From a virus: a stretch of 40,546 nucleotides of DNA. A program made the translations under genes and the position numbers. This document shows, piece by piece, positions 1 through 40,546 of this stretch. Below the pieces are notes generated by a model that saw only the letters and a list, made by a program, of their open reading frames with translations, searched no databases and was not told the origin of the DNA. The stretch's first letter is position 1. Every line of letters begins with the position of its first letter. The stretch lies in the IMG/VR virus record IMGVR_UViG_3300042569_001848, positions 1 to 40,546 of that record; one strand, given 5' to 3'.

Positions 1-153
1 GGCAGCGAAGTAATCGCGGAGGCTCATGCCTGCAAACGCGTATGTCCGCGATATGCCCGCCGGGACCGGGTCGCTTTCGTTAAACGGGTCGTCCTGCGGG
101 CCTTTGATTTCCACGCTGTACGGGAAGGCTGGAATGTCTTCCGGGGTGCTCAT
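1..153 (-). CDS. Small phage protein, C-terminal part missing (cut by window edge)
   Basis: The reading frame begins with ATG at 153 and is open to base 1, so only the first 51 residues are seen. It starts MSTPEDIPAFPYSVEIKG and ends, within the window, with GMSLRDYFAA. The GMSLRDYFAA phrase recurs in short hypothetical proteins of proteobacterial phages; I know no function for it. The start is set by AAGGAG six bases upstream and by the ATGA overlap with the stop of the preceding gene. It is the last visible gene of the leftward early operon. Confidence is high that it is a gene and nil on its role. Confidence 0.7.
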   Translation of the reverse strand, partial: MSTPEDIPAFPYSVEIKGPQDDPFNESDPVPAGISRTYAFAGMSLRDYFAA

Positions 154-323
154 GCCTTGCTCCTTGCAGCTTCAGCGCGCAGCAAAGCAACGGCCAGATC
201 AATGGCGCGGCCAACTTCTTTTGGGTCTTGCATCGGCGTCGGCGCGTGGTCGGTGTTGTTGTCGTCCTCCCTGCGCCATGCGTTGTGCGCGGCGAGGATT
301 TCGGCGGCTTGGGTGGTGGTCAT
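150..323 (-). CDS. Small hypothetical protein, 57 aa
   Basis: A 57-residue protein beginning MTTTQAAEILAAHNAWRR and ending in a charged helix (AIDLAVALLRAEAARSKA). Its ATG overlaps the stop codon of the helicase-methyltransferase gene (ATGA), GGAGG lies four bases upstream, and its own stop overlaps the next gene in the same way, so it is a translationally coupled member of the early-left operon. The N-terminus up to AHNAWRR resembles short phage proteins of unknown role. No domain, signal peptide or membrane segment is visible. The overlaps and the ribosome binding site are the support for calling it. Confidence 0.75.
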   Translation of the reverse strand: MTTTQAAEILAAHNAWRREDDNNTDHAPTPMQDPKEVGRAIDLAVALLRAEAARSKA

Positions 324-2815
324 GCTGCCTCCAGCGCGTCAAACAAGCTCGGCATGCTGAACTCGCGCTCTGCCGACTTCAGATAGTGAACTTGGTCCAA
401 GAAGTAAGCCGGGTTCAGCTCGCTGCCGCCACCGCGCCGGCCTTTCAAGATCGCGCGATAGGGCACGGTGCCAAGGCCGCAGAAAGGGTCATAGACCAGT
501 TCGCCCGGGTTGCTGTAGCGCCCGATCAATCGGTCAACGATGTCGAACTGGAGCGGACAAACATGCTTCTCGACGGCCCGGCGGCTCTGGTCGCTGTTCA
601 GGGTCAGCATGCGCGTCACGTCGTGCCAAACGTCCGGGTGATGGCTGCCGGGCGCAAGGCTCATGAAGGTAGACGGCAGAGCGCCGCGCGCTTCCAGCTC
701 TTCGCCGATCTTGATGTGGAACTCGTAGTCATAGACGTTCTGCAGGCTGTACTTGGTGAACATGCTGGCCAGCTTGTCGGGGCCAAGGCCTGCCAGCTCT
801 TCCGCCGTGATCTGGCGATTGCCGCTGCTGCGCCAGAAAGCATGCGCGTCAACTTGCCAGTGGGCCCGGGTGTAGTCGTCCTTTGACTTGCTCACCGGCA
901 GATCGGCATAGCCCCGGCTGCGGTCGGTCTGCGGCTTGCGGAACAGGATCACATATTCAGGCGAGCCAACACCCATCTTGGTGCCGTCCTTGCACTGCTC
1001 GCTCCAGCCCAGCCGGTAGGTCTGGTTGTTCTCTCGCACCACGTCCGTGACGATGGTGATGAGGCCCATGTAGTCAAAGCCGTGTTTGCGGCCGTGCATG
1101 ATGGCCTCGCAGTGGAACGGGCTCACGGTCGGTGCGCCGGCTCCGGTCACGTTGCCGAACAAGATGCGGTCTTTGACGTGGCAAGCGTAGATGCGGCCCG
1201 GCTGCAAGATGCGCAGCAGCTCCGGCGTCAGGTAATCCATCTGGCCCCAGAACTGATCGTTGTCCTCGGTGTGGCCGAAGTCGTTGTAGCTCGGGCTGTA
1301 TTCGTAGTGGTTGGCGAACGGGATCGATGTCACGATCAAGTCCACCGAGTTTTCGGGCTGCAGCTTTGCCTCTTCCACGCAGTCATTGTTGGCAACGGTG
1401 AACCGTTCCCCTTTGACTTCGATGCGCTCAAGGCCAAGGCTGCGCGCAAGGGTCTCTTGCATCGCCAGTTGATTCAGGCCGAACTTCTTGATGATCTCGC
1501 TCATGTTGTGCACCAGCTCCTTGTGTTGCGTCCATTTGGTTTGCAAGGTGCGGAGTACTTCCCGCTCTGCCTCGCTGTAGACGATGTCGATTCGGACAGG
1601 GTGTGGCTGTTGGAAGCGCTGCACCCGGTGAATGGCTTGAATGAAGTCGTTGAACTTGAATCCGATGCCCGCGAAGATCTCGCGGTGGCAGTGGCGCTGG
1701 AAGTTGCAGCCGCTGCCGGCAATGACGGGCTTCGTGGACAAAACGCGGAACTCGCCTTCCCCGAAGCCAACAATGCGGCGCTCGCGCTCTTCAAGGTCTT
1801 GCGAACCCCACACGCTCACGGCTTCGGGGATGGCCGCCTGTAGCGCGTGGCGCTCCGCTTCTAGGTCGTGCCAGATCACGAAGTGGTCAGCGGGCGACTC
1901 GGCCACGATCTGCGCCACGGTGGCAACGCGGGCCGGCATGCTGTCGCGCTTCTCGCCAGCCGCTGCGCTCAGGCCCATGGCCGGATCGTTGAACATGAGA
2001 GCCTGGCCGTCGCGGTCGTTGCCCGCCTTGGTGTAGTCGCTGGGCACCTCGTGGTACCGAACGTCCAGCTCCGGCAGGTCATAGCCCTCATCGCTGTAGC
2101 CCAGGTCGCTCGGGCGCTGCACAAACACGGCCCAGCTCGATACCCACAGCCAGAACTCCTGCTCTTTGTGCGGGTAGAGCGTGAGGTTTCCAGCCTTCTC
2201 GCTGTCGCGCTGAAAGAAGCGGGTCAGCGCTTGCCCGGTATCCATCACGCCAAGAAAGCCGGCGTAGTGAATCAGCTCTTTGAAGCGGTTTGGCGACGGC
2301 GTGGCCGTGTTCACGAGCTTGAACCGCACGCCGTCGAACAGCGGCAGAAACTCCTGATAGGTCTTGCTGCCAAAGCTGCGCAGCACGCTGGCTTCGTCCA
2401 AGCTCACTGCGGCGAACTGCTTCGGATCTAGCTTGCCATCGCGCACGCTCTCGTAGTTCGTCACGTAGCAGCGGTGGCCCGGCGTCATCTCAGCGGCGGA
2501 GCGAATGAATCGAAGGTCAAGCCCGAGCATCGCGGCATCGCGGATCAGCTCTTGCCGAACGCCCAGCGGGCAAACGATCAGGCCAAAGCTGTCCGGTACC
2601 GCTCGCATGATCTGGCGCAGCCACTCGCACTGCATGACGCTCTTGCCAAGGCCGAAGCTGGCAAAGATGGCGCGGTTGCCGCCTTGCACAGCCCATCGAA
2701 CGATGTCCCGCTGGTGCGGGAACAGGATCGGGTGCGCTTCGTCTGGCTCAATGGTGAAGCCTTTGAACTGCGCGAGCTTGATCTTCTGGCGCAAGAAGGA
2801 TGTGTAGTCGGTCAT
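320..2815 (-). CDS. Helicase-DNA methyltransferase fusion, 831 aa
   Basis: The N-terminal half is an SF2/SNF2-type helicase. It has a Walker A loop at about residues 54-59 (FGLGKS), DEAS at 140-143, an ATPSPNR motif near 171-177 and a motif VI-like QAIHRVQRFQQ near 393-403. The C-terminal half is an amino-methyltransferase in beta-class order, with the catalytic-type motif TSIPF at about 496-500 and the S-adenosylmethionine motif DPFCGLGT at about 776-783. It would methylate adenine N6 or cytosine N4 in DNA, perhaps as a self-protecting or anti-restriction enzyme. No endonuclease domain or partner is seen. An in-frame TTG at 2896 would add 27 residues, but ATG 2815 gives the expected N-terminus (MTDYTSFLRQKIKLA). 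The usual (D/N/S)PP(Y/F) is replaced by SIPF, which may be normal for this family. Confidence 0.9.
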   Translation of the reverse strand: MTDYTSFLRQKIKLAQFKGFTIEPDEAHPILFPHQRDIVRWAVQGGNRAIFASFGLGKSVMQCEWLRQIMRAVPDSFGLIVCPLGVRQELIRDAAMLGLDLRFIRSAAEMTPGHRCYVTNYESVRDGKLDPKQFAAVSLDEASVLRSFGSKTYQEFLPLFDGVRFKLVNTATPSPNRFKELIHYAGFLGVMDTGQALTRFFQRDSEKAGNLTLYPHKEQEFWLWVSSWAVFVQRPSDLGYSDEGYDLPELDVRYHEVPSDYTKAGNDRDGQALMFNDPAMGLSAAAGEKRDSMPARVATVAQIVAESPADHFVIWHDLEAERHALQAAIPEAVSVWGSQDLEERERRIVGFGEGEFRVLSTKPVIAGSGCNFQRHCHREIFAGIGFKFNDFIQAIHRVQRFQQPHPVRIDIVYSEAEREVLRTLQTKWTQHKELVHNMSEIIKKFGLNQLAMQETLARSLGLERIEVKGERFTVANNDCVEEAKLQPENSVDLIVTSIPFANHYEYSPSYNDFGHTEDNDQFWGQMDYLTPELLRILQPGRIYACHVKDRILFGNVTGAGAPTVSPFHCEAIMHGRKHGFDYMGLITIVTDVVRENNQTYRLGWSEQCKDGTKMGVGSPEYVILFRKPQTDRSRGYADLPVSKSKDDYTRAHWQVDAHAFWRSSGNRQITAEELAGLGPDKLASMFTKYSLQNVYDYEFHIKIGEELEARGALPSTFMSLAPGSHHPDVWHDVTRMLTLNSDQSRRAVEKHVCPLQFDIVDRLIGRYSNPGELVYDPFCGLGTVPYRAILKGRRGGGSELNPAYFLDQVHYLKSAEREFSMPSLFDALEAA

Positions 2816-2896
2816 GTGCTGTTTGTTTGGTGGGGCGGCTCGCCTTGGTGCGACCCAAAAATCGGTTGAAGGATTGGCGGCCGCCCCGTTGATCAA

Positions 2897-3718
2897 TCAG
2901 GCCCAGGCGATCTGATAGGCCTTGTCGATCTCTCCGGCCTGCTCAGCGCCCAAGGCGGCCTTGGCCTGCTCAGCGATGGCATTGGCCTGCTCTGCATCGG
3001 CCGCGTTGTCGATGCGCTCAATCCAGCCGGCCAGAACAATTGCCGGTGAGGCGGTCGATTGAATCGCTGGGGCAGGGCCGGCGGCGATGGCCGCGCGCAC
3101 CACATCAGCAGGGCGCGTTGGCTTGGCGACTGGCGGAGCGCCCATGTCTTCCAGCTCTTCGCTGCTTTGCAGGCCCATGCTGATCTCTGGGGCATAGGTG
3201 CGGATGAGGAAGGCTGCCGCGCGGTACATCAGCATCAGCTCGGGCATGGTCTTCCACTTGCTGCCGCTCTTGGTGCTCCAGCCTTCGTCCTTGGCCATCT
3301 GCACGCTGACTTGCGGGCCGTCGATGCGCTCTCCCGTGGCTTTCTCAATTGCCCAGGCGCGGCAGGCGGTGCGGTCGGCGTTCCACTCGTAGCGCAGCGC
3401 TGAAAAACGGCCGCACTGGTTGAAGCAGGCCACCAAGAACTTGGCGGACCAGCCGGGATTGCCGTGCACGATGTAGAGGTTCTGCATCACCATCAGGGGC
3501 GATGCGCCCATGCGGTTGGCCATCTCCAGGGCCACGATGCAGTTGGCGACGTTGCCTTGGTAGGCCTGCGGCACAAGGGTGGATGCGGCAAAGGCCTTGC
3601 CGATGCGGTTGGCAAGCTCCCAGCTGCCTTGGCTGTTGAAGCCGGGCATCACGGCTACGTCGCGCGCCTCCACGATGGTTTGCATCGAGCCGCTTTGTTC
3701 AATGGTGTCTGTGGTCAT
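2897..3718 (-). CDS. recT: RecT-family single-strand annealing protein, 273 aa
   Basis: The protein matches the RecT superfamily: an N-terminal stretch (SWELANRIGKAFAAST), then VANCIVALEMANRMGASP, LYIVHGNPGWSAKF, and a C-terminal core ending in MYRAAAFLIRTYAPE. These proteins bind single-stranded ends and anneal them to complementary strands. The tail after residue 200 (PPVAKPTRPADVV, then alanine-rich) is probably disordered or a contact for host single-strand binding protein. The upstream gene is a RecE-like exonuclease, so the two form the usual phage recombination pair. The start ATG at 3718 has only a weak ribosome site (GAGAAC). I did not find an Erf or Redbeta signature that would fit better. 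Confidence 0.88.
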   Translation of the reverse strand: MTTDTIEQSGSMQTIVEARDVAVMPGFNSQGSWELANRIGKAFAASTLVPQAYQGNVANCIVALEMANRMGASPLMVMQNLYIVHGNPGWSAKFLVACFNQCGRFSALRYEWNADRTACRAWAIEKATGERIDGPQVSVQMAKDEGWSTKSGSKWKTMPELMLMYRAAAFLIRTYAPEISMGLQSSEELEDMGAPPVAKPTRPADVVRAAIAAGPAPAIQSTASPAIVLAGWIERIDNAADAEQANAIAEQAKAALGAEQAGEIDKAYQIAWA

Positions 3719-3743
3719 TTGGTTCTCGGTGGTGGGGAAAGGT

Positions 3744-4565
3744 TCAGGCCCAAGCCGGCAGGCTCAGGGTGGTGATCTCGCTGGCGATGCCGGGCCAGTG
3801 ACCGGTTGCAGTGCAATGGCTGTGCAGCTCCAGAAGGGCGGCGATCTGCACGCGCGCCCTGGTAAGCGCCTGCTCATCGAGCATGTAAGGCACGGCGTCA
3901 TGCGGCCATGCGCTCTCGACGGCGCCAAACACAAAGCCAAGCACCGGCTCGCCCGTGGCCTGCGTCCAGCCGTTGCTGTACCAAGCGGATTGGGTGTGAT
4001 ATCCGTAGCGAGCGCAACTGCGGCCGAATGCTTCGGGCGTGGCGTCATCGGTGGTCTTCAGGTCAAGTAGCACCACGCCAGCGGGCGAGCGAAACACCCA
4101 GTCCGCGCGGCCCTTGCAATGGGTGCCGGTCTCTTCGTCCAGCCAGAAGAAGGAAACCTCGCCCTCTCCGCTTCCCAGCAGTGCCGCAACCTCCGGCAAA
4201 GCACGCAGGCGACGAGCCTGCACACAGGCTGCGCGGTGCTCGGCCTCGCTCACGATCTCAATGCCGGCCGGCGTGGCATCGCGCCATGCTTTGCCGTCCT
4301 TGGTGGCGAAGTTCATGCCCTCGGGCTTGATGCGGTACCGGTGGCTGATTTCGTGGGGCTCCAGCACCAGGGTATGCAGCAGCGAGCCGCGGCGAAGCGC
4401 ATCGCTTGATTCAACAGCGGGGCGCTCTGGGTCGAACTGCGCCGCGTAGTGCAGCGGGCTCTTGGCCAACAGCTTCATGCCGCTGTTGCTGAGCGCGCGC
4501 ACCTTGAGGTATTCGGAGAAGGGCATGCCACGGCGCATGCCTATGAGCAGGTCAGCGGCGTTCAT
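3744..4565 (-). CDS. RecE-like PD-(D/E)XK exonuclease (DUF3799), 273 aa
   Basis: This is the 5'-3' double-strand exonuclease partner of the neighbouring RecT-like protein; it would resect ends to feed the annealing protein. The RecE-type nuclease core is visible: GSLLH near residues 60-64, a glutamate in GEVSFFW near 136, GRADWV near 152-157 with the first metal aspartate, LLDLKTT near 166-172 with the DxK pair, and YHTQSAWY near 189-196 for the Q and Y that follow. The length matches the nuclease domain alone, without the long N-terminal region of E. coli RecE. ATG at 4565 overlaps the stop of the upstream gene and has GGAG eight bases away. Confidence 0.88.
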   Translation of the reverse strand: MNAADLLIGMRRGMPFSEYLKVRALSNSGMKLLAKSPLHYAAQFDPERPAVESSDALRRGSLLHTLVLEPHEISHRYRIKPEGMNFATKDGKAWRDATPAGIEIVSEAEHRAACVQARRLRALPEVAALLGSGEGEVSFFWLDEETGTHCKGRADWVFRSPAGVVLLDLKTTDDATPEAFGRSCARYGYHTQSAWYSNGWTQATGEPVLGFVFGAVESAWPHDAVPYMLDEQALTRARVQIAALLELHSHCTATGHWPGIASEITTLSLPAWA

Positions 4566-4777
4566 TGCCCCAGCTCCAGGCGCTTGGCCTTGCGGCGCAG
4601 CTCGAGCTCTTCGGCGATGCTGTTCAGGAGATAGATCGGGCCGACGACGCCGGCGCCTTGGTAGTCGCGGCGCTCCTTGCGCACGGCGTCGGCCTCAGAG
4701 CGGAGCCATGCGATGCGGACGCGGCGCCAGAGGCGCGACAAGGCGCCGGGTTGGGTGGGGATCTGGATCGCGTTCAT
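4562..4777 (-). CDS. Small hypothetical basic protein, 71 aa
   Basis: A 71-residue protein, MNAIQIPTQPGALSRLWRRV..., rich in arginine, with a predicted C-terminal helix (SIAEELELRRKAKRLELG). It overlaps both neighbours by four bases (ATGA) and has GGAGG four bases before ATG 4777, so it is translated as part of the early-left operon. The layout, a short basic helix-rich protein just upstream of exonuclease and RecT, would suit an accessory or host-nuclease inhibitor role as in lambda-like operons, but no motif supports that. Function unknown. Confidence 0.72.
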   Translation of the reverse strand: MNAIQIPTQPGALSRLWRRVRIAWLRSEADAVRKERRDYQGAGVVGPIYLLNSIAEELELRRKAKRLELGQ

Positions 4778-5244
4778 GCGGCCTCCGCGTATGCGTCGTG
4801 GCGCATTGCCAGCGCCTCAATGCGCAGCTCTTCTTCTTGCTCTTCTTGGGCAGCCAGCATCTCTTTGGCGCGGCCCTTGACCCAATCGCGGGTTTCGGCA
4901 TGGGCGCGGTACTGCTCACGCAGCAAGTGCAGGCAGTAGCCGGCGCGGTCGCCATCGTTGAACGCCAGAGCCAGCAGCTCGGAAGCGGTGCAGGGCTCGC
5001 CCAGGTCGATGCGCTCGCGCACGCTGGCCAAGTCCGCCGGGCCGGTGTGCTCAACGATTGCGAAGTTGATCAGCCACCAAGCCAGGGAGTAGCCGTCGCG
5101 GTCGGCTTCGTCTTCGGCGATATCACGCGCGCTGTCTTCCGTCAGGGCTTCGTTGTCGGTGTCGGTGCGCGGGTCCATCGGATGACCGACGCACGCCGGC
5201 CAAGATGCTTGGTCGCCGAATCCGGGTAAGTCGTTGCGTGCCAT
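4774..5244 (-). CDS. Acidic hypothetical protein, first gene of the left operon, 156 aa
   Basis: The protein is strongly acidic, with a run TEDSARDIAEDEADRDGYSL and a glutamate-rich C-terminal helix (AAQEEQEEELRIEALAM), and contains WWLINFAIVEHTGPADLA in the middle. Two starts are possible: ATG 5256, with no ribosome site, and ATG 5244 (MARNDLPGF), preceded by GGAG at eight bases; I choose 5244. It is the first gene after the operator-embedded left promoter, the position of early regulators or anti-host proteins in lambdoid phages. It has no recognised domain, and I cannot tell an antiterminator from an inhibitor. Confidence 0.7.
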   Translation of the reverse strand: MARNDLPGFGDQASWPACVGHPMDPRTDTDNEALTEDSARDIAEDEADRDGYSLAWWLINFAIVEHTGPADLASVRERIDLGEPCTASELLALAFNDGDRAGYCLHLLREQYRAHAETRDWVKGRAKEMLAAQEEQEEELRIEALAMRHDAYAEAA

Positions 5245-5277
5245 CTGCTGCTCCATGCTTGCGTTGCGATGGAGAGC

Positions 5278-5306
5278 ATTTAACCAGAGTTAAAACAAGA
5301 AATCAA
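5278..5306 (-). promoter_or_regulatory. Left early promoter (PL-like)
   Basis: Read on the minus strand there is a -35-like TTGATT (5306-5301), a 17-base spacer and a -10 box TTAAAT (5283-5278), giving a start near 5271 and a short leader to the gene at 5244. Both boxes lie inside the two operators listed here, so repressor binding would block polymerase directly. The -10 hexamer is the same TTAAAT as in the rightward promoter. Boxes are seen in the sequence; promoter activity is inferred. Confidence 0.65.
5279..5294. promoter_or_regulatory. Operator, left site 1 (TTTAACCAGAGTTAAA)
   Basis: A 16-bp near-palindrome, seven-base arms around AG, one mismatch between the arms. It shares its arms with the operators at 5302-5317 and 6534-6549, and covers the -10 box of the left promoter. 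Its centre is 23 bp from that of the neighbouring left site. It is a probable binding site for the CI-like and Cro-like proteins encoded next to it. Confidence 0.75.
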
Positions 5307-5317
5307 CCTAGGTTAAA
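5302..5317. promoter_or_regulatory. Operator, left site 2 (ATCAACCTAGGTTAAA)
   Basis: Second left copy of the 16-bp operator, with one perfect half (GGTTAAA) and one diverged half (ATCAACC). It overlaps the -35 box of the left promoter. The 23-bp spacing to site 1 puts the two on nearly the same face of the helix, as expected for cooperating repressor dimers. Confidence 0.7.
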
Positions 5318-5327
5318 CAAAGATCGC

Positions 5328-5349
5328 AAAAAAACCCGCGCGGTGCGGG
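5328..5349 (-). terminator. Rho-independent terminator of the repressor operon
   Basis: On the minus strand CCCGC (5349-5345), loop ACCGC, GCGGG (5339-5335) and then seven T residues (5334-5328). It follows the stop codon of the HNH gene at 5371 by about 20 bases and stops leftward transcription of the repressor operon before it enters the left promoter. Confidence 0.82.
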
Positions 5350-5370
5350 CTGGGTGGCGATGCAAATGGC

Positions 5371-5655
5371 CTACCTGGTGTGCTTATTGGTCCGGCAGAG
5401 CTTCACCTCGGCCCGCGTCTTCTCGCTGTGCTCAGCGATTGGCAGCCATTGAAGGTTCGCCAGCTCGTCGCGGCCGCCGCAGACGAGCGCCTCCCGGTGG
5501 TCTACCTGCCAGCCTGGGCAGGCGCCGGTTTTCTTGCCAGTGGCGGGGCAGGGGTTGGCCTTGCGGAACTCAGCGCGGATGGCCGGGGATCGCGGAGAGG
5601 CGATGGCATTGGCCATCAACGCGGCGCACAACGCAAAAATCAGCGGTCGCGCCAT
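5371..5655 (-). CDS. Small secreted HNH-motif protein, 94 aa
   Basis: The N-terminus MARPLIFALCAALMANAIAS has a charged start, a hydrophobic core and an AIA-S cleavage-like end, so it looks like a Sec signal peptide. After it come a Cys-rich stretch (NPCPATGKKTGACPGW) and an HNH core: VDHR, CGGRDELANLQWL, and a final His in AEHSEKT. The mature protein would be about 75 residues in the periplasm. It is the last gene of the CI operon, just before the terminator, so it should be made in the lysogen. A periplasmic nuclease there could act on incoming phage or plasmid DNA; this is inference. The gene overlaps the preceding one by 16 bases. Confidence 0.75.
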   Translation of the reverse strand: MARPLIFALCAALMANAIASPRSPAIRAEFRKANPCPATGKKTGACPGWQVDHREALVCGGRDELANLQWLPIAEHSEKTRAEVKLCRTNKHTR

Positions 5656-5891
5656 AGCGCGCCACCAGCGCCGCAGTTCCGCTCTAATCCTGCAAATGCC
5701 TCGTCTGCGGTGTACTGCTTGAGCCGATACCCGGCAATGCTGGCGTCAACGTATGCGCTGCAATTGGCAGGAAGGCCCAGCTTGCCCCTCTCTGGCGGCC
5801 AGTGCGGGTCAGGCTTGGCGGCCCAGCCGGCGACAAACGAAAGGGCGATGACGGCCGCCCACTTGAGCAGTATTCGCACTCTCAAGCCCAT
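5640..5891 (-). CDS. Single-pass membrane protein, 83 aa
   Basis: I start this at ATG 5891 (MGLRVRILLKWAAVIALSFVAGW), which overlaps the repressor stop by ten bases and has GAGG just upstream. A start at 5921 would add ten residues inside the repressor gene. There is one N-terminal membrane segment (about residues 8-23), then a soluble part with two cysteines (LPANCSAY and LERNCGAG) that could form a disulfide in the periplasm. It lies between the repressor and the secreted HNH protein in one operon, so all three are probably expressed in the lysogen and the two envelope proteins may work together. No family recognised. Confidence 0.68.
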   Translation of the reverse strand: MGLRVRILLKWAAVIALSFVAGWAAKPDPHWPPERGKLGLPANCSAYVDASIAGYRLKQYTADEAFAGLERNCGAGGALWRDR

Positions 5892-6496
5892 CGCCCCTCG
5901 ACTCCAGTTAGAACGGCCCAAATCTCTATCCCGTCACGGTCACTCAGCAGCGGCGCATAGTCTTCACTCTCGGCATGGGCCTCCCATGTGCCAGGCCGGC
6001 CGCGTCGGTAGTACCTGATGTGCAGCTCGCCCGCGCTGTCTTTGATCAGCACGCCATCTCCGAACTGCGGCGCCAGGTCGCGCTCGAACGTAGCCCTTAC
6101 TCCCTGCCGCAAGCGCGGCGCCATGGCGTTGTCCGGCGCAGCAACTTGACACAGTGGCGGCAGCTCGCCCTTCAACTTCAAACCCATCAACTCCTCCCAG
6201 AGCATTGAACGAATTGTTTCAATGCTGAACTGGGGCTGGCTCATGCCGTGAGCTAGCTGGGGTTCGTGATTCGCTCCCCCCGATTTTGGGGTGCGATCGC
6301 CGCGCCCGCTTTCCAGCCAATCGGGCGACACCCCTAGGAGTTTGGCCGCCGCCAAATGGTTTGTGGTGCCGAACTTGCCGCCCTCAGTGGCCTTCTTGAC
6401 CGCTTGGTAGCTCACGCCAAGCGCGCGATGCAGCCTAGTTTTGTCGTAGCCCGCTGCCGCCATGGCTTCCAGCAGCCGTTCTGAATATTCAGCCAT
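5882..6496 (-). CDS. CI-like repressor: HTH plus inactive S24 fold, 204 aa
   Basis: Residues about 5-60 form an XRE-type helix-turn-helix with TRLHRALGVSYQAVKKATEGG as its core. Residues 110-204 have the LexA/CI C-terminal fold ending in GIEIWAVLTGVEGRWA. It should hold the lytic promoters shut through the TTTAACC operators. The catalytic serine motif reads PDNAMAP (alanine at about 124 where DSM(E)P has serine), the place of the catalytic lysine reads HIRYY, and the linker has no Ala-Gly or Cys-Gly bond. Self-cleavage therefore looks impossible. The start is ATG 6496 (MAEYSERLL); ATG 6508 would add MIST. Neither has a ribosome site, which suggests a very short leader. Confidence 0.88.
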   Translation of the reverse strand: MAEYSERLLEAMAAAGYDKTRLHRALGVSYQAVKKATEGGKFGTTNHLAAAKLLGVSPDWLESGRGDRTPKSGGANHEPQLAHGMSQPQFSIETIRSMLWEELMGLKLKGELPPLCQVAAPDNAMAPRLRQGVRATFERDLAPQFGDGVLIKDSAGELHIRYYRRGRPGTWEAHAESEDYAPLLSDRDGIEIWAVLTGVEGRWA

Positions 6497-6503
6497 GGTT
6501 GAA
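6488..6503. promoter_or_regulatory. Operator-like site over the repressor start codon
   Basis: TTCAGCC-AT-GGTTGAA fits the 16-bp operator with three arm differences and overlaps the repressor ATG at 6494-6496. Its centre is 46 bp from that of the right operator, twice the 23-bp spacing of the left pair. It could be a weak site for self-regulation of the repressor. It may also be chance, since part of it is coding. Confidence 0.4.
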
Positions 6504-6520
6504 ATCATCGCGCTTGTTCA

Positions 6521-6550
6521 TTGACCTTTGGTTTTTAACCGTGGTTAAAT
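6521..6550 (+). promoter_or_regulatory. Right early promoter (PR-like)
   Basis: TTGACC (6521-6526), an 18-base spacer and TTAAAT (6545-6550) make a good sigma-70 promoter. The start would fall near 6557, one base before the cro ATG at 6558. The -10 box is inside the right operator. On the minus strand a weak repressor promoter can be drawn over the same bases (TTAACC 6548-6543, 17-base spacer, GTCAAT 6525-6520). Confidence 0.72.
6534..6549. promoter_or_regulatory. Right operator (TTTAACCGTGGTTAAA)
   Basis: A 16-bp site with perfect seven-base inverted arms around GT, the best copy of the operator in the window. It covers the -10 box of the right promoter and the proposed -35 of the leftward repressor promoter, so one bound dimer could shut the first and influence the second. 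Confidence 0.8.
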
Positions 6551-6557
6551 GCGCGCC

Positions 6558-6761
6558 ATGAACAAGCATCAAGCCATCGAACAGCTCGGCGGAAGTGTCA
6601 GCGCCGCCGCTCGGGCCATTGGTTGCACTTACCAAGCCATTGACAAATGGCCGGATGAGTTGCCACCCCGAATCGCTGACCGCGTTCAAGCCGCCCTCTG
6701 GCGACGACAGCAAGCGGAGCAGGCCCCCAACACCGAGGCACCAGCCAGCGCGGCGGCCTGA
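6558..6761 (+). CDS. Cro-like DNA-binding protein, 67 aa
   Basis: MNKHQAIEQLGGSVSAAARAIGCTYQAIDKW is a typical Cro/YdaS-type helix-turn-helix: short N-terminal helix, recognition helix near residues 13-31, and a DKW that leads to PPRIADRVQAAL. It would compete with the CI-like protein for the TTTAACC operators and favour lytic growth. The ATG at 6558 lies one base after the predicted transcription start and has no ribosome site, so the message may be leaderless. An in-frame ATG at 6549 inside the operator would add MRA but precedes the start of transcription. The tail (residues 52-67) is Ala/Pro-rich and likely disordered. Confidence 0.85.
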   Translation: MNKHQAIEQLGGSVSAAARAIGCTYQAIDKWPDELPPRIADRVQAALWRRQQAEQAPNTEAPASAAA

Positions 6762-6772
6762 CCCGTGATCAA

Positions 6773-6901
6773 TCAAAGCTCCGGGTCTACCTCCAGCCCG
6801 CTGGCCAGGCACATGAAGTGCTGCGCCAGTCCGCGCAAGCAGCGCTGCACCAGCTCGCGCACTGCGAGGGCTGCCCAGGCTTCGTCTATGTCGTCGTTCA
6901 T
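6773..6901 (-). CDS. Candidate 42-aa protein antisense to the cro transcript
   Basis: On the minus strand ATG 6901 opens a 42-codon frame, MNDDIDEAWAALAVRELVQR..., ending at TGA 6773. GGAGG (6915-6911) lies nine bases upstream. The product would be a mostly helical acidic peptide with LRGLAQHFMCLASGLE in the second half. It sits where P1-type and P4-type phages place icd/ash genes under an antisense RNA, and the DNA before it is strongly structured (next entry). No sequence family is recognised. The support is the ribosome site, sensible composition and position, so it remains a candidate. Confidence 0.5.
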   Translation of the reverse strand: MNDDIDEAWAALAVRELVQRCLRGLAQHFMCLASGLEVDPEL

Positions 6902-6926
6902 GGCTCTTGGCCTCCGTGTTTGCGCT

Positions 6927-7002
6927 CTTCTGGATGCGTCCTCCCAAACCGCCCATGTGGGTGCCTCCGCTGAAAGCGGGGAGGGTTGGGCGTATCCAAA
7001 AG
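6927..7002 (-). ncRNA. Structured minus-strand leader, C4-like
   Basis: Two segments 52 bases apart pair over 11 of 12 positions on the minus strand: CTTTTGGATACG (7002-6991) and CGCATCCAGAAG (6938-6927). Between them is a hairpin, CCGCT-TTC-AGCGG (6979-6967). The second arm ends 12 bases before the GGAGG of the 42-aa frame. A leader carrying segments complementary to the region of a downstream small gene, in the immunity region and opposite to cro, is the layout of the C4 antisense RNA of P1/P7 and the CI RNA of P4. The pairing is seen; the C4 assignment is inference. This entry also covers most of the 347-base gap between cro and the next rightward gene. Confidence 0.4.
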
Positions 7003-7108
7003 GGCTGCTGTCTGGCTTTCATCAGGCCATCAGCTTCGCTCAGTTTGGACCGGTGCAGCAACTGGTGCGCGCCGGGGTGATCGATTGAATTTATCCATGG
7101 AGGCACCC

Positions 7109-7465
7109 ATGACACAGAGACAGCTCGGGCTATTGGCCCGCATTGATGGGCCGGCAGCGGTCCCATCGGCCGCATTGGCATTTGCTCGCAGCTACCGGGA
7201 GGCGGTTCGCTGGTGTTGGGCGATGCGCCGCGCTAAGGGCCTGACTCAGAGCGATCTCGCCCGCGAGTTTGGCTTCAACAGGCAGCACGTGTCCGACTAC
7301 CTCAACCCTGACGACAAGCCGTCGCGCCGCACTCTTCCCGCTGAGCAAATCTGCCTGTTCCAAGAGGTTTGCGGCAATTGCTTTTTGACGCAGTGGCTTG
7401 CAGCTCGCGACCACTTGACCGTGCTTGAGCAGCTGCAGGCCGACAACCAGAGGGCTGCGGCATGA
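7109..7465 (+). CDS. XRE-type HTH regulator in the CII position, 118 aa
   Basis: The start ATG 7109 is fixed by GGAGG five bases upstream (7099-7103). Residues about 30-66 form a helix-turn-helix (EAVRWCWAMRRAKGLTQSDLAREF then GFNRQHVSDYLN). The rest, ICLFQEVCGNCFLTQWLAARDHL, is a helical region that may dimerise. It is the second rightward gene after cro and precedes the replication genes, the position of lambda cII, so a role in choosing lysis or lysogeny is likely but unproven. Promoter targets are not visible. Confidence 0.78.
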   Translation: MTQRQLGLLARIDGPAAVPSAALAFARSYREAVRWCWAMRRAKGLTQSDLAREFGFNRQHVSDYLNPDDKPSRRTLPAEQICLFQEVCGNCFLTQWLAARDHLTVLEQLQADNQRAAA

Positions 7466-7662
7466 CCGTCTCAAGCGAACCCAAAACAGCGCGCATCTCG
7501 GCTCCGCTCCGGCGAATCGAAGACCTGCAGCTCATGAACGACCAGCAGCGCGCGCAGGCCTACGAGGCTGCAAAGCGCCGCTGGGCAGCGCAGAACCCGG
7601 CGGCTACTGCTGAGCAGTACGAAGCGGCGGTGCAGGGCATTGCGAGGAGGCTTGGGGTTTGA
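7462..7662 (+). CDS. Small hypothetical protein, 66 aa
   Basis: MTVSSEPKTARISAPLRRIEDLQLM... is a mostly helical, arginine- and alanine-rich protein with WAAQNPAATAEQYEAAVQGIARRLGV at its end. It overlaps the preceding gene by four bases (ATGA) and the DUF1376 gene after it, so it is translationally coupled. Short proteins of this type, with an ATAEQYEAA-like helix before a replication gene, are frequent in proteobacterial phages, but I cannot name a function. Confidence 0.68.
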   Translation: MTVSSEPKTARISAPLRRIEDLQLMNDQQRAQAYEAAKRRWAAQNPAATAEQYEAAVQGIARRLGV

Positions 7663-8381
7663 ATTACTACCCGTTCAACGTGGGCGATTACGCCGCCCAT
7701 ACGGCCCATCTGGAGCCGATGGAAGACCTGGCCTACAGGCGCTTGCTCGATCAGTACTACCTCCGCGAAGGACCACTGCCAGCGGACATCCAAGCCACTG
7801 CAAAGCTGGTTCGCATGCGCTCCATGGCGGCCGATGTTGAGGCTGTTTTGCGCGAGTTCTTCACGCTGACTGATGAGGGCTGGAGGCACTCGCGGTGCGA
7901 TGCAGAAGTCGAAAAAATGCAGGACAAGCAAGCGAAGGCTCGCGCGAGTGCCGAAGCTTCGGTGAACGCCCGTCAAGCGAAGCGTCAAGCGTTCGCTGAA
8001 CGTTCGTTAAAGCAAGGCCAAACGAACGTTGAACGAACGTTGCATGTTTTGCCAACGGACGTTGAGCTACCAACACCAACACCAACACCAACACCAGTAT
8101 TAAAAGAAAGAGCAGATACGCGCCGCGCTTCGCGGCTGCCTGCCAACTGGACTTTGCCGCCCGAATGGCGGGATTGGTCCCGAGCTACCCGGCCAGACCT
8201 TGACCCGGCAAAGATGGCCGATCGCTTCCGCGACTTCTGGGTCGCAAAGGCTGGGCGGGATGGCGCGAAGCTGGACTGGGCCGCGACTTGGCGCAACTGG
8301 GTGCGGGCTGAGGCCGCGACGACTGGCCGCAACAACGGCCAAAGCCCCGGTGCTGGCGACGTTTGGGCGGGGGCCGTATGA
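7659..8381 (+). CDS. DUF1376 (YdaU-type) replication protein, 240 aa
   Basis: It begins at TTG 7659, after GAGGAGG, overlapping the previous stop. Residues 2-45 (NYYPFNVGDYAAHTAHLEP, then MEDLAYRRLLDQYYLREGPL) are the DUF1376 signature of phage replication initiators. The C-terminal 90 residues (LPANWTLPPEWRDWSRATRP, then FRDFWVAKAGRDGAKLDWAATWRNWVR) form the DnaT-like end often joined to it. The middle is a charged linker encoded by direct and inverted DNA repeats and a run of TP dipeptides. It probably opens the phage origin and helps load the helicase encoded just downstream. The repeats in its own gene suggest the origin lies there, as in lambda O. Confidence 0.82.
   Translation: MNYYPFNVGDYAAHTAHLEPMEDLAYRRLLDQYYLREGPLPADIQATAKLVRMRSMAADVEAVLREFFTLTDEGWRHSRCDAEVEKMQDKQAKARASAEASVNARQAKRQAFAERSLKQGQTNVERTLHVLPTDVELPTPTPTPTPVLKERADTRRASRLPANWTLPPEWRDWSRATRPDLDPAKMADRFRDFWVAKAGRDGAKLDWAATWRNWVRAEAATTGRNNGQSPGAGDVWAGAV
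7971..8041. repeat. Iteron-like repeats, candidate replication origin
   Basis: Within the DUF1376 gene are two CGTCAAGCG repeats (7971-7979, 7983-7991), an AACGTTCGTT (7999-8008) and two copies of its reverse complement AACGAACGTT (8021-8030, 8032-8041) spaced 11 bp, one helical turn. A GGACGTTGAG variant follows at 8057. The arrangement resembles origin iterons placed inside lambdoid initiator genes. Origin function is inferred. Confidence 0.5.
8069..8092 (+). repeat. Hexamer tandem repeat (ACCAAC)x4
   Basis: Four perfect ACCAAC units followed by ACCA, encoding TPTPTPTP in the linker of the DUF1376 protein. Gain or loss of a unit would keep the reading frame and only change linker length. 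Confidence 0.85.
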
Positions 8382-8827
8382 CCGCAGCGAAGACCATCCC
8401 CATGCTCGGCCATGAGCCGCTTCTGGCGCTTCGCCGCCGTGGTCGAAAGCCCGTTGCCGGGGTGCTGATCGATGCCGGGAGCCTTGGCCCTTGGCTGCGC
8501 GATGTGACGGCCCTTGGCTGCCATTCGGCCATGGCTGCGGTGTGGGTTGCCCCATCGGCAAGCCCAGAGCGGTTCGACCTGCGCTGGGCGCATGGCCTGC
8601 CGGTGCTCTTGGCCGTCGAGGTGTGGCGGGCCAAGGATTGGGTGCGCGCCATGGTGGCCAGGCTGCAGGAGTTCGAGCCCGCAACGCTGACGCTGCTGCG
8701 CATCGGCCCCGACCCGGCAGACCCTTGGCACTCGCCCATGGTGCCCATCGATGCCTTCGAGGTGCAGCCGGACGGAACGCCCGTTCGCTGCTGTGAACAA
8801 ACCGCCTTCGTGAGAACCCTGACGTGA
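8378..8827 (+). CDS. Hypothetical protein between replication genes, 149 aa
   Basis: A protein starting MTAAKTIPMLGHEPLLALRR, with a mixed alpha/beta look: VAGVLIDAGSLGPWL, AAVWVAPSASPERFDLRW, LPVLLAVEVWRAKDW. ATG 8378 overlaps the preceding stop (ATGA) and its end overlaps the GTG start of the helicase gene, so it belongs to the replication operon. Hydrophobic stretches such as GLPVLLAVEVW look like core strands rather than membrane segments. I recognise no family; a helicase-loading or origin-binding helper is possible only by position. Confidence 0.68.
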   Translation: MTAAKTIPMLGHEPLLALRRRGRKPVAGVLIDAGSLGPWLRDVTALGCHSAMAAVWVAPSASPERFDLRWAHGLPVLLAVEVWRAKDWVRAMVARLQEFEPATLTLLRIGPDPADPWHSPMVPIDAFEVQPDGTPVRCCEQTAFVRTLT

Positions 8828-9726
8828 ACACTTTCGCCCCCGACGATGTTGACTTTGCCGCCTACGAGTGGCAGACCGAGTGCAAGGCCAAGCTGCGCAC
8901 CGCAGCGAGCTACGCGGAGAAGCTGGCTACCGCGATGGAGCCCAAGGCCAAGGACATGGCCCCCAGCGTGTTCAGCCTTCGGATGAAGAACCTGCTGCGC
9001 TTCCGCCCCGGCGAGGTGACGGCCTGGGCCGGCTACAGCGGCCACCGCAAGTCGATGCTGACCGGCCAGGTCGGGCTGGAGCTGTCGATGCAGAAGACGC
9101 CGACGGCGGTCATCAGCCTGGAAATGCCGCCGGCTGACACGCTGACCCGGATGCTGCACCAGCACGCCGGCACCGACAAGCCGCGCGACCTGGAGCGCTT
9201 CTTCAACGCCACGGATCACCTGTGGCTGTTCGATCACGTTGGCCGCCTGACGCCTCACCAGGCGCTGTCGGTGTGCCGCTACTTCGCGGAGCAGCACGGC
9301 GGCCAGCAGGTGTTCATCGACAGCTTCATGATGGTCTGCGCGTCCGAGGAAAGACTCGACGAGCAGAAGCAGTTCGCCACGGACTTGGCGCGACTGGCGC
9401 AAGAAACCGGGCTGCATGTGCACCTGATCGCGCACTGCCGCAAGCCGCAGAGCGGCGACGAGAGCAAGCCCCCGGGCAAGCATGACCTGAAGGGGACTTC
9501 GGCCATCGCTGACCAGGCGCACAACGTGGTGACGGTGTGGGCGAACAAGGCCAAGGAAGCACGGCTGCTGGAGAACGAATTCGACCCGATCAGGGAAGAG
9601 CCAGACGCGGCGGTGACGGTCTGCAAGCAGCGCAACGGAACGTTTGAAGGGCGAATCAAGCTGTGGTTCGACAAGGCTTCGATGCGGTTCACGGATGCGC
9701 AGGAAGCAGTGGTTGACCCATGGTGA
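8824..9726 (+). CDS. DnaB/RecA-type replicative helicase, 300 aa
   Basis: Starts at GTG 8824 (MNTFAPDDVDF). It carries the RecA-like ATPase core of phage replicative helicases: GEVTAWAGYSGHRKSML at about 63-79 with Walker A (GYSGHRKS), AVISLEMPPADTLTRML near 95-110, the Walker B QQVFIDSFMM near 161-170, and LIAHCRKPQ plus DLKGTSAIADQAHNVVTVW near 221-239. The length fits a DnaB-type helicase domain without a primase or N-terminal collar. It would unwind DNA at the phage fork. An alternative, a RepA-like or loader ATPase, is less likely because the LKGTSAIADQA segment is that of DnaB/Twinkle helicases. Confidence 0.8.
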   Translation: MNTFAPDDVDFAAYEWQTECKAKLRTAASYAEKLATAMEPKAKDMAPSVFSLRMKNLLRFRPGEVTAWAGYSGHRKSMLTGQVGLELSMQKTPTAVISLEMPPADTLTRMLHQHAGTDKPRDLERFFNATDHLWLFDHVGRLTPHQALSVCRYFAEQHGGQQVFIDSFMMVCASEERLDEQKQFATDLARLAQETGLHVHLIAHCRKPQSGDESKPPGKHDLKGTSAIADQAHNVVTVWANKAKEARLLENEFDPIREEPDAAVTVCKQRNGTFEGRIKLWFDKASMRFTDAQEAVVDPW

Positions 9727-9783
9727 CGCGCGCGCGCATTTGCCCAGCCCCCTGAAACCACAAAACCAGACAAGGACACGATC

Positions 9784-10548
9784 ATGAAACCCACCGGACG
9801 ACCCGCAGTGCATTTGCCCCGTGTGCTGAGCTTTGTGCTCAAGGGCGGCAACAAGGGCGCATCAAGCCGCGAGCTGTGCGAGGCCTTGCCGGACCTGTCG
9901 CGCAGCACGATCCACAACAGCGCGCTCAGGCTGACCGAGAAGGGCCTGCTGAAGCGCCGCGAAAGCCGGCAGCTTGTCGTTTACTACGGCGCCGGGGTCG
10001 ATTCATTCGAGATCGATGCCGACTTCGCCAAGCGCTGCGCTGAGCGCGATGCTGAGCAGAAGGCGATTCGGCAAGCGGCAAGCGACCGCGCGAACATCAA
10101 GTACCGCAAGGGCAAAGCTCTACGAGCAGCACAGCGCATGGAAGCCGATGCGGTGCGCGCCGCCAAGCGTGCGGCAGCCGACCAAGCCAGGCGCGAGCGT
10201 GAGGCCAAGCAAGCCGAGGCGATCAAGGCCCGCAAGCGGTCGGCAGAGCTGGCCAAGGCGAAGCTGAACGCCGGCCGGGTGACTCGCTCCAACGCGGCCA
10301 GGGCTGAGATGCGGGCAGCCAATGAGCACGCGGCCAAGATCCGCAACGATGGCACGCATGAGCCGGCCAAGGCTGAGCAGCCAGCGCCAAAGGCTGTCGA
10401 GACCTGGTGCGCACCGGAGCGGCATCAGGTGACCAAGGCGCGACCAGGTCGTTACGAGGTGCTCGAGGTGCCTGGGTCGTTCAGCGCCCTCAAGCCTGGC
10501 CAGTACCTTGGCGAGCCTGCGAGCTGCGCAGCGCGGGGTGTGGCATGA
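9784..10548 (+). CDS. Winged-helix protein with long basic coiled region, 254 aa
   Basis: Residues 8-65 look like a winged helix: FVLKGGNKGASSRELCEAL, then DLSRSTIHNSALRLTEKGLL and a KRRESRQLVVYYG wing. Residues about 80-190 are a continuous run of Ala, Lys, Arg and Glu, a likely long helix or coiled coil (AAKRAAADQARREREAKQAE). The C-terminal 40 residues (GRYEVLEVPGSFSALKPGQYL) could be a small strand-rich tail. AAGGA precedes ATG 9784. It should bind DNA and perhaps oligomerise. It follows the helicase by 57 bases, which hold a short CG-rich run and nothing else I can see. Confidence 0.68.
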   Translation: MKPTGRPAVHLPRVLSFVLKGGNKGASSRELCEALPDLSRSTIHNSALRLTEKGLLKRRESRQLVVYYGAGVDSFEIDADFAKRCAERDAEQKAIRQAASDRANIKYRKGKALRAAQRMEADAVRAAKRAAADQARREREAKQAEAIKARKRSAELAKAKLNAGRVTRSNAARAEMRAANEHAAKIRNDGTHEPAKAEQPAPKAVETWCAPERHQVTKARPGRYEVLEVPGSFSALKPGQYLGEPASCAARGVA

Positions 10549-10739
10549 GCTGCAACCAGAACTGTGGACAGGGCCGCTGGTGCGACTGCGCTGGGGCCAA
10601 TCGGGTGAACACCAGCTACACCGGGCCAGAGCGGCGCATCAAGCTGGAGACCAAGCTGCTGCGCCGCGTGCTGTTCGCGCTGTGCTGCTTCTGGGTGGCG
10701 TCGATCTGGTTCGTGAGCGTGATGGGGGTGTTCAAGTGA
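10545..10739 (+). CDS. Small membrane protein with Cys-rich start, 64 aa
   Basis: The first 16 residues (MSCNQNCGQGRWCDCA) hold four cysteines as CxxxC...CxC, and a single membrane segment near the end (VLFALCCFWVASIWFVSVMGVF) follows a basic stretch, so the N-terminus should be in the cytoplasm. ATGA overlaps join it to both neighbours. Similar MNCNQNCxQGRxCDC starts occur in phage small proteins; the role is unknown. The cysteines might bind zinc. Confidence 0.7.
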   Translation: MSCNQNCGQGRWCDCAGANRVNTSYTGPERRIKLETKLLRRVLFALCCFWVASIWFVSVMGVFK

Positions 10740-11194
10740 TCGTCTCCTTCACCATTCCCGGCCAGCCCCAAGGCAAGGGCCGCGCAAAGATCGTCAAGAT
10801 CGGCGGCTTCTCGCGCATGGCCACGCCAGCGAAGACGGTCGCATACGAGGGCCTTATCGCTCACGCAGCACAAGCGGTGCTGGCAGGGCGTGCGATGTTC
10901 GCTGGCCCGGTTGCGGTCAACCTGTTTTTGGACTGCCAAGTCCCGGCGAGCTGGAGCCAGCGCAAGCAGCGCGAGGCCTTGGCCGGCTTGCACATGCCGA
11001 CAACAAAGCCCGATGCGGACAACGTGCTGAAGGCGGTCTGCGATGGCTGCAACGGCGTGCTGTGGCGCGATGACGTGCAAGTCGTCGACGTGCGGCTGCG
11101 CAAGCGCTATGCGGCCACGCCTTGCGTGCGGGTCGAGGCCTGGGCCTTGCAGGATGCCTTGGCTCAGCAGCCGCTGGAGGCTTGCCCGGCATGA
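10736..11194 (+). CDS. rusA: RusA-family Holliday-junction resolvase, 152 aa
   Basis: GTG 10736 starts MIVSFTIPGQPQGKGRAK, the conserved RusA beginning. Further on come KPDADNVLKAVCDGCNGVLW and RDDVQVVDVRLRKRY, in which the aspartates of DADN and RDD match the catalytic metal-binding acids of E. coli RusA. The enzyme cuts four-way DNA junctions; in phages it resolves branched replication and recombination products before packaging. The length is near the usual 120-150 residues with a short extra tail. It overlaps the upstream membrane-protein gene by four bases. Confidence 0.9.
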   Translation: MIVSFTIPGQPQGKGRAKIVKIGGFSRMATPAKTVAYEGLIAHAAQAVLAGRAMFAGPVAVNLFLDCQVPASWSQRKQREALAGLHMPTTKPDADNVLKAVCDGCNGVLWRDDVQVVDVRLRKRYAATPCVRVEAWALQDALAQQPLEACPA

Positions 11195-11448
11195 GCTGCC
11201 CCGAGTGCCATGCCGCCACCCAGCGCAGCCACTGGGAGTTCGCCAGCGACTGCAAAGGCTGCATTGCCCGAGGCGTGGCCAGGGCTCCGCACTTTCGCCG
11301 CTGCCGTGAGCTGGGAGCGCTTGACCGCGCCTACCGCCAGCACTTGGAGCAAGCCGGCGTGACGCATGAGCAGGTGAAAGAGGCGGCTGCTGCTGACTTC
11401 GAGACGCGGGCCCAGGCTGACCGACAGAAGCTCAGGAGGGCCGCTTGA
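11191..11448 (+). CDS. Small zinc-ribbon-like protein, 85 aa
   Basis: Two CxxC pairs (MSCPECHAA and DCKGCIARG) about 18 residues apart could bind one zinc ion. The rest is helical and basic (DFETRAQADRQKLRRAA). ATG 11191 overlaps the rusA stop and the gene end overlaps the next TTG start. Proteins with this layout are common next to rusA in beta- and gammaproteobacterial phages, without a known role. Confidence 0.7.
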   Translation: MSCPECHAATQRSHWEFASDCKGCIARGVARAPHFRRCRELGALDRAYRQHLEQAGVTHEQVKEAAAADFETRAQADRQKLRRAA

Positions 11449-11669
11449 CCACGCTGATTCCCCCGGTCATTGGTCCTTGTGGCAAGCGCGTCTATGCCAG
11501 CAAGGCGGTTGGAAAGAAGCTGGCCAGGCGCGTCAACGAGGGCGGACGGGAGCGCGTAGCGCCGTACCACTGCACGCGCTGCCACGGCTGGCACTTGGGA
11601 AGCACCACGCTGGCGCCGCGCACAAAGCGCCCGCGTGTTGATGCTGAAGTCATGGGGAGATGCAAGTGA
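11445..11669 (+). CDS. Small basic putative zinc-binding protein, 74 aa
   Basis: It starts at TTG 11445, with GGAGG five bases upstream. The sequence IGPCGKRVYASKAVGKKLAR followed by PYHCTRCHGWHLG is a pattern repeated in many phage small proteins: a basic helix and a CxxCxGWH knuckle. With the first Cys and the His it could hold a zinc ion and bind nucleic acid. It is coupled to the genes on both sides by short overlaps. The function is not known. Confidence 0.7.
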   Translation: MTTLIPPVIGPCGKRVYASKAVGKKLARRVNEGGRERVAPYHCTRCHGWHLGSTTLAPRTKRPRVDAEVMGRCK

Positions 11670-11878
11670 ACCAAACGCAACAGCGCCTCCTTGCGGCCAA
11701 TGAGGTTGCTGAGGGTTTTGAAGAGCCGGCCTCATGGCTGCCGCACGACAAGTTGATTGAGTTCAAAAACACGAGGTTCGATTGGTGCTACGTGATCAAT
11801 GAGCGGGCGGGCCGGGCAGCGCTCAGCCTCAACCGCACTGATGGCAGGCTGGTCGTTCTGGGGTCATTGCTTCAATGA
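11666..11878 (+). CDS. Hypothetical protein, 70 aa
   Basis: Start choice: ATG 11660 abuts GGGGAG with no spacing, whereas GTG 11666 has the same GGGGAG six bases upstream and overlaps the previous stop as GTGA, so I use 11666. The product, MNQTQQRLLAANEVAEGF..., contains FDWCYVINERAGRAALSLNR, which reads like strands of a small mixed fold. No family recognised. Confidence 0.62.
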   Translation: MNQTQQRLLAANEVAEGFEEPASWLPHDKLIEFKNTRFDWCYVINERAGRAALSLNRTDGRLVVLGSLLQ

Positions 11879-12027
11879 CGGTGCTTTGCAAGCCCGTGGG
11901 CCGTGGCAACTGGAGCCAGCTCAGCCTGCGCTACACCGGCCCGCAGATGGCCCCGTTTGTCGTTCGGGTGGGCGAGCGGTTTGAATTGGCTGGCGTGACA
12001 TGGCGCGTTGTCGCTGTGGCGCCTTGA
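11875..12027 (+). CDS. Small beta-rich hypothetical protein, 50 aa
   Basis: A 50-codon frame from ATG 11875 to TGA 12025-12027: MTVLCKPVGRGNWSQLSLRY..., ending FELAGVTWRVVAVAP. ATG overlaps the previous stop (ATGA). The alternating hydrophobic pattern suggests a small beta barrel, and the end GERFELAGVTWRVVAV is like short phage proteins before terminase genes. It is short, but coupling and composition support it. Confidence 0.66.
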   Translation: MTVLCKPVGRGNWSQLSLRYTGPQMAPFVVRVGERFELAGVTWRVVAVAP

Positions 12028-12048
12028 TGGATGAGGGTAGGAGACAGC

Positions 12049-12504
12049 ATGCCAAAGGCAAAGCAATCAGCAAGCAGTGAGGGCCTGACGCCCAAGGAAC
12101 AGATGTTCATTGCCGAGTACCTGATAGACGGTAACGGCACCCGTGCGGCGCTGGCCGCTGGCTACGTGGCAAGCAATGCGCGCAAGTCAGCATCTGAAGC
12201 GCTGAAGCGGCCACGCGTTCAAGCCGCTCTGAAGGCTGCCAAGGCCAAGCTGCTGAACAAGCTGGAGCTGTCGGCGGCGAAGGTGCTGGAGGATATCGAG
12301 CGGATCTCCAACAAAGCCGAGAGGGCCCGCGAGTTCAGTGCAGCGCTCAAGGGCAAGGAGTTGCTGGGCAAGCATCTGGCGCTGTTCACCGAGCGCCATG
12401 AGCTGACCGGCAAGAACGGCGGCCCGATTGAGACGAAGCGCAGCGCAGCCGAGTTCACCGACGACGAGTTGGCGCTGATCGCGGCAGGCAAGGCGGGGCA
12501 ATGA
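12049..12504 (+). CDS. terS: Terminase small subunit, 151 aa
   Basis: ATG 12049 (MPKAKQSASS) has AGGAG six bases upstream; an upstream in-frame ATG at 12031 has no such site. GLTPKEQMFIAEYLIDGNGT, RAALAAGYVASNARKSASEA and RPRVQAAL are the Terminase_2 (XtmA-like) helix-turn-helix region. The rest is helical (LSAAKVLEDIERISNKAERA) and ends in an acidic tail. It recognises the packaging site and guides the large subunit. Its stop overlaps the large-subunit start (ATGA). Confidence 0.87.
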   Translation: MPKAKQSASSEGLTPKEQMFIAEYLIDGNGTRAALAAGYVASNARKSASEALKRPRVQAALKAAKAKLLNKLELSAAKVLEDIERISNKAERAREFSAALKGKELLGKHLALFTERHELTGKNGGPIETKRSAAEFTDDELALIAAGKAGQ

Positions 12505-14006
12505 GCTTGGCCCCAGAGCAGGCGGCGGCGATCTTGTTGGAGCGGCGCAAGGCTCGCATCGACTTGGTGACCTACGCAAGCCGGGTGCCGGTACCGGGCT
12601 CGCCATTGAACGAAGAGGAGAGCGCCTCGCGCATTCCGCTGATCGAAAGCCAACAGGCCGACCATCACCGGCTGATTCTTCGGGAGATGCAGCGGTGCAT
12701 GCAGACGCCGCACGGCCGGCTGATGATCATGGCGCCGCCTGGCTCAGCCAAGAGCACCTATGCGACGGTTGTGGCGCCGTCTTGGTACCTGGGCAATCAT
12801 CCAGACCGGCGGGTGATCCTGGCCAGCTACGGCGGCGACCTGGCGCGGCGGCATGGCCGGCGAACCCGCCAGTTGCTGCGCTCTGCTGAGTCCTCGGGAA
12901 TCCTTCAGGCCACGATTGCTGACGACAGCCGCGCTGCTGACGAGTTCGGGCTGACGAATGGCAGTGAGTACATCGCGTGCGGGATCATGGCCGGGGTGAC
13001 CGGTAACCGCGCCCACGGCATCGTGATTGATGACCCGATCAAGGGCCGAGAGGCGGCAGACAGCCAGATCATCAGAGACCGGACCTATGCAGCCTACGAG
13101 GATGACCTGCTCACGCGCTTGATTCCGGGCGGCTGGGTGGTGGTGATTCAGACCCGATGGCATGAAGACGACCTGGCCGGGCGCATCCTCCCGTCAGATT
13201 GGGCGGGCGAGTCGGGCGACATCAAGTGCAGGGATGGCAACGTGTGGCGCGTGATGTGCTTGCAGGCTGAGTGCCAGACGCACACGGACCCGGTAGGGCG
13301 CTCGATTGGTGACATGCTTTGGCCGCAGTGGTTCGACCGGCGGCATTGGGATCAGTTCCGGCTGAACCGCCGCACATGGTCAAGCCTGTATCAGCAGCGG
13401 CCAGCGCCCGATGAGGGCATCTTGTTCCGCAAAGACGACATGGCCGGCTACGAGGTGGCGCCAGCAGGCCTGCGGATCATTGGCGCAAGTGATTACGCCG
13501 TGACGCCGGACGGTGGCGACTGGACCGAACATGGCGTGGCCGGTGTTGGAGCGGACGGCTCTGTCTACGTGCTGGACTGGTGGCGCGGGCAAGTTGGCCC
13601 CGAGGTCTGGATAGAGCGGCAGATCGACATGATTGCCCGCTGGAGCCCGCTGGCTTGGTTTGGCGAGGCTGGGCCGATCAGGCGGGCGACCGAGGGCACG
13701 CTGCGGCGGCGCATGACGGAGCGGGAGGCGCCGTGCCGCATGGAGTGGCTGCCATCGATCACCGACAAGGCCACACGCGCGCAGCCGATCATTGCAACGG
13801 CTGGCATGGGCCGGCTGTTCTGGCCCAAGGCCGCATGGGTGCCAGAGCTGCAGCGGCAGTGCTTGGTGTTCCCTGCTGGGCAGCCGGATGATGGCGTGGA
13901 CACGCTCTCCCTGCTCGGGCGCGGGGCGCAGACGCTGGGCAGGCCGCGCGGTGCGGTTTCCAGCGCAGACCCGCTGCCTATGGTCAGCCCGTTCGCTCGC
14001 CGCTAA
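12501..14006 (+). CDS. terL: Terminase large subunit (ATPase and nuclease), 501 aa
   Basis: The N-terminal ATPase has Walker A MAPPGSAKST at about 77-86, Walker B HGIVIDDP near 172-179 and a coupling-type motif VVVIQTRWHEDDL near 213-225. The C-terminal RNase H-like nuclease starts near IIGASDYAVTPDGGDWTEH, with the first metal aspartate in SDYAV. It pumps DNA into the prohead and cuts it; with the P22-like head genes, headful packaging is likely. The length is normal for the Terminase_6 group. The stop codon TAA is part of the -10-like box of the leader that follows. Confidence 0.92.
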   Translation: MSLAPEQAAAILLERRKARIDLVTYASRVPVPGSPLNEEESASRIPLIESQQADHHRLILREMQRCMQTPHGRLMIMAPPGSAKSTYATVVAPSWYLGNHPDRRVILASYGGDLARRHGRRTRQLLRSAESSGILQATIADDSRAADEFGLTNGSEYIACGIMAGVTGNRAHGIVIDDPIKGREAADSQIIRDRTYAAYEDDLLTRLIPGGWVVVIQTRWHEDDLAGRILPSDWAGESGDIKCRDGNVWRVMCLQAECQTHTDPVGRSIGDMLWPQWFDRRHWDQFRLNRRTWSSLYQQRPAPDEGILFRKDDMAGYEVAPAGLRIIGASDYAVTPDGGDWTEHGVAGVGADGSVYVLDWWRGQVGPEVWIERQIDMIARWSPLAWFGEAGPIRRATEGTLRRRMTEREAPCRMEWLPSITDKATRAQPIIATAGMGRLFWPKAAWVPELQRQCLVFPAGQPDDGVDTLSLLGRGAQTLGRPRGAVSSADPLPMVSPFARR

Positions 14007-14122
14007 ACTGCGCGCATCGTTCGATTGAGGCCCTTTGCGCCTCGGTCCGCTGAGTAGATGCGCCGCCAGCAGCGCCCTACGCGAGCCCCACGCGGCCCGC
14101 CAGCTACTCAGGACAGGGCGCC
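14004..14122 (+). promoter_or_regulatory. Structured leader RNA element, copy 1
   Basis: A -10-like TAAACT (14004-14009) is followed by GCGCGCATC. Then comes a 9-bp hairpin GATTGAGGC/GCCTCGGTC (14023-14047), the segment CGCTGAG, and a hairpin GCGC-CGCCAGCA-GCGC (14060-14075). GCTG at 14049-14052 can pair with CAGC in the loop (14067-14070). CTGAGTAG (14050-14057) is instead fully complementary to CTACTCAG (14104-14111), which abuts the ribosome site AGGA (14110-14113) of the gene at 14123, so the two pairings exclude each other. The copy at 26208 keeps the structure with changed stems. Complementarity is observed; switching is inference. Confidence 0.6.
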
Positions 14123-14626
14123 ATGCCGACGATCAACCCCAACAGCTCGCAGACCGTGAGGCTTGCCGCAGGAAGCCGCTTGCGCTTCGTGGCCAGTGGT
14201 TCCGGCGCTGCAATCCTTGGCCCAGGCCCTGGCGCCGGCCAGAGCTTTAGCCTCGGCACCGGCGACACGGTTATCGGGCCGTTCACCTCAGACCGAGACA
14301 TCTACATCAGCGCGGTGCTTGCCTTGCAGTACACGGTGATGTCCCTCGCATCGGACCGATACAACGAAGACGGGTCCATTGAGGCGGCGACGGACAGTAG
14401 CGGCGCAAGCCTGACCGGAGAAGAAGGATTGACCCTCTCACTTGGCGGCTCTCTTGGCCTTTCTGGTGTCACCTATGACGGCTCAAACCGCGTGGTCGGG
14501 TTCGCTCTGCGGGGGATCACCTACACCGTCGCATACACCTCCACAACCATCACGATCACCGGCAGCAACGGGTTTTCGCGGGTTGTGACGCTTGATGGCT
14601 CCAGCCGCGTGATTGGGGTGAGCTGA
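14123..14626 (+). CDS. Gly/Ser-rich beta protein downstream of RNA element, 167 aa
   Basis: MPTINPNSSQTVRLAAGSRL... is rich in Gly, Ser and Thr with alternating hydrophobics throughout, typical of a surface beta structure such as a decoration or fibre-like protein. The N-terminal 80 residues (RLRFVASGSGAAILG, DIYISAVLALQYTVM) may form a small sandwich. The second half, DRYNEDGSIEAAT and TYDGSNRVVGFALRGITY, looks like a short repeat of RVxG strands (NRVVGF, SRVIGV). It is the first gene of the unit that begins with leader copy 1. The ribosome site is AGGA nine bases upstream. No family named. Confidence 0.65.
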   Translation: MPTINPNSSQTVRLAAGSRLRFVASGSGAAILGPGPGAGQSFSLGTGDTVIGPFTSDRDIYISAVLALQYTVMSLASDRYNEDGSIEAATDSSGASLTGEEGLTLSLGGSLGLSGVTYDGSNRVVGFALRGITYTVAYTSTTITITGSNGFSRVVTLDGSSRVIGVS

Positions 14627-14627
14627 G

Positions 14628-16964
14628 ATGCCGGCCACCGTCATTGCAACTCAGAAGGTCGCCGGGGCGTCGGGCGGAACCACCCCAGCGTTTAACAGCA
14701 CGGGCGCGAACTGCATTGCGGTTTGGCTGGCATATGGTGGCACGCCAACAGTCACCGACAACCAGGGCAACACCTACACGGCAGGGGCTGCAAGCACCAA
14801 CACAGTAGCGGGGCGGTGGTACTACTGTCTAAACGCTACGGTCAATGCAAGCCACACCGTCACCATTGGCGGCGGTTCTGTTGTCGCGTCTTGCGTGGTT
14901 TATGCACTGGCCGGCATTGCTACCACTGCGGCCTATAGCTCACCCGGTGGCACTTCCTTCAGTGGCGCAACTTCTGATGCGTTTGGCGTCGATGTAACGC
15001 CCCCGGAGAATGATTGCATCGTTTTGTTTGGCCTGGGCGTCGAAACCCCAACAATCAGTGGTGTAGCGGGGGCGAATGGCTGGACAGTTGACCAGTGGAC
15101 TAGTGGCGTCGGCGGCACCTATTACGGCTCCATAGTCGCCCGCAAGATTCAAACGACTGTTGCCACAGTGCCGGCTGCGGAAACGCTTGCGACATGGACT
15201 GGCCCGGTCGGCGGCGTCAACGTCTGCGCCATCTTCAAGAGCCAGCCCGCAGGCGGTGGCCTGACCATCTCGACTCCCGTAAGGTTCGAGATGCACCAGC
15301 GCAGCGGCACGACCGGCAGCATTCAAATTTCAGGCTCTGTCACCGGCTCGACCGAAGACATTGAAGCAAGCTTTAACGGCGGCGCTTACGTCACCATCGC
15401 CACGGCTGTTGCCCCCGGGCCATTCAGCGGCACGTTGACCGGCCAAGCACAGGGGCAGGGCACGCTCACAGTGCGCAAACGAGTCACCATCGCGGAATCG
15501 GCCACAGTGCTGGATGTCGGCATCGGTGATATGTTGGTAGTCGGTGGCGATTCAATCAGTGACGGACGGGGCACAAACCCGCAGGCATACACGCACGGCT
15601 CCCTGAAAGCTACGCGCTTTGTCTCTGGCGCTTGGTCTGAGTTGATTGAATCAGGCGCAAACACCGGCAGTCATTGGCCCATCCTTGCCACGCGCATCAT
15701 GGCCGACCAGGGTGTGCCCGTTGCGTTCATCCGCACTGGCGTGGGTAGCACTGACGTAAGCGGCAGCAACAACCAGTGGGCCAAGCCGAACTCTGCCTAT
15801 TCGGGCATGACCACGGCGGCGACGAACTCGACCGCAGCGAGCGTGCGCGGCGTGCTGATGCACCTCGGGCCAAACGCAGTCGTGAACGCCAGCACGATCA
15901 GCAAGGCGACTTACAACGCGGCAATCGACACCCTGGCAAGCAATCTGGGCGCCGACATCGCGGGCGCGCCGAAGCTGCACCTTGGCATCTTTGGCGAAGT
16001 CAGCACCGGCTCACCTCCTGACCGTGTTGCAGCGTTGAACAACCTGCGCGGCGCAATCTTGGAAGCGCATGGCGACAACGCCAACGTGTTGCCCGGCCCT
16101 GTGCTGATTGAGCTGGACTACACCGATGGGGTTCACCCACTGAGCGACACGCAATTGCAAGCGGTGGCGAACCGCTGGTGGATTGCGCTCAAGCAATCGC
16201 TCTATGCGGGCAGCGGTGGGCGCGGTCCTCGGCTTTCCTCGGCAACGTGGAACGCAGGCCGCAATCAGCTTACGGTCACGTTTGACCGTGCCTTGAAGAC
16301 GGGCCGCACGCACGACTTGCAGCCTTGGGCCATCAGCGACAACGGTAGCGCGATGACGGTCAGCAGCATCGCCTACGGTGGCGCGGCGACACAGCTAGTC
16401 ATCACCACCAGCGCGGCGGCGGTTGGCCCAGCCGGAACGACCACGTTTACGTTCGCGGGTGGTGACACTGCTGTCGGGCGCGTGGTGCCCACCTCTGACG
16501 ACATCACGCTTCCTGGCGGCGCTGGCGTTACGCAGATTCCAGCGGAGCCGATCTATACGGCAGCCGTGGGTGAGGCTGGATCTCCGGCAGTCACCACGAA
16601 CCCGAGCAATCAGACTGTCACCGCAGGCAATACAGCCACCTTCACGGCAGCAGCTACCGGCACGCCAACTCCTACGATCGCATGGGAGCGCAGCACGAAC
16701 GGCGGCGGAGCTTGGTCACCCATCGGCGGCGCCACCAGCGCCAGCTACACCACGCCAGCGACGACCGTAACCGGCGGCAGCGCCAACAACGCAGACCAGT
16801 ACCGCGCTGTTTTCACGAACACCAATGGCACAGCTACGACATCGGCAGCGGTGCTGACCGTGAATGCGTCGGCCCCTCCGCCTCCACCACCGCCCCCAAG
16901 CGGCTCTGCAAGCGCGCCAATCATTGGCATTACCGCTGCTGGGCAATTGGTCGTTTTGATCTAA
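14628..16964 (+). CDS. SGNH/GDSL hydrolase with Ig-like domain, 778 aa
   Basis: Residues 1-200 are a beta-rich N-terminal region. From about 300 an SGNH hydrolase is visible: GGDSISDG with the serine at 309, GVGST as the likely block II, LGPN with the block III asparagine, and DGVHP with Asp500 and His503 completing the triad. About 640-745 is an Ig-like domain (TNPSNQTVTAGNTATFTAAA, then IAWERSTNGGGAWSPI), followed by eight prolines and a short hydrophobic end. It probably removes acetyl groups from surface polysaccharide while attached to the virion. Between terminase and portal is an unusual place for such a gene. Confidence 0.75.
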   Translation: MPATVIATQKVAGASGGTTPAFNSTGANCIAVWLAYGGTPTVTDNQGNTYTAGAASTNTVAGRWYYCLNATVNASHTVTIGGGSVVASCVVYALAGIATTAAYSSPGGTSFSGATSDAFGVDVTPPENDCIVLFGLGVETPTISGVAGANGWTVDQWTSGVGGTYYGSIVARKIQTTVATVPAAETLATWTGPVGGVNVCAIFKSQPAGGGLTISTPVRFEMHQRSGTTGSIQISGSVTGSTEDIEASFNGGAYVTIATAVAPGPFSGTLTGQAQGQGTLTVRKRVTIAESATVLDVGIGDMLVVGGDSISDGRGTNPQAYTHGSLKATRFVSGAWSELIESGANTGSHWPILATRIMADQGVPVAFIRTGVGSTDVSGSNNQWAKPNSAYSGMTTAATNSTAASVRGVLMHLGPNAVVNASTISKATYNAAIDTLASNLGADIAGAPKLHLGIFGEVSTGSPPDRVAALNNLRGAILEAHGDNANVLPGPVLIELDYTDGVHPLSDTQLQAVANRWWIALKQSLYAGSGGRGPRLSSATWNAGRNQLTVTFDRALKTGRTHDLQPWAISDNGSAMTVSSIAYGGAATQLVITTSAAAVGPAGTTTFTFAGGDTAVGRVVPTSDDITLPGGAGVTQIPAEPIYTAAVGEAGSPAVTTNPSNQTVTAGNTATFTAAATGTPTPTIAWERSTNGGGAWSPIGGATSASYTTPATTVTGGSANNADQYRAVFTNTNGTATTSAAVLTVNASAPPPPPPPPSGSASAPIIGITAAGQLVVLI

Positions 16965-16973
16965 CTGAGCGCC

Positions 16974-19028
16974 ATGACCAAACCCAAAGCCCAACGCCTC
17001 GCCGAGCTGCATTCCGCAGCGCTCACCGAGTTCGACGAGATTCAGGCCGCTGTGCGCGAGGAGCGCATGCAGTGCCTAGAGGACCGGCGCTTCTACTCAA
17101 TTGCAGGGGCCCAATGGGAAGGGCCGCTGGGTGAAGCCTTCGAGAACAAGCCCCGGCTGGAGTTCAACAAGGTGCACTTGGCGGTGATTCGCATCGTCAA
17201 CGAGTACCGCAACAACCGCATCACCGTCGATTTCCAGCCGCGCGACGGCCAGACCGACGACCGCCTGGCCGATGTGTGCGACGGGCTCTATCGGGCCGAT
17301 GAGCAGCGCAGCACGGCGAATGAGGCCTATGACACCGCGTTCGAAGAGGGCGCGGCCGGTGGCATTGGGGCATGGCGCCTGCGGGCATGCTATGAGGATG
17401 AAGACGACGACGACGACCAGCGCCAGCGGATCGAGATTGAACCGATCTTTGACGCTGATTCGACCGTGTTCTTTGACCTGGGCGCCAAGCGCCAAGACAA
17501 GGCCGACGCCAAGCGCTGCTATGTGCTGACGCCCTACACGCACGCAGCCTACAAAGAGGAGTTCGGCGACGACCCGACGACCTGGCCCAAGGAGATTCAG
17601 CGCACCCAGTTCGACTGGTGCACCGCTGACCTGGTGTGGGTGTGCAAGCGCTACAGCGTGGAAGAGGTCACGGAGCTGGTGATCTCGTTCCAAGGCCTTG
17701 ACCCCGACGCCAAGCCGATGAAGGTCAAGCAGTCGGAGCTGGATGCTGATCCGGACATGCTGGACGAGCTGATGGCCACGGGATTCCGCGAAGTCGGTCG
17801 CAAGCGGGTCAAGCGCCGCGCTGTGTTCTGCCACATCCTGAGCGGTGGCAAGGTTCTGGAAGAGTGCGGGCGCATCCCCGGCAAGCACATCCCCATCGTG
17901 ATGTTCTTCGGCAAGCGCTGGGTCATTGATGGGGTGGAGCGCTGCATGGGCCATGTGCGCTTGGCGAAGGATGCGCAGCGCCTGCAGAACCTGCTGATGT
18001 CGTGGCTGGCCGAGATGGCGGCCCGGTTCGACGTCGAGAAGCCCATCCTCACGCCTGAGCAGATCGCGGGGCATGCGGTGATGTGGGCAGAAGACACGGT
18101 CAAGAAATACCCGTACTTGCTCATCAACCCGGTGACCGACGAAAACGGGCAGCGCATGCCCGCGGGGCCGGTGGCGTACACCAAGGCTCCAACGCTGCCG
18201 CCGGCAATGGCTGCTCTCGCGCAGCTCGCGGAGCAGGCCTTGCAAGACTTGTTGGGCAATCAGCAGGCCGGCGAGCAGTTGCAGCCGAACATGAGCGGCA
18301 AGGCCGTGGAGCTGATTCAGAACCGTCTGGACATGCAGGTGTTTATCTACATGAGCAACTTGGCCAAGAGCATGAAGCGCTCGGGCGAGATTTGGCTGTC
18401 CATGATGCGCGATCTGGTGGTTGAGCCAGAGCGCCGCATGAAGACGGTCAGCTCAAGCGGCGAGGCCGGGTCCGTGGTGGTTAATCGCCCGAGCTATGAC
18501 CCCGAGACGGCCTCCGAGGTGGTCGAGAACGATCTGAGCAAGGCGACCTTCGAAGTTGCGGTTGATGTGGGCCCGAGCAGCTCCAGCCGCCGCGCCGCGA
18601 CCGTACGGGCGCTAACCGGAATGATGCAACTCACGCAAGACCCGGAGACGCTGGCCGTGCTGAGCGGGCTGGCCATGATGAACATGGAGGGCGAGGGCAT
18701 CGCGGATGCGCGCACCTACTACCGCCGCAAGATGGTTCGCATGGGCGTCATCAAGCCGACCGACGAAGAGAAGGCAGAAATAACCGCCGAACAGCAGAAC
18801 GCGCCGCCTGACCCGCAGAGCCAGTACCTGATGGCCGCCGCTGAGCAGGCCCAAGCCGATGCGGCGAAGAAGCGGGCCGACACGGTGCAGTCCATCGCAA
18901 GCGCTGACCTCAAACGGGCCCAAGCCAGCAAGACCCTTGCCGAAACCGAGGGCGCGGCGGGGGATCGAATGATCGCAACCGCTCAGGCGCTGCATTCAAT
19001 GCTCAGAATGCCATCAGGTGCGCAATGA
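16974..19028 (+). CDS. P22-type portal protein, 684 aa
   Basis: The whole chain follows the P22 gp1 family: RRFYSIAGAQWEG near the start, RLEFNKVHLAVIRIVNEYRN, ITVDFQPRDG, DTAFEEGAAGGIGAWRL, an acidic loop EDEDDDDDQRQRIEIEPIFD and WLAEMAARFDVEKPILTPEQ. The last 100 residues are a long Ala/Gln-rich helix that would form the internal barrel. Twelve copies make the ring for DNA entry and tail attachment. P22 portal has 725 residues, close to this length. The start at 16974 has no clear ribosome site, so the N-terminus is less certain than the rest. Confidence 0.9.
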   Translation: MTKPKAQRLAELHSAALTEFDEIQAAVREERMQCLEDRRFYSIAGAQWEGPLGEAFENKPRLEFNKVHLAVIRIVNEYRNNRITVDFQPRDGQTDDRLADVCDGLYRADEQRSTANEAYDTAFEEGAAGGIGAWRLRACYEDEDDDDDQRQRIEIEPIFDADSTVFFDLGAKRQDKADAKRCYVLTPYTHAAYKEEFGDDPTTWPKEIQRTQFDWCTADLVWVCKRYSVEEVTELVISFQGLDPDAKPMKVKQSELDADPDMLDELMATGFREVGRKRVKRRAVFCHILSGGKVLEECGRIPGKHIPIVMFFGKRWVIDGVERCMGHVRLAKDAQRLQNLLMSWLAEMAARFDVEKPILTPEQIAGHAVMWAEDTVKKYPYLLINPVTDENGQRMPAGPVAYTKAPTLPPAMAALAQLAEQALQDLLGNQQAGEQLQPNMSGKAVELIQNRLDMQVFIYMSNLAKSMKRSGEIWLSMMRDLVVEPERRMKTVSSSGEAGSVVVNRPSYDPETASEVVENDLSKATFEVAVDVGPSSSSRRAATVRALTGMMQLTQDPETLAVLSGLAMMNMEGEGIADARTYYRRKMVRMGVIKPTDEEKAEITAEQQNAPPDPQSQYLMAAAEQAQADAAKKRADTVQSIASADLKRAQASKTLAETEGAAGDRMIATAQALHSMLRMPSGAQ

Positions 19029-19061
19029 TGAAGCGCGCAATGGTTGTTTGGAGCTTCAAAG

Positions 19062-19091
19062 TTGCTTGAAATAGGTGTTTGTCGCTACGAT
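19062..19091 (+). promoter_or_regulatory. Candidate promoter before the scaffold gene
   Basis: TTGCTT (19062-19067), an 18-base spacer and TACGAT (19086-19091) lie in the 101-base gap between portal and scaffold, a stretch clearly richer in A and T than its surroundings. Transcription would start near 19098, about 30 bases before ATG 19130. It would boost scaffold and coat, the two proteins needed in greatest number. Confidence 0.5.
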
Positions 19092-19129
19092 TGAGCCTAC
19101 ACAAGCCGCAATACGCCGAAAGTCCACAC

Positions 19130-20059
19130 ATGCCATCCATCGATCTACCCGCTGATGTCGAAGTGCTTGATGCTGACGCTGTAGGCGAGGCGGATGCAGC
19201 CTTGGGCATGCCGGATCAATCCTCCGAAGAGGGCGATTCAGAGGCTGGCGCTGTTGTTGCGGGCACAGAGACCGGTGCTGCCGCTGATGGCGATGGCGAG
19301 GACGGATCAGAAGTCGTCATCACCTTGGGCGGCGAGCAGCCTGCCGATGATGCTGAGCAACGCGCCGCGCCTGATTGGGTGCGCGATCTGCGCAAGGCGA
19401 ACCGGGAGAAGGATCGCCGCATCCGTGAGCTTGAACAGCAAGTTGCAACCGCAAAGCCAGCGCCATCTGCCACGGTGGTGGGTGCCAAGCCAACGCTAGA
19501 GGCTTGCGACTTCGATACCGACAAGTACGACAGCGAGCTGGCCGGCTGGTACGAACGCAAGGGCAAGGCAGAGCGCGAAGTCGCTGAGCGCGAGCGGGCC
19601 GAAGAGGCGCAGCGCGAGGCATGGGGCGCCAAGGTCAAGGCCTACAAGGCCGCAGGCGCTGCCCTCAAGGTGCGCGACTTCGAAGACGCTGAGGCCATCA
19701 CCAAGGACATCCTGAGCGAAGTTCAGCAAGGGATTCTGGTGGCCGGGCTCTCGAACCCTGCCGCCATGGTTTACGCCCTGGGCAAGAACCCCACGAAGGC
19801 GCGCGAGTTGTCCGCAATGACCGACCCAGTTCAATTCGCGGTGGCCATTGGCAAGCTGGAGGCCAGCATGAAGATTGCGCCACGCAAGGCCGCCAGCACC
19901 ACGCCAGAGCGCGAGCTGCGATCCGGTGCCGCTGGCGTCTCTGCCGTCGATACAACCTTGGACCGCTTGTATGCGGAAGCGGCCAAGACGGGTGATGTTT
20001 CAAAGGTCGTTGCCTACAAGGCAGCGAAGCGAGTGAAGGAAAAGGCAAGCGCCACCTGA
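19130..20059 (+). CDS. Scaffolding protein, P22 gp8-like, 309 aa
   Basis: I start at ATG 19130 (MPSIDLPADVEVLD); a TTG at 19079 lies upstream of the predicted transcription start. The layout is that of a phage scaffold: an acidic N-terminal 90 residues (SSEEGDSEAGAVVAGTETGA), a long helical middle (WVRDLRKANREKDRRIRELE and KAEREVAERERAEEAQREAW) and a basic C-terminus (AAKRVKEKASAT) that can contact the coat. P22 gp8 has 303 residues. It sits between portal and coat as in P22. It directs prohead assembly and then leaves. The identification rests on position, length and charge pattern more than on motifs. Confidence 0.8.
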   Translation: MPSIDLPADVEVLDADAVGEADAALGMPDQSSEEGDSEAGAVVAGTETGAAADGDGEDGSEVVITLGGEQPADDAEQRAAPDWVRDLRKANREKDRRIRELEQQVATAKPAPSATVVGAKPTLEACDFDTDKYDSELAGWYERKGKAEREVAERERAEEAQREAWGAKVKAYKAAGAALKVRDFEDAEAITKDILSEVQQGILVAGLSNPAAMVYALGKNPTKARELSAMTDPVQFAVAIGKLEASMKIAPRKAASTTPERELRSGAAGVSAVDTTLDRLYAEAAKTGDVSKVVAYKAAKRVKEKASAT

Positions 20060-20212
20060 ACGGCGCCGGCTGGTAGCGCTGCCGTCACAGCGCTTCGGAT
20101 TCGCCCACCTTACGGGTAGTGAAGTGAGGCCCCCGTCCGGCCCTGAGCGGATGAGTCAAGCAACGCGGCGCAAGTCGCACACGCCAACTCATCTACGCAA
20201 GGAGCCGCCATC
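20060..20212 (+). promoter_or_regulatory. Intergenic leader of the coat gene with a strong hairpin
   Basis: A 153-base gap in an otherwise tightly packed region. AGCGCTG-CCGTCA-CAGCGCT (20074-20093) is a perfect 7-bp hairpin with no T run, so it is not a normal terminator. CCCACCTTACGGG (20105-20117) is a second small one. AAGGAG (20199-20204) is the ribosome site for coat ATG 20213. It may stabilise the coat message or mark a processing site. It does not share the conserved segments of the leaders at 14004 and 26208. Confidence 0.45.
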
Positions 20213-21484
20213 ATGGCCTCGTTCAATAAGCAAGAAATCGTTCTCTTTGAGAAGGCCCTCGAAGGCTTTCAAGACGCCCTCATCATCAGCCGCCTGTTCG
20301 GCAAGTTCAACGTTGACGACACCGCCAGCGAACGAACTGCAGACCTGTTCTGGCGCCCTCAGCCGTACATCATTCAGTCCTTCTCGGGCAATGATCAATC
20401 GGCAAACTTTGGCCGCAACCACACGCAATTGAGCGTGCCAACCTCGCTGGGCTTCCAGCGCGCCGTGCCGATGGTGCTGACCGCCCGCGAGCTGCGCGAC
20501 GAGCAGCAACGCGAGCGCCTGAGCAAAGCGGCAATGCAGCGCTTGGCCAGTGACATCAACGTGAGCTGCAGCGACTTGGCTGCGCTCTCGGGCACCATCT
20601 TCATCAAGCGCAGCGCTGCCGCGTCGGGCTTTGATGATGTGGCCGCCATTGACACCGCCATGAACCGCCTGGGCATCCAGATGGATGATCGTGTGGCCTG
20701 CTACTCGTCCGGCGACTACAACAATATGGCGAGCAACTTGGCAGGCCGTGGCACCTTGACTCCCAAGGCGCTGACCGCCTACGAGCGCGCAGCCATCGGC
20801 ATGGTGGCGGGCATTGACACCTACAAGCTGGACTACGCCTATCGCCTGACTGCTGCTGCAGGTGTTGGCGTCACGGTCAACGGTGCCAACCAGCGCTTCG
20901 TGCCGCGTGCCACCAGCACGGCGGGCACTGGCGAGACCCAGAACGTGGACAACCGCTTCCAGAACTTGACCATCACCGTCACCAGCGGCACGGTCAAGGT
21001 GGGCGATGCGTTCACCATCGCGGGCGTCAACGAGGTGCACCACATCACCAAGGCCGATACCGGGGTGCTGAAGACCTTCCGCATTACCGCCATCGTCTCG
21101 GGCGGCGGCGGTTCGGGCGTAGTCACCATCAGCCCACCGATCATTGCGGCCGACTCCTCGCCAACGGATGCGGAGGTTCAGTACCGCAACGTGACGGCAA
21201 CGCCAGCCAACGGCGCGGCGATCGTGTTCCAGAACACGGCAGCGGGCTCTTGCAACCCCTTCTGGCACCGCAGCGCGATGGAAATCATGCCCGGCCGCCT
21301 GAAGCCGCAAGAGAACGCGGGCATGGACGTGCTCACCGGCACCACGGATCACGGCATTCCGGTGCTGATGACCCGTCAGGGCGCCATCGGCGATCTGTCC
21401 ACCCGCTACCGCTTTGACGTGCTGTACGGGCTGGTGAACCTGCAGCCGCAGATGAGCGGCATTGAGATGTTCAGCCAGCCTTGA
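20213..21484 (+). CDS. Major capsid protein, P22 coat family, 423 aa
   Basis: MASFNKQEIVLFEKALEGFQ, DALIISRLFGKFNVDDTASE, ADLFWRPQPYIIQSFSGNDQ and VPTSLGFQRAVPMVLTAREL are those of P22 gp5-type coats; P22 gp5 has 430 residues. The middle (about 220-320: FQNLTITVTSGTVKVGDAFT, then VVTISPPIIAADSS) would hold the inserted I-domain-like beta barrel. The C-terminal QGAIGDLSTRYRFDVLYGLV closes the core fold. It builds the icosahedral shell with the scaffold. AAGGAG lies eight bases upstream of ATG. Confidence 0.92.
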   Translation: MASFNKQEIVLFEKALEGFQDALIISRLFGKFNVDDTASERTADLFWRPQPYIIQSFSGNDQSANFGRNHTQLSVPTSLGFQRAVPMVLTARELRDEQQRERLSKAAMQRLASDINVSCSDLAALSGTIFIKRSAAASGFDDVAAIDTAMNRLGIQMDDRVACYSSGDYNNMASNLAGRGTLTPKALTAYERAAIGMVAGIDTYKLDYAYRLTAAAGVGVTVNGANQRFVPRATSTAGTGETQNVDNRFQNLTITVTSGTVKVGDAFTIAGVNEVHHITKADTGVLKTFRITAIVSGGGGSGVVTISPPIIAADSSPTDAEVQYRNVTATPANGAAIVFQNTAAGSCNPFWHRSAMEIMPGRLKPQENAGMDVLTGTTDHGIPVLMTRQGAIGDLSTRYRFDVLYGLVNLQPQMSGIEMFSQP

Positions 21485-21504
21485 TCGGCCTGAGCTGAAC
21501 CGAT

Positions 21505-21530
21505 GGCGGAGCCTTGAAAGAGGCTCCGCC
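21505..21530 (+). terminator. Strong hairpin after the coat gene (partial terminator)
   Basis: GGCGGAGCC-TTGAAAGA-GGCTCCGCC is a perfect 9-bp stem just after the coat stop, followed by TTGTGCATT. The T tract is poor, so it likely lowers rather than ends transcription, or protects the 3' end of the abundant coat message. Confidence 0.65.
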
Positions 21531-21557
21531 TTGTGCATTCAAGACGGAGTGAACACC

Positions 21558-21884
21558 ATGGACCAGTTCCCACAAATGCTCTACCGCGCTGGCGGACCCG
21601 AGCTGTTCGAAGGCAGCCGCTTCAGCACGGTCATCGTGCAAGACGAATCGGAACTTGAGGCCGCAATGGCTGGCGGTTGGCACGAGACTTGGGCTGCCGC
21701 CAAGCTGGCCGACCTGCCTGAGCCGCCACCAGCGCCAGCGCCCGAGGAAGACAGCATCAAGCCGCCAACTCGCGACGAGCTGGAGCAGAAGGCCAAAGAA
21801 CTTGGCATTGCCTTCCATCACAACACGGGCGACAAGAAGCTGGCTGATCTCATTGCCGCCAAGCTGGCCGAGCAGGGCGCCTGA
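21558..21884 (+). CDS. Small protein with SAP/HeH-like C-terminus, 108 aa
   Basis: The start ATG 21558 (MDQFPQMLYRAGG) has GGAG eight bases upstream. The first half, GPELFEGSRFSTVIVQDESE followed by GWHETWAAA, is a short domain common in proteins behind phage coat genes. A Pro/Ala/Glu linker (LPEPPPAPAPEE) leads to TRDELEQKAKELGIAFH and NTGDKKLADLIAAKLAEQG, which has the helix-extension-helix pattern of HeH/SAP or Rho-N-like DNA- or RNA-binding motifs. It may be a minor head protein or head-DNA contact. Confidence 0.72.
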   Translation: MDQFPQMLYRAGGPELFEGSRFSTVIVQDESELEAAMAGGWHETWAAAKLADLPEPPPAPAPEEDSIKPPTRDELEQKAKELGIAFHHNTGDKKLADLIAAKLAEQGA

Positions 21885-21886
21885 GC

Positions 21887-22366
21887 ATGTGGACCAAGCG
21901 CGAGCTGATCAACGAAGCGTTTGCTGAGCTCGCGCTGGCAGGGCATCAGTTCGACCTAGAGCCTGAAGAGATGCAAACCGCGCTGCGCCGCATGGATGCC
22001 ATGGTGGCAGCCTGGGAAGCCAAGGGGATTCGCATCGGCTACGCACTGCCAAGCGGCCCCAGCAGCTCAGACCTTGACGACGCCAGCGGCATTCCAGATG
22101 CGGCAGTGCAGGCGGTGTTTCTGGGTTTGGCTGTGCAGCTCGCCCCTGGCTTTGGAAAGACGCTGCCGCCAGAGACCCGCAAGTCAGCCCGAGATGCGTA
22201 TGACGCGCTCTTGATCTCTGCAGCGCAGCCGCCAGAGCAACAACTGACGAGCAACCTCCCCATGGGTGCCGGCTTCAAGCGCCGTGAGCGCATCTTTTTC
22301 CCCAATCCAGACACCAGCCCCGTGCAGCTCACGCAAGGCGGCGATCTGAACCTTCTCCCGGAGTAG
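21887..22366 (+). CDS. Tail accessory factor, P22 gp4-like, 159 aa
   Basis: MWTKRELINEAFAELALAGH, then MQTALRRMDAMVAAWEAKGI and IGYALPSGPSSSDLDDASGI follow the P22 gp4/phage head-tail connector pattern; P22 gp4 has 166 residues. It binds under the portal ring and stabilises packaged DNA while making the platform for gp10 and the tailspikes. In P22 gp4 also has peptidoglycan-hydrolase activity, which I cannot judge here. It keeps the P22 gene order coat, gp4, gp10. Confidence 0.85.
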   Translation: MWTKRELINEAFAELALAGHQFDLEPEEMQTALRRMDAMVAAWEAKGIRIGYALPSGPSSSDLDDASGIPDAAVQAVFLGLAVQLAPGFGKTLPPETRKSARDAYDALLISAAQPPEQQLTSNLPMGAGFKRRERIFFPNPDTSPVQLTQGGDLNLLPE

Positions 22367-22370
22367 CACC

Positions 22371-22826
22371 ATGGCCATCGAAAGACTCAACGCGGGGGCG
22401 ATCGGCGAGGCCGCTCAGGTGCCGTTCTATGACCCCTCGCAAGGGCAAGACCGCCGCGCATCTGTGACGGATCTGGTGGCGCTGGTGCGAGAGCTCACCA
22501 GCTCCGGCGCACAGCCCATCACGCAGTACGCCGCGCCCAACGCGACCGGCTTCAGCGTAACCATTGCGCCACCGACACCGGGCGCCAGCATGTGGCTGCT
22601 GCTGACCCCTGCCGCTGGCTATGCGGCCGGAACGGTCGTTCTGCCGCCGCAGGCCGCATGCGTTGACGGCCAAGAGCTGCAAGTTAGTTCGACCCAGGCT
22701 GTGACGGCGTTGACCATCAATGGCAGCGGTTCGACCGTCAACGGTGGGCCTACTGCGCTCACGGCCAATTCATTTTTCCGCCTGCGCTTCGATGGGGTCT
22801 TCAAGGCCTGGTACCGCGTCGGCTGA
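22371..22826 (+). CDS. Hypothetical virion-region protein, 151 aa
   Basis: MAIERLNAGAIGEAAQVPFY and the following SQGQDRRASVTDLVALVREL give a short helical start; the rest is beta-rich (TQYAAPNATGFSVTIAPPTP, VSSTQAVTALTINGSGSTV, FFRLRFDGVFKAWYRVG). This layout recurs in small proteins between connector and DNA-stabilisation genes of podoviruses and is probably a structural or decoration protein. GGAG precedes ATG 22371. Confidence 0.65.
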   Translation: MAIERLNAGAIGEAAQVPFYDPSQGQDRRASVTDLVALVRELTSSGAQPITQYAAPNATGFSVTIAPPTPGASMWLLLTPAAGYAAGTVVLPPQAACVDGQELQVSSTQAVTALTINGSGSTVNGGPTALTANSFFRLRFDGVFKAWYRVG

Positions 22827-22855
22827 TCAAGCCCCCCAACCCAAGGAACTGCATC

Positions 22856-23182
22856 ATGGTCAACAGCCCATTCAATCCCTACTACGGGCGCACCGTGTCC
22901 GTGGCCTCCGTTGCTGGCGCCGCGCAAGCGACCGTTGAATCGACGGCCAAGCAACTGCTGCTCACCAACGTGGGAACGGTGCTTTGCTTCGTCCGCGTTC
23001 GGCCCAACGGCAACAACACAGTGGCCAGCGTGGCGGACTTGCCGCTACTCCCCAACAGCCAGCGCATCATTACGCGCTCGGGCAATGACAGCGCCGCGCA
23101 AGGCCAGGTCACTGTGGACGTCTTCTCGGCTGCCACCGGCTCTACGGTCTACATCACGCCCGGCGAAGGCGTAGGCCCCTAA
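22856..23182 (+). CDS. Hypothetical beta-rich structural protein, 108 aa
   Basis: MVNSPFNPYYGRTVSVASVA, VESTAKQLLLTNVGTVLCFV and a C-terminal TVDVFSAATGSTVYITPGEG predict a small beta sandwich. Such short proteins (xxLLLTNVGTxxCFVRV) are frequent next to the tail genes of podoviruses. AAGGAA stands before ATG 22856. A minor head or tail component by position; function unknown. Confidence 0.65.
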   Translation: MVNSPFNPYYGRTVSVASVAGAAQATVESTAKQLLLTNVGTVLCFVRVRPNGNNTVASVADLPLLPNSQRIITRSGNDSAAQGQVTVDVFSAATGSTVYITPGEGVGP

Positions 23183-23199
23183 GAAGGCGCGGGCTATTC

Positions 23200-24603
23200 G
23201 TGCCACAAATCCCGATCCTGAGCGGCATCTATGCCGATGCCAACGCGGAGTTCCGGACCCGATATCCGCGCAACATGCGACCGGTGCCAAAGAGCCAAGG
23301 CATCTCGGCGGGCTACCTGCGGCCGGCTGATGGCATTGAGCAGACCGGCACATCGGCGGGGGTGGCGCGCGGCGCCATCGTCTGGAACGACATCTGCTAC
23401 CGCGTGCAAGGCACAAAGCTGCAGCGCGTTGCTTCTGACGGCAGCATTGAGACGCTGGGCGATGTGGGCGACGGCGGGCCGGTCTCAATGGATTACAGCT
23501 TCGAGCGGCTGGCCATCGCAAGCGGCGGGAGGCTCTTCTACTGGAACGGCGCCACGCTGAGCCAAGTCACCGATCCAGACCTCGGCACAGCCTTGGATGT
23601 GATCTTCGTTGACGGCTACTTCATGACGACCGATGGCACCAGCCTGGTTGTCACAGAGCTGAGCGACTCGACCCAAGTCAACCCGCTGAAGTACGGCAGC
23701 GCAGAAGCCGATCCGGACCCCATCAAGGGCATGCTGCTCAAGCGCCATGAGGTGTACGCGGTAGGCCGGCACACCATCGAAGTGTTTGAGAACGTGGGCG
23801 GGCAGCTCTTCCCATTCGCCCGAATTGAGGGCGCGCAGATTCCACGCGGCGCACTTGGTACGCACGCCTTCTGCTGGTATGTCGATGGGCTGGCCTTCCT
23901 TGGCGGCGGCCGTGGCGAGTCGCCTGCTGTGTGGCTGGGCCAGAACGGGGCCAGCGCCAAGATCAGCACGCGCGAGATCGAGCAGATCTTGGCCGGCTAC
24001 ACCGTCGCCGAGCTGGCAGCGGTTGTGATGGAGACGCGCACCGATCAAGGCCATCAAGACCTGATCTTGCACCTGCCAAACGTCAGCCTTGTGTACGACG
24101 CGGCAAGCTCTGCCGCCTTGCAGTCGCCGGTCTGGTTCGAGCTGTCCAGCGGCTTGAATGGGCTCTCTGCCTATCGCGCCCGGCACCTGGCATGGTGCTA
24201 CGGCAAGTGGCTCTGCGGAGATCCAACCAGCTCAGCGCTTGGCGTGCTCACGCCAGCCGTTGCGAGCCACTACGGGCAGGTGGTCGGGTGGGCCTTTGGC
24301 ACGGCGGTGCTCTTCAATGAGAACCTGGGAGGCGTGGTGCACGCCGTTGAACTTGCGTGCCTCACTGGCCGGGTTGCCCCTGGCGTTGACCCGGTTGTGT
24401 GGACCTCGCATTCATTCGACGGCGAGACCTGGAGCCTGGAGCGGCCAGTACGCGCCGGCAGCATCGGGCAGCGCAACCAGCGCTTGCAGTGGCGCCGGCA
24501 GGGCCAGATCCGCCAGATGCGGTTCCAGCGCTTCCGGGGCACCAGCGATGCCAGCATCTCAGTGGCCCGGCTCGACATGACGATTGAGCCGTTGAATGCC
24601 TGA
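23200..24603 (+). CDS. Packaged-DNA stabilisation protein, P22 gp10-like, 467 aa
   Basis: GTG 23200 starts MPQIPILSGIYADANAEFRT. RYPRNMRPVPKSQGISAGYL, GVARGAIVWNDICYRVQGTK, LTVVTELSD-like strands, HEVYAVGRHTIEVFENVG and GALGTHAFCWYVDGLAFLGG match the P22 gp10 family, and the length is nearly the same (472). Hexamers plug the tail channel below gp4 and keep DNA inside the head; the tailspikes attach around them. The gene ends eight bases into the next frame. Confidence 0.88.
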   Translation: MPQIPILSGIYADANAEFRTRYPRNMRPVPKSQGISAGYLRPADGIEQTGTSAGVARGAIVWNDICYRVQGTKLQRVASDGSIETLGDVGDGGPVSMDYSFERLAIASGGRLFYWNGATLSQVTDPDLGTALDVIFVDGYFMTTDGTSLVVTELSDSTQVNPLKYGSAEADPDPIKGMLLKRHEVYAVGRHTIEVFENVGGQLFPFARIEGAQIPRGALGTHAFCWYVDGLAFLGGGRGESPAVWLGQNGASAKISTREIEQILAGYTVAELAAVVMETRTDQGHQDLILHLPNVSLVYDAASSAALQSPVWFELSSGLNGLSAYRARHLAWCYGKWLCGDPTSSALGVLTPAVASHYGQVVGWAFGTAVLFNENLGGVVHAVELACLTGRVAPGVDPVVWTSHSFDGETWSLERPVRAGSIGQRNQRLQWRRQGQIRQMRFQRFRGTSDASISVARLDMTIEPLNA

Positions 24604-25153
24604 CAGCCCAGCCCTCACCACGCGCCGGCTATCGCGCGACAAGCTGCGGGAGTTCCTGGGCGACCGGCATGAGCTGATCCGAGCCTTCGAGAGCTACATC
24701 GATGCAATCAGCACCCAGATGCCCGACGCCATCACCCTGGCGCAGCAAACAGCGCAACGGGCTGAAGCTCTGGCGGGTCAGGCGCTCATGCAACAGCGTG
24801 AGCCAGAAGACGACATGCCAAGCCCGCCGGGTGGCAATGGTTCAGCGGCATCAAGCGCACCCAGCCTCACAGTGGGTGCGGCCGAGGTGGACTTTGGCGC
24901 CGCAGCAAAAGACGTCGCAACGGTCACGGTCACCGGTCAAGTTGGCGTCATCCCCAGCACCACGGTCATGGCTTGGATTACCGGCGCTGACAGCGACACC
25001 ACGCCAGACAACCCGCAGCACGCGCACGAGCTCGCTGCGGCTCTCATCTCTGTAACCCCCATCAACATCGTCACTGGCGGATTCACCCTCTCTGCGCGCT
25101 GCCCATCTTTGGCAAGCGGGCGGTTTCGGGTCCGCTGGGCTTGGAGTAACTGA
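24596..25153 (+). CDS. Hypothetical virion protein, 185 aa
   Basis: The N-terminal 60 residues (RDKLREFLGDRHELIRAFES, YIDAISTQMPDAITLAQQTA) are helical, followed by a Pro/Gly/Ser linker, and the C-terminal 90 residues are beta-rich (SLTVGAAEVDFGAAAKDVAT, FTLSARCPSLASGRFRVRW). The two-part layout recurs in podovirus tail regions and suits a protein that anchors by a helix bundle and exposes a small beta domain. It overlaps the gp10-like gene by eight bases. Name unknown. Confidence 0.65.
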   Translation: MPDSPALTTRRLSRDKLREFLGDRHELIRAFESYIDAISTQMPDAITLAQQTAQRAEALAGQALMQQREPEDDMPSPPGGNGSAASSAPSLTVGAAEVDFGAAAKDVATVTVTGQVGVIPSTTVMAWITGADSDTTPDNPQHAHELAAALISVTPINIVTGGFTLSARCPSLASGRFRVRWAWSN

Positions 25154-25155
25154 CC

Positions 25156-25806
25156 ATGGGCTTTCCGATCTCCAACGGCACCACTGCCGGAGACCTTCGC
25201 GTCGAGGCCGACAAAGCCGCCGCACGCGTCATCGTGGTACCGCGTGGCAATGGCTACAGCGCATCCGGCGTCACGGGCACCGTGGCAGCCGCCCTCGGCG
25301 CCAACAGCGCAGTGTTTGCCATGCGACTGGACCCCGGCTCATCGGCTCGCGCCTACATCGACCGCGTGCGGCTGCAATACACCTGCCTAGTGGCGTTCAC
25401 TGTGCCGCTGACGGCTGGCCGCCGTCTGGCGCTGTTTCGGGGCTCTGGAGCCGCGACTGCGGGCGGCGCTTCCATGGGCGATGCGGTGCCAAAGCACACG
25501 ACACACCCTGCCAGCGAGTTCAACATCGGATCTGGCGGAGACCTGCGCATTGCGACCACGGGCGCGCTGACCGTGACCGGCATCACATGGGAGGCTCAGC
25601 CCATCGCGACCATGCCCCTGGTGCATGTGGGCAACGCCGGCAATTACGCTGAAGCGCTGTTTGAGTTCGCCGCATCGGAGAGCTACGAGGTGGTGCTTGA
25701 GCCTGGCCAAGTACTCGGCATCCGAAACCCCGCCGTCATGGATGCCGCCGGCACGTGGCAGCTCGGGGTAGGCGTGCAATGGCGCGAAGTCGCCGCTTAC
25801 AGCTAA
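25156..25806 (+). CDS. Hypothetical beta-rich virion protein, 216 aa
   Basis: MGFPISNGTTAGDLRVEADK, then VFAMRLDPGSSARAYIDRVR, LVAFTVPLTAGRRLALFRG and YEVVLEPGQVLGIRNPAVMD suggest a jelly-roll-like beta sandwich. Proteins with an LYxVRAG-like start, 200-230 residues long, are found in many tail clusters as adsorption or decoration components. ATG follows the previous stop by two bases. Confidence is good for the gene, low for the role. Confidence 0.66.
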   Translation: MGFPISNGTTAGDLRVEADKAAARVIVVPRGNGYSASGVTGTVAAALGANSAVFAMRLDPGSSARAYIDRVRLQYTCLVAFTVPLTAGRRLALFRGSGAATAGGASMGDAVPKHTTHPASEFNIGSGGDLRIATTGALTVTGITWEAQPIATMPLVHVGNAGNYAEALFEFAASESYEVVLEPGQVLGIRNPAVMDAAGTWQLGVGVQWREVAAYS

Positions 25807-25815
25807 GGGGCCGCC

Positions 25816-26181
25816 ATGCAAAACAAGCTTGTACGAATTGGCCCGCTGCAGCTCTTGGCCGCACTGGGAACCGACATCATCACCCTGCCAACAGTCAGCG
25901 GCGGCACCAATGTTTCGGCGCCTGGCTTGGTGCTGATCTTGAAGCACATCCGCATCGTGAACAGATCAGCCGGCGCTGCGACCTTCAGCCTTTGGCTTGG
26001 AGCTTCAGGAGCCAATGTGGCGGGCACAGAGGTGATCGGCCAAGGGCTCAGCGTGGCAGCCAACAGCGCGTTTGATTGGTACGGCCTGCTGCGCATTGAA
26101 GGCGCGGAAGCGCTGGTTGGCGGAGCGGGTACGGCCAACGCGCTGACCTTCCAAGCAGAGGGAGAGCTCGGCGTTTTGTGA
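25816..26181 (+). CDS. Hypothetical beta-sandwich protein, 121 aa
   Basis: MQNKLVRIGPLQLLAALGTD, then VSAPGLVLILKHIRIVNRSA, TFSLWLGASGANVAGTEVIG and FDWYGLLRIEGAEALVGGAG form regular beta strands. Proteins with the HIRIVNxSxxxxTFxLWLG pattern occur as small capsid- or tail-associated proteins in many phages. AGGGG precedes ATG 25816. It closes the transcript unit before the second structured leader. Confidence 0.68.
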   Translation: MQNKLVRIGPLQLLAALGTDIITLPTVSGGTNVSAPGLVLILKHIRIVNRSAGAATFSLWLGASGANVAGTEVIGQGLSVAANSAFDWYGLLRIEGAEALVGGAGTANALTFQAEGELGVL

Positions 26182-26207
26182 GGCTGGCGCGCACGCTGCG
26201 CGCTGCC
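26182..26207 (+). other. GC hairpin directly upstream of leader copy 2
   Basis: GCGCGC-ACGCT-GCGCGC (26187-26203), with GGC/GCC able to extend the stem on the outside, fills the space between the stop at 26181 and the -10-like TACAAT at 26208. It has no T run. It takes the place where a -35 box would be expected, so it may end or process the upstream message or bind a regulator. Confidence 0.5.
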
Positions 26208-26297
26208 TACAATGCGCGCCATCTCGACCAGTCTTCTACTGGTCCGCTGAGAAATTGAGCCGCCAGCAGCTCACGACCCCTCATCCGGGAGTGACGC
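26208..26297 (+). promoter_or_regulatory. Structured leader RNA element, copy 2
   Basis: TACAAT (26208-26213) and GCGCGCCATC are followed by a 7-bp hairpin GACCAGT-CTTCT-ACTGGTC (26226-26244), CGCTGAG, and TGAGC-CGCCAGCA-GCTCA (26256-26273). The hairpin sequences differ from copy 1 but pair equally well, while GGTCCGCTGAG and the loop are identical. GCTG (26246-26249) can pair with loop CAGC (26264-26267). A third hairpin, CAC..CCC/GGG..GTG, overlaps the ribosome site GGGAG (26287-26291) of the gene at 26298. The features are seen; ligand or switch function is inference. Confidence 0.6.
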
Positions 26298-26747
26298 ATG
26301 GGCACCGCGCCAAACCTCAGCGATGCGCTTCAAGCGCCGCAAAGCAACTCGCCAACACGCGAGCAAATCGACCGCTTGCAGGCTGCCATGTTGGCCATGC
26401 CGCAGGCGGACATCCCCGCAGAACACACCTTTGGCCCCGGCTTCTATGCGCGCACCATCCGCATTCAAGCCGGCACCGTGCTTGTGGGCAAGGTTCATTC
26501 GACCGAACACCTCTTCATCATCAGCAAGGGCGAAATTGCTCTGGCGACGGAAGACGGAACCCAGATCGTCAAGGCTCCATTCCAGACGGTATGCCGCCCG
26601 GGCTTGAAGCGAGTTGGTGCAGCAATTACCGATGTGGTTTGCACCAATATCCACCTCACAAACGAGACCGATCTTGAAGCGCTTGAGCGCCTCTTGATCG
26701 AGCCGGAGCCGATGCTTCAAGCCGCAGCCAAGGAGCGGCTGCAATGA
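26298..26747 (+). CDS. Cupin-like hypothetical protein under leader copy 2, 149 aa
   Basis: After a 40-residue helical start (LSDALQAPQSNSPTREQIDR) comes a region like a small cupin barrel: HTFGPGFYARTIRIQAGTVL, VGKVHSTEHLFIISKGEIAL and VKAPFQTVCRPGLKRVGAAI, with the GTVLVGKVHSTEHLFIISKG turn typical of cupins. The end (LEALERLLIEPEPMLQAAAK) is helical. Such phage cupin-like proteins occur near ejection genes; role unknown. SD GGGAG lies six bases from ATG. Its stop overlaps the next start. Confidence 0.7.
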   Translation: MGTAPNLSDALQAPQSNSPTREQIDRLQAAMLAMPQADIPAEHTFGPGFYARTIRIQAGTVLVGKVHSTEHLFIISKGEIALATEDGTQIVKAPFQTVCRPGLKRVGAAITDVVCTNIHLTNETDLEALERLLIEPEPMLQAAAKERLQ

Positions 26748-27457
26748 GCTGGATCGCAGTAGGTGTGGCCGGCGCTACGCTGGTTGGGGGCGTTTACTCG
26801 TCCAAAAAGCAAGGCGAAGCGGCAAAGGATGCTGCCGGACAGCAGTCCCAGTCTGCGGAGCTGGGCATTGCAGAGCAGCGCCGGCAGTTCGATGCCATTC
26901 AAGAGCTGCTCAAGCCCTACGTGACGGCGGGAACCGGCGCGCTTGGGCAGCAACAGAACTTGGCCGGCACAAACGGGGCCGATGCACAGCGCGCGGCCAT
27001 CGATGCCATCAGCCGATCCCCCGAGCTGGCAGCACTGACCCGACAAGGCGAAGACGCGATCTTGCAGAACGCTTCGGCCACAGGCGGGCTGCGCGGCGGC
27101 AACGTGCAAGGGGCTCTGGGCCAGTTCCGCCCGGCCATGCTTTCAGCGGCCATCAATGACCAGTACAGCAGGCTTGGCGGGCTTGCCAGCATGGGCCTTG
27201 GCGCTGCGACCAATACCGGCCAGTTTGGACAAGCGAGCACAAACAACGTGACGCAGCTCTTGCAGCAGCAGGGCAGCGCCCTGGCCGGCGGCATCTTGGG
27301 ACAAGGCCGCGCCCAAGCCGGCTACGCGAACGCCATCACCGGAGCGATCGGAGCATTCGGCGGCTTGTATCGGCCAGCCGGTGGCAGCGGTGGCGGAGGC
27401 AGTTGGGGTAGTCAATTCCAGAACATCCCATTCGGCGGCCAAGGCGGGGGGCTCTAA
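26744..27457 (+). CDS. Ejection protein, P22 gp7-like, 237 aa
   Basis: MSWIAVGVAGATLVGGVYSS is an N-terminal glycine-rich hydrophobic segment, then a long helical part (AELGIAEQRRQFDAIQELLK) and a Gly/Gln-rich half (GNVQGALGQFRPAMLSAAIN, FGQASTNNVTQLLQQQGSAL). This is the pattern of P22 gp7-type DNA-transfer proteins (229 residues), which leave the virion before DNA to form the envelope conduit. It is the first of three ejection-type genes in the P22 order gp7, gp20, gp16. The C-terminus is a glycine-rich tail. Confidence 0.78.
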   Translation: MSWIAVGVAGATLVGGVYSSKKQGEAAKDAAGQQSQSAELGIAEQRRQFDAIQELLKPYVTAGTGALGQQQNLAGTNGADAQRAAIDAISRSPELAALTRQGEDAILQNASATGGLRGGNVQGALGQFRPAMLSAAINDQYSRLGGLASMGLGAATNTGQFGQASTNNVTQLLQQQGSALAGGILGQGRAQAGYANAITGAIGAFGGLYRPAGGSGGGGSWGSQFQNIPFGGQGGGL

Positions 27458-27459
27458 AC

Positions 27460-28752
27460 ATGGGACCGATCGATTACACGATGCAAGTCCAGCAGCCGTT
27501 CGAATCGGCGCTGCAAGGGTTCAAGGCCGGCACCGGCATACGTCAGATCATGGACGAGCGGGCGCAGGCTGAGTCAGCCGCCGCGCAACAGGCTCAACTG
27601 CAAGCCGACTTGGCCGCAGCTTCGCAAGACCCCAAGCAACTGCCGGGGCTCATGGTGCGCTATCCGCAGCTCGCCAAAGAACTCAAGCACGGCTGGGATG
27701 TGATGAACGGCGAGCAGCAGCAAGCTTCGCTGTCTCACGCTGCCGAAGTGTTTGGCGCCTTGCAGTCTGGCCGCCCTGATGTCGCGCAGTCTGTCCTGAA
27801 GACTCGGGCAACTGCTCTGCGCAACAGCGGCGATGAAGAAGGCGCCAAGCGAGCTGAAGACATGGCGCAATGGGCAGAGCGGCACCCGGACTCCCTGAAG
27901 ACATCTATCGGACTGCGCCTGGCCGCCATCCCAGGCGGTGACAAGGTGATCGAGGGTGCGTCAAAGCTCGGGACCGAGCAGCGCGCGGCCGAGCTGCAAC
28001 CCGGCTTGGTGAAGAAGGGCCAAGCCGATGCTAGCGCTGCTGAGTCTGACGCCACAACCAAGGCCGTGACTGCCAAGTACGCCGAGAGCAATGCAATCAA
28101 AGACCTTGAAGCCAAGGGATGGAACATTCAGGCGCTGCAAGCTGACATCGAATTCAAAAAGCAGTCCACGCGCATTGCGGCCATGACTGCCTCGCTTGCC
28201 AAGGAAGGCAACGAGCTCAAGCGCAAAGAGCTGCAGATGAAGCTTGATGAAGCGGTGAGTACGCGGGAGTCGAAGCTGCGGGAGAAGGTGCAGACCGCAG
28301 AGGCTGGCGCGGCGGCTATCGACAACATGCTGAATACCGTCGAGCGCATCAAGAAGAACGGGCGCTTGGATGATGTGGTGGGCGGGATTGAAGGCCGATT
28401 GCCAGCAGTGCGCGATGAGTCGGTCGATGCCGTTGCGCTAATCGAGACGCTGGGCAGCCAAGCATTCTTGGCGCAGATTCCCAACATCAAGGGCATGGGC
28501 GCGCTGTCGAATGCGGAAGGCGAGAAGCTGCAGGCGGCTTTCCAGAATCTGAGCCGCACGCAGTCTGAGAAGCAATTCCGCGCCAACTTGGACGAAGCCT
28601 CGCGCCTGCTCAAGAAGGGGCGGGAGTCTCTTGCCAAGAGCACCGGCGTCCCACTCGGTAAGCCCGACACCCCCGCAGCGCCAGGCAGCCGGCCTCCCCT
28701 GAGCAGCTTTGAAGTCTCCCAAAGCGCCCAGGGCGGCCAAAGGAGCCAGTGA
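27460..28752 (+). CDS. Ejection protein, P22 gp20-like by position, 430 aa
   Basis: Almost entirely helical and rich in Ala, Gln, Glu and Lys: AQAESAAAQQAQLQADLAAA, AKRAEDMAQWAERHPDSLKT, and a coiled-coil stretch around residues 225-300 (IAAMTASLAKEGNELKRKEL). The last 40 residues are Pro/Gly/Ser-rich. Its length is close to P22 gp20 (471) and it lies between the gp7-like and gp16-like genes. The identification rests on position and composition; direct similarity is not evident to me. It ends two bases before the next start. Confidence 0.68.
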   Translation: MGPIDYTMQVQQPFESALQGFKAGTGIRQIMDERAQAESAAAQQAQLQADLAAASQDPKQLPGLMVRYPQLAKELKHGWDVMNGEQQQASLSHAAEVFGALQSGRPDVAQSVLKTRATALRNSGDEEGAKRAEDMAQWAERHPDSLKTSIGLRLAAIPGGDKVIEGASKLGTEQRAAELQPGLVKKGQADASAAESDATTKAVTAKYAESNAIKDLEAKGWNIQALQADIEFKKQSTRIAAMTASLAKEGNELKRKELQMKLDEAVSTRESKLREKVQTAEAGAAAIDNMLNTVERIKKNGRLDDVVGGIEGRLPAVRDESVDAVALIETLGSQAFLAQIPNIKGMGALSNAEGEKLQAAFQNLSRTQSEKQFRANLDEASRLLKKGRESLAKSTGVPLGKPDTPAAPGSRPPLSSFEVSQSAQGGQRSQ

Positions 28753-28753
28753 C

Positions 28754-30742
28754 ATGGCATTCGACGTAGAAGCCGCGCGCAAGGCCGGTTACACGGATGC
28801 CGAGATCGCACAGCATCTCTCCAAGTCGCGCGGGTATGACTTGGACGGGGCGAAGAGCAACGGCTACAGCGACAGCGAGGTGATCGCGCACCTCTCCAAG
28901 CGCACCAATGCCGTGGCGCAAATCCCAGCCGTGGCCGTGCTGAAAGACGGCCGGCAGATCGCGGCTGACCCGAGCAAAGAGAAGCCAGCGGCGCCAGCGC
29001 CATCCATGCTCGACCGCCTGCAGGGCGCTGGTGAAGCTGCTTTGACCGTCGTCACGGGCGCTACCGGCGGATCGCTGGGCATGCTTGGCGGCATGGGCGG
29101 GGCCATGGCTGGCGCCGCAGCCGAAGGTGAGTTCGGGCAGCGCCAGGCGGCGGACCGGATCGAGCAAGGCGCCATGGCCGGCGCCGATGCGTTGACCTAC
29201 GCGCCCCGCAGCGCTACCGGTCAAGAGTACGTCGAGGCCATTGGCCGGGCGCTGCAGCATCTCATCCCCATCGCGGCGGTTGCGCCGGCTTTGATGCCCA
29301 AGGGAGCGATGGCGCCAGCGGTGCAAGCGGCGAAGACAACTGGCGCTGCGGCAGTGGATCAAGTGGCCACGGCAGTCCCCAAGGCCGTGCAGCGCGTTCA
29401 GCAGATGGTGCGGCCGTCTGGCCAGCCGGCACCCACGCCGGGCACATTGGGCAGCGTGGGCGCAGCCGGTGCTGATGCCGCAGTGCAGCGTGTGGCAACG
29501 GCTGGGCAGTTGCCGGTGCCTATCAAGCTCACCAAGGGCCAAGCAACGCGGGACTTCGAGCAGCTGCGGTTCGAAGGCGAGACAGCCAAAGACCCAACCC
29601 TTGGCACGCCGCTACGCAACAACGCGGCCACTCAGAACCGGCAGCTTGCACAGAACTTCGAGGCCATGGTCGATCAAACGGGCGCGCAAGCGACAACCCT
29701 GATCGAGACCGGGCGCACGGTGGATCAAGCCTTGACGCGAGCCGCAGCAAAGAGAAAGGCTGAATATCGAGCACGCTACAAGGAGGCCGAGAAGGCGGGC
29801 GAGATGGAGCAGCCCGTGAGCACTCAGCCTCTGGTTGCCTTCTTGGAAGAGAACGCGAGCGCCAACGCTCCAGAGCTGGCCGGGGCGTCTCTCGGCATTG
29901 CACAGCGCGAGCTGATCCGCCTCGGTGGCGCTGAAATGGTCGATGGCAAGCTGGTTGCTCGCGATCTGCCGCTTGGCCAGATGGAACTGGTGCGCCGGCA
30001 AGTCGGCAACGCCATCAGCGCTTCGCCTGACAACGCGACCAATACCCGCATGGGCGTGATGTTGCGCAACCTCATTGACGAGCAGACCGAGGGCATGGGC
30101 GGCGACCTCTACAAGCAAGCCCGCAAGTCTCGGCAGCGTTACGCGCAGCTCTTTGAAGACAACGCCATCGTTCGGGACTTGCTACGCACCCGGCGCGGCA
30201 CGGCAGACCGGCAAGTAGCGCTTGAGGATGTGTTCCGCCGCACGGTGCTGAATGGTGACCGGGAGAGCCTCGGGGCACTGCGCCGCACATTGCAAGTTGC
30301 CGGCGGAGAGGAGGGCGCGCAGGCGTGGAAAGAGCTTCAGGGCGCGACTGCGCGGCACCTGCTCGACGAAGCGACCAAGGGCGTTGCCACCGACACGGCG
30401 GGGAACCCCATCTTCTCGGCCGCCAAGCTGAACAACGCAGTGCGCGCCATGGATGTAGACGGCCGCATGGAGTTTGTTCTTGGCAAGCGCGGCGCGCAGA
30501 CCGTGCGCGATCTGAACGAGATCTCCAAAGTCGTGATGACGCTCCCGCCGGGCTCGGTCAACACCAGCAACACCGCATCGGTGCTCTTGGCCGCGCTCGC
30601 AGAAGCAGGCGCTACGGGATCGCTGACCGGACTCCCGCTGCCGGTGGTCTCTGGACTTCGCGCACTGACTGCGCACGTCAAAGACAAGCGCATCGCCAAG
30701 CGAGTTCAGGAATCAATCAGCAACGTCCAGCGCGCGAAATAG
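28754..30742 (+). CDS. Large ejection protein, P22 gp16-like by position, 662 aa
   Basis: ATG 28754 has AGGAG eight bases upstream. The N-terminus carries two copies of a 20-residue helix motif, ARKAGYTDAEIAQHLSKS and AKSNGYSDSEVIAHLSKR, seen in ejection proteins of many phages. Residues about 100-220 are Gly/Ala-rich and could insert in membranes (GATGGSLGMLGGMGGAMAGA). The remainder is helical, ending in a hydrophobic ASVLLAALAEAGATGSLTGL and a basic tail. P22 gp16 has 609 residues. It probably crosses the cell envelope ahead of the DNA. I see no transglycosylase motif. Confidence 0.72.
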   Translation: MAFDVEAARKAGYTDAEIAQHLSKSRGYDLDGAKSNGYSDSEVIAHLSKRTNAVAQIPAVAVLKDGRQIAADPSKEKPAAPAPSMLDRLQGAGEAALTVVTGATGGSLGMLGGMGGAMAGAAAEGEFGQRQAADRIEQGAMAGADALTYAPRSATGQEYVEAIGRALQHLIPIAAVAPALMPKGAMAPAVQAAKTTGAAAVDQVATAVPKAVQRVQQMVRPSGQPAPTPGTLGSVGAAGADAAVQRVATAGQLPVPIKLTKGQATRDFEQLRFEGETAKDPTLGTPLRNNAATQNRQLAQNFEAMVDQTGAQATTLIETGRTVDQALTRAAAKRKAEYRARYKEAEKAGEMEQPVSTQPLVAFLEENASANAPELAGASLGIAQRELIRLGGAEMVDGKLVARDLPLGQMELVRRQVGNAISASPDNATNTRMGVMLRNLIDEQTEGMGGDLYKQARKSRQRYAQLFEDNAIVRDLLRTRRGTADRQVALEDVFRRTVLNGDRESLGALRRTLQVAGGEEGAQAWKELQGATARHLLDEATKGVATDTAGNPIFSAAKLNNAVRAMDVDGRMEFVLGKRGAQTVRDLNEISKVVMTLPPGSVNTSNTASVLLAALAEAGATGSLTGLPLPVVSGLRALTAHVKDKRIAKRVQESISNVQRAK

Positions 30743-30751
30743 AGGAATCAA

Positions 30752-32590
30752 ATGCTCGCCATCAATAGCACCCAACAGCAGTTTTTCACCTTGGCAGGCA
30801 CGCCGTTGAACGGAGGCCGCCTGTACTTTGGCAGCGCTGGCCAGAACCCGGAGACCGCGCCCATAACTGTTTACTGGGATGCCGCAGGCACGCAGCCAGC
30901 CGCTCAGCCCATCCAGACCCTGAACGGCTACCCGTCGCGCAATGGCGCAATTGGCACCCTGTTCGCCGATGGGGACTATTCAATGACGGTCAAGACCAAG
31001 GCGGGCGCTCTCATCCGGTACATGCCGTCGGCCAATGACGTGAGCACCAGCCTTCAGATTTTTGGCGACCTAGCCAGCACTGACGCCGGCAAAGGCGATG
31101 CGCTGGTGGCCGTGTCCCAACCATTCACCGGCTCCCTCGCCCGCACGCAGCACGACAAGAACCTCGACACCGGGCTCTATGCCGAGGACTTCCGCCTTGG
31201 CTCTGACCCGGACGACACACTATCCATTCAGCGGGTGTTGAACCTTGGGCAAACCTGCTTGCTCAGGGCCAACAAGACCTACACGGTGCAGAACCTTGTG
31301 GGTGTGGTGAACACCGGCTTGATCTGCCCAGGGGGCCGGGCGATTGTTCAACTTGCAGCAGGGGCGAACAAGCAGGCCCTGACGATCGATGTCAGCAACT
31401 TCACGCTGAAGGGCGTGAACTTCAACGGGGGCGACACCACCGACTTCAAGTCGTTTCCAGCGGCAACCATCGGCACCCGCTGCGGCGTTGTTGTGGGCGC
31501 GGCCTTCGGCACCGGGCGCAACCTCAAAGAAGTCAGCATCTCAGACTGCGACTTCTACGGCTTTGACAAAGCAGGCATCTGGGGCCGGGAGGTGATGAGC
31601 GGCGCCACGATCTTCGGCAAGAAGTCCAGCATTCACAACGTCAGCGCGTACACCTGCTACTACGGCATCTGGTACGACCAGCGTTACGAGTACGTGTGCA
31701 CCACGAACAGCTACGCCTACGAGTGCCGGACTGGTTTCTATGTTCAGGGCGGGAATAACTCGTTCGCGGCGTGCCAGGCGAACTGGTGCTACGACAACTT
31801 CATGCTGGAGTTCGGGGACAACGACGCGCACGGCCAGGCTGTGGGGTGCTCGTTCAACCATGCGTTCGGCGGCCACAACATTTTCGCCAAGAACGTGGCC
31901 AACGGCTTCAGCTTCGTGGGCTGCTCGATGTGGTTCGGGAACATTGAGATTTTCGAGTCCTACGGCATCCGCATCACGAACAGCGAGATTGCGAACCTGG
32001 TCGTCAACATCATCGGCGGCGGGGTCAACAACGTTGACGACAACTACTTCGTTGTGGCTGTCAGCACGGCATTCTCAGGAAACGTATTCACGACCTTCCG
32101 TCGAAACCGCGACACCTATTTCGCCACCACGATCAACCAGGATGTGAACTACGGTGATTTGTGGATGGTTGGCAAGGCATCGTCGGCCATCGGTGTTTTG
32201 CAGACCAACACCACAGCCGCAGAGTTCCCGCTGACCTACGGGGTCAAAAAGTGGATGGGCAAGGACTTGGCGGCACTCCAAGTCGGCCAGCGTGCGGTGA
32301 TTCAGAAAACCGGCATCGTCAAGAGCTACGTTTCTATCGTCTTCACCACTGCCGCAGCCGTTCAGGTGGTGCGGATGAAGCTGCGCAAGTTCGACCGCAC
32401 GGCAACCACGGTACTCGAAGAAGTTGATGCCGCTGTGAACTGCCCAGCGTCAACGACTGGGCTAACCATCGAGCGGGTTGTTGAGTGGGAATTCGAGTAC
32501 GGCGAGCAAATCCAAATCCAACTTTGGACAAGCAGCGCGACCGGCTTCACCCCGACCGCTATCGATGTTCGTCACTCGCTTGTTTACTGA
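30752..32590 (+). CDS. Tailspike with P22-like head-binding domain, 612 aa
   Basis: Residues 1-95 (QQFFTLAGTPLNGGRLYFGS, ITVYWDAAGTQPAAQPIQTL, NGYPSRNGAIGTLFADGDYS) match the head-binding domain of P22-type tailspikes. From about 130 there is a pectate-lyase-like parallel beta helix (FTLKGVNFNGGDTTDFKSF, VSISDCDFYGFDKAGIWGR, VSAYTCYYGIWYDQRYEYV). The C-terminal 130 residues form a separate beta domain. It binds and may cut the surface polysaccharide of the host. The catalytic acids cannot be placed from sequence alone. GAGG precedes ATG. Confidence 0.82.
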   Translation: MLAINSTQQQFFTLAGTPLNGGRLYFGSAGQNPETAPITVYWDAAGTQPAAQPIQTLNGYPSRNGAIGTLFADGDYSMTVKTKAGALIRYMPSANDVSTSLQIFGDLASTDAGKGDALVAVSQPFTGSLARTQHDKNLDTGLYAEDFRLGSDPDDTLSIQRVLNLGQTCLLRANKTYTVQNLVGVVNTGLICPGGRAIVQLAAGANKQALTIDVSNFTLKGVNFNGGDTTDFKSFPAATIGTRCGVVVGAAFGTGRNLKEVSISDCDFYGFDKAGIWGREVMSGATIFGKKSSIHNVSAYTCYYGIWYDQRYEYVCTTNSYAYECRTGFYVQGGNNSFAACQANWCYDNFMLEFGDNDAHGQAVGCSFNHAFGGHNIFAKNVANGFSFVGCSMWFGNIEIFESYGIRITNSEIANLVVNIIGGGVNNVDDNYFVVAVSTAFSGNVFTTFRRNRDTYFATTINQDVNYGDLWMVGKASSAIGVLQTNTTAAEFPLTYGVKKWMGKDLAALQVGQRAVIQKTGIVKSYVSIVFTTAAAVQVVRMKLRKFDRTATTVLEEVDAAVNCPASTTGLTIERVVEWEFEYGEQIQIQLWTSSATGFTPTAIDVRHSLVY

Positions 32591-32606
32591 CTCTGGAGCC
32601 GAAGCC

Positions 32607-32855
32607 ATGAACCTCCCAGCACTCCCAGCCGATAAGGCGAACCATGCCGTCTACGGTGCAGCCTTGGCATGCCTCGGCTCTTTTCACTCCGTAGCCCTTG
32701 GCGCGTTGCTGTGTGCCGCCTTTGCCATCGGCAAGGAGATTTACGACCAAGCCCGCAAGACTGGCAACCCTGAAGTGTTGGACGCCATCGCAACCATTGC
32801 AGGTGGCGCCTTGGTTCTTCTGCACCCGGCCTTGCCGCTCCTGAAAGGGCTCTGA
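32607..32855 (+). CDS. Small two-pass membrane protein, VanZ/YfiM-like, 82 aa
   Basis: PADKANHAVYGAALACLG, a first membrane segment, then LLCAAFAIGKEIYDQARKTG, and a second segment after NPEVLDAIATIAGGALVL. The pattern K-NH...G...GKE-YD......DA-AT-GG is that of DUF2279/YfiM and VanZ-like membrane proteins often present in phage lysis regions. It may act as a holin-like or lysis-accessory protein. GGAG eight bases before ATG sets the start. It opens the lysis cassette after the tailspike. Confidence 0.7.
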   Translation: MNLPALPADKANHAVYGAALACLGSFHSVALGALLCAAFAIGKEIYDQARKTGNPEVLDAIATIAGGALVLLHPALPLLKGL

Positions 32856-32857
32856 AC

Positions 32858-32956
32858 ATGCGCGCACTCCTAAACCGCCTTCTTGTTTGGCTTCGGCTAA
32901 AGAAGCCAGCCCGCCCAACCCCCAAGGGCGGCGGCGGCCCCGGCGAAGAAAAGTGA
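32858..32956 (+). CDS. Short basic peptide in the lysis cassette, 32 aa
   Basis: MRALLNRLLVWLRLKKPARP and a Gly/Pro end give a 32-residue peptide with an amphipathic, strongly basic start that could lie on the membrane. ATG 32858 follows the previous stop by two bases, and the stop overlaps the GTG start of the next gene (GTGA). It is very short, but the spacing and overlap fit a translated member of the cassette. Alternatively it is only a translation-coupling leader for the next gene. Confidence 0.45.
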   Translation: MRALLNRLLVWLRLKKPARPTPKGGGGPGEEK

Positions 32957-33342
32957 ACCGCCTAGCCGTTGCGTTGTTGTTCGTCTTGGCCGTGACGCAC
33001 TTCGGATATGACGCAATCGCCATAGGCTACCCCGACCAAGCCGCAGCGGCTAAGGCGTGGTTTTACATGCTCAGGGGTATTGAAGGCGTCACCCTCTTTG
33101 CGGTTGTTGCGTACCTAACAAAGTCGCTGCCCGTCCTCTTGGTTTGCCTTCTTGGCATGTTTGAAGAGGGCATGACAACCGCTTGCAGGGCTGGGAAGCC
33201 CATCGGGGAATCGCCAGGCTATGCGGCCTTCTCGGGGCTTTGCGGGCAAGAGTGGCACACCGTTGGGCTTGTGGGATTGGGACTTGTGGCCCTTGGAATT
33301 GCTTACGACATAGGAAGAAACTGTGCAGAAAAGCGAACTTGA
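32953..33342 (+). CDS. Multi-pass membrane protein in lysis cassette, 129 aa
   Basis: Starts at GTG 32953 (MNRLAVALLFVLAVTHFGYD); an in-frame TTG at 32887 would add a proline- and arginine-rich stretch and seems less likely. Four membrane segments are visible: near 3-20, 43-60 (GIEGVTLFAVVAYLT), 63-76 (LPVLLVCLLGMF) and 104-121 (VGLVGLGLVALGIAYDI). Two Cys-containing loops (TACRAGKP and SGLCGQEWH) lie between the last two. It could be an alternative holin or an unrelated membrane protein. It overlaps the next gene by 20 bases. Confidence 0.66.
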   Translation: MNRLAVALLFVLAVTHFGYDAIAIGYPDQAAAAKAWFYMLRGIEGVTLFAVVAYLTKSLPVLLVCLLGMFEEGMTTACRAGKPIGESPGYAAFSGLCGQEWHTVGLVGLGLVALGIAYDIGRNCAEKRT

Positions 33343-33586
33343 GGCCGTTCAAGCGGCTGTAGCCGATGGGGTCAAATCTGCAATTGCCGACCCAAAAACG
33401 TGGGAGCTTGGCTTTGCTGCCATGCGTGAGCACCTAGGAATCGCAGCAGAACGCGAGTCCGGCAAATGGGCGCTGGGCTGGCTCAAGTGGCTATTAAACA
33501 AGATTCTGATAGGCGGCGTCGTGTTGGCCGTGCTTTGGCTGACTGGCGGCCTTCCTGCGGTTTTGGCTTACCTAAAGGTGAAGTGA
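33323..33586 (+). CDS. Small single-pass membrane protein, possible holin partner, 87 aa
   Basis: GTG 33323, after AGGA, starts MQKSELEAVQAAVADGVKSA. A helical, partly charged N-terminal half leads to WALGWLKWLLNKILIGGVVL and one membrane segment (about 65-82, GGVVLAVLWLTGGLPAVLAY), ending in a basic KVK. The layout with one segment and a soluble helical start is like class III holins or antiholins. It overlaps its upstream neighbour by 20 bases and shares one base with the endolysin start (TGATG). Confidence 0.65.
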   Translation: MQKSELEAVQAAVADGVKSAIADPKTWELGFAAMREHLGIAAERESGKWALGWLKWLLNKILIGGVVLAVLWLTGGLPAVLAYLKVK

Positions 33587-34080
33587 TGCCCGAATTGATG
33601 CTGTCTCCACACTTCAGCCTTGCAGAGTTCACCGCAAGCCAAGCCGCAGAACGGGCCGGCATTGACAACGATCTACCCGCCGAGCTGCTTGCCAATGCTC
33701 GGGCAACAGCGGAGATGCTGGAGCGAATCCGCAAGTACCTGTCCGGCAAGTTGGGGCTAGTTAACGGCGCTCCTATCCTCATCACAAGCGGTTACCGGGG
33801 GCTCAAGCTCAATGCCTTAGTGGGCGGCAGCAAAAGCAGCGACCACATGCGCGCCCTGGCGGCAGATTGGCATTGCCCGGTAGCCGGCAGGCCGACCGAC
33901 ATTTGCCGGCTTCTTGCCCCGCAGGTTGACGCCCTAGGCATCGGCCAGCTCATCAACGAGTTTCCGAGCAAGTCGGGCGGCTGGATTCACACCAGCGCAG
34001 AAACACCGCGCAACCCGGCAAACCGCATCATCACCATCGCCCGAAGTGGGGTATTCCCCGGAATCGTTGAGGTCACCTAA
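33586..34080 (+). CDS. Endolysin, M15-type peptidase, 164 aa
   Basis: The Peptidase_M15_3 fold is clear: SPHFSLAEFTASQAAERAGI, ILITSGYRGLKLNALVGGSK, SSDHMRALAADW with the zinc ligands His87 and Asp94, and WIHTSAET with His135. It would cut peptide cross-links or stem peptides of the cell wall at the end of infection. There is no signal peptide, so it needs a holin, and one is encoded directly after it (TAATG overlap). Length is normal for single-domain phage endopeptidases. Confidence 0.88.
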   Translation: MPELMLSPHFSLAEFTASQAAERAGIDNDLPAELLANARATAEMLERIRKYLSGKLGLVNGAPILITSGYRGLKLNALVGGSKSSDHMRALAADWHCPVAGRPTDICRLLAPQVDALGIGQLINEFPSKSGGWIHTSAETPRNPANRIITIARSGVFPGIVEVT

Positions 34081-34481
34081 TGAACCCCCTGCTGCTCGCC
34101 CCCCTGCTTGAATTTGGCAAAGACCTGATTGGGCGCGTGCTTCCCGACAAGGAAGAAGCGAGGAAGGCCGAGGCCGAGTTCTTGAAGCAGGCGATGGATG
34201 GCGAGCTGAAGCAAGTCATCGCCCAGCTCCAGATCAACGCCACCGAGGCCGCGCACCCCAGCATTTGGGTGGCCGGCTGGCGCCCGTTCTTTGGGTGGGT
34301 TGGTGGTGCGGGCTTTGGTTATGCCGTGCTCTTGCAACCCTTGCTGAGTTGGTATGCGACTACTCAAGGCTGGCCGATTCCACCAACATTGGACGCTGAT
34401 CTTTTGCTGACCGTAGCAGGCGGCATGTTGGGCGTTGGTGGACTCCGCACTTACGAAAAAACCAAGCGCGTGACGCGCTAA
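34080..34481 (+). CDS. Three-TM holin, GTA_holin_3TM family, 133 aa
   Basis: MNPLLLAPLLEFGKDLIGRV, a helical linker rich in charges (EEARKAEAEFLKQAMDGELK), then WVAGWRPFFGWVGGAGFGYA and a last hydrophobic stretch (DADLLLTVAGGMLGVGGLRT) follow PF11351 holins, including the characteristic WRPF-GW. It would open the inner membrane and release the endolysin just upstream. The basic tail TKRVTR faces the cytoplasm in such proteins. Confidence 0.85.
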   Translation: MNPLLLAPLLEFGKDLIGRVLPDKEEARKAEAEFLKQAMDGELKQVIAQLQINATEAAHPSIWVAGWRPFFGWVGGAGFGYAVLLQPLLSWYATTQGWPIPPTLDADLLLTVAGGMLGVGGLRTYEKTKRVTR

Positions 34482-34508
34482 ACCCTCAGTCAAACCCAAG
34501 GAGCCAAC

Positions 34509-34970
34509 GTGGCAAACATCGTATTCAACATCGCCAAAGGTCGCGTTGTAGAGCTTTACAACAGGGTCGAAAACAACGACCCCGCTAACAGCGCAATCAT
34601 CCTTGTCCCTATCGAAACCAGCGGGCTTGAGTCTGACGCAACGCTGATCGATGTGGACACGCTCACGGCCTTGCTGGCCGGCACGACCAACGAGCAAACC
34701 ACGATGGGCCGCAAGACCCTGACGGACGCAGACCTGGCCGCGCTGCCAGCTCCTGACGACGCGAACGACCGTTACGAGGTAAGCCTCCCAACGGTGACAT
34801 GGACGGCGGCCAGCGGCAACGCGATCAGCAAGATCGCGGTTTGCTATGACGCCGACACCACCAGCGGCACAGACGCAAACATCATCCCGCTGACCATGTT
34901 CGACTTTGTGCAAACGCCAAGCGGCGCAGACATCCAGATGACGACCGGCGTTTTCTTCCGCGCCAGCTAA
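34509..34970 (+). CDS. Hypothetical structural-region protein, 153 aa
   Basis: GTG 34509 follows AAGGAG. MANIVFNIAKGRVVELYNRV, then SAIILVPIETSGLESDATLI, and a beta-rich end (RYEVSLPTVTWTAASGNAIS, DADTTSGTDANIIPLTMFDF) recur in phage genes next to tail fibres. A small virion protein is likely. It is the first gene of the second appendage cluster after lysis, separated from the holin by 27 bases. Confidence 0.68.
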   Translation: MANIVFNIAKGRVVELYNRVENNDPANSAIILVPIETSGLESDATLIDVDTLTALLAGTTNEQTTMGRKTLTDADLAALPAPDDANDRYEVSLPTVTWTAASGNAISKIAVCYDADTTSGTDANIIPLTMFDFVQTPSGADIQMTTGVFFRAS

Positions 34971-34979
34971 GGAGCCCCC

Positions 34980-35564
34980 ATGCCCCTCACCACAGCCCAA
35001 CTCGCAGCCCTGCGCGCAGACATTGCCGCCGATCCGGTCTTGTCACTCCTGCCCGTAGAGGGCGACGGAAGCTACATCATTGCCGATGCCTACAACCTGC
35101 CCGCAGTCCCCGAGGCTCGCGTTTGGGATGTGGCCGTACCGGTGCGCGCCATCATGGATACCTTCAACTGGGCAGCGTTTACGCCCACTGACACGGTGCC
35201 AGAGTCGAACGTAGACCAAGCCTCGTTGCAGCGGTTCCTGTCTCGCATGCTCGTCATCCAGACAAAGCAGATGAACCTGCAACTCATGCTCCAAGGGCGC
35301 GACACGGTGGATGCAAGTCTTGCCAACTTCCGCGCCGGCTTGCGTGATGCCTTGGTTTCCATCCCCTCCGGCGTGAACGGCGCAGCAGTCAACGGGGCAG
35401 GCGGCAGCGCCACCAATGCTCTGAACGCTTGCACGCGCCCAGCAACCCGCGCAGAGCGTTTGTTTGCAACGAGCCAGCAAACGACCGGCAGCGTTACCGC
35501 TTGGGTGATGGGCAACGTTGGCCCCATCAGCTATGCAGACGTAGCGCAGGCGAGGGCTAACTAA
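34980..35564 (+). CDS. Conserved hypothetical virion-associated protein, 194 aa
   Basis: MPLTTAQLAALRADIAADPV, VPVRAIMDTFNWAAFTPTDT, RMLVIQTKQMNLQLMLQGR, TVDASLANFRAGLRDALVSI and RPATRAERLFATSQQTTGSV are a pattern I know from many proteobacterial phages and prophages, always near tail-fibre genes. It is mostly helical with a conserved RAERLFATG-like motif. The function is unknown; a minor tail or assembly protein is likely. RBS AAGGAG precedes ATG 34980 by a few bases. Confidence 0.72.
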   Translation: MPLTTAQLAALRADIAADPVLSLLPVEGDGSYIIADAYNLPAVPEARVWDVAVPVRAIMDTFNWAAFTPTDTVPESNVDQASLQRFLSRMLVIQTKQMNLQLMLQGRDTVDASLANFRAGLRDALVSIPSGVNGAAVNGAGGSATNALNACTRPATRAERLFATSQQTTGSVTAWVMGNVGPISYADVAQARAN

Positions 35565-36061
35565 TGTCGACGAACTACCGTGCAAGCAGTGCGGTAACCA
35601 TCACCCTTGCATCGCTTGCAACGAGTGCAGGCTTGACCGTTGGGCGCTGCTCGGCCTCGGTGGCGAACGGCACGAACAAAGATGATTTCGTCATCCCTAC
35701 GCTTCGTTTCCGCACTGGCGGCACGGCCCCAACAGCCGGCACGGTGCTAGAGCTTTGGTGCTTTGCACAGCGAGCCGATTCGACATGGCCCGAACTGTTC
35801 ACAGCCGCTTATACGGGCTCCGATGCAGGGTTCACCATCAGCAGCCGTGATGTGCTTTTCTCGGGTGCCGTGCTTTGCGGCTCGTACATCTTTGACGCGG
35901 CAACCGGGCGCGATGTGGTTATCCGTGGTCGTGAGCTTGCCCAAGTGTTTGGAGCCGTTCCGCAGAACTTCGCCTTCTTTGTGGTTCAGAGCAGCGGGCA
36001 AAACCTTGATTCGACAGGCGGGAACTTTGCCTTGACCGTCAACGCGGGCAATTACACCTAA
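35564..36061 (+). CDS. Hypothetical beta-rich appendage protein, 165 aa
   Basis: MSTNYRASSAVTITLASLAT, TLRFRTGGTAPTAGTVLELW and DVVIRGRELAQVFGAVPQNF, together with a valine- and threonine-rich end (FALTVNAGNYT), predict a beta sandwich of the kind found between tail genes and LamG-type fibres. TAATG overlaps join it to both neighbours. I recognise the context, not a named family. Confidence 0.68.
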   Translation: MSTNYRASSAVTITLASLATSAGLTVGRCSASVANGTNKDDFVIPTLRFRTGGTAPTAGTVLELWCFAQRADSTWPELFTAAYTGSDAGFTISSRDVLFSGAVLCGSYIFDAATGRDVVIRGRELAQVFGAVPQNFAFFVVQSSGQNLDSTGGNFALTVNAGNYT

Positions 36062-37143
36062 TGCCTCGCCGCATCGTCAGGACTGAGCCGGCGGCACAAC
36101 CGCAGGCGGCCCTGAGCATCAATTGGGGCAACCCGCTTGCTCGTGGGTTGATTTCGCTTGTTGACGGATCAACGGGCCGCGACTTGGTAAGCCAGTCTCT
36201 ACCGTCATTCAGCAACGGGACGCGATCTAGCGGCTCTGTTGGGCAGGCTTTGGGCTACACAACATCGCAATATGCGACTTACCCGTTCTCCAATAGAACG
36301 CGCCTGACCAACCAGCTAACGATGTTTTCGCTGACTGATTACACGGCTGGCGGCGCTCCCAATAGCTTTTTGTTTGGCGACACTGAGGCGGCGGGCGCTG
36401 GCTATAACTTCGGCCTATATACCAACGGCTCTACATGGCAGTCGTTTGTTAAAACGGGCGGCTCTGGCGCATCAGCAAGCGGCGGGACATTTGCGCAGCG
36501 TTCGCGGTTTGTTCACGCAGCCACCTATGACGGTGCAAACATTCGCCAGTACCTAGACGGAGTGGCGGCAGGCGTTACAGCCAAGACCGGCAACGTAGAT
36601 ACGGGCTCATTCAGCCTGAACATCAATCGATGGAACTCTGGCAATGTTCACGCGGGCCGGTTCTATGTTGGCGGGGTATGGAATCGAGCACTAAGCGTTG
36701 CAGAGATTGCAAGCCTCACCGCTAATCCCTGGCAACTGTTCGAACCTCAGATGCGGAGCATTCCGCTTCCTTCTGGCGTCACGGTCTACCGCCCAGCTTC
36801 TGACATTGTTGTGAACAGTTGGACACCCAGCGCCGGCAGCGACCTTTTCGCAATGGTGGATGACCCAACGCTAAACCGCTCGGACTTCATCACCAGCCCA
36901 AACCTGACCAACCCAGTAACGATGGGCTGGGGCTCATCGCTTGCCGCAGGCACCTATGACGTATCGGTGGACTTTGACCGCACCGGCACTCAAGGGCAGT
37001 TGCGCATCGTCTTGCTTGACTCTGGCGGCACTGCGGTAGGCACTAGCTCATGGCAGGCTGCTCCATCAAGCGCCGCAACAACCGTTTTTAGTGTGACCAC
37101 TACGGGCACATCTGACAGATTCCGAATTGAGGTTCAAGCATGA
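36061..37143 (+). CDS. LamG-like lectin-domain fibre protein, 360 aa
   Basis: Residues 20-235 form a concanavalin A/LamG-like domain: INWGNPLARGLISLVDGSTG, SQYATYPFSNRTRLTNQLTM, RFVHAATYDGANIRQYLDGV, FYVGGVWNRALSVAEIASL and TANPWQLFEPQMRSIPLPSG. The ALSVAEIASLTANPWQLF end is typical of phage versions. The last 110 residues (YRPASDIVVNSWTPSAGSDL, RLNIVLLDSGG-like strands) are a second beta domain. It probably recognises surface sugar in the second set of appendages. The ATG overlaps the previous TAA. Confidence 0.78.
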   Translation: MPRRIVRTEPAAQPQAALSINWGNPLARGLISLVDGSTGRDLVSQSLPSFSNGTRSSGSVGQALGYTTSQYATYPFSNRTRLTNQLTMFSLTDYTAGGAPNSFLFGDTEAAGAGYNFGLYTNGSTWQSFVKTGGSGASASGGTFAQRSRFVHAATYDGANIRQYLDGVAAGVTAKTGNVDTGSFSLNINRWNSGNVHAGRFYVGGVWNRALSVAEIASLTANPWQLFEPQMRSIPLPSGVTVYRPASDIVVNSWTPSAGSDLFAMVDDPTLNRSDFITSPNLTNPVTMGWGSSLAAGTYDVSVDFDRTGTQGQLRIVLLDSGGTAVGTSSWQAAPSSAATTVFSVTTTGTSDRFRIEVQA

Positions 37144-38981
37144 GCAACATCACACTAAACCCCGGCTCTGGCGGTTCGACGGTTGCAACGGACATTCACG
37201 GTGGCGACCACTACCAAATCAACAAGGTAGCCGGGAACCGCGTCAGTCAGTGGCCGAACTACAGCCCACCTTCTGACACCTTCCCAAGCCCCCTGAACAT
37301 TGACGACTTCGGGAGCCTGCAAACACGCGGCGCGGTGCTGACGGATGAGGGGACATTCCGGGTCAACTTCTCCAACACCTCGGTTTTCCTGAGCTTGGGT
37401 TCGGTGACTGTCAGCGGTGCGACCGTGACAGGAACGGGCTTCATGTCGCTTGATATGCATATCAACGACTATTTCAAGATTGCGGCTGATGCTGACACCT
37501 TCTGCCGGCAGATCGACTCCATCGACAGCGACACGCAGATAACCCTCAAGTCTGCTTACACCGGCTCTGCTTCCGGCACCGGCAACCGCTCACTGGTGCA
37601 GCCTTTCACCGGCTCGGGCGGCTCGCAGTCGGTGGCATCGGGTGCGCTCACGCTCACGGCAGGCACGACCGCTACCAGCATTACCGGCATCAAGCGTTAC
37701 ACGGACTACGGCCCGCTCGTCTTCCGCTCCCGCGTCACGGTTTCTCAGCGCATCGCCAACCAAGAAATCCACATCGGGCTGGAAGAAGACGCGGCAACGA
37801 CTCGGTGGTTTGCTCGCTTCCTTTTGGATGGCACGACAAACACCACGCTCAAGTGCGAGACCGGGCGCAACCCAAGCGGCGCACCTTCGGCATCAGAAAC
37901 GCAGACCACGACCGTAACGATTCCAAACGGCGCCACCACGGCAACGGCTCGTGATTACCGGGTTGAATTGCTTACTGAGTCGGTGCGCTTCTTCATCGAT
38001 GGGGTTCTGTTGGCGGAGCATGTGAACGTCATCCCGCACCAGCACGACGAAATGACCTCGCATGTGGAGATTCGCAACGGCACCACGCCTGCGAGTTCCA
38101 CAACGGCAACCGTTGATTATCTGACCGGGAAGAACCACAACAAGTTGGAAATTGGCGTGATGAGCGATGCAGAAAAGCTCATCGCCAGTGCTGCGCCTTT
38201 GGTGCCTTTCACCTACAGCGTGGCCGGCGTCATCGCGATCAATACCGATCTAATCGTTCTGGATTGCTCGCAGCTTCGATCCTTGTTCATCCAGTGCAAC
38301 AGCATGGGAACGACCGGCGTTGTCACGGTGCAATGGTCAAACACGGCAGACTTTGCCCAACCCATTACTGCAACGCTCCTAAGCGAAGCCGGCGCGACTT
38401 CGACCACGTTTAACGCTGCCGTGCTGCGCGTGACCAACGTGATGGCCCGGTACTGCCGCTTACGCCTGACCACGGCCACCACGGCAGGCACGACGACCAT
38501 CAACGTTTGGGGCTCGCAAGTTCCATACGTGCCAATCATCAGCACGCAGCCTGTAAGCGGCACGGTGACCGCCAACATCGGCACCGGCTCACTTGCAGCG
38601 GGTACGAACTTGGCGATGGATGTGGGCTTGCAAGTGCGCACCAACGCCACAGGCGCCGCTACGGGCCACCACATCGTCAGCGCCGCCACCACCAACGTGG
38701 CACAGATCAAGGCCACGGCGGGGCGAGTGGTCGGCTGGTGCCTGAGCAACACAACCGCGAGCTGGCGTTATGTGAAGCTGCACAACGTGGCCTCAGCGAC
38801 GGCGGGCGCAGCGGTTGCCCAAACCATTGGTATCCCGCCGAACGACAAGGCGGTTTGCTCTATGGCGCACGGCATTGGCTTTACCACCGCCATCAGCCGC
38901 AGCATCGTGACAGGCGCAGCAGATGCCGACGCAACGGCAACCGGCGTTGCTGATGTGGTTGGCGATATCTTCTTCGCCTAA
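37140..38981 (+). CDS. Long beta-rich tail-fibre-like protein, 613 aa
   Basis: Rich in Thr, Ser, Gly and Ala with regular strands. Visible parts: VATDIHGGDHYQINKV near the start, FLSLGSVTVSGATVTGTGFM, VTVSQRIANQEIHIGLEED, RWFARFLLDGTTNTTLKCET and RVELLTESVRFFIDGVLLAE near 200-300 (lectin-like), and a C-terminal region from about 470 with ATGHHIVSAATTNVAQIKAT, WRYVKLHNVASATAGAAVAQ and VGDIFFA that occurs at the end of several phage fibre proteins. It overlaps the LamG gene by four bases. A receptor-binding or structural fibre role is likely. Confidence 0.7.
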   Translation: MSNITLNPGSGGSTVATDIHGGDHYQINKVAGNRVSQWPNYSPPSDTFPSPLNIDDFGSLQTRGAVLTDEGTFRVNFSNTSVFLSLGSVTVSGATVTGTGFMSLDMHINDYFKIAADADTFCRQIDSIDSDTQITLKSAYTGSASGTGNRSLVQPFTGSGGSQSVASGALTLTAGTTATSITGIKRYTDYGPLVFRSRVTVSQRIANQEIHIGLEEDAATTRWFARFLLDGTTNTTLKCETGRNPSGAPSASETQTTTVTIPNGATTATARDYRVELLTESVRFFIDGVLLAEHVNVIPHQHDEMTSHVEIRNGTTPASSTTATVDYLTGKNHNKLEIGVMSDAEKLIASAAPLVPFTYSVAGVIAINTDLIVLDCSQLRSLFIQCNSMGTTGVVTVQWSNTADFAQPITATLLSEAGATSTTFNAAVLRVTNVMARYCRLRLTTATTAGTTTINVWGSQVPYVPIISTQPVSGTVTANIGTGSLAAGTNLAMDVGLQVRTNATGAATGHHIVSAATTNVAQIKATAGRVVGWCLSNTTASWRYVKLHNVASATAGAAVAQTIGIPPNDKAVCSMAHGIGFTTAISRSIVTGAADADATATGVADVVGDIFFA

Positions 38982-38990
38982 GGAGCCGGC

Positions 38991-39767
38991 GTGCTTCTCT
39001 GGCAGCTAAACCTAGAGGCTACAGACCGCCTACGGGTTTATTCCGTTTCCGCTGTTGCTGGCGTTCCTGGCGGCACTGCCGCTGGGCTAGCCACAGAGAC
39101 AGACACCGCGCTGGCTCTGGCTGGGCGTCAGCTTAGGGCTGTTGGGTTAGCGTCAGAGGTAGACACCGCTCTTGGCCTGGCCTCGCAGTCTGCGCGACAG
39201 GCGGGGCTGGCCTCAGAGACCAGCACGGCGCTCGGGCTTGCTGGGGTGCAGCGACGGGCGGCTGGCCTATCGACTGAAACTGACACATCGCTAGCCCTTG
39301 CGCCTGGTGCATCTGGGCCTGTTGTTGGCGTATCGCTTGAAACCGACACCGCATTGCAGCTCGCAGGCAGACAGCTACGGGCGGTTGGCCTAGCGGTTGA
39401 AACAGAAACCGCGCTGGCTCTTGGCCGGGTGCAGTTGCGCGCCGCAGGGCTGGCAGTCGAAACCGATGCAGCCCTGGCTCTAGGACGCCGCCAGCTTCAG
39501 GCCGTTGGACTGGCAGCAGAGACAGACACGGCACTGGCCCTGCTGCCGCCTGCGACGCTGGGGGCCGTAGGGCGCGCCAACGAGACAGACACCGCGCTAG
39601 CCCTCAGTGGCTTTGCGTTCTACCCGGCGACTCTTGACCCAACAACGCGCCGCCTGGTCGTTCAAGCGGAGCAGCGAACCATGCTTGTATTGCCCGAGGC
39701 TCGCACCTTGGTCGTGACCAGGCAGCCCAACCGATCACCCCGCCGTTTACTGGCACTGGAGGAATGA
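38991..39767 (+). CDS. Protein of nine 20-residue repeats, 258 aa
   Basis: GTG 38991 starts a chain whose residues 32-210 are nine tandem copies of a unit close to GLAxETDTALALAGRQLRAV (see repeat entry). Before them is a short strand-rich start (MLLWQLNLEATDRLRVYSVS) and after them TLDPTTRRLVVQAEQRTMLV and LPEARTLVVTRQPNRSP, in which RTLVV-type phrases repeat. The repeat could form a solenoid or a long helical rod. It lies between the fibre gene and a small adaptor-like gene, so a fibre-length or spacer role is possible. Function unknown. Confidence 0.72.
   Translation: MLLWQLNLEATDRLRVYSVSAVAGVPGGTAAGLATETDTALALAGRQLRAVGLASEVDTALGLASQSARQAGLASETSTALGLAGVQRRAAGLSTETDTSLALAPGASGPVVGVSLETDTALQLAGRQLRAVGLAVETETALALGRVQLRAAGLAVETDAALALGRRQLQAVGLAAETDTALALLPPATLGAVGRANETDTALALSGFAFYPATLDPTTRRLVVQAEQRTMLVLPEARTLVVTRQPNRSPRRLLALEE
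39084..39620 (+). repeat. Nine tandem 60-bp units encoding ETDTALAL repeats
   Basis: Units begin with a Gly codon and carry (A/S/V)ETDTALALxGRQLRA(V/A) with 20 residues each; units 4 and 8 have 21 and the last is cut to 17. Units 1, 5, 6 and 7 are the most alike. The DNA copies differ by many synonymous changes, so the array is not a recent slippage product. Confidence 0.85.
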
Positions 39768-40036
39768 TGCAAAAAGCTATGCGCGTGGGCGCAGAGTTGC
39801 CCTTTGAATATGACTGGCGCCCTTGGCTTGAGGGCGGCGCCTTGGCGTCGTTCACTGTCACGCAAGAGGGCGGGCTGACCGTGGGGGCAGTCACCAACTC
39901 TGCCGGGCTTGTGCGGGCTGTGGTCGGGATGCCATCCAGCGCACGGCCTGGCGTGAAGTACCTGACTTGCTCGGTCGTGACGGACGACGCGCGCAGGGAT
40001 TCAAGGACTATTGAAATCACGACCCTGAAGAGGTGA
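39767..40036 (+). CDS. Small fibre-tail-adaptor-like protein, 89 aa
   Basis: Of the two tandem ATGs (39764, 39767) I take the second, because GGAGG (39758-39762) is four bases from it. RVGAELPFEYDWRPWLEG, SFTVTQEGGLTVGAVTNSAG, VRAVVGMPSSARPGVKYLTC and DDARRDSRTIEITTLK follow the small beta-sandwich phage proteins called fibre-tail adaptors: a KxPxExxxYDFxxWL start and a YxxTxxVTTxxGRxxxRTI end. It may connect a fibre to the tail. It is the last gene of the rightward late region. Confidence 0.7.
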   Translation: MQKAMRVGAELPFEYDWRPWLEGGALASFTVTQEGGLTVGAVTNSAGLVRAVVGMPSSARPGVKYLTCSVVTDDARRDSRTIEITTLKR

Positions 40037-40092
40037 GGGCGGCCACGATCCCGCAACCCTACGCAGCAGCCATCATCCAATGCCGGCTGCGC

Positions 40093-40176
40093 TTAACCCT
40101 CGGGGCTAGTGTAAACGGTAGAAACCCCAAGCCGCAATTTCTGCGCGACTTCGGGCACCGTTAGAAGCTCGCTCAT
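40093..40176 (-). pseudogene. Truncated HTH (AlpA/excisionase-like) gene, 27 aa
   Basis: ATG 40176, with AAGGAG six bases upstream and an ATGA overlap with the gene before it, starts MSELLTVPEVAQKLRLGVSTVYTSPEG and stops at 40093. LLTVPEVAQKLRLGVSTVY is the first half of an AlpA/excisionase-type helix-turn-helix, which is normally about 60 residues. In the +1 frame the sequence goes on as LAPRVKRSRHWMMAAA to a stop at 40059, which reads like the basic continuation of such a domain, so a one-base frameshift or truncation is likely. It is the last leftward gene before the convergent tail genes. The 56 bases to 40036 hold no clear terminator. Confidence 0.55.
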
Positions 40177-40546
40177 GCCTTCTCCTTGCCCATAGCGCCC
40201 ATAGCGGCGTCGATTGCCTCATCCACGTCAGTGCATGTGAAGCACTTGTCCATCAGCATTTCTAGGCACAAGCCGTCCTGCTCGCGCAGCCAGTCATACC
40301 GCGCAGCCTTGGCCCTAAGCGCCTCACACTCAGCCTGCAAGGCAGCGTTCTTTTCCTCTTGAGAAACCAGCGACGAGTAGCAAGCGGTGAACTCAGCCTG
40401 CAATGCGATGTAGTTCGTGTGCAAGGCGTTGAGCTTTTCGGTGCAGTGCGGGGTTCCTTCGCCAAGCTCTGCGCGGGCTTGCCACCCCTCCCATCGGGCT
40501 TGGTGGGCTTGGACATCCCATGCGTCGTACTCGGTGGCGGCGTACC
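40173..40546 (-). CDS. Coiled-coil phage protein, N-terminus beyond window
   Basis: The frame is open from the right edge (first full codon at 40544) to TGA at 40173, 123 residues seen: it begins YAATEYDAWDVQAHQARWEG, continues with HTNYIALQAEFTACYSSLVS and a coiled-coil helix EEKNAALQAECEALRAKAAR, then YDWLREQDGLCLEMLMDKC and DVDEAIDAAMGAMGKEKA. The AWxxQAxxWEGWQAR and RYDWLRE...DEAIDAAM phrases are common in phage hypothetical proteins, often at the end of left early operons. A TTG at 40424 is internal and not the true start. Function unknown. Confidence 0.72.
   Translation of the reverse strand, partial: YAATEYDAWDVQAHQARWEGWQARAELGEGTPHCTEKLNALHTNYIALQAEFTACYSSLVSQEEKNAALQAECEALRAKAARYDWLREQDGLCLEMLMDKCFTCTDVDEAIDAAMGAMGKEKA

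Follow-up and report, generated by a model that had tools for sequence, protein, structure and literature searches.

A folded leader RNA with a pseudoknot, probably unlisted until now, at the head of late operons in P22-like phages

The autogenous translational operator of gene 32 in phages T4 and RB69 is a small pseudoknot of about 28 nt located 5' of the ribosome-binding site, and in T4 more than 40 nt of less structured, UUAAA-rich sequence come after the pseudoknot (PMC535899). Pseudoknots beside the Shine-Dalgarno (SD) sequence can also gate translation in riboswitches and ribosomal-protein leaders. Promoter-proximal RNA of a different kind is found in phage HK022, where putL and putR, each about 50-75 nt long, give two copies per phage, with putL just past its promoter; the put RNAs act in early transcripts and comprise two long stem-loops and a short RNA triplex (PMC9378689). 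The late genes of P22 are, by the textbook account, controlled by a Q protein at one late promoter.

The window analysed here, a linear virus record of 40,546 bases (G000), belongs to a P22-like phage in which two late leaders share an RNA element. As in the late control of P22 (gp23, qut, tR'), late virion genes in the same gene order are concerned. P22 relies for this on a single late promoter, a Q-type protein and a DNA site; in the carriers of the element, by contrast, promoters are found at terL/portal, ahead of the ejection genes or at both places, together with an RNA element. The evidence below makes it likely that this is a previously unlisted folded leader RNA present in many short-tailed P22-like phages.

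The two leaders of the window

The early region of the window contains repressor-like, weakly activator-like, RecT-like and exonuclease genes, and the late genes are listed in Table 1. The leaders, termed E1 and E2, occupy gaps of 116 bases each, between the end of terL at 14006 and a start codon at 14123, and between the end of an open reading frame at 26181 and a start codon at 26298. The gene behind E1 is followed by one for a 778-aa protein and then by the portal gene. The product of the gene behind E2 had been described as cupin-like and is re-read here as a short tail-fibre/adhesin-like protein; it is probably a virion protein, since it matches PHROGs families for short tail fibre and tail fibre adhesin.

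A preliminary description, made from sequence alone, had placed both leaders in gaps of more than 100 bases and had assigned to them -10-like boxes, a first hairpin of 9 bp and 7 bp with intact pairing, an identical GGTCCGCTGAG and an identical loop CGCCAGCA, and a second stem changed from GCGC/GCGC to TGAGC/GCTCA. All of these claims held, the -10-like boxes as sequence. The 11-mer GGTCCGCTGAG occurs without mismatch nowhere else in the window. The folding energies of the single copies are unremarkable (z of -0.4 and -1.3); the support for an RNA structure is comparative. A scan with the sigma-70 consensus found no -35/-10 pair in the GC-rich window, and E1 lacks a passing -35. The -10-like box of E1 overlaps the TAA stop codon of terL. 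The candidate anti-SD helix of E1 and S2 are mutually exclusive, and folding prefers a different overall structure.

Table 1. Positions of the leader features and neighbouring late genes in the window
Feature	Position	Strand	Basis or detail
Terminase small subunit	12031-12504		PHROGs/Pfam
Terminase large subunit (terL)	12501-14006		PHROGs/Pfam
E1 -10-like box TAAACT	14004-14009	+	Sequence; predicted +1 near 14016
E1 hairpin H1, 9 bp	14023-14047	+	14023-14031 with 14039-14047; pairing; covariation in 41 homologues
E1 pseudoknot stem S1, 5' strand GCUG	14049-14052	+	Pairs with 14067-14070; compensating changes in homologues
E1 hairpin 2 (S2)	14060-14075	+	GCGC 14060-14063, GCGC 14072-14075
E1 loop CGCCAGCA	14064-14071	+	Contains S1 3' strand CAGC 14067-14070
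E1 candidate anti-SD helix	14072-14121	+	GCGCCC 14072-14077 with GGGCGC 14116-14121; pairing in sequence only
Gly/Ser-rich protein, 167 aa; first gene behind E1	14123-14626	+	No family
P22-type portal	16974-19028		PHROGs/Pfam
P22 coat	20213-21484		PHROGs/Pfam
Head closure	23200-24603		PHROGs/Pfam
E2 -10-like box TACAAT	26208-26213	+	Predicted +1 at 26220-26221
E2 hairpin H1, 7 bp	26226-26244	+	26226-26232 with 26238-26244; sequence; covariation
E2 pseudoknot stem S1, 5' strand GCUG	26246-26249	+	Pairs with 26264-26267
E2 hairpin 2 (S2)	26256-26273	+	TGAGC 26256-26260, GCTCA 26269-26273
E2 loop CGCCAGCA	26261-26268	+	Contains S1 3' strand CAGC 26264-26267
E2 SD hairpin	26271-26294	+	TCAC 26271-26274/GTGA 26291-26294; CCC 26277-26279/GGG 26287-26289
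E2 SD GGGAG	26287-26291	+	Within SD hairpin
Short tail-fibre/adhesin-like protein; first gene behind E2	26298-26747	+	PHROGs phrog_12032, phrog_24280
gp7-like ejection gene	26744-27457		PHROGs/Pfam
gp20-like ejection gene	27460-28752		PHROGs/Pfam
gp16-like ejection gene	28709-30742		Clustering and gene order

Covariation and distribution of the element

A gapped pattern of linker and loop matched 54 viral stretches, about 25 of which are true homologues with the promoter, H1, linker, stem 2 and SD in common and a total length clustering at 26-28 nt. As about 25 of the 54 keep promoter, H1 and stem 2, the two leaders of the window are not a product of chance. Further homologues with compensating stem changes were sought and found, wider patterns bringing their number in IMG/VR to more than 100.

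In an alignment of 41 sequences of the window type (class A; alignment A1), H1, hairpin 2 and the pseudoknot are paired in 94.4% of cells against 87.3% in shuffled alignments, the covariation score is 0.197 against 0.072 +/- 0.008, and 33 cells carry double changes against 5.6; the pairing signal is lost when the helix partners are slid. The sequences of A1 were collected by patterns that fixed linker and loop, hence the constancy of both in this alignment is by construction. This bias was removed by fetching loci through portal and gp10 protein homology and only then scanning them for the element. Such loci gave the S1 variants ACUG/CAGU (L564, L579, L637, L642, L647, L688), GCCG/CGGC (L558, L682), ACCG/CGGU (L668, L672, L684) and, by way of a U-G pair, GCUG/CGGC (L590, L567). 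One of these scans demanded at least three of the four S1 pairs; its repeat dropped any pairing demand and required only the -10 geometry, an AG, a hairpin with an 8-nt loop and an SD. Every match at the element position then had the full 4/4 S1 register, and matches elsewhere had 0-3.

In the resulting comparison of 44 cores (alignment A7), S1 is paired in 100% of cells with none broken, and 10 double-change cells fall on two of its four pairs, while S2 is paired in 94.9% of cells with double changes at all four pairs; covariation is 0.311 against 0.133 +/- 0.014. Two interleaved helices, each with compensating changes, meet the criterion for an H-type pseudoknot. The changes from G-C to A-U and from U-A to C-G probably represent several events, because the flanks differ between lineages, albeit no tree was built. 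A few matches to the element pattern lack full S1 pairing (L379/L385, UCUG with CAGC). The structure is thus shown by sequence comparison, and it is very likely that the comparative evidence establishes both a structured RNA and its placement. The preliminary description had inferred a selected RNA structure, which is supported by covariation in H1, in hairpin 2 and in the pseudoknot that it had missed. Its separate invariants, linker and loop, have to be corrected, as the GCUG of the linker pairs with the CAGC in the loop of hairpin 2, and its two hairpins are refined to one optional 5' hairpin (H1) and an H-type pseudoknot. Ribosomal mimicry through GCCAGCAGC, which is present also in the 530 loop of 16S rRNA, was considered and rejected, since natural variants alter the common letters and keep S1 paired.

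Two bacterial contigs, from Comamonadaceae bacterium 2PF (L246) and Roseateles aquatilis CCUG 48205 (L273), carry the element, hence the hosts include Burkholderiales. Prophages with the element appear to be rare, as search model R1 matched only one of 399 genomes from the order to which Roseateles aquatilis belongs, namely the Roseateles genome. An assembled phage in GenBank, MW202867 (L529), has a diverged copy. Against annotated phages, neither megablast with 10 kb of the window nor blastn with the consensus element gave a convincing match, and models R1 and R2 found nothing convincing in HK022, P22, Sf6, PfAn1, sortsyn, VSN-002 and MW202475. The earlier statement that the element belongs to no known family held against Rfam 15, no family of which reached its gathering threshold in the window and six further element loci; a permissive Rfam search of three element loci returned only weak, unrelated matches elsewhere in the loci. 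No description of the element was found in the open-access literature searched, subscription papers being outside the scope.

Several individual loci show peculiarities of their own. L010 (about 2220-2280) and L021 have a partial second copy (GTCCGTCCGCTGAA) just 5' of the intact element, resembling a tandem duplication. In the Comamonadaceae contig (L246, 601-830) a perfect palindrome, AGAGGCCTAGGCCTCT, comes after the element, and the start of the ejection-type gene appears to lie more than 100 nt further on, unlike in the remaining leaders; a promoter-element-terminator reading of this locus was set aside and not used as evidence for antitermination, the T-run of the palindrome being only three long. 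MW202867 and MW202475 (L529, L531) are titled Myoviridae sp., yet look short-tailed because of their P22-like portal, coat and ejection genes. The former also contains a gene annotated as sigma-70 (7321-7743), and it is conceivable that a sigma factor made by the phage plays a part at late promoters.

Promoter geometry, placement and the Shine-Dalgarno region

The element occurs in two arrangements, the promoter geometry of which is shown by sequence comparison. Class A has the order -10, H1, GCUGAG, S2; in 34 of 47 homologues the end of the best -10 hexamer is located 9-13 nt upstream of H1, and H1 begins about 3-5 nt past the predicted +1. In class B, H1 is absent, a -35 with at least 4/6 consensus positions is found in 70 of 82 leaders, and in 69 of 82 S1 opens exactly 6 nt past the end of the -10, which places the predicted +1 (G or A) on the initial S1 base. 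Among phages without H1, a few carry about six additional nucleotides ahead of S1 (L324, L342, L367), and in a further set H1 is of unrelated sequence (e.g., L559, L683). The -35 at the class B E2 position (GATTGAC) seemingly overlaps the stop codon of the upstream gene.

The position of the element is likewise fixed, as shown by comparison. The E1 copy lies in the interval from terL to portal, directly or with one or two intervening genes, and the E2 copy just 5' of gp7-gp20-gp16, with or without one small gene. A search of 42 records with R1 gave two strong same-strand matches, roughly 10 kb apart, in most class A genomes and usually one match in class B genomes. Class B carries the ejection copy only and has a bare promoter at the E1 position, hence the element is inferred to be dispensable for portal expression in these phages. 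In class B the portal gene has a promoter of its own (L541-L612), with a TG-type -10 (TGGTGAGAAAAT, TGGTAGATAAT) that shares bases with the stop codon of terL; the leader behind it is only some 20-30 nt long and has no RNA element. In the surveyed genomes the element is found at operon heads only. Since the first genes behind it vary among phages, they do not point to one target protein. The genes behind the two leaders had been called unrelated, which can be refined, as in many phages the portal module follows one copy and the ejection-protein module the other; that the leaders head two late transcription units is supported, with the starts at 14016 and about 26220 still being predictions.

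A feature beyond the preliminary description is a further hairpin that usually encloses the SD, shown by the same comparative approach. A small Watson-Crick hairpin overlaps the SD in 81 of 95 non-redundant leaders; the figure for 580 further SD-bearing genes in these phages is 32%, and shuffling the upstream sequence gives 50.5 +/- 4.4 of 95. Right after S2, an outer helix (H3) encloses the SD: one of at least 4 bp is present in 29 of the 47 class A leaders, where exchanging the 3' parts yields 16.2 +/- 2.8, and one of at least 5 bp in 18 of 47, where the exchange yields 6.3 +/- 2.1; a looser test that admits any helix and GU pairs gives a weak signal. S2 and the start codon are separated by 17-47 nt (median 22) in class A and by 15-34 nt (median 20) in class B. 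Native leaders show no stronger competition of S2 with SD sequestration (0.482) than leaders with swapped downstream parts (0.446 +/- 0.046), and an alternative anti-SD helix, GCAGCUY/RAGCUGC, is evident in a single class B lineage without being general.

Possible functions and known systems

The element may be regarded as a cis-acting 5' leader RNA of late mRNAs. In the proposed mechanism, a sigma-70-type promoter would start the transcript at the structure or a few bases from it (the start being predicted), and the nascent RNA would fold H1 in window-type phages and then the H-type pseudoknot, with S1 GCUG/CAGC and an S2 of 4-5 bp, ending about 20 nt ahead of the start codon beside the small SD hairpin. 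An unknown host or phage factor would recognise the pseudoknot, or the pseudoknot would fold unaided, and it would set the ease of ribosome loading and the lifetime of the message, thereby controlling when or how strongly the portal and ejection operons are expressed. This post-transcriptional control of translation or message life is as likely to be right as wrong; the transcription start, the translational action, the factor and the direction of control are all inferred. It is consistent with the unbroken S1 covariation, the tight start spacing, the SD hairpin, the outer H3 and the placement at operon heads only. Against a factor stands the absence, at BLAST level, of a trans-acting protein family common to all carriers: only virion clusters are widespread, hence no dedicated conserved phage regulator was found, albeit fast-evolving ones could escape. 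Against a switch stands the S2/SD competition, which does not exceed that of swapped leaders.

The closest rival is passive armour of the 5' end, in which the structure would block decay from that end and give abundant late messages without a regulatory factor; we rate it as clearly less likely than not. 5' structure does affect bacterial mRNA decay. In favour of this explanation, the predicted +1 to +4 are paired in the 69 of 82 class B leaders with S1 6 nt past the -10, the first S1 base is nearly always a purine, with its change from G to A matched by C to U in the loop, and H1 of class A follows closely on the predicted +1. However, a plain hairpin would suffice for this purpose, and the conserved GAG after S1, the loop CC and the fixed SD spacing suggest more; class A also leaves a few 5' bases unpaired. 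Taking control and armour jointly, it is inferred to be likely that the element acts after transcription, on translation and/or message life.

A put-like antiterminator, the nascent RNA of which would bind RNA polymerase, carry it past terminators in the long late operons and replace Q, is unlikely. It would fit the position directly downstream of a promoter, as for putL of HK022 (PMC9378689), and at the head of long operons, as well as the lack of the Q families PF03589 and PF06530 (controls matched) in 25 carriers (G000, G001-G010, G012-G015, G017-G019, G021, G024-G026, G028, G030, G035). However, only 2 of 49 downstream segments of up to 9 kb have terminator-like sites (intrinsic only, Rho sites excluded), which weakens such a role; the tight start-codon spacing and the SD hairpin are unexpected for put, and neither model detects similarity to HK022. 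Post-transcriptional control is hence favoured over a put-like role, given the start spacing of about 20 nt, the enrichment of SD hairpins and the lack of intrinsic terminators.

A metabolite or ion riboswitch carried by phages would match the layout of a compact pseudoknot beside an SD hairpin, known from riboswitches, and the conserved core with variable stems, but is very improbable, as only 14-20 bases are conserved without an elaborate junction, the element stands solely in front of virion genes and Rfam has no match. It can be all but excluded that the hairpins are incidental to a chance repeat or to a feature working at the DNA level (for promoter activity, replication or packaging), since, although a promoter always adjoins the element, compensating changes in several helices keep pairing rather than sequence, and orientation and start-codon distance are fixed.

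Returning to post-transcriptional control, a bolder version is possible, in which the leader would be an RNA switch of a new class in phages: the first bases to be transcribed would close a pseudoknot with a downstream loop and so gate ribosome access. It is equally no more than a possibility that this switch serves as a late-timing device for the portal and ejection operons of Q-less P22-like phages and is sensed by a conserved host factor. A large and mostly uncultured P22-like group seems to rely on dedicated promoters and a conserved pseudoknot leader, with no Q protein from either tested family. Being compact, with natural compensating variants and two predictable positions, the element allows its role to be tested directly with reporters, and its presence can be used to flag late promoters and transcription starts when environmental phage genomes are annotated.

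Unlike the pseudoknot riboswitches and ribosomal-protein leaders, the element has no Rfam family at threshold, is carried by phages and precedes virion genes. With put of HK022 it shares a similar size, two copies per phage and, as regards putL, the promoter-proximal position; in contrast, no such pseudoknot has been described for put, put is not tied to a start codon, and the HK022 genome has no R1 or R2 match at E up to 1. In contrast to the T4 gene 32 operator, the element has its SD hairpin within about 20 nt and no stretch of UUAAA/UAAA repeats, occurs in up to two copies per genome, heads virion operons rather than a single-strand binding protein gene, and has no known binding protein (there being no binding data). 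Both are pseudoknots in phage mRNA 5' of a ribosome-binding site, a criterion met in layout only, without sequence comparison, and by analogy the T4 gene 32 pseudoknot operator may serve as the nearest functional analogue and precedent for the element.
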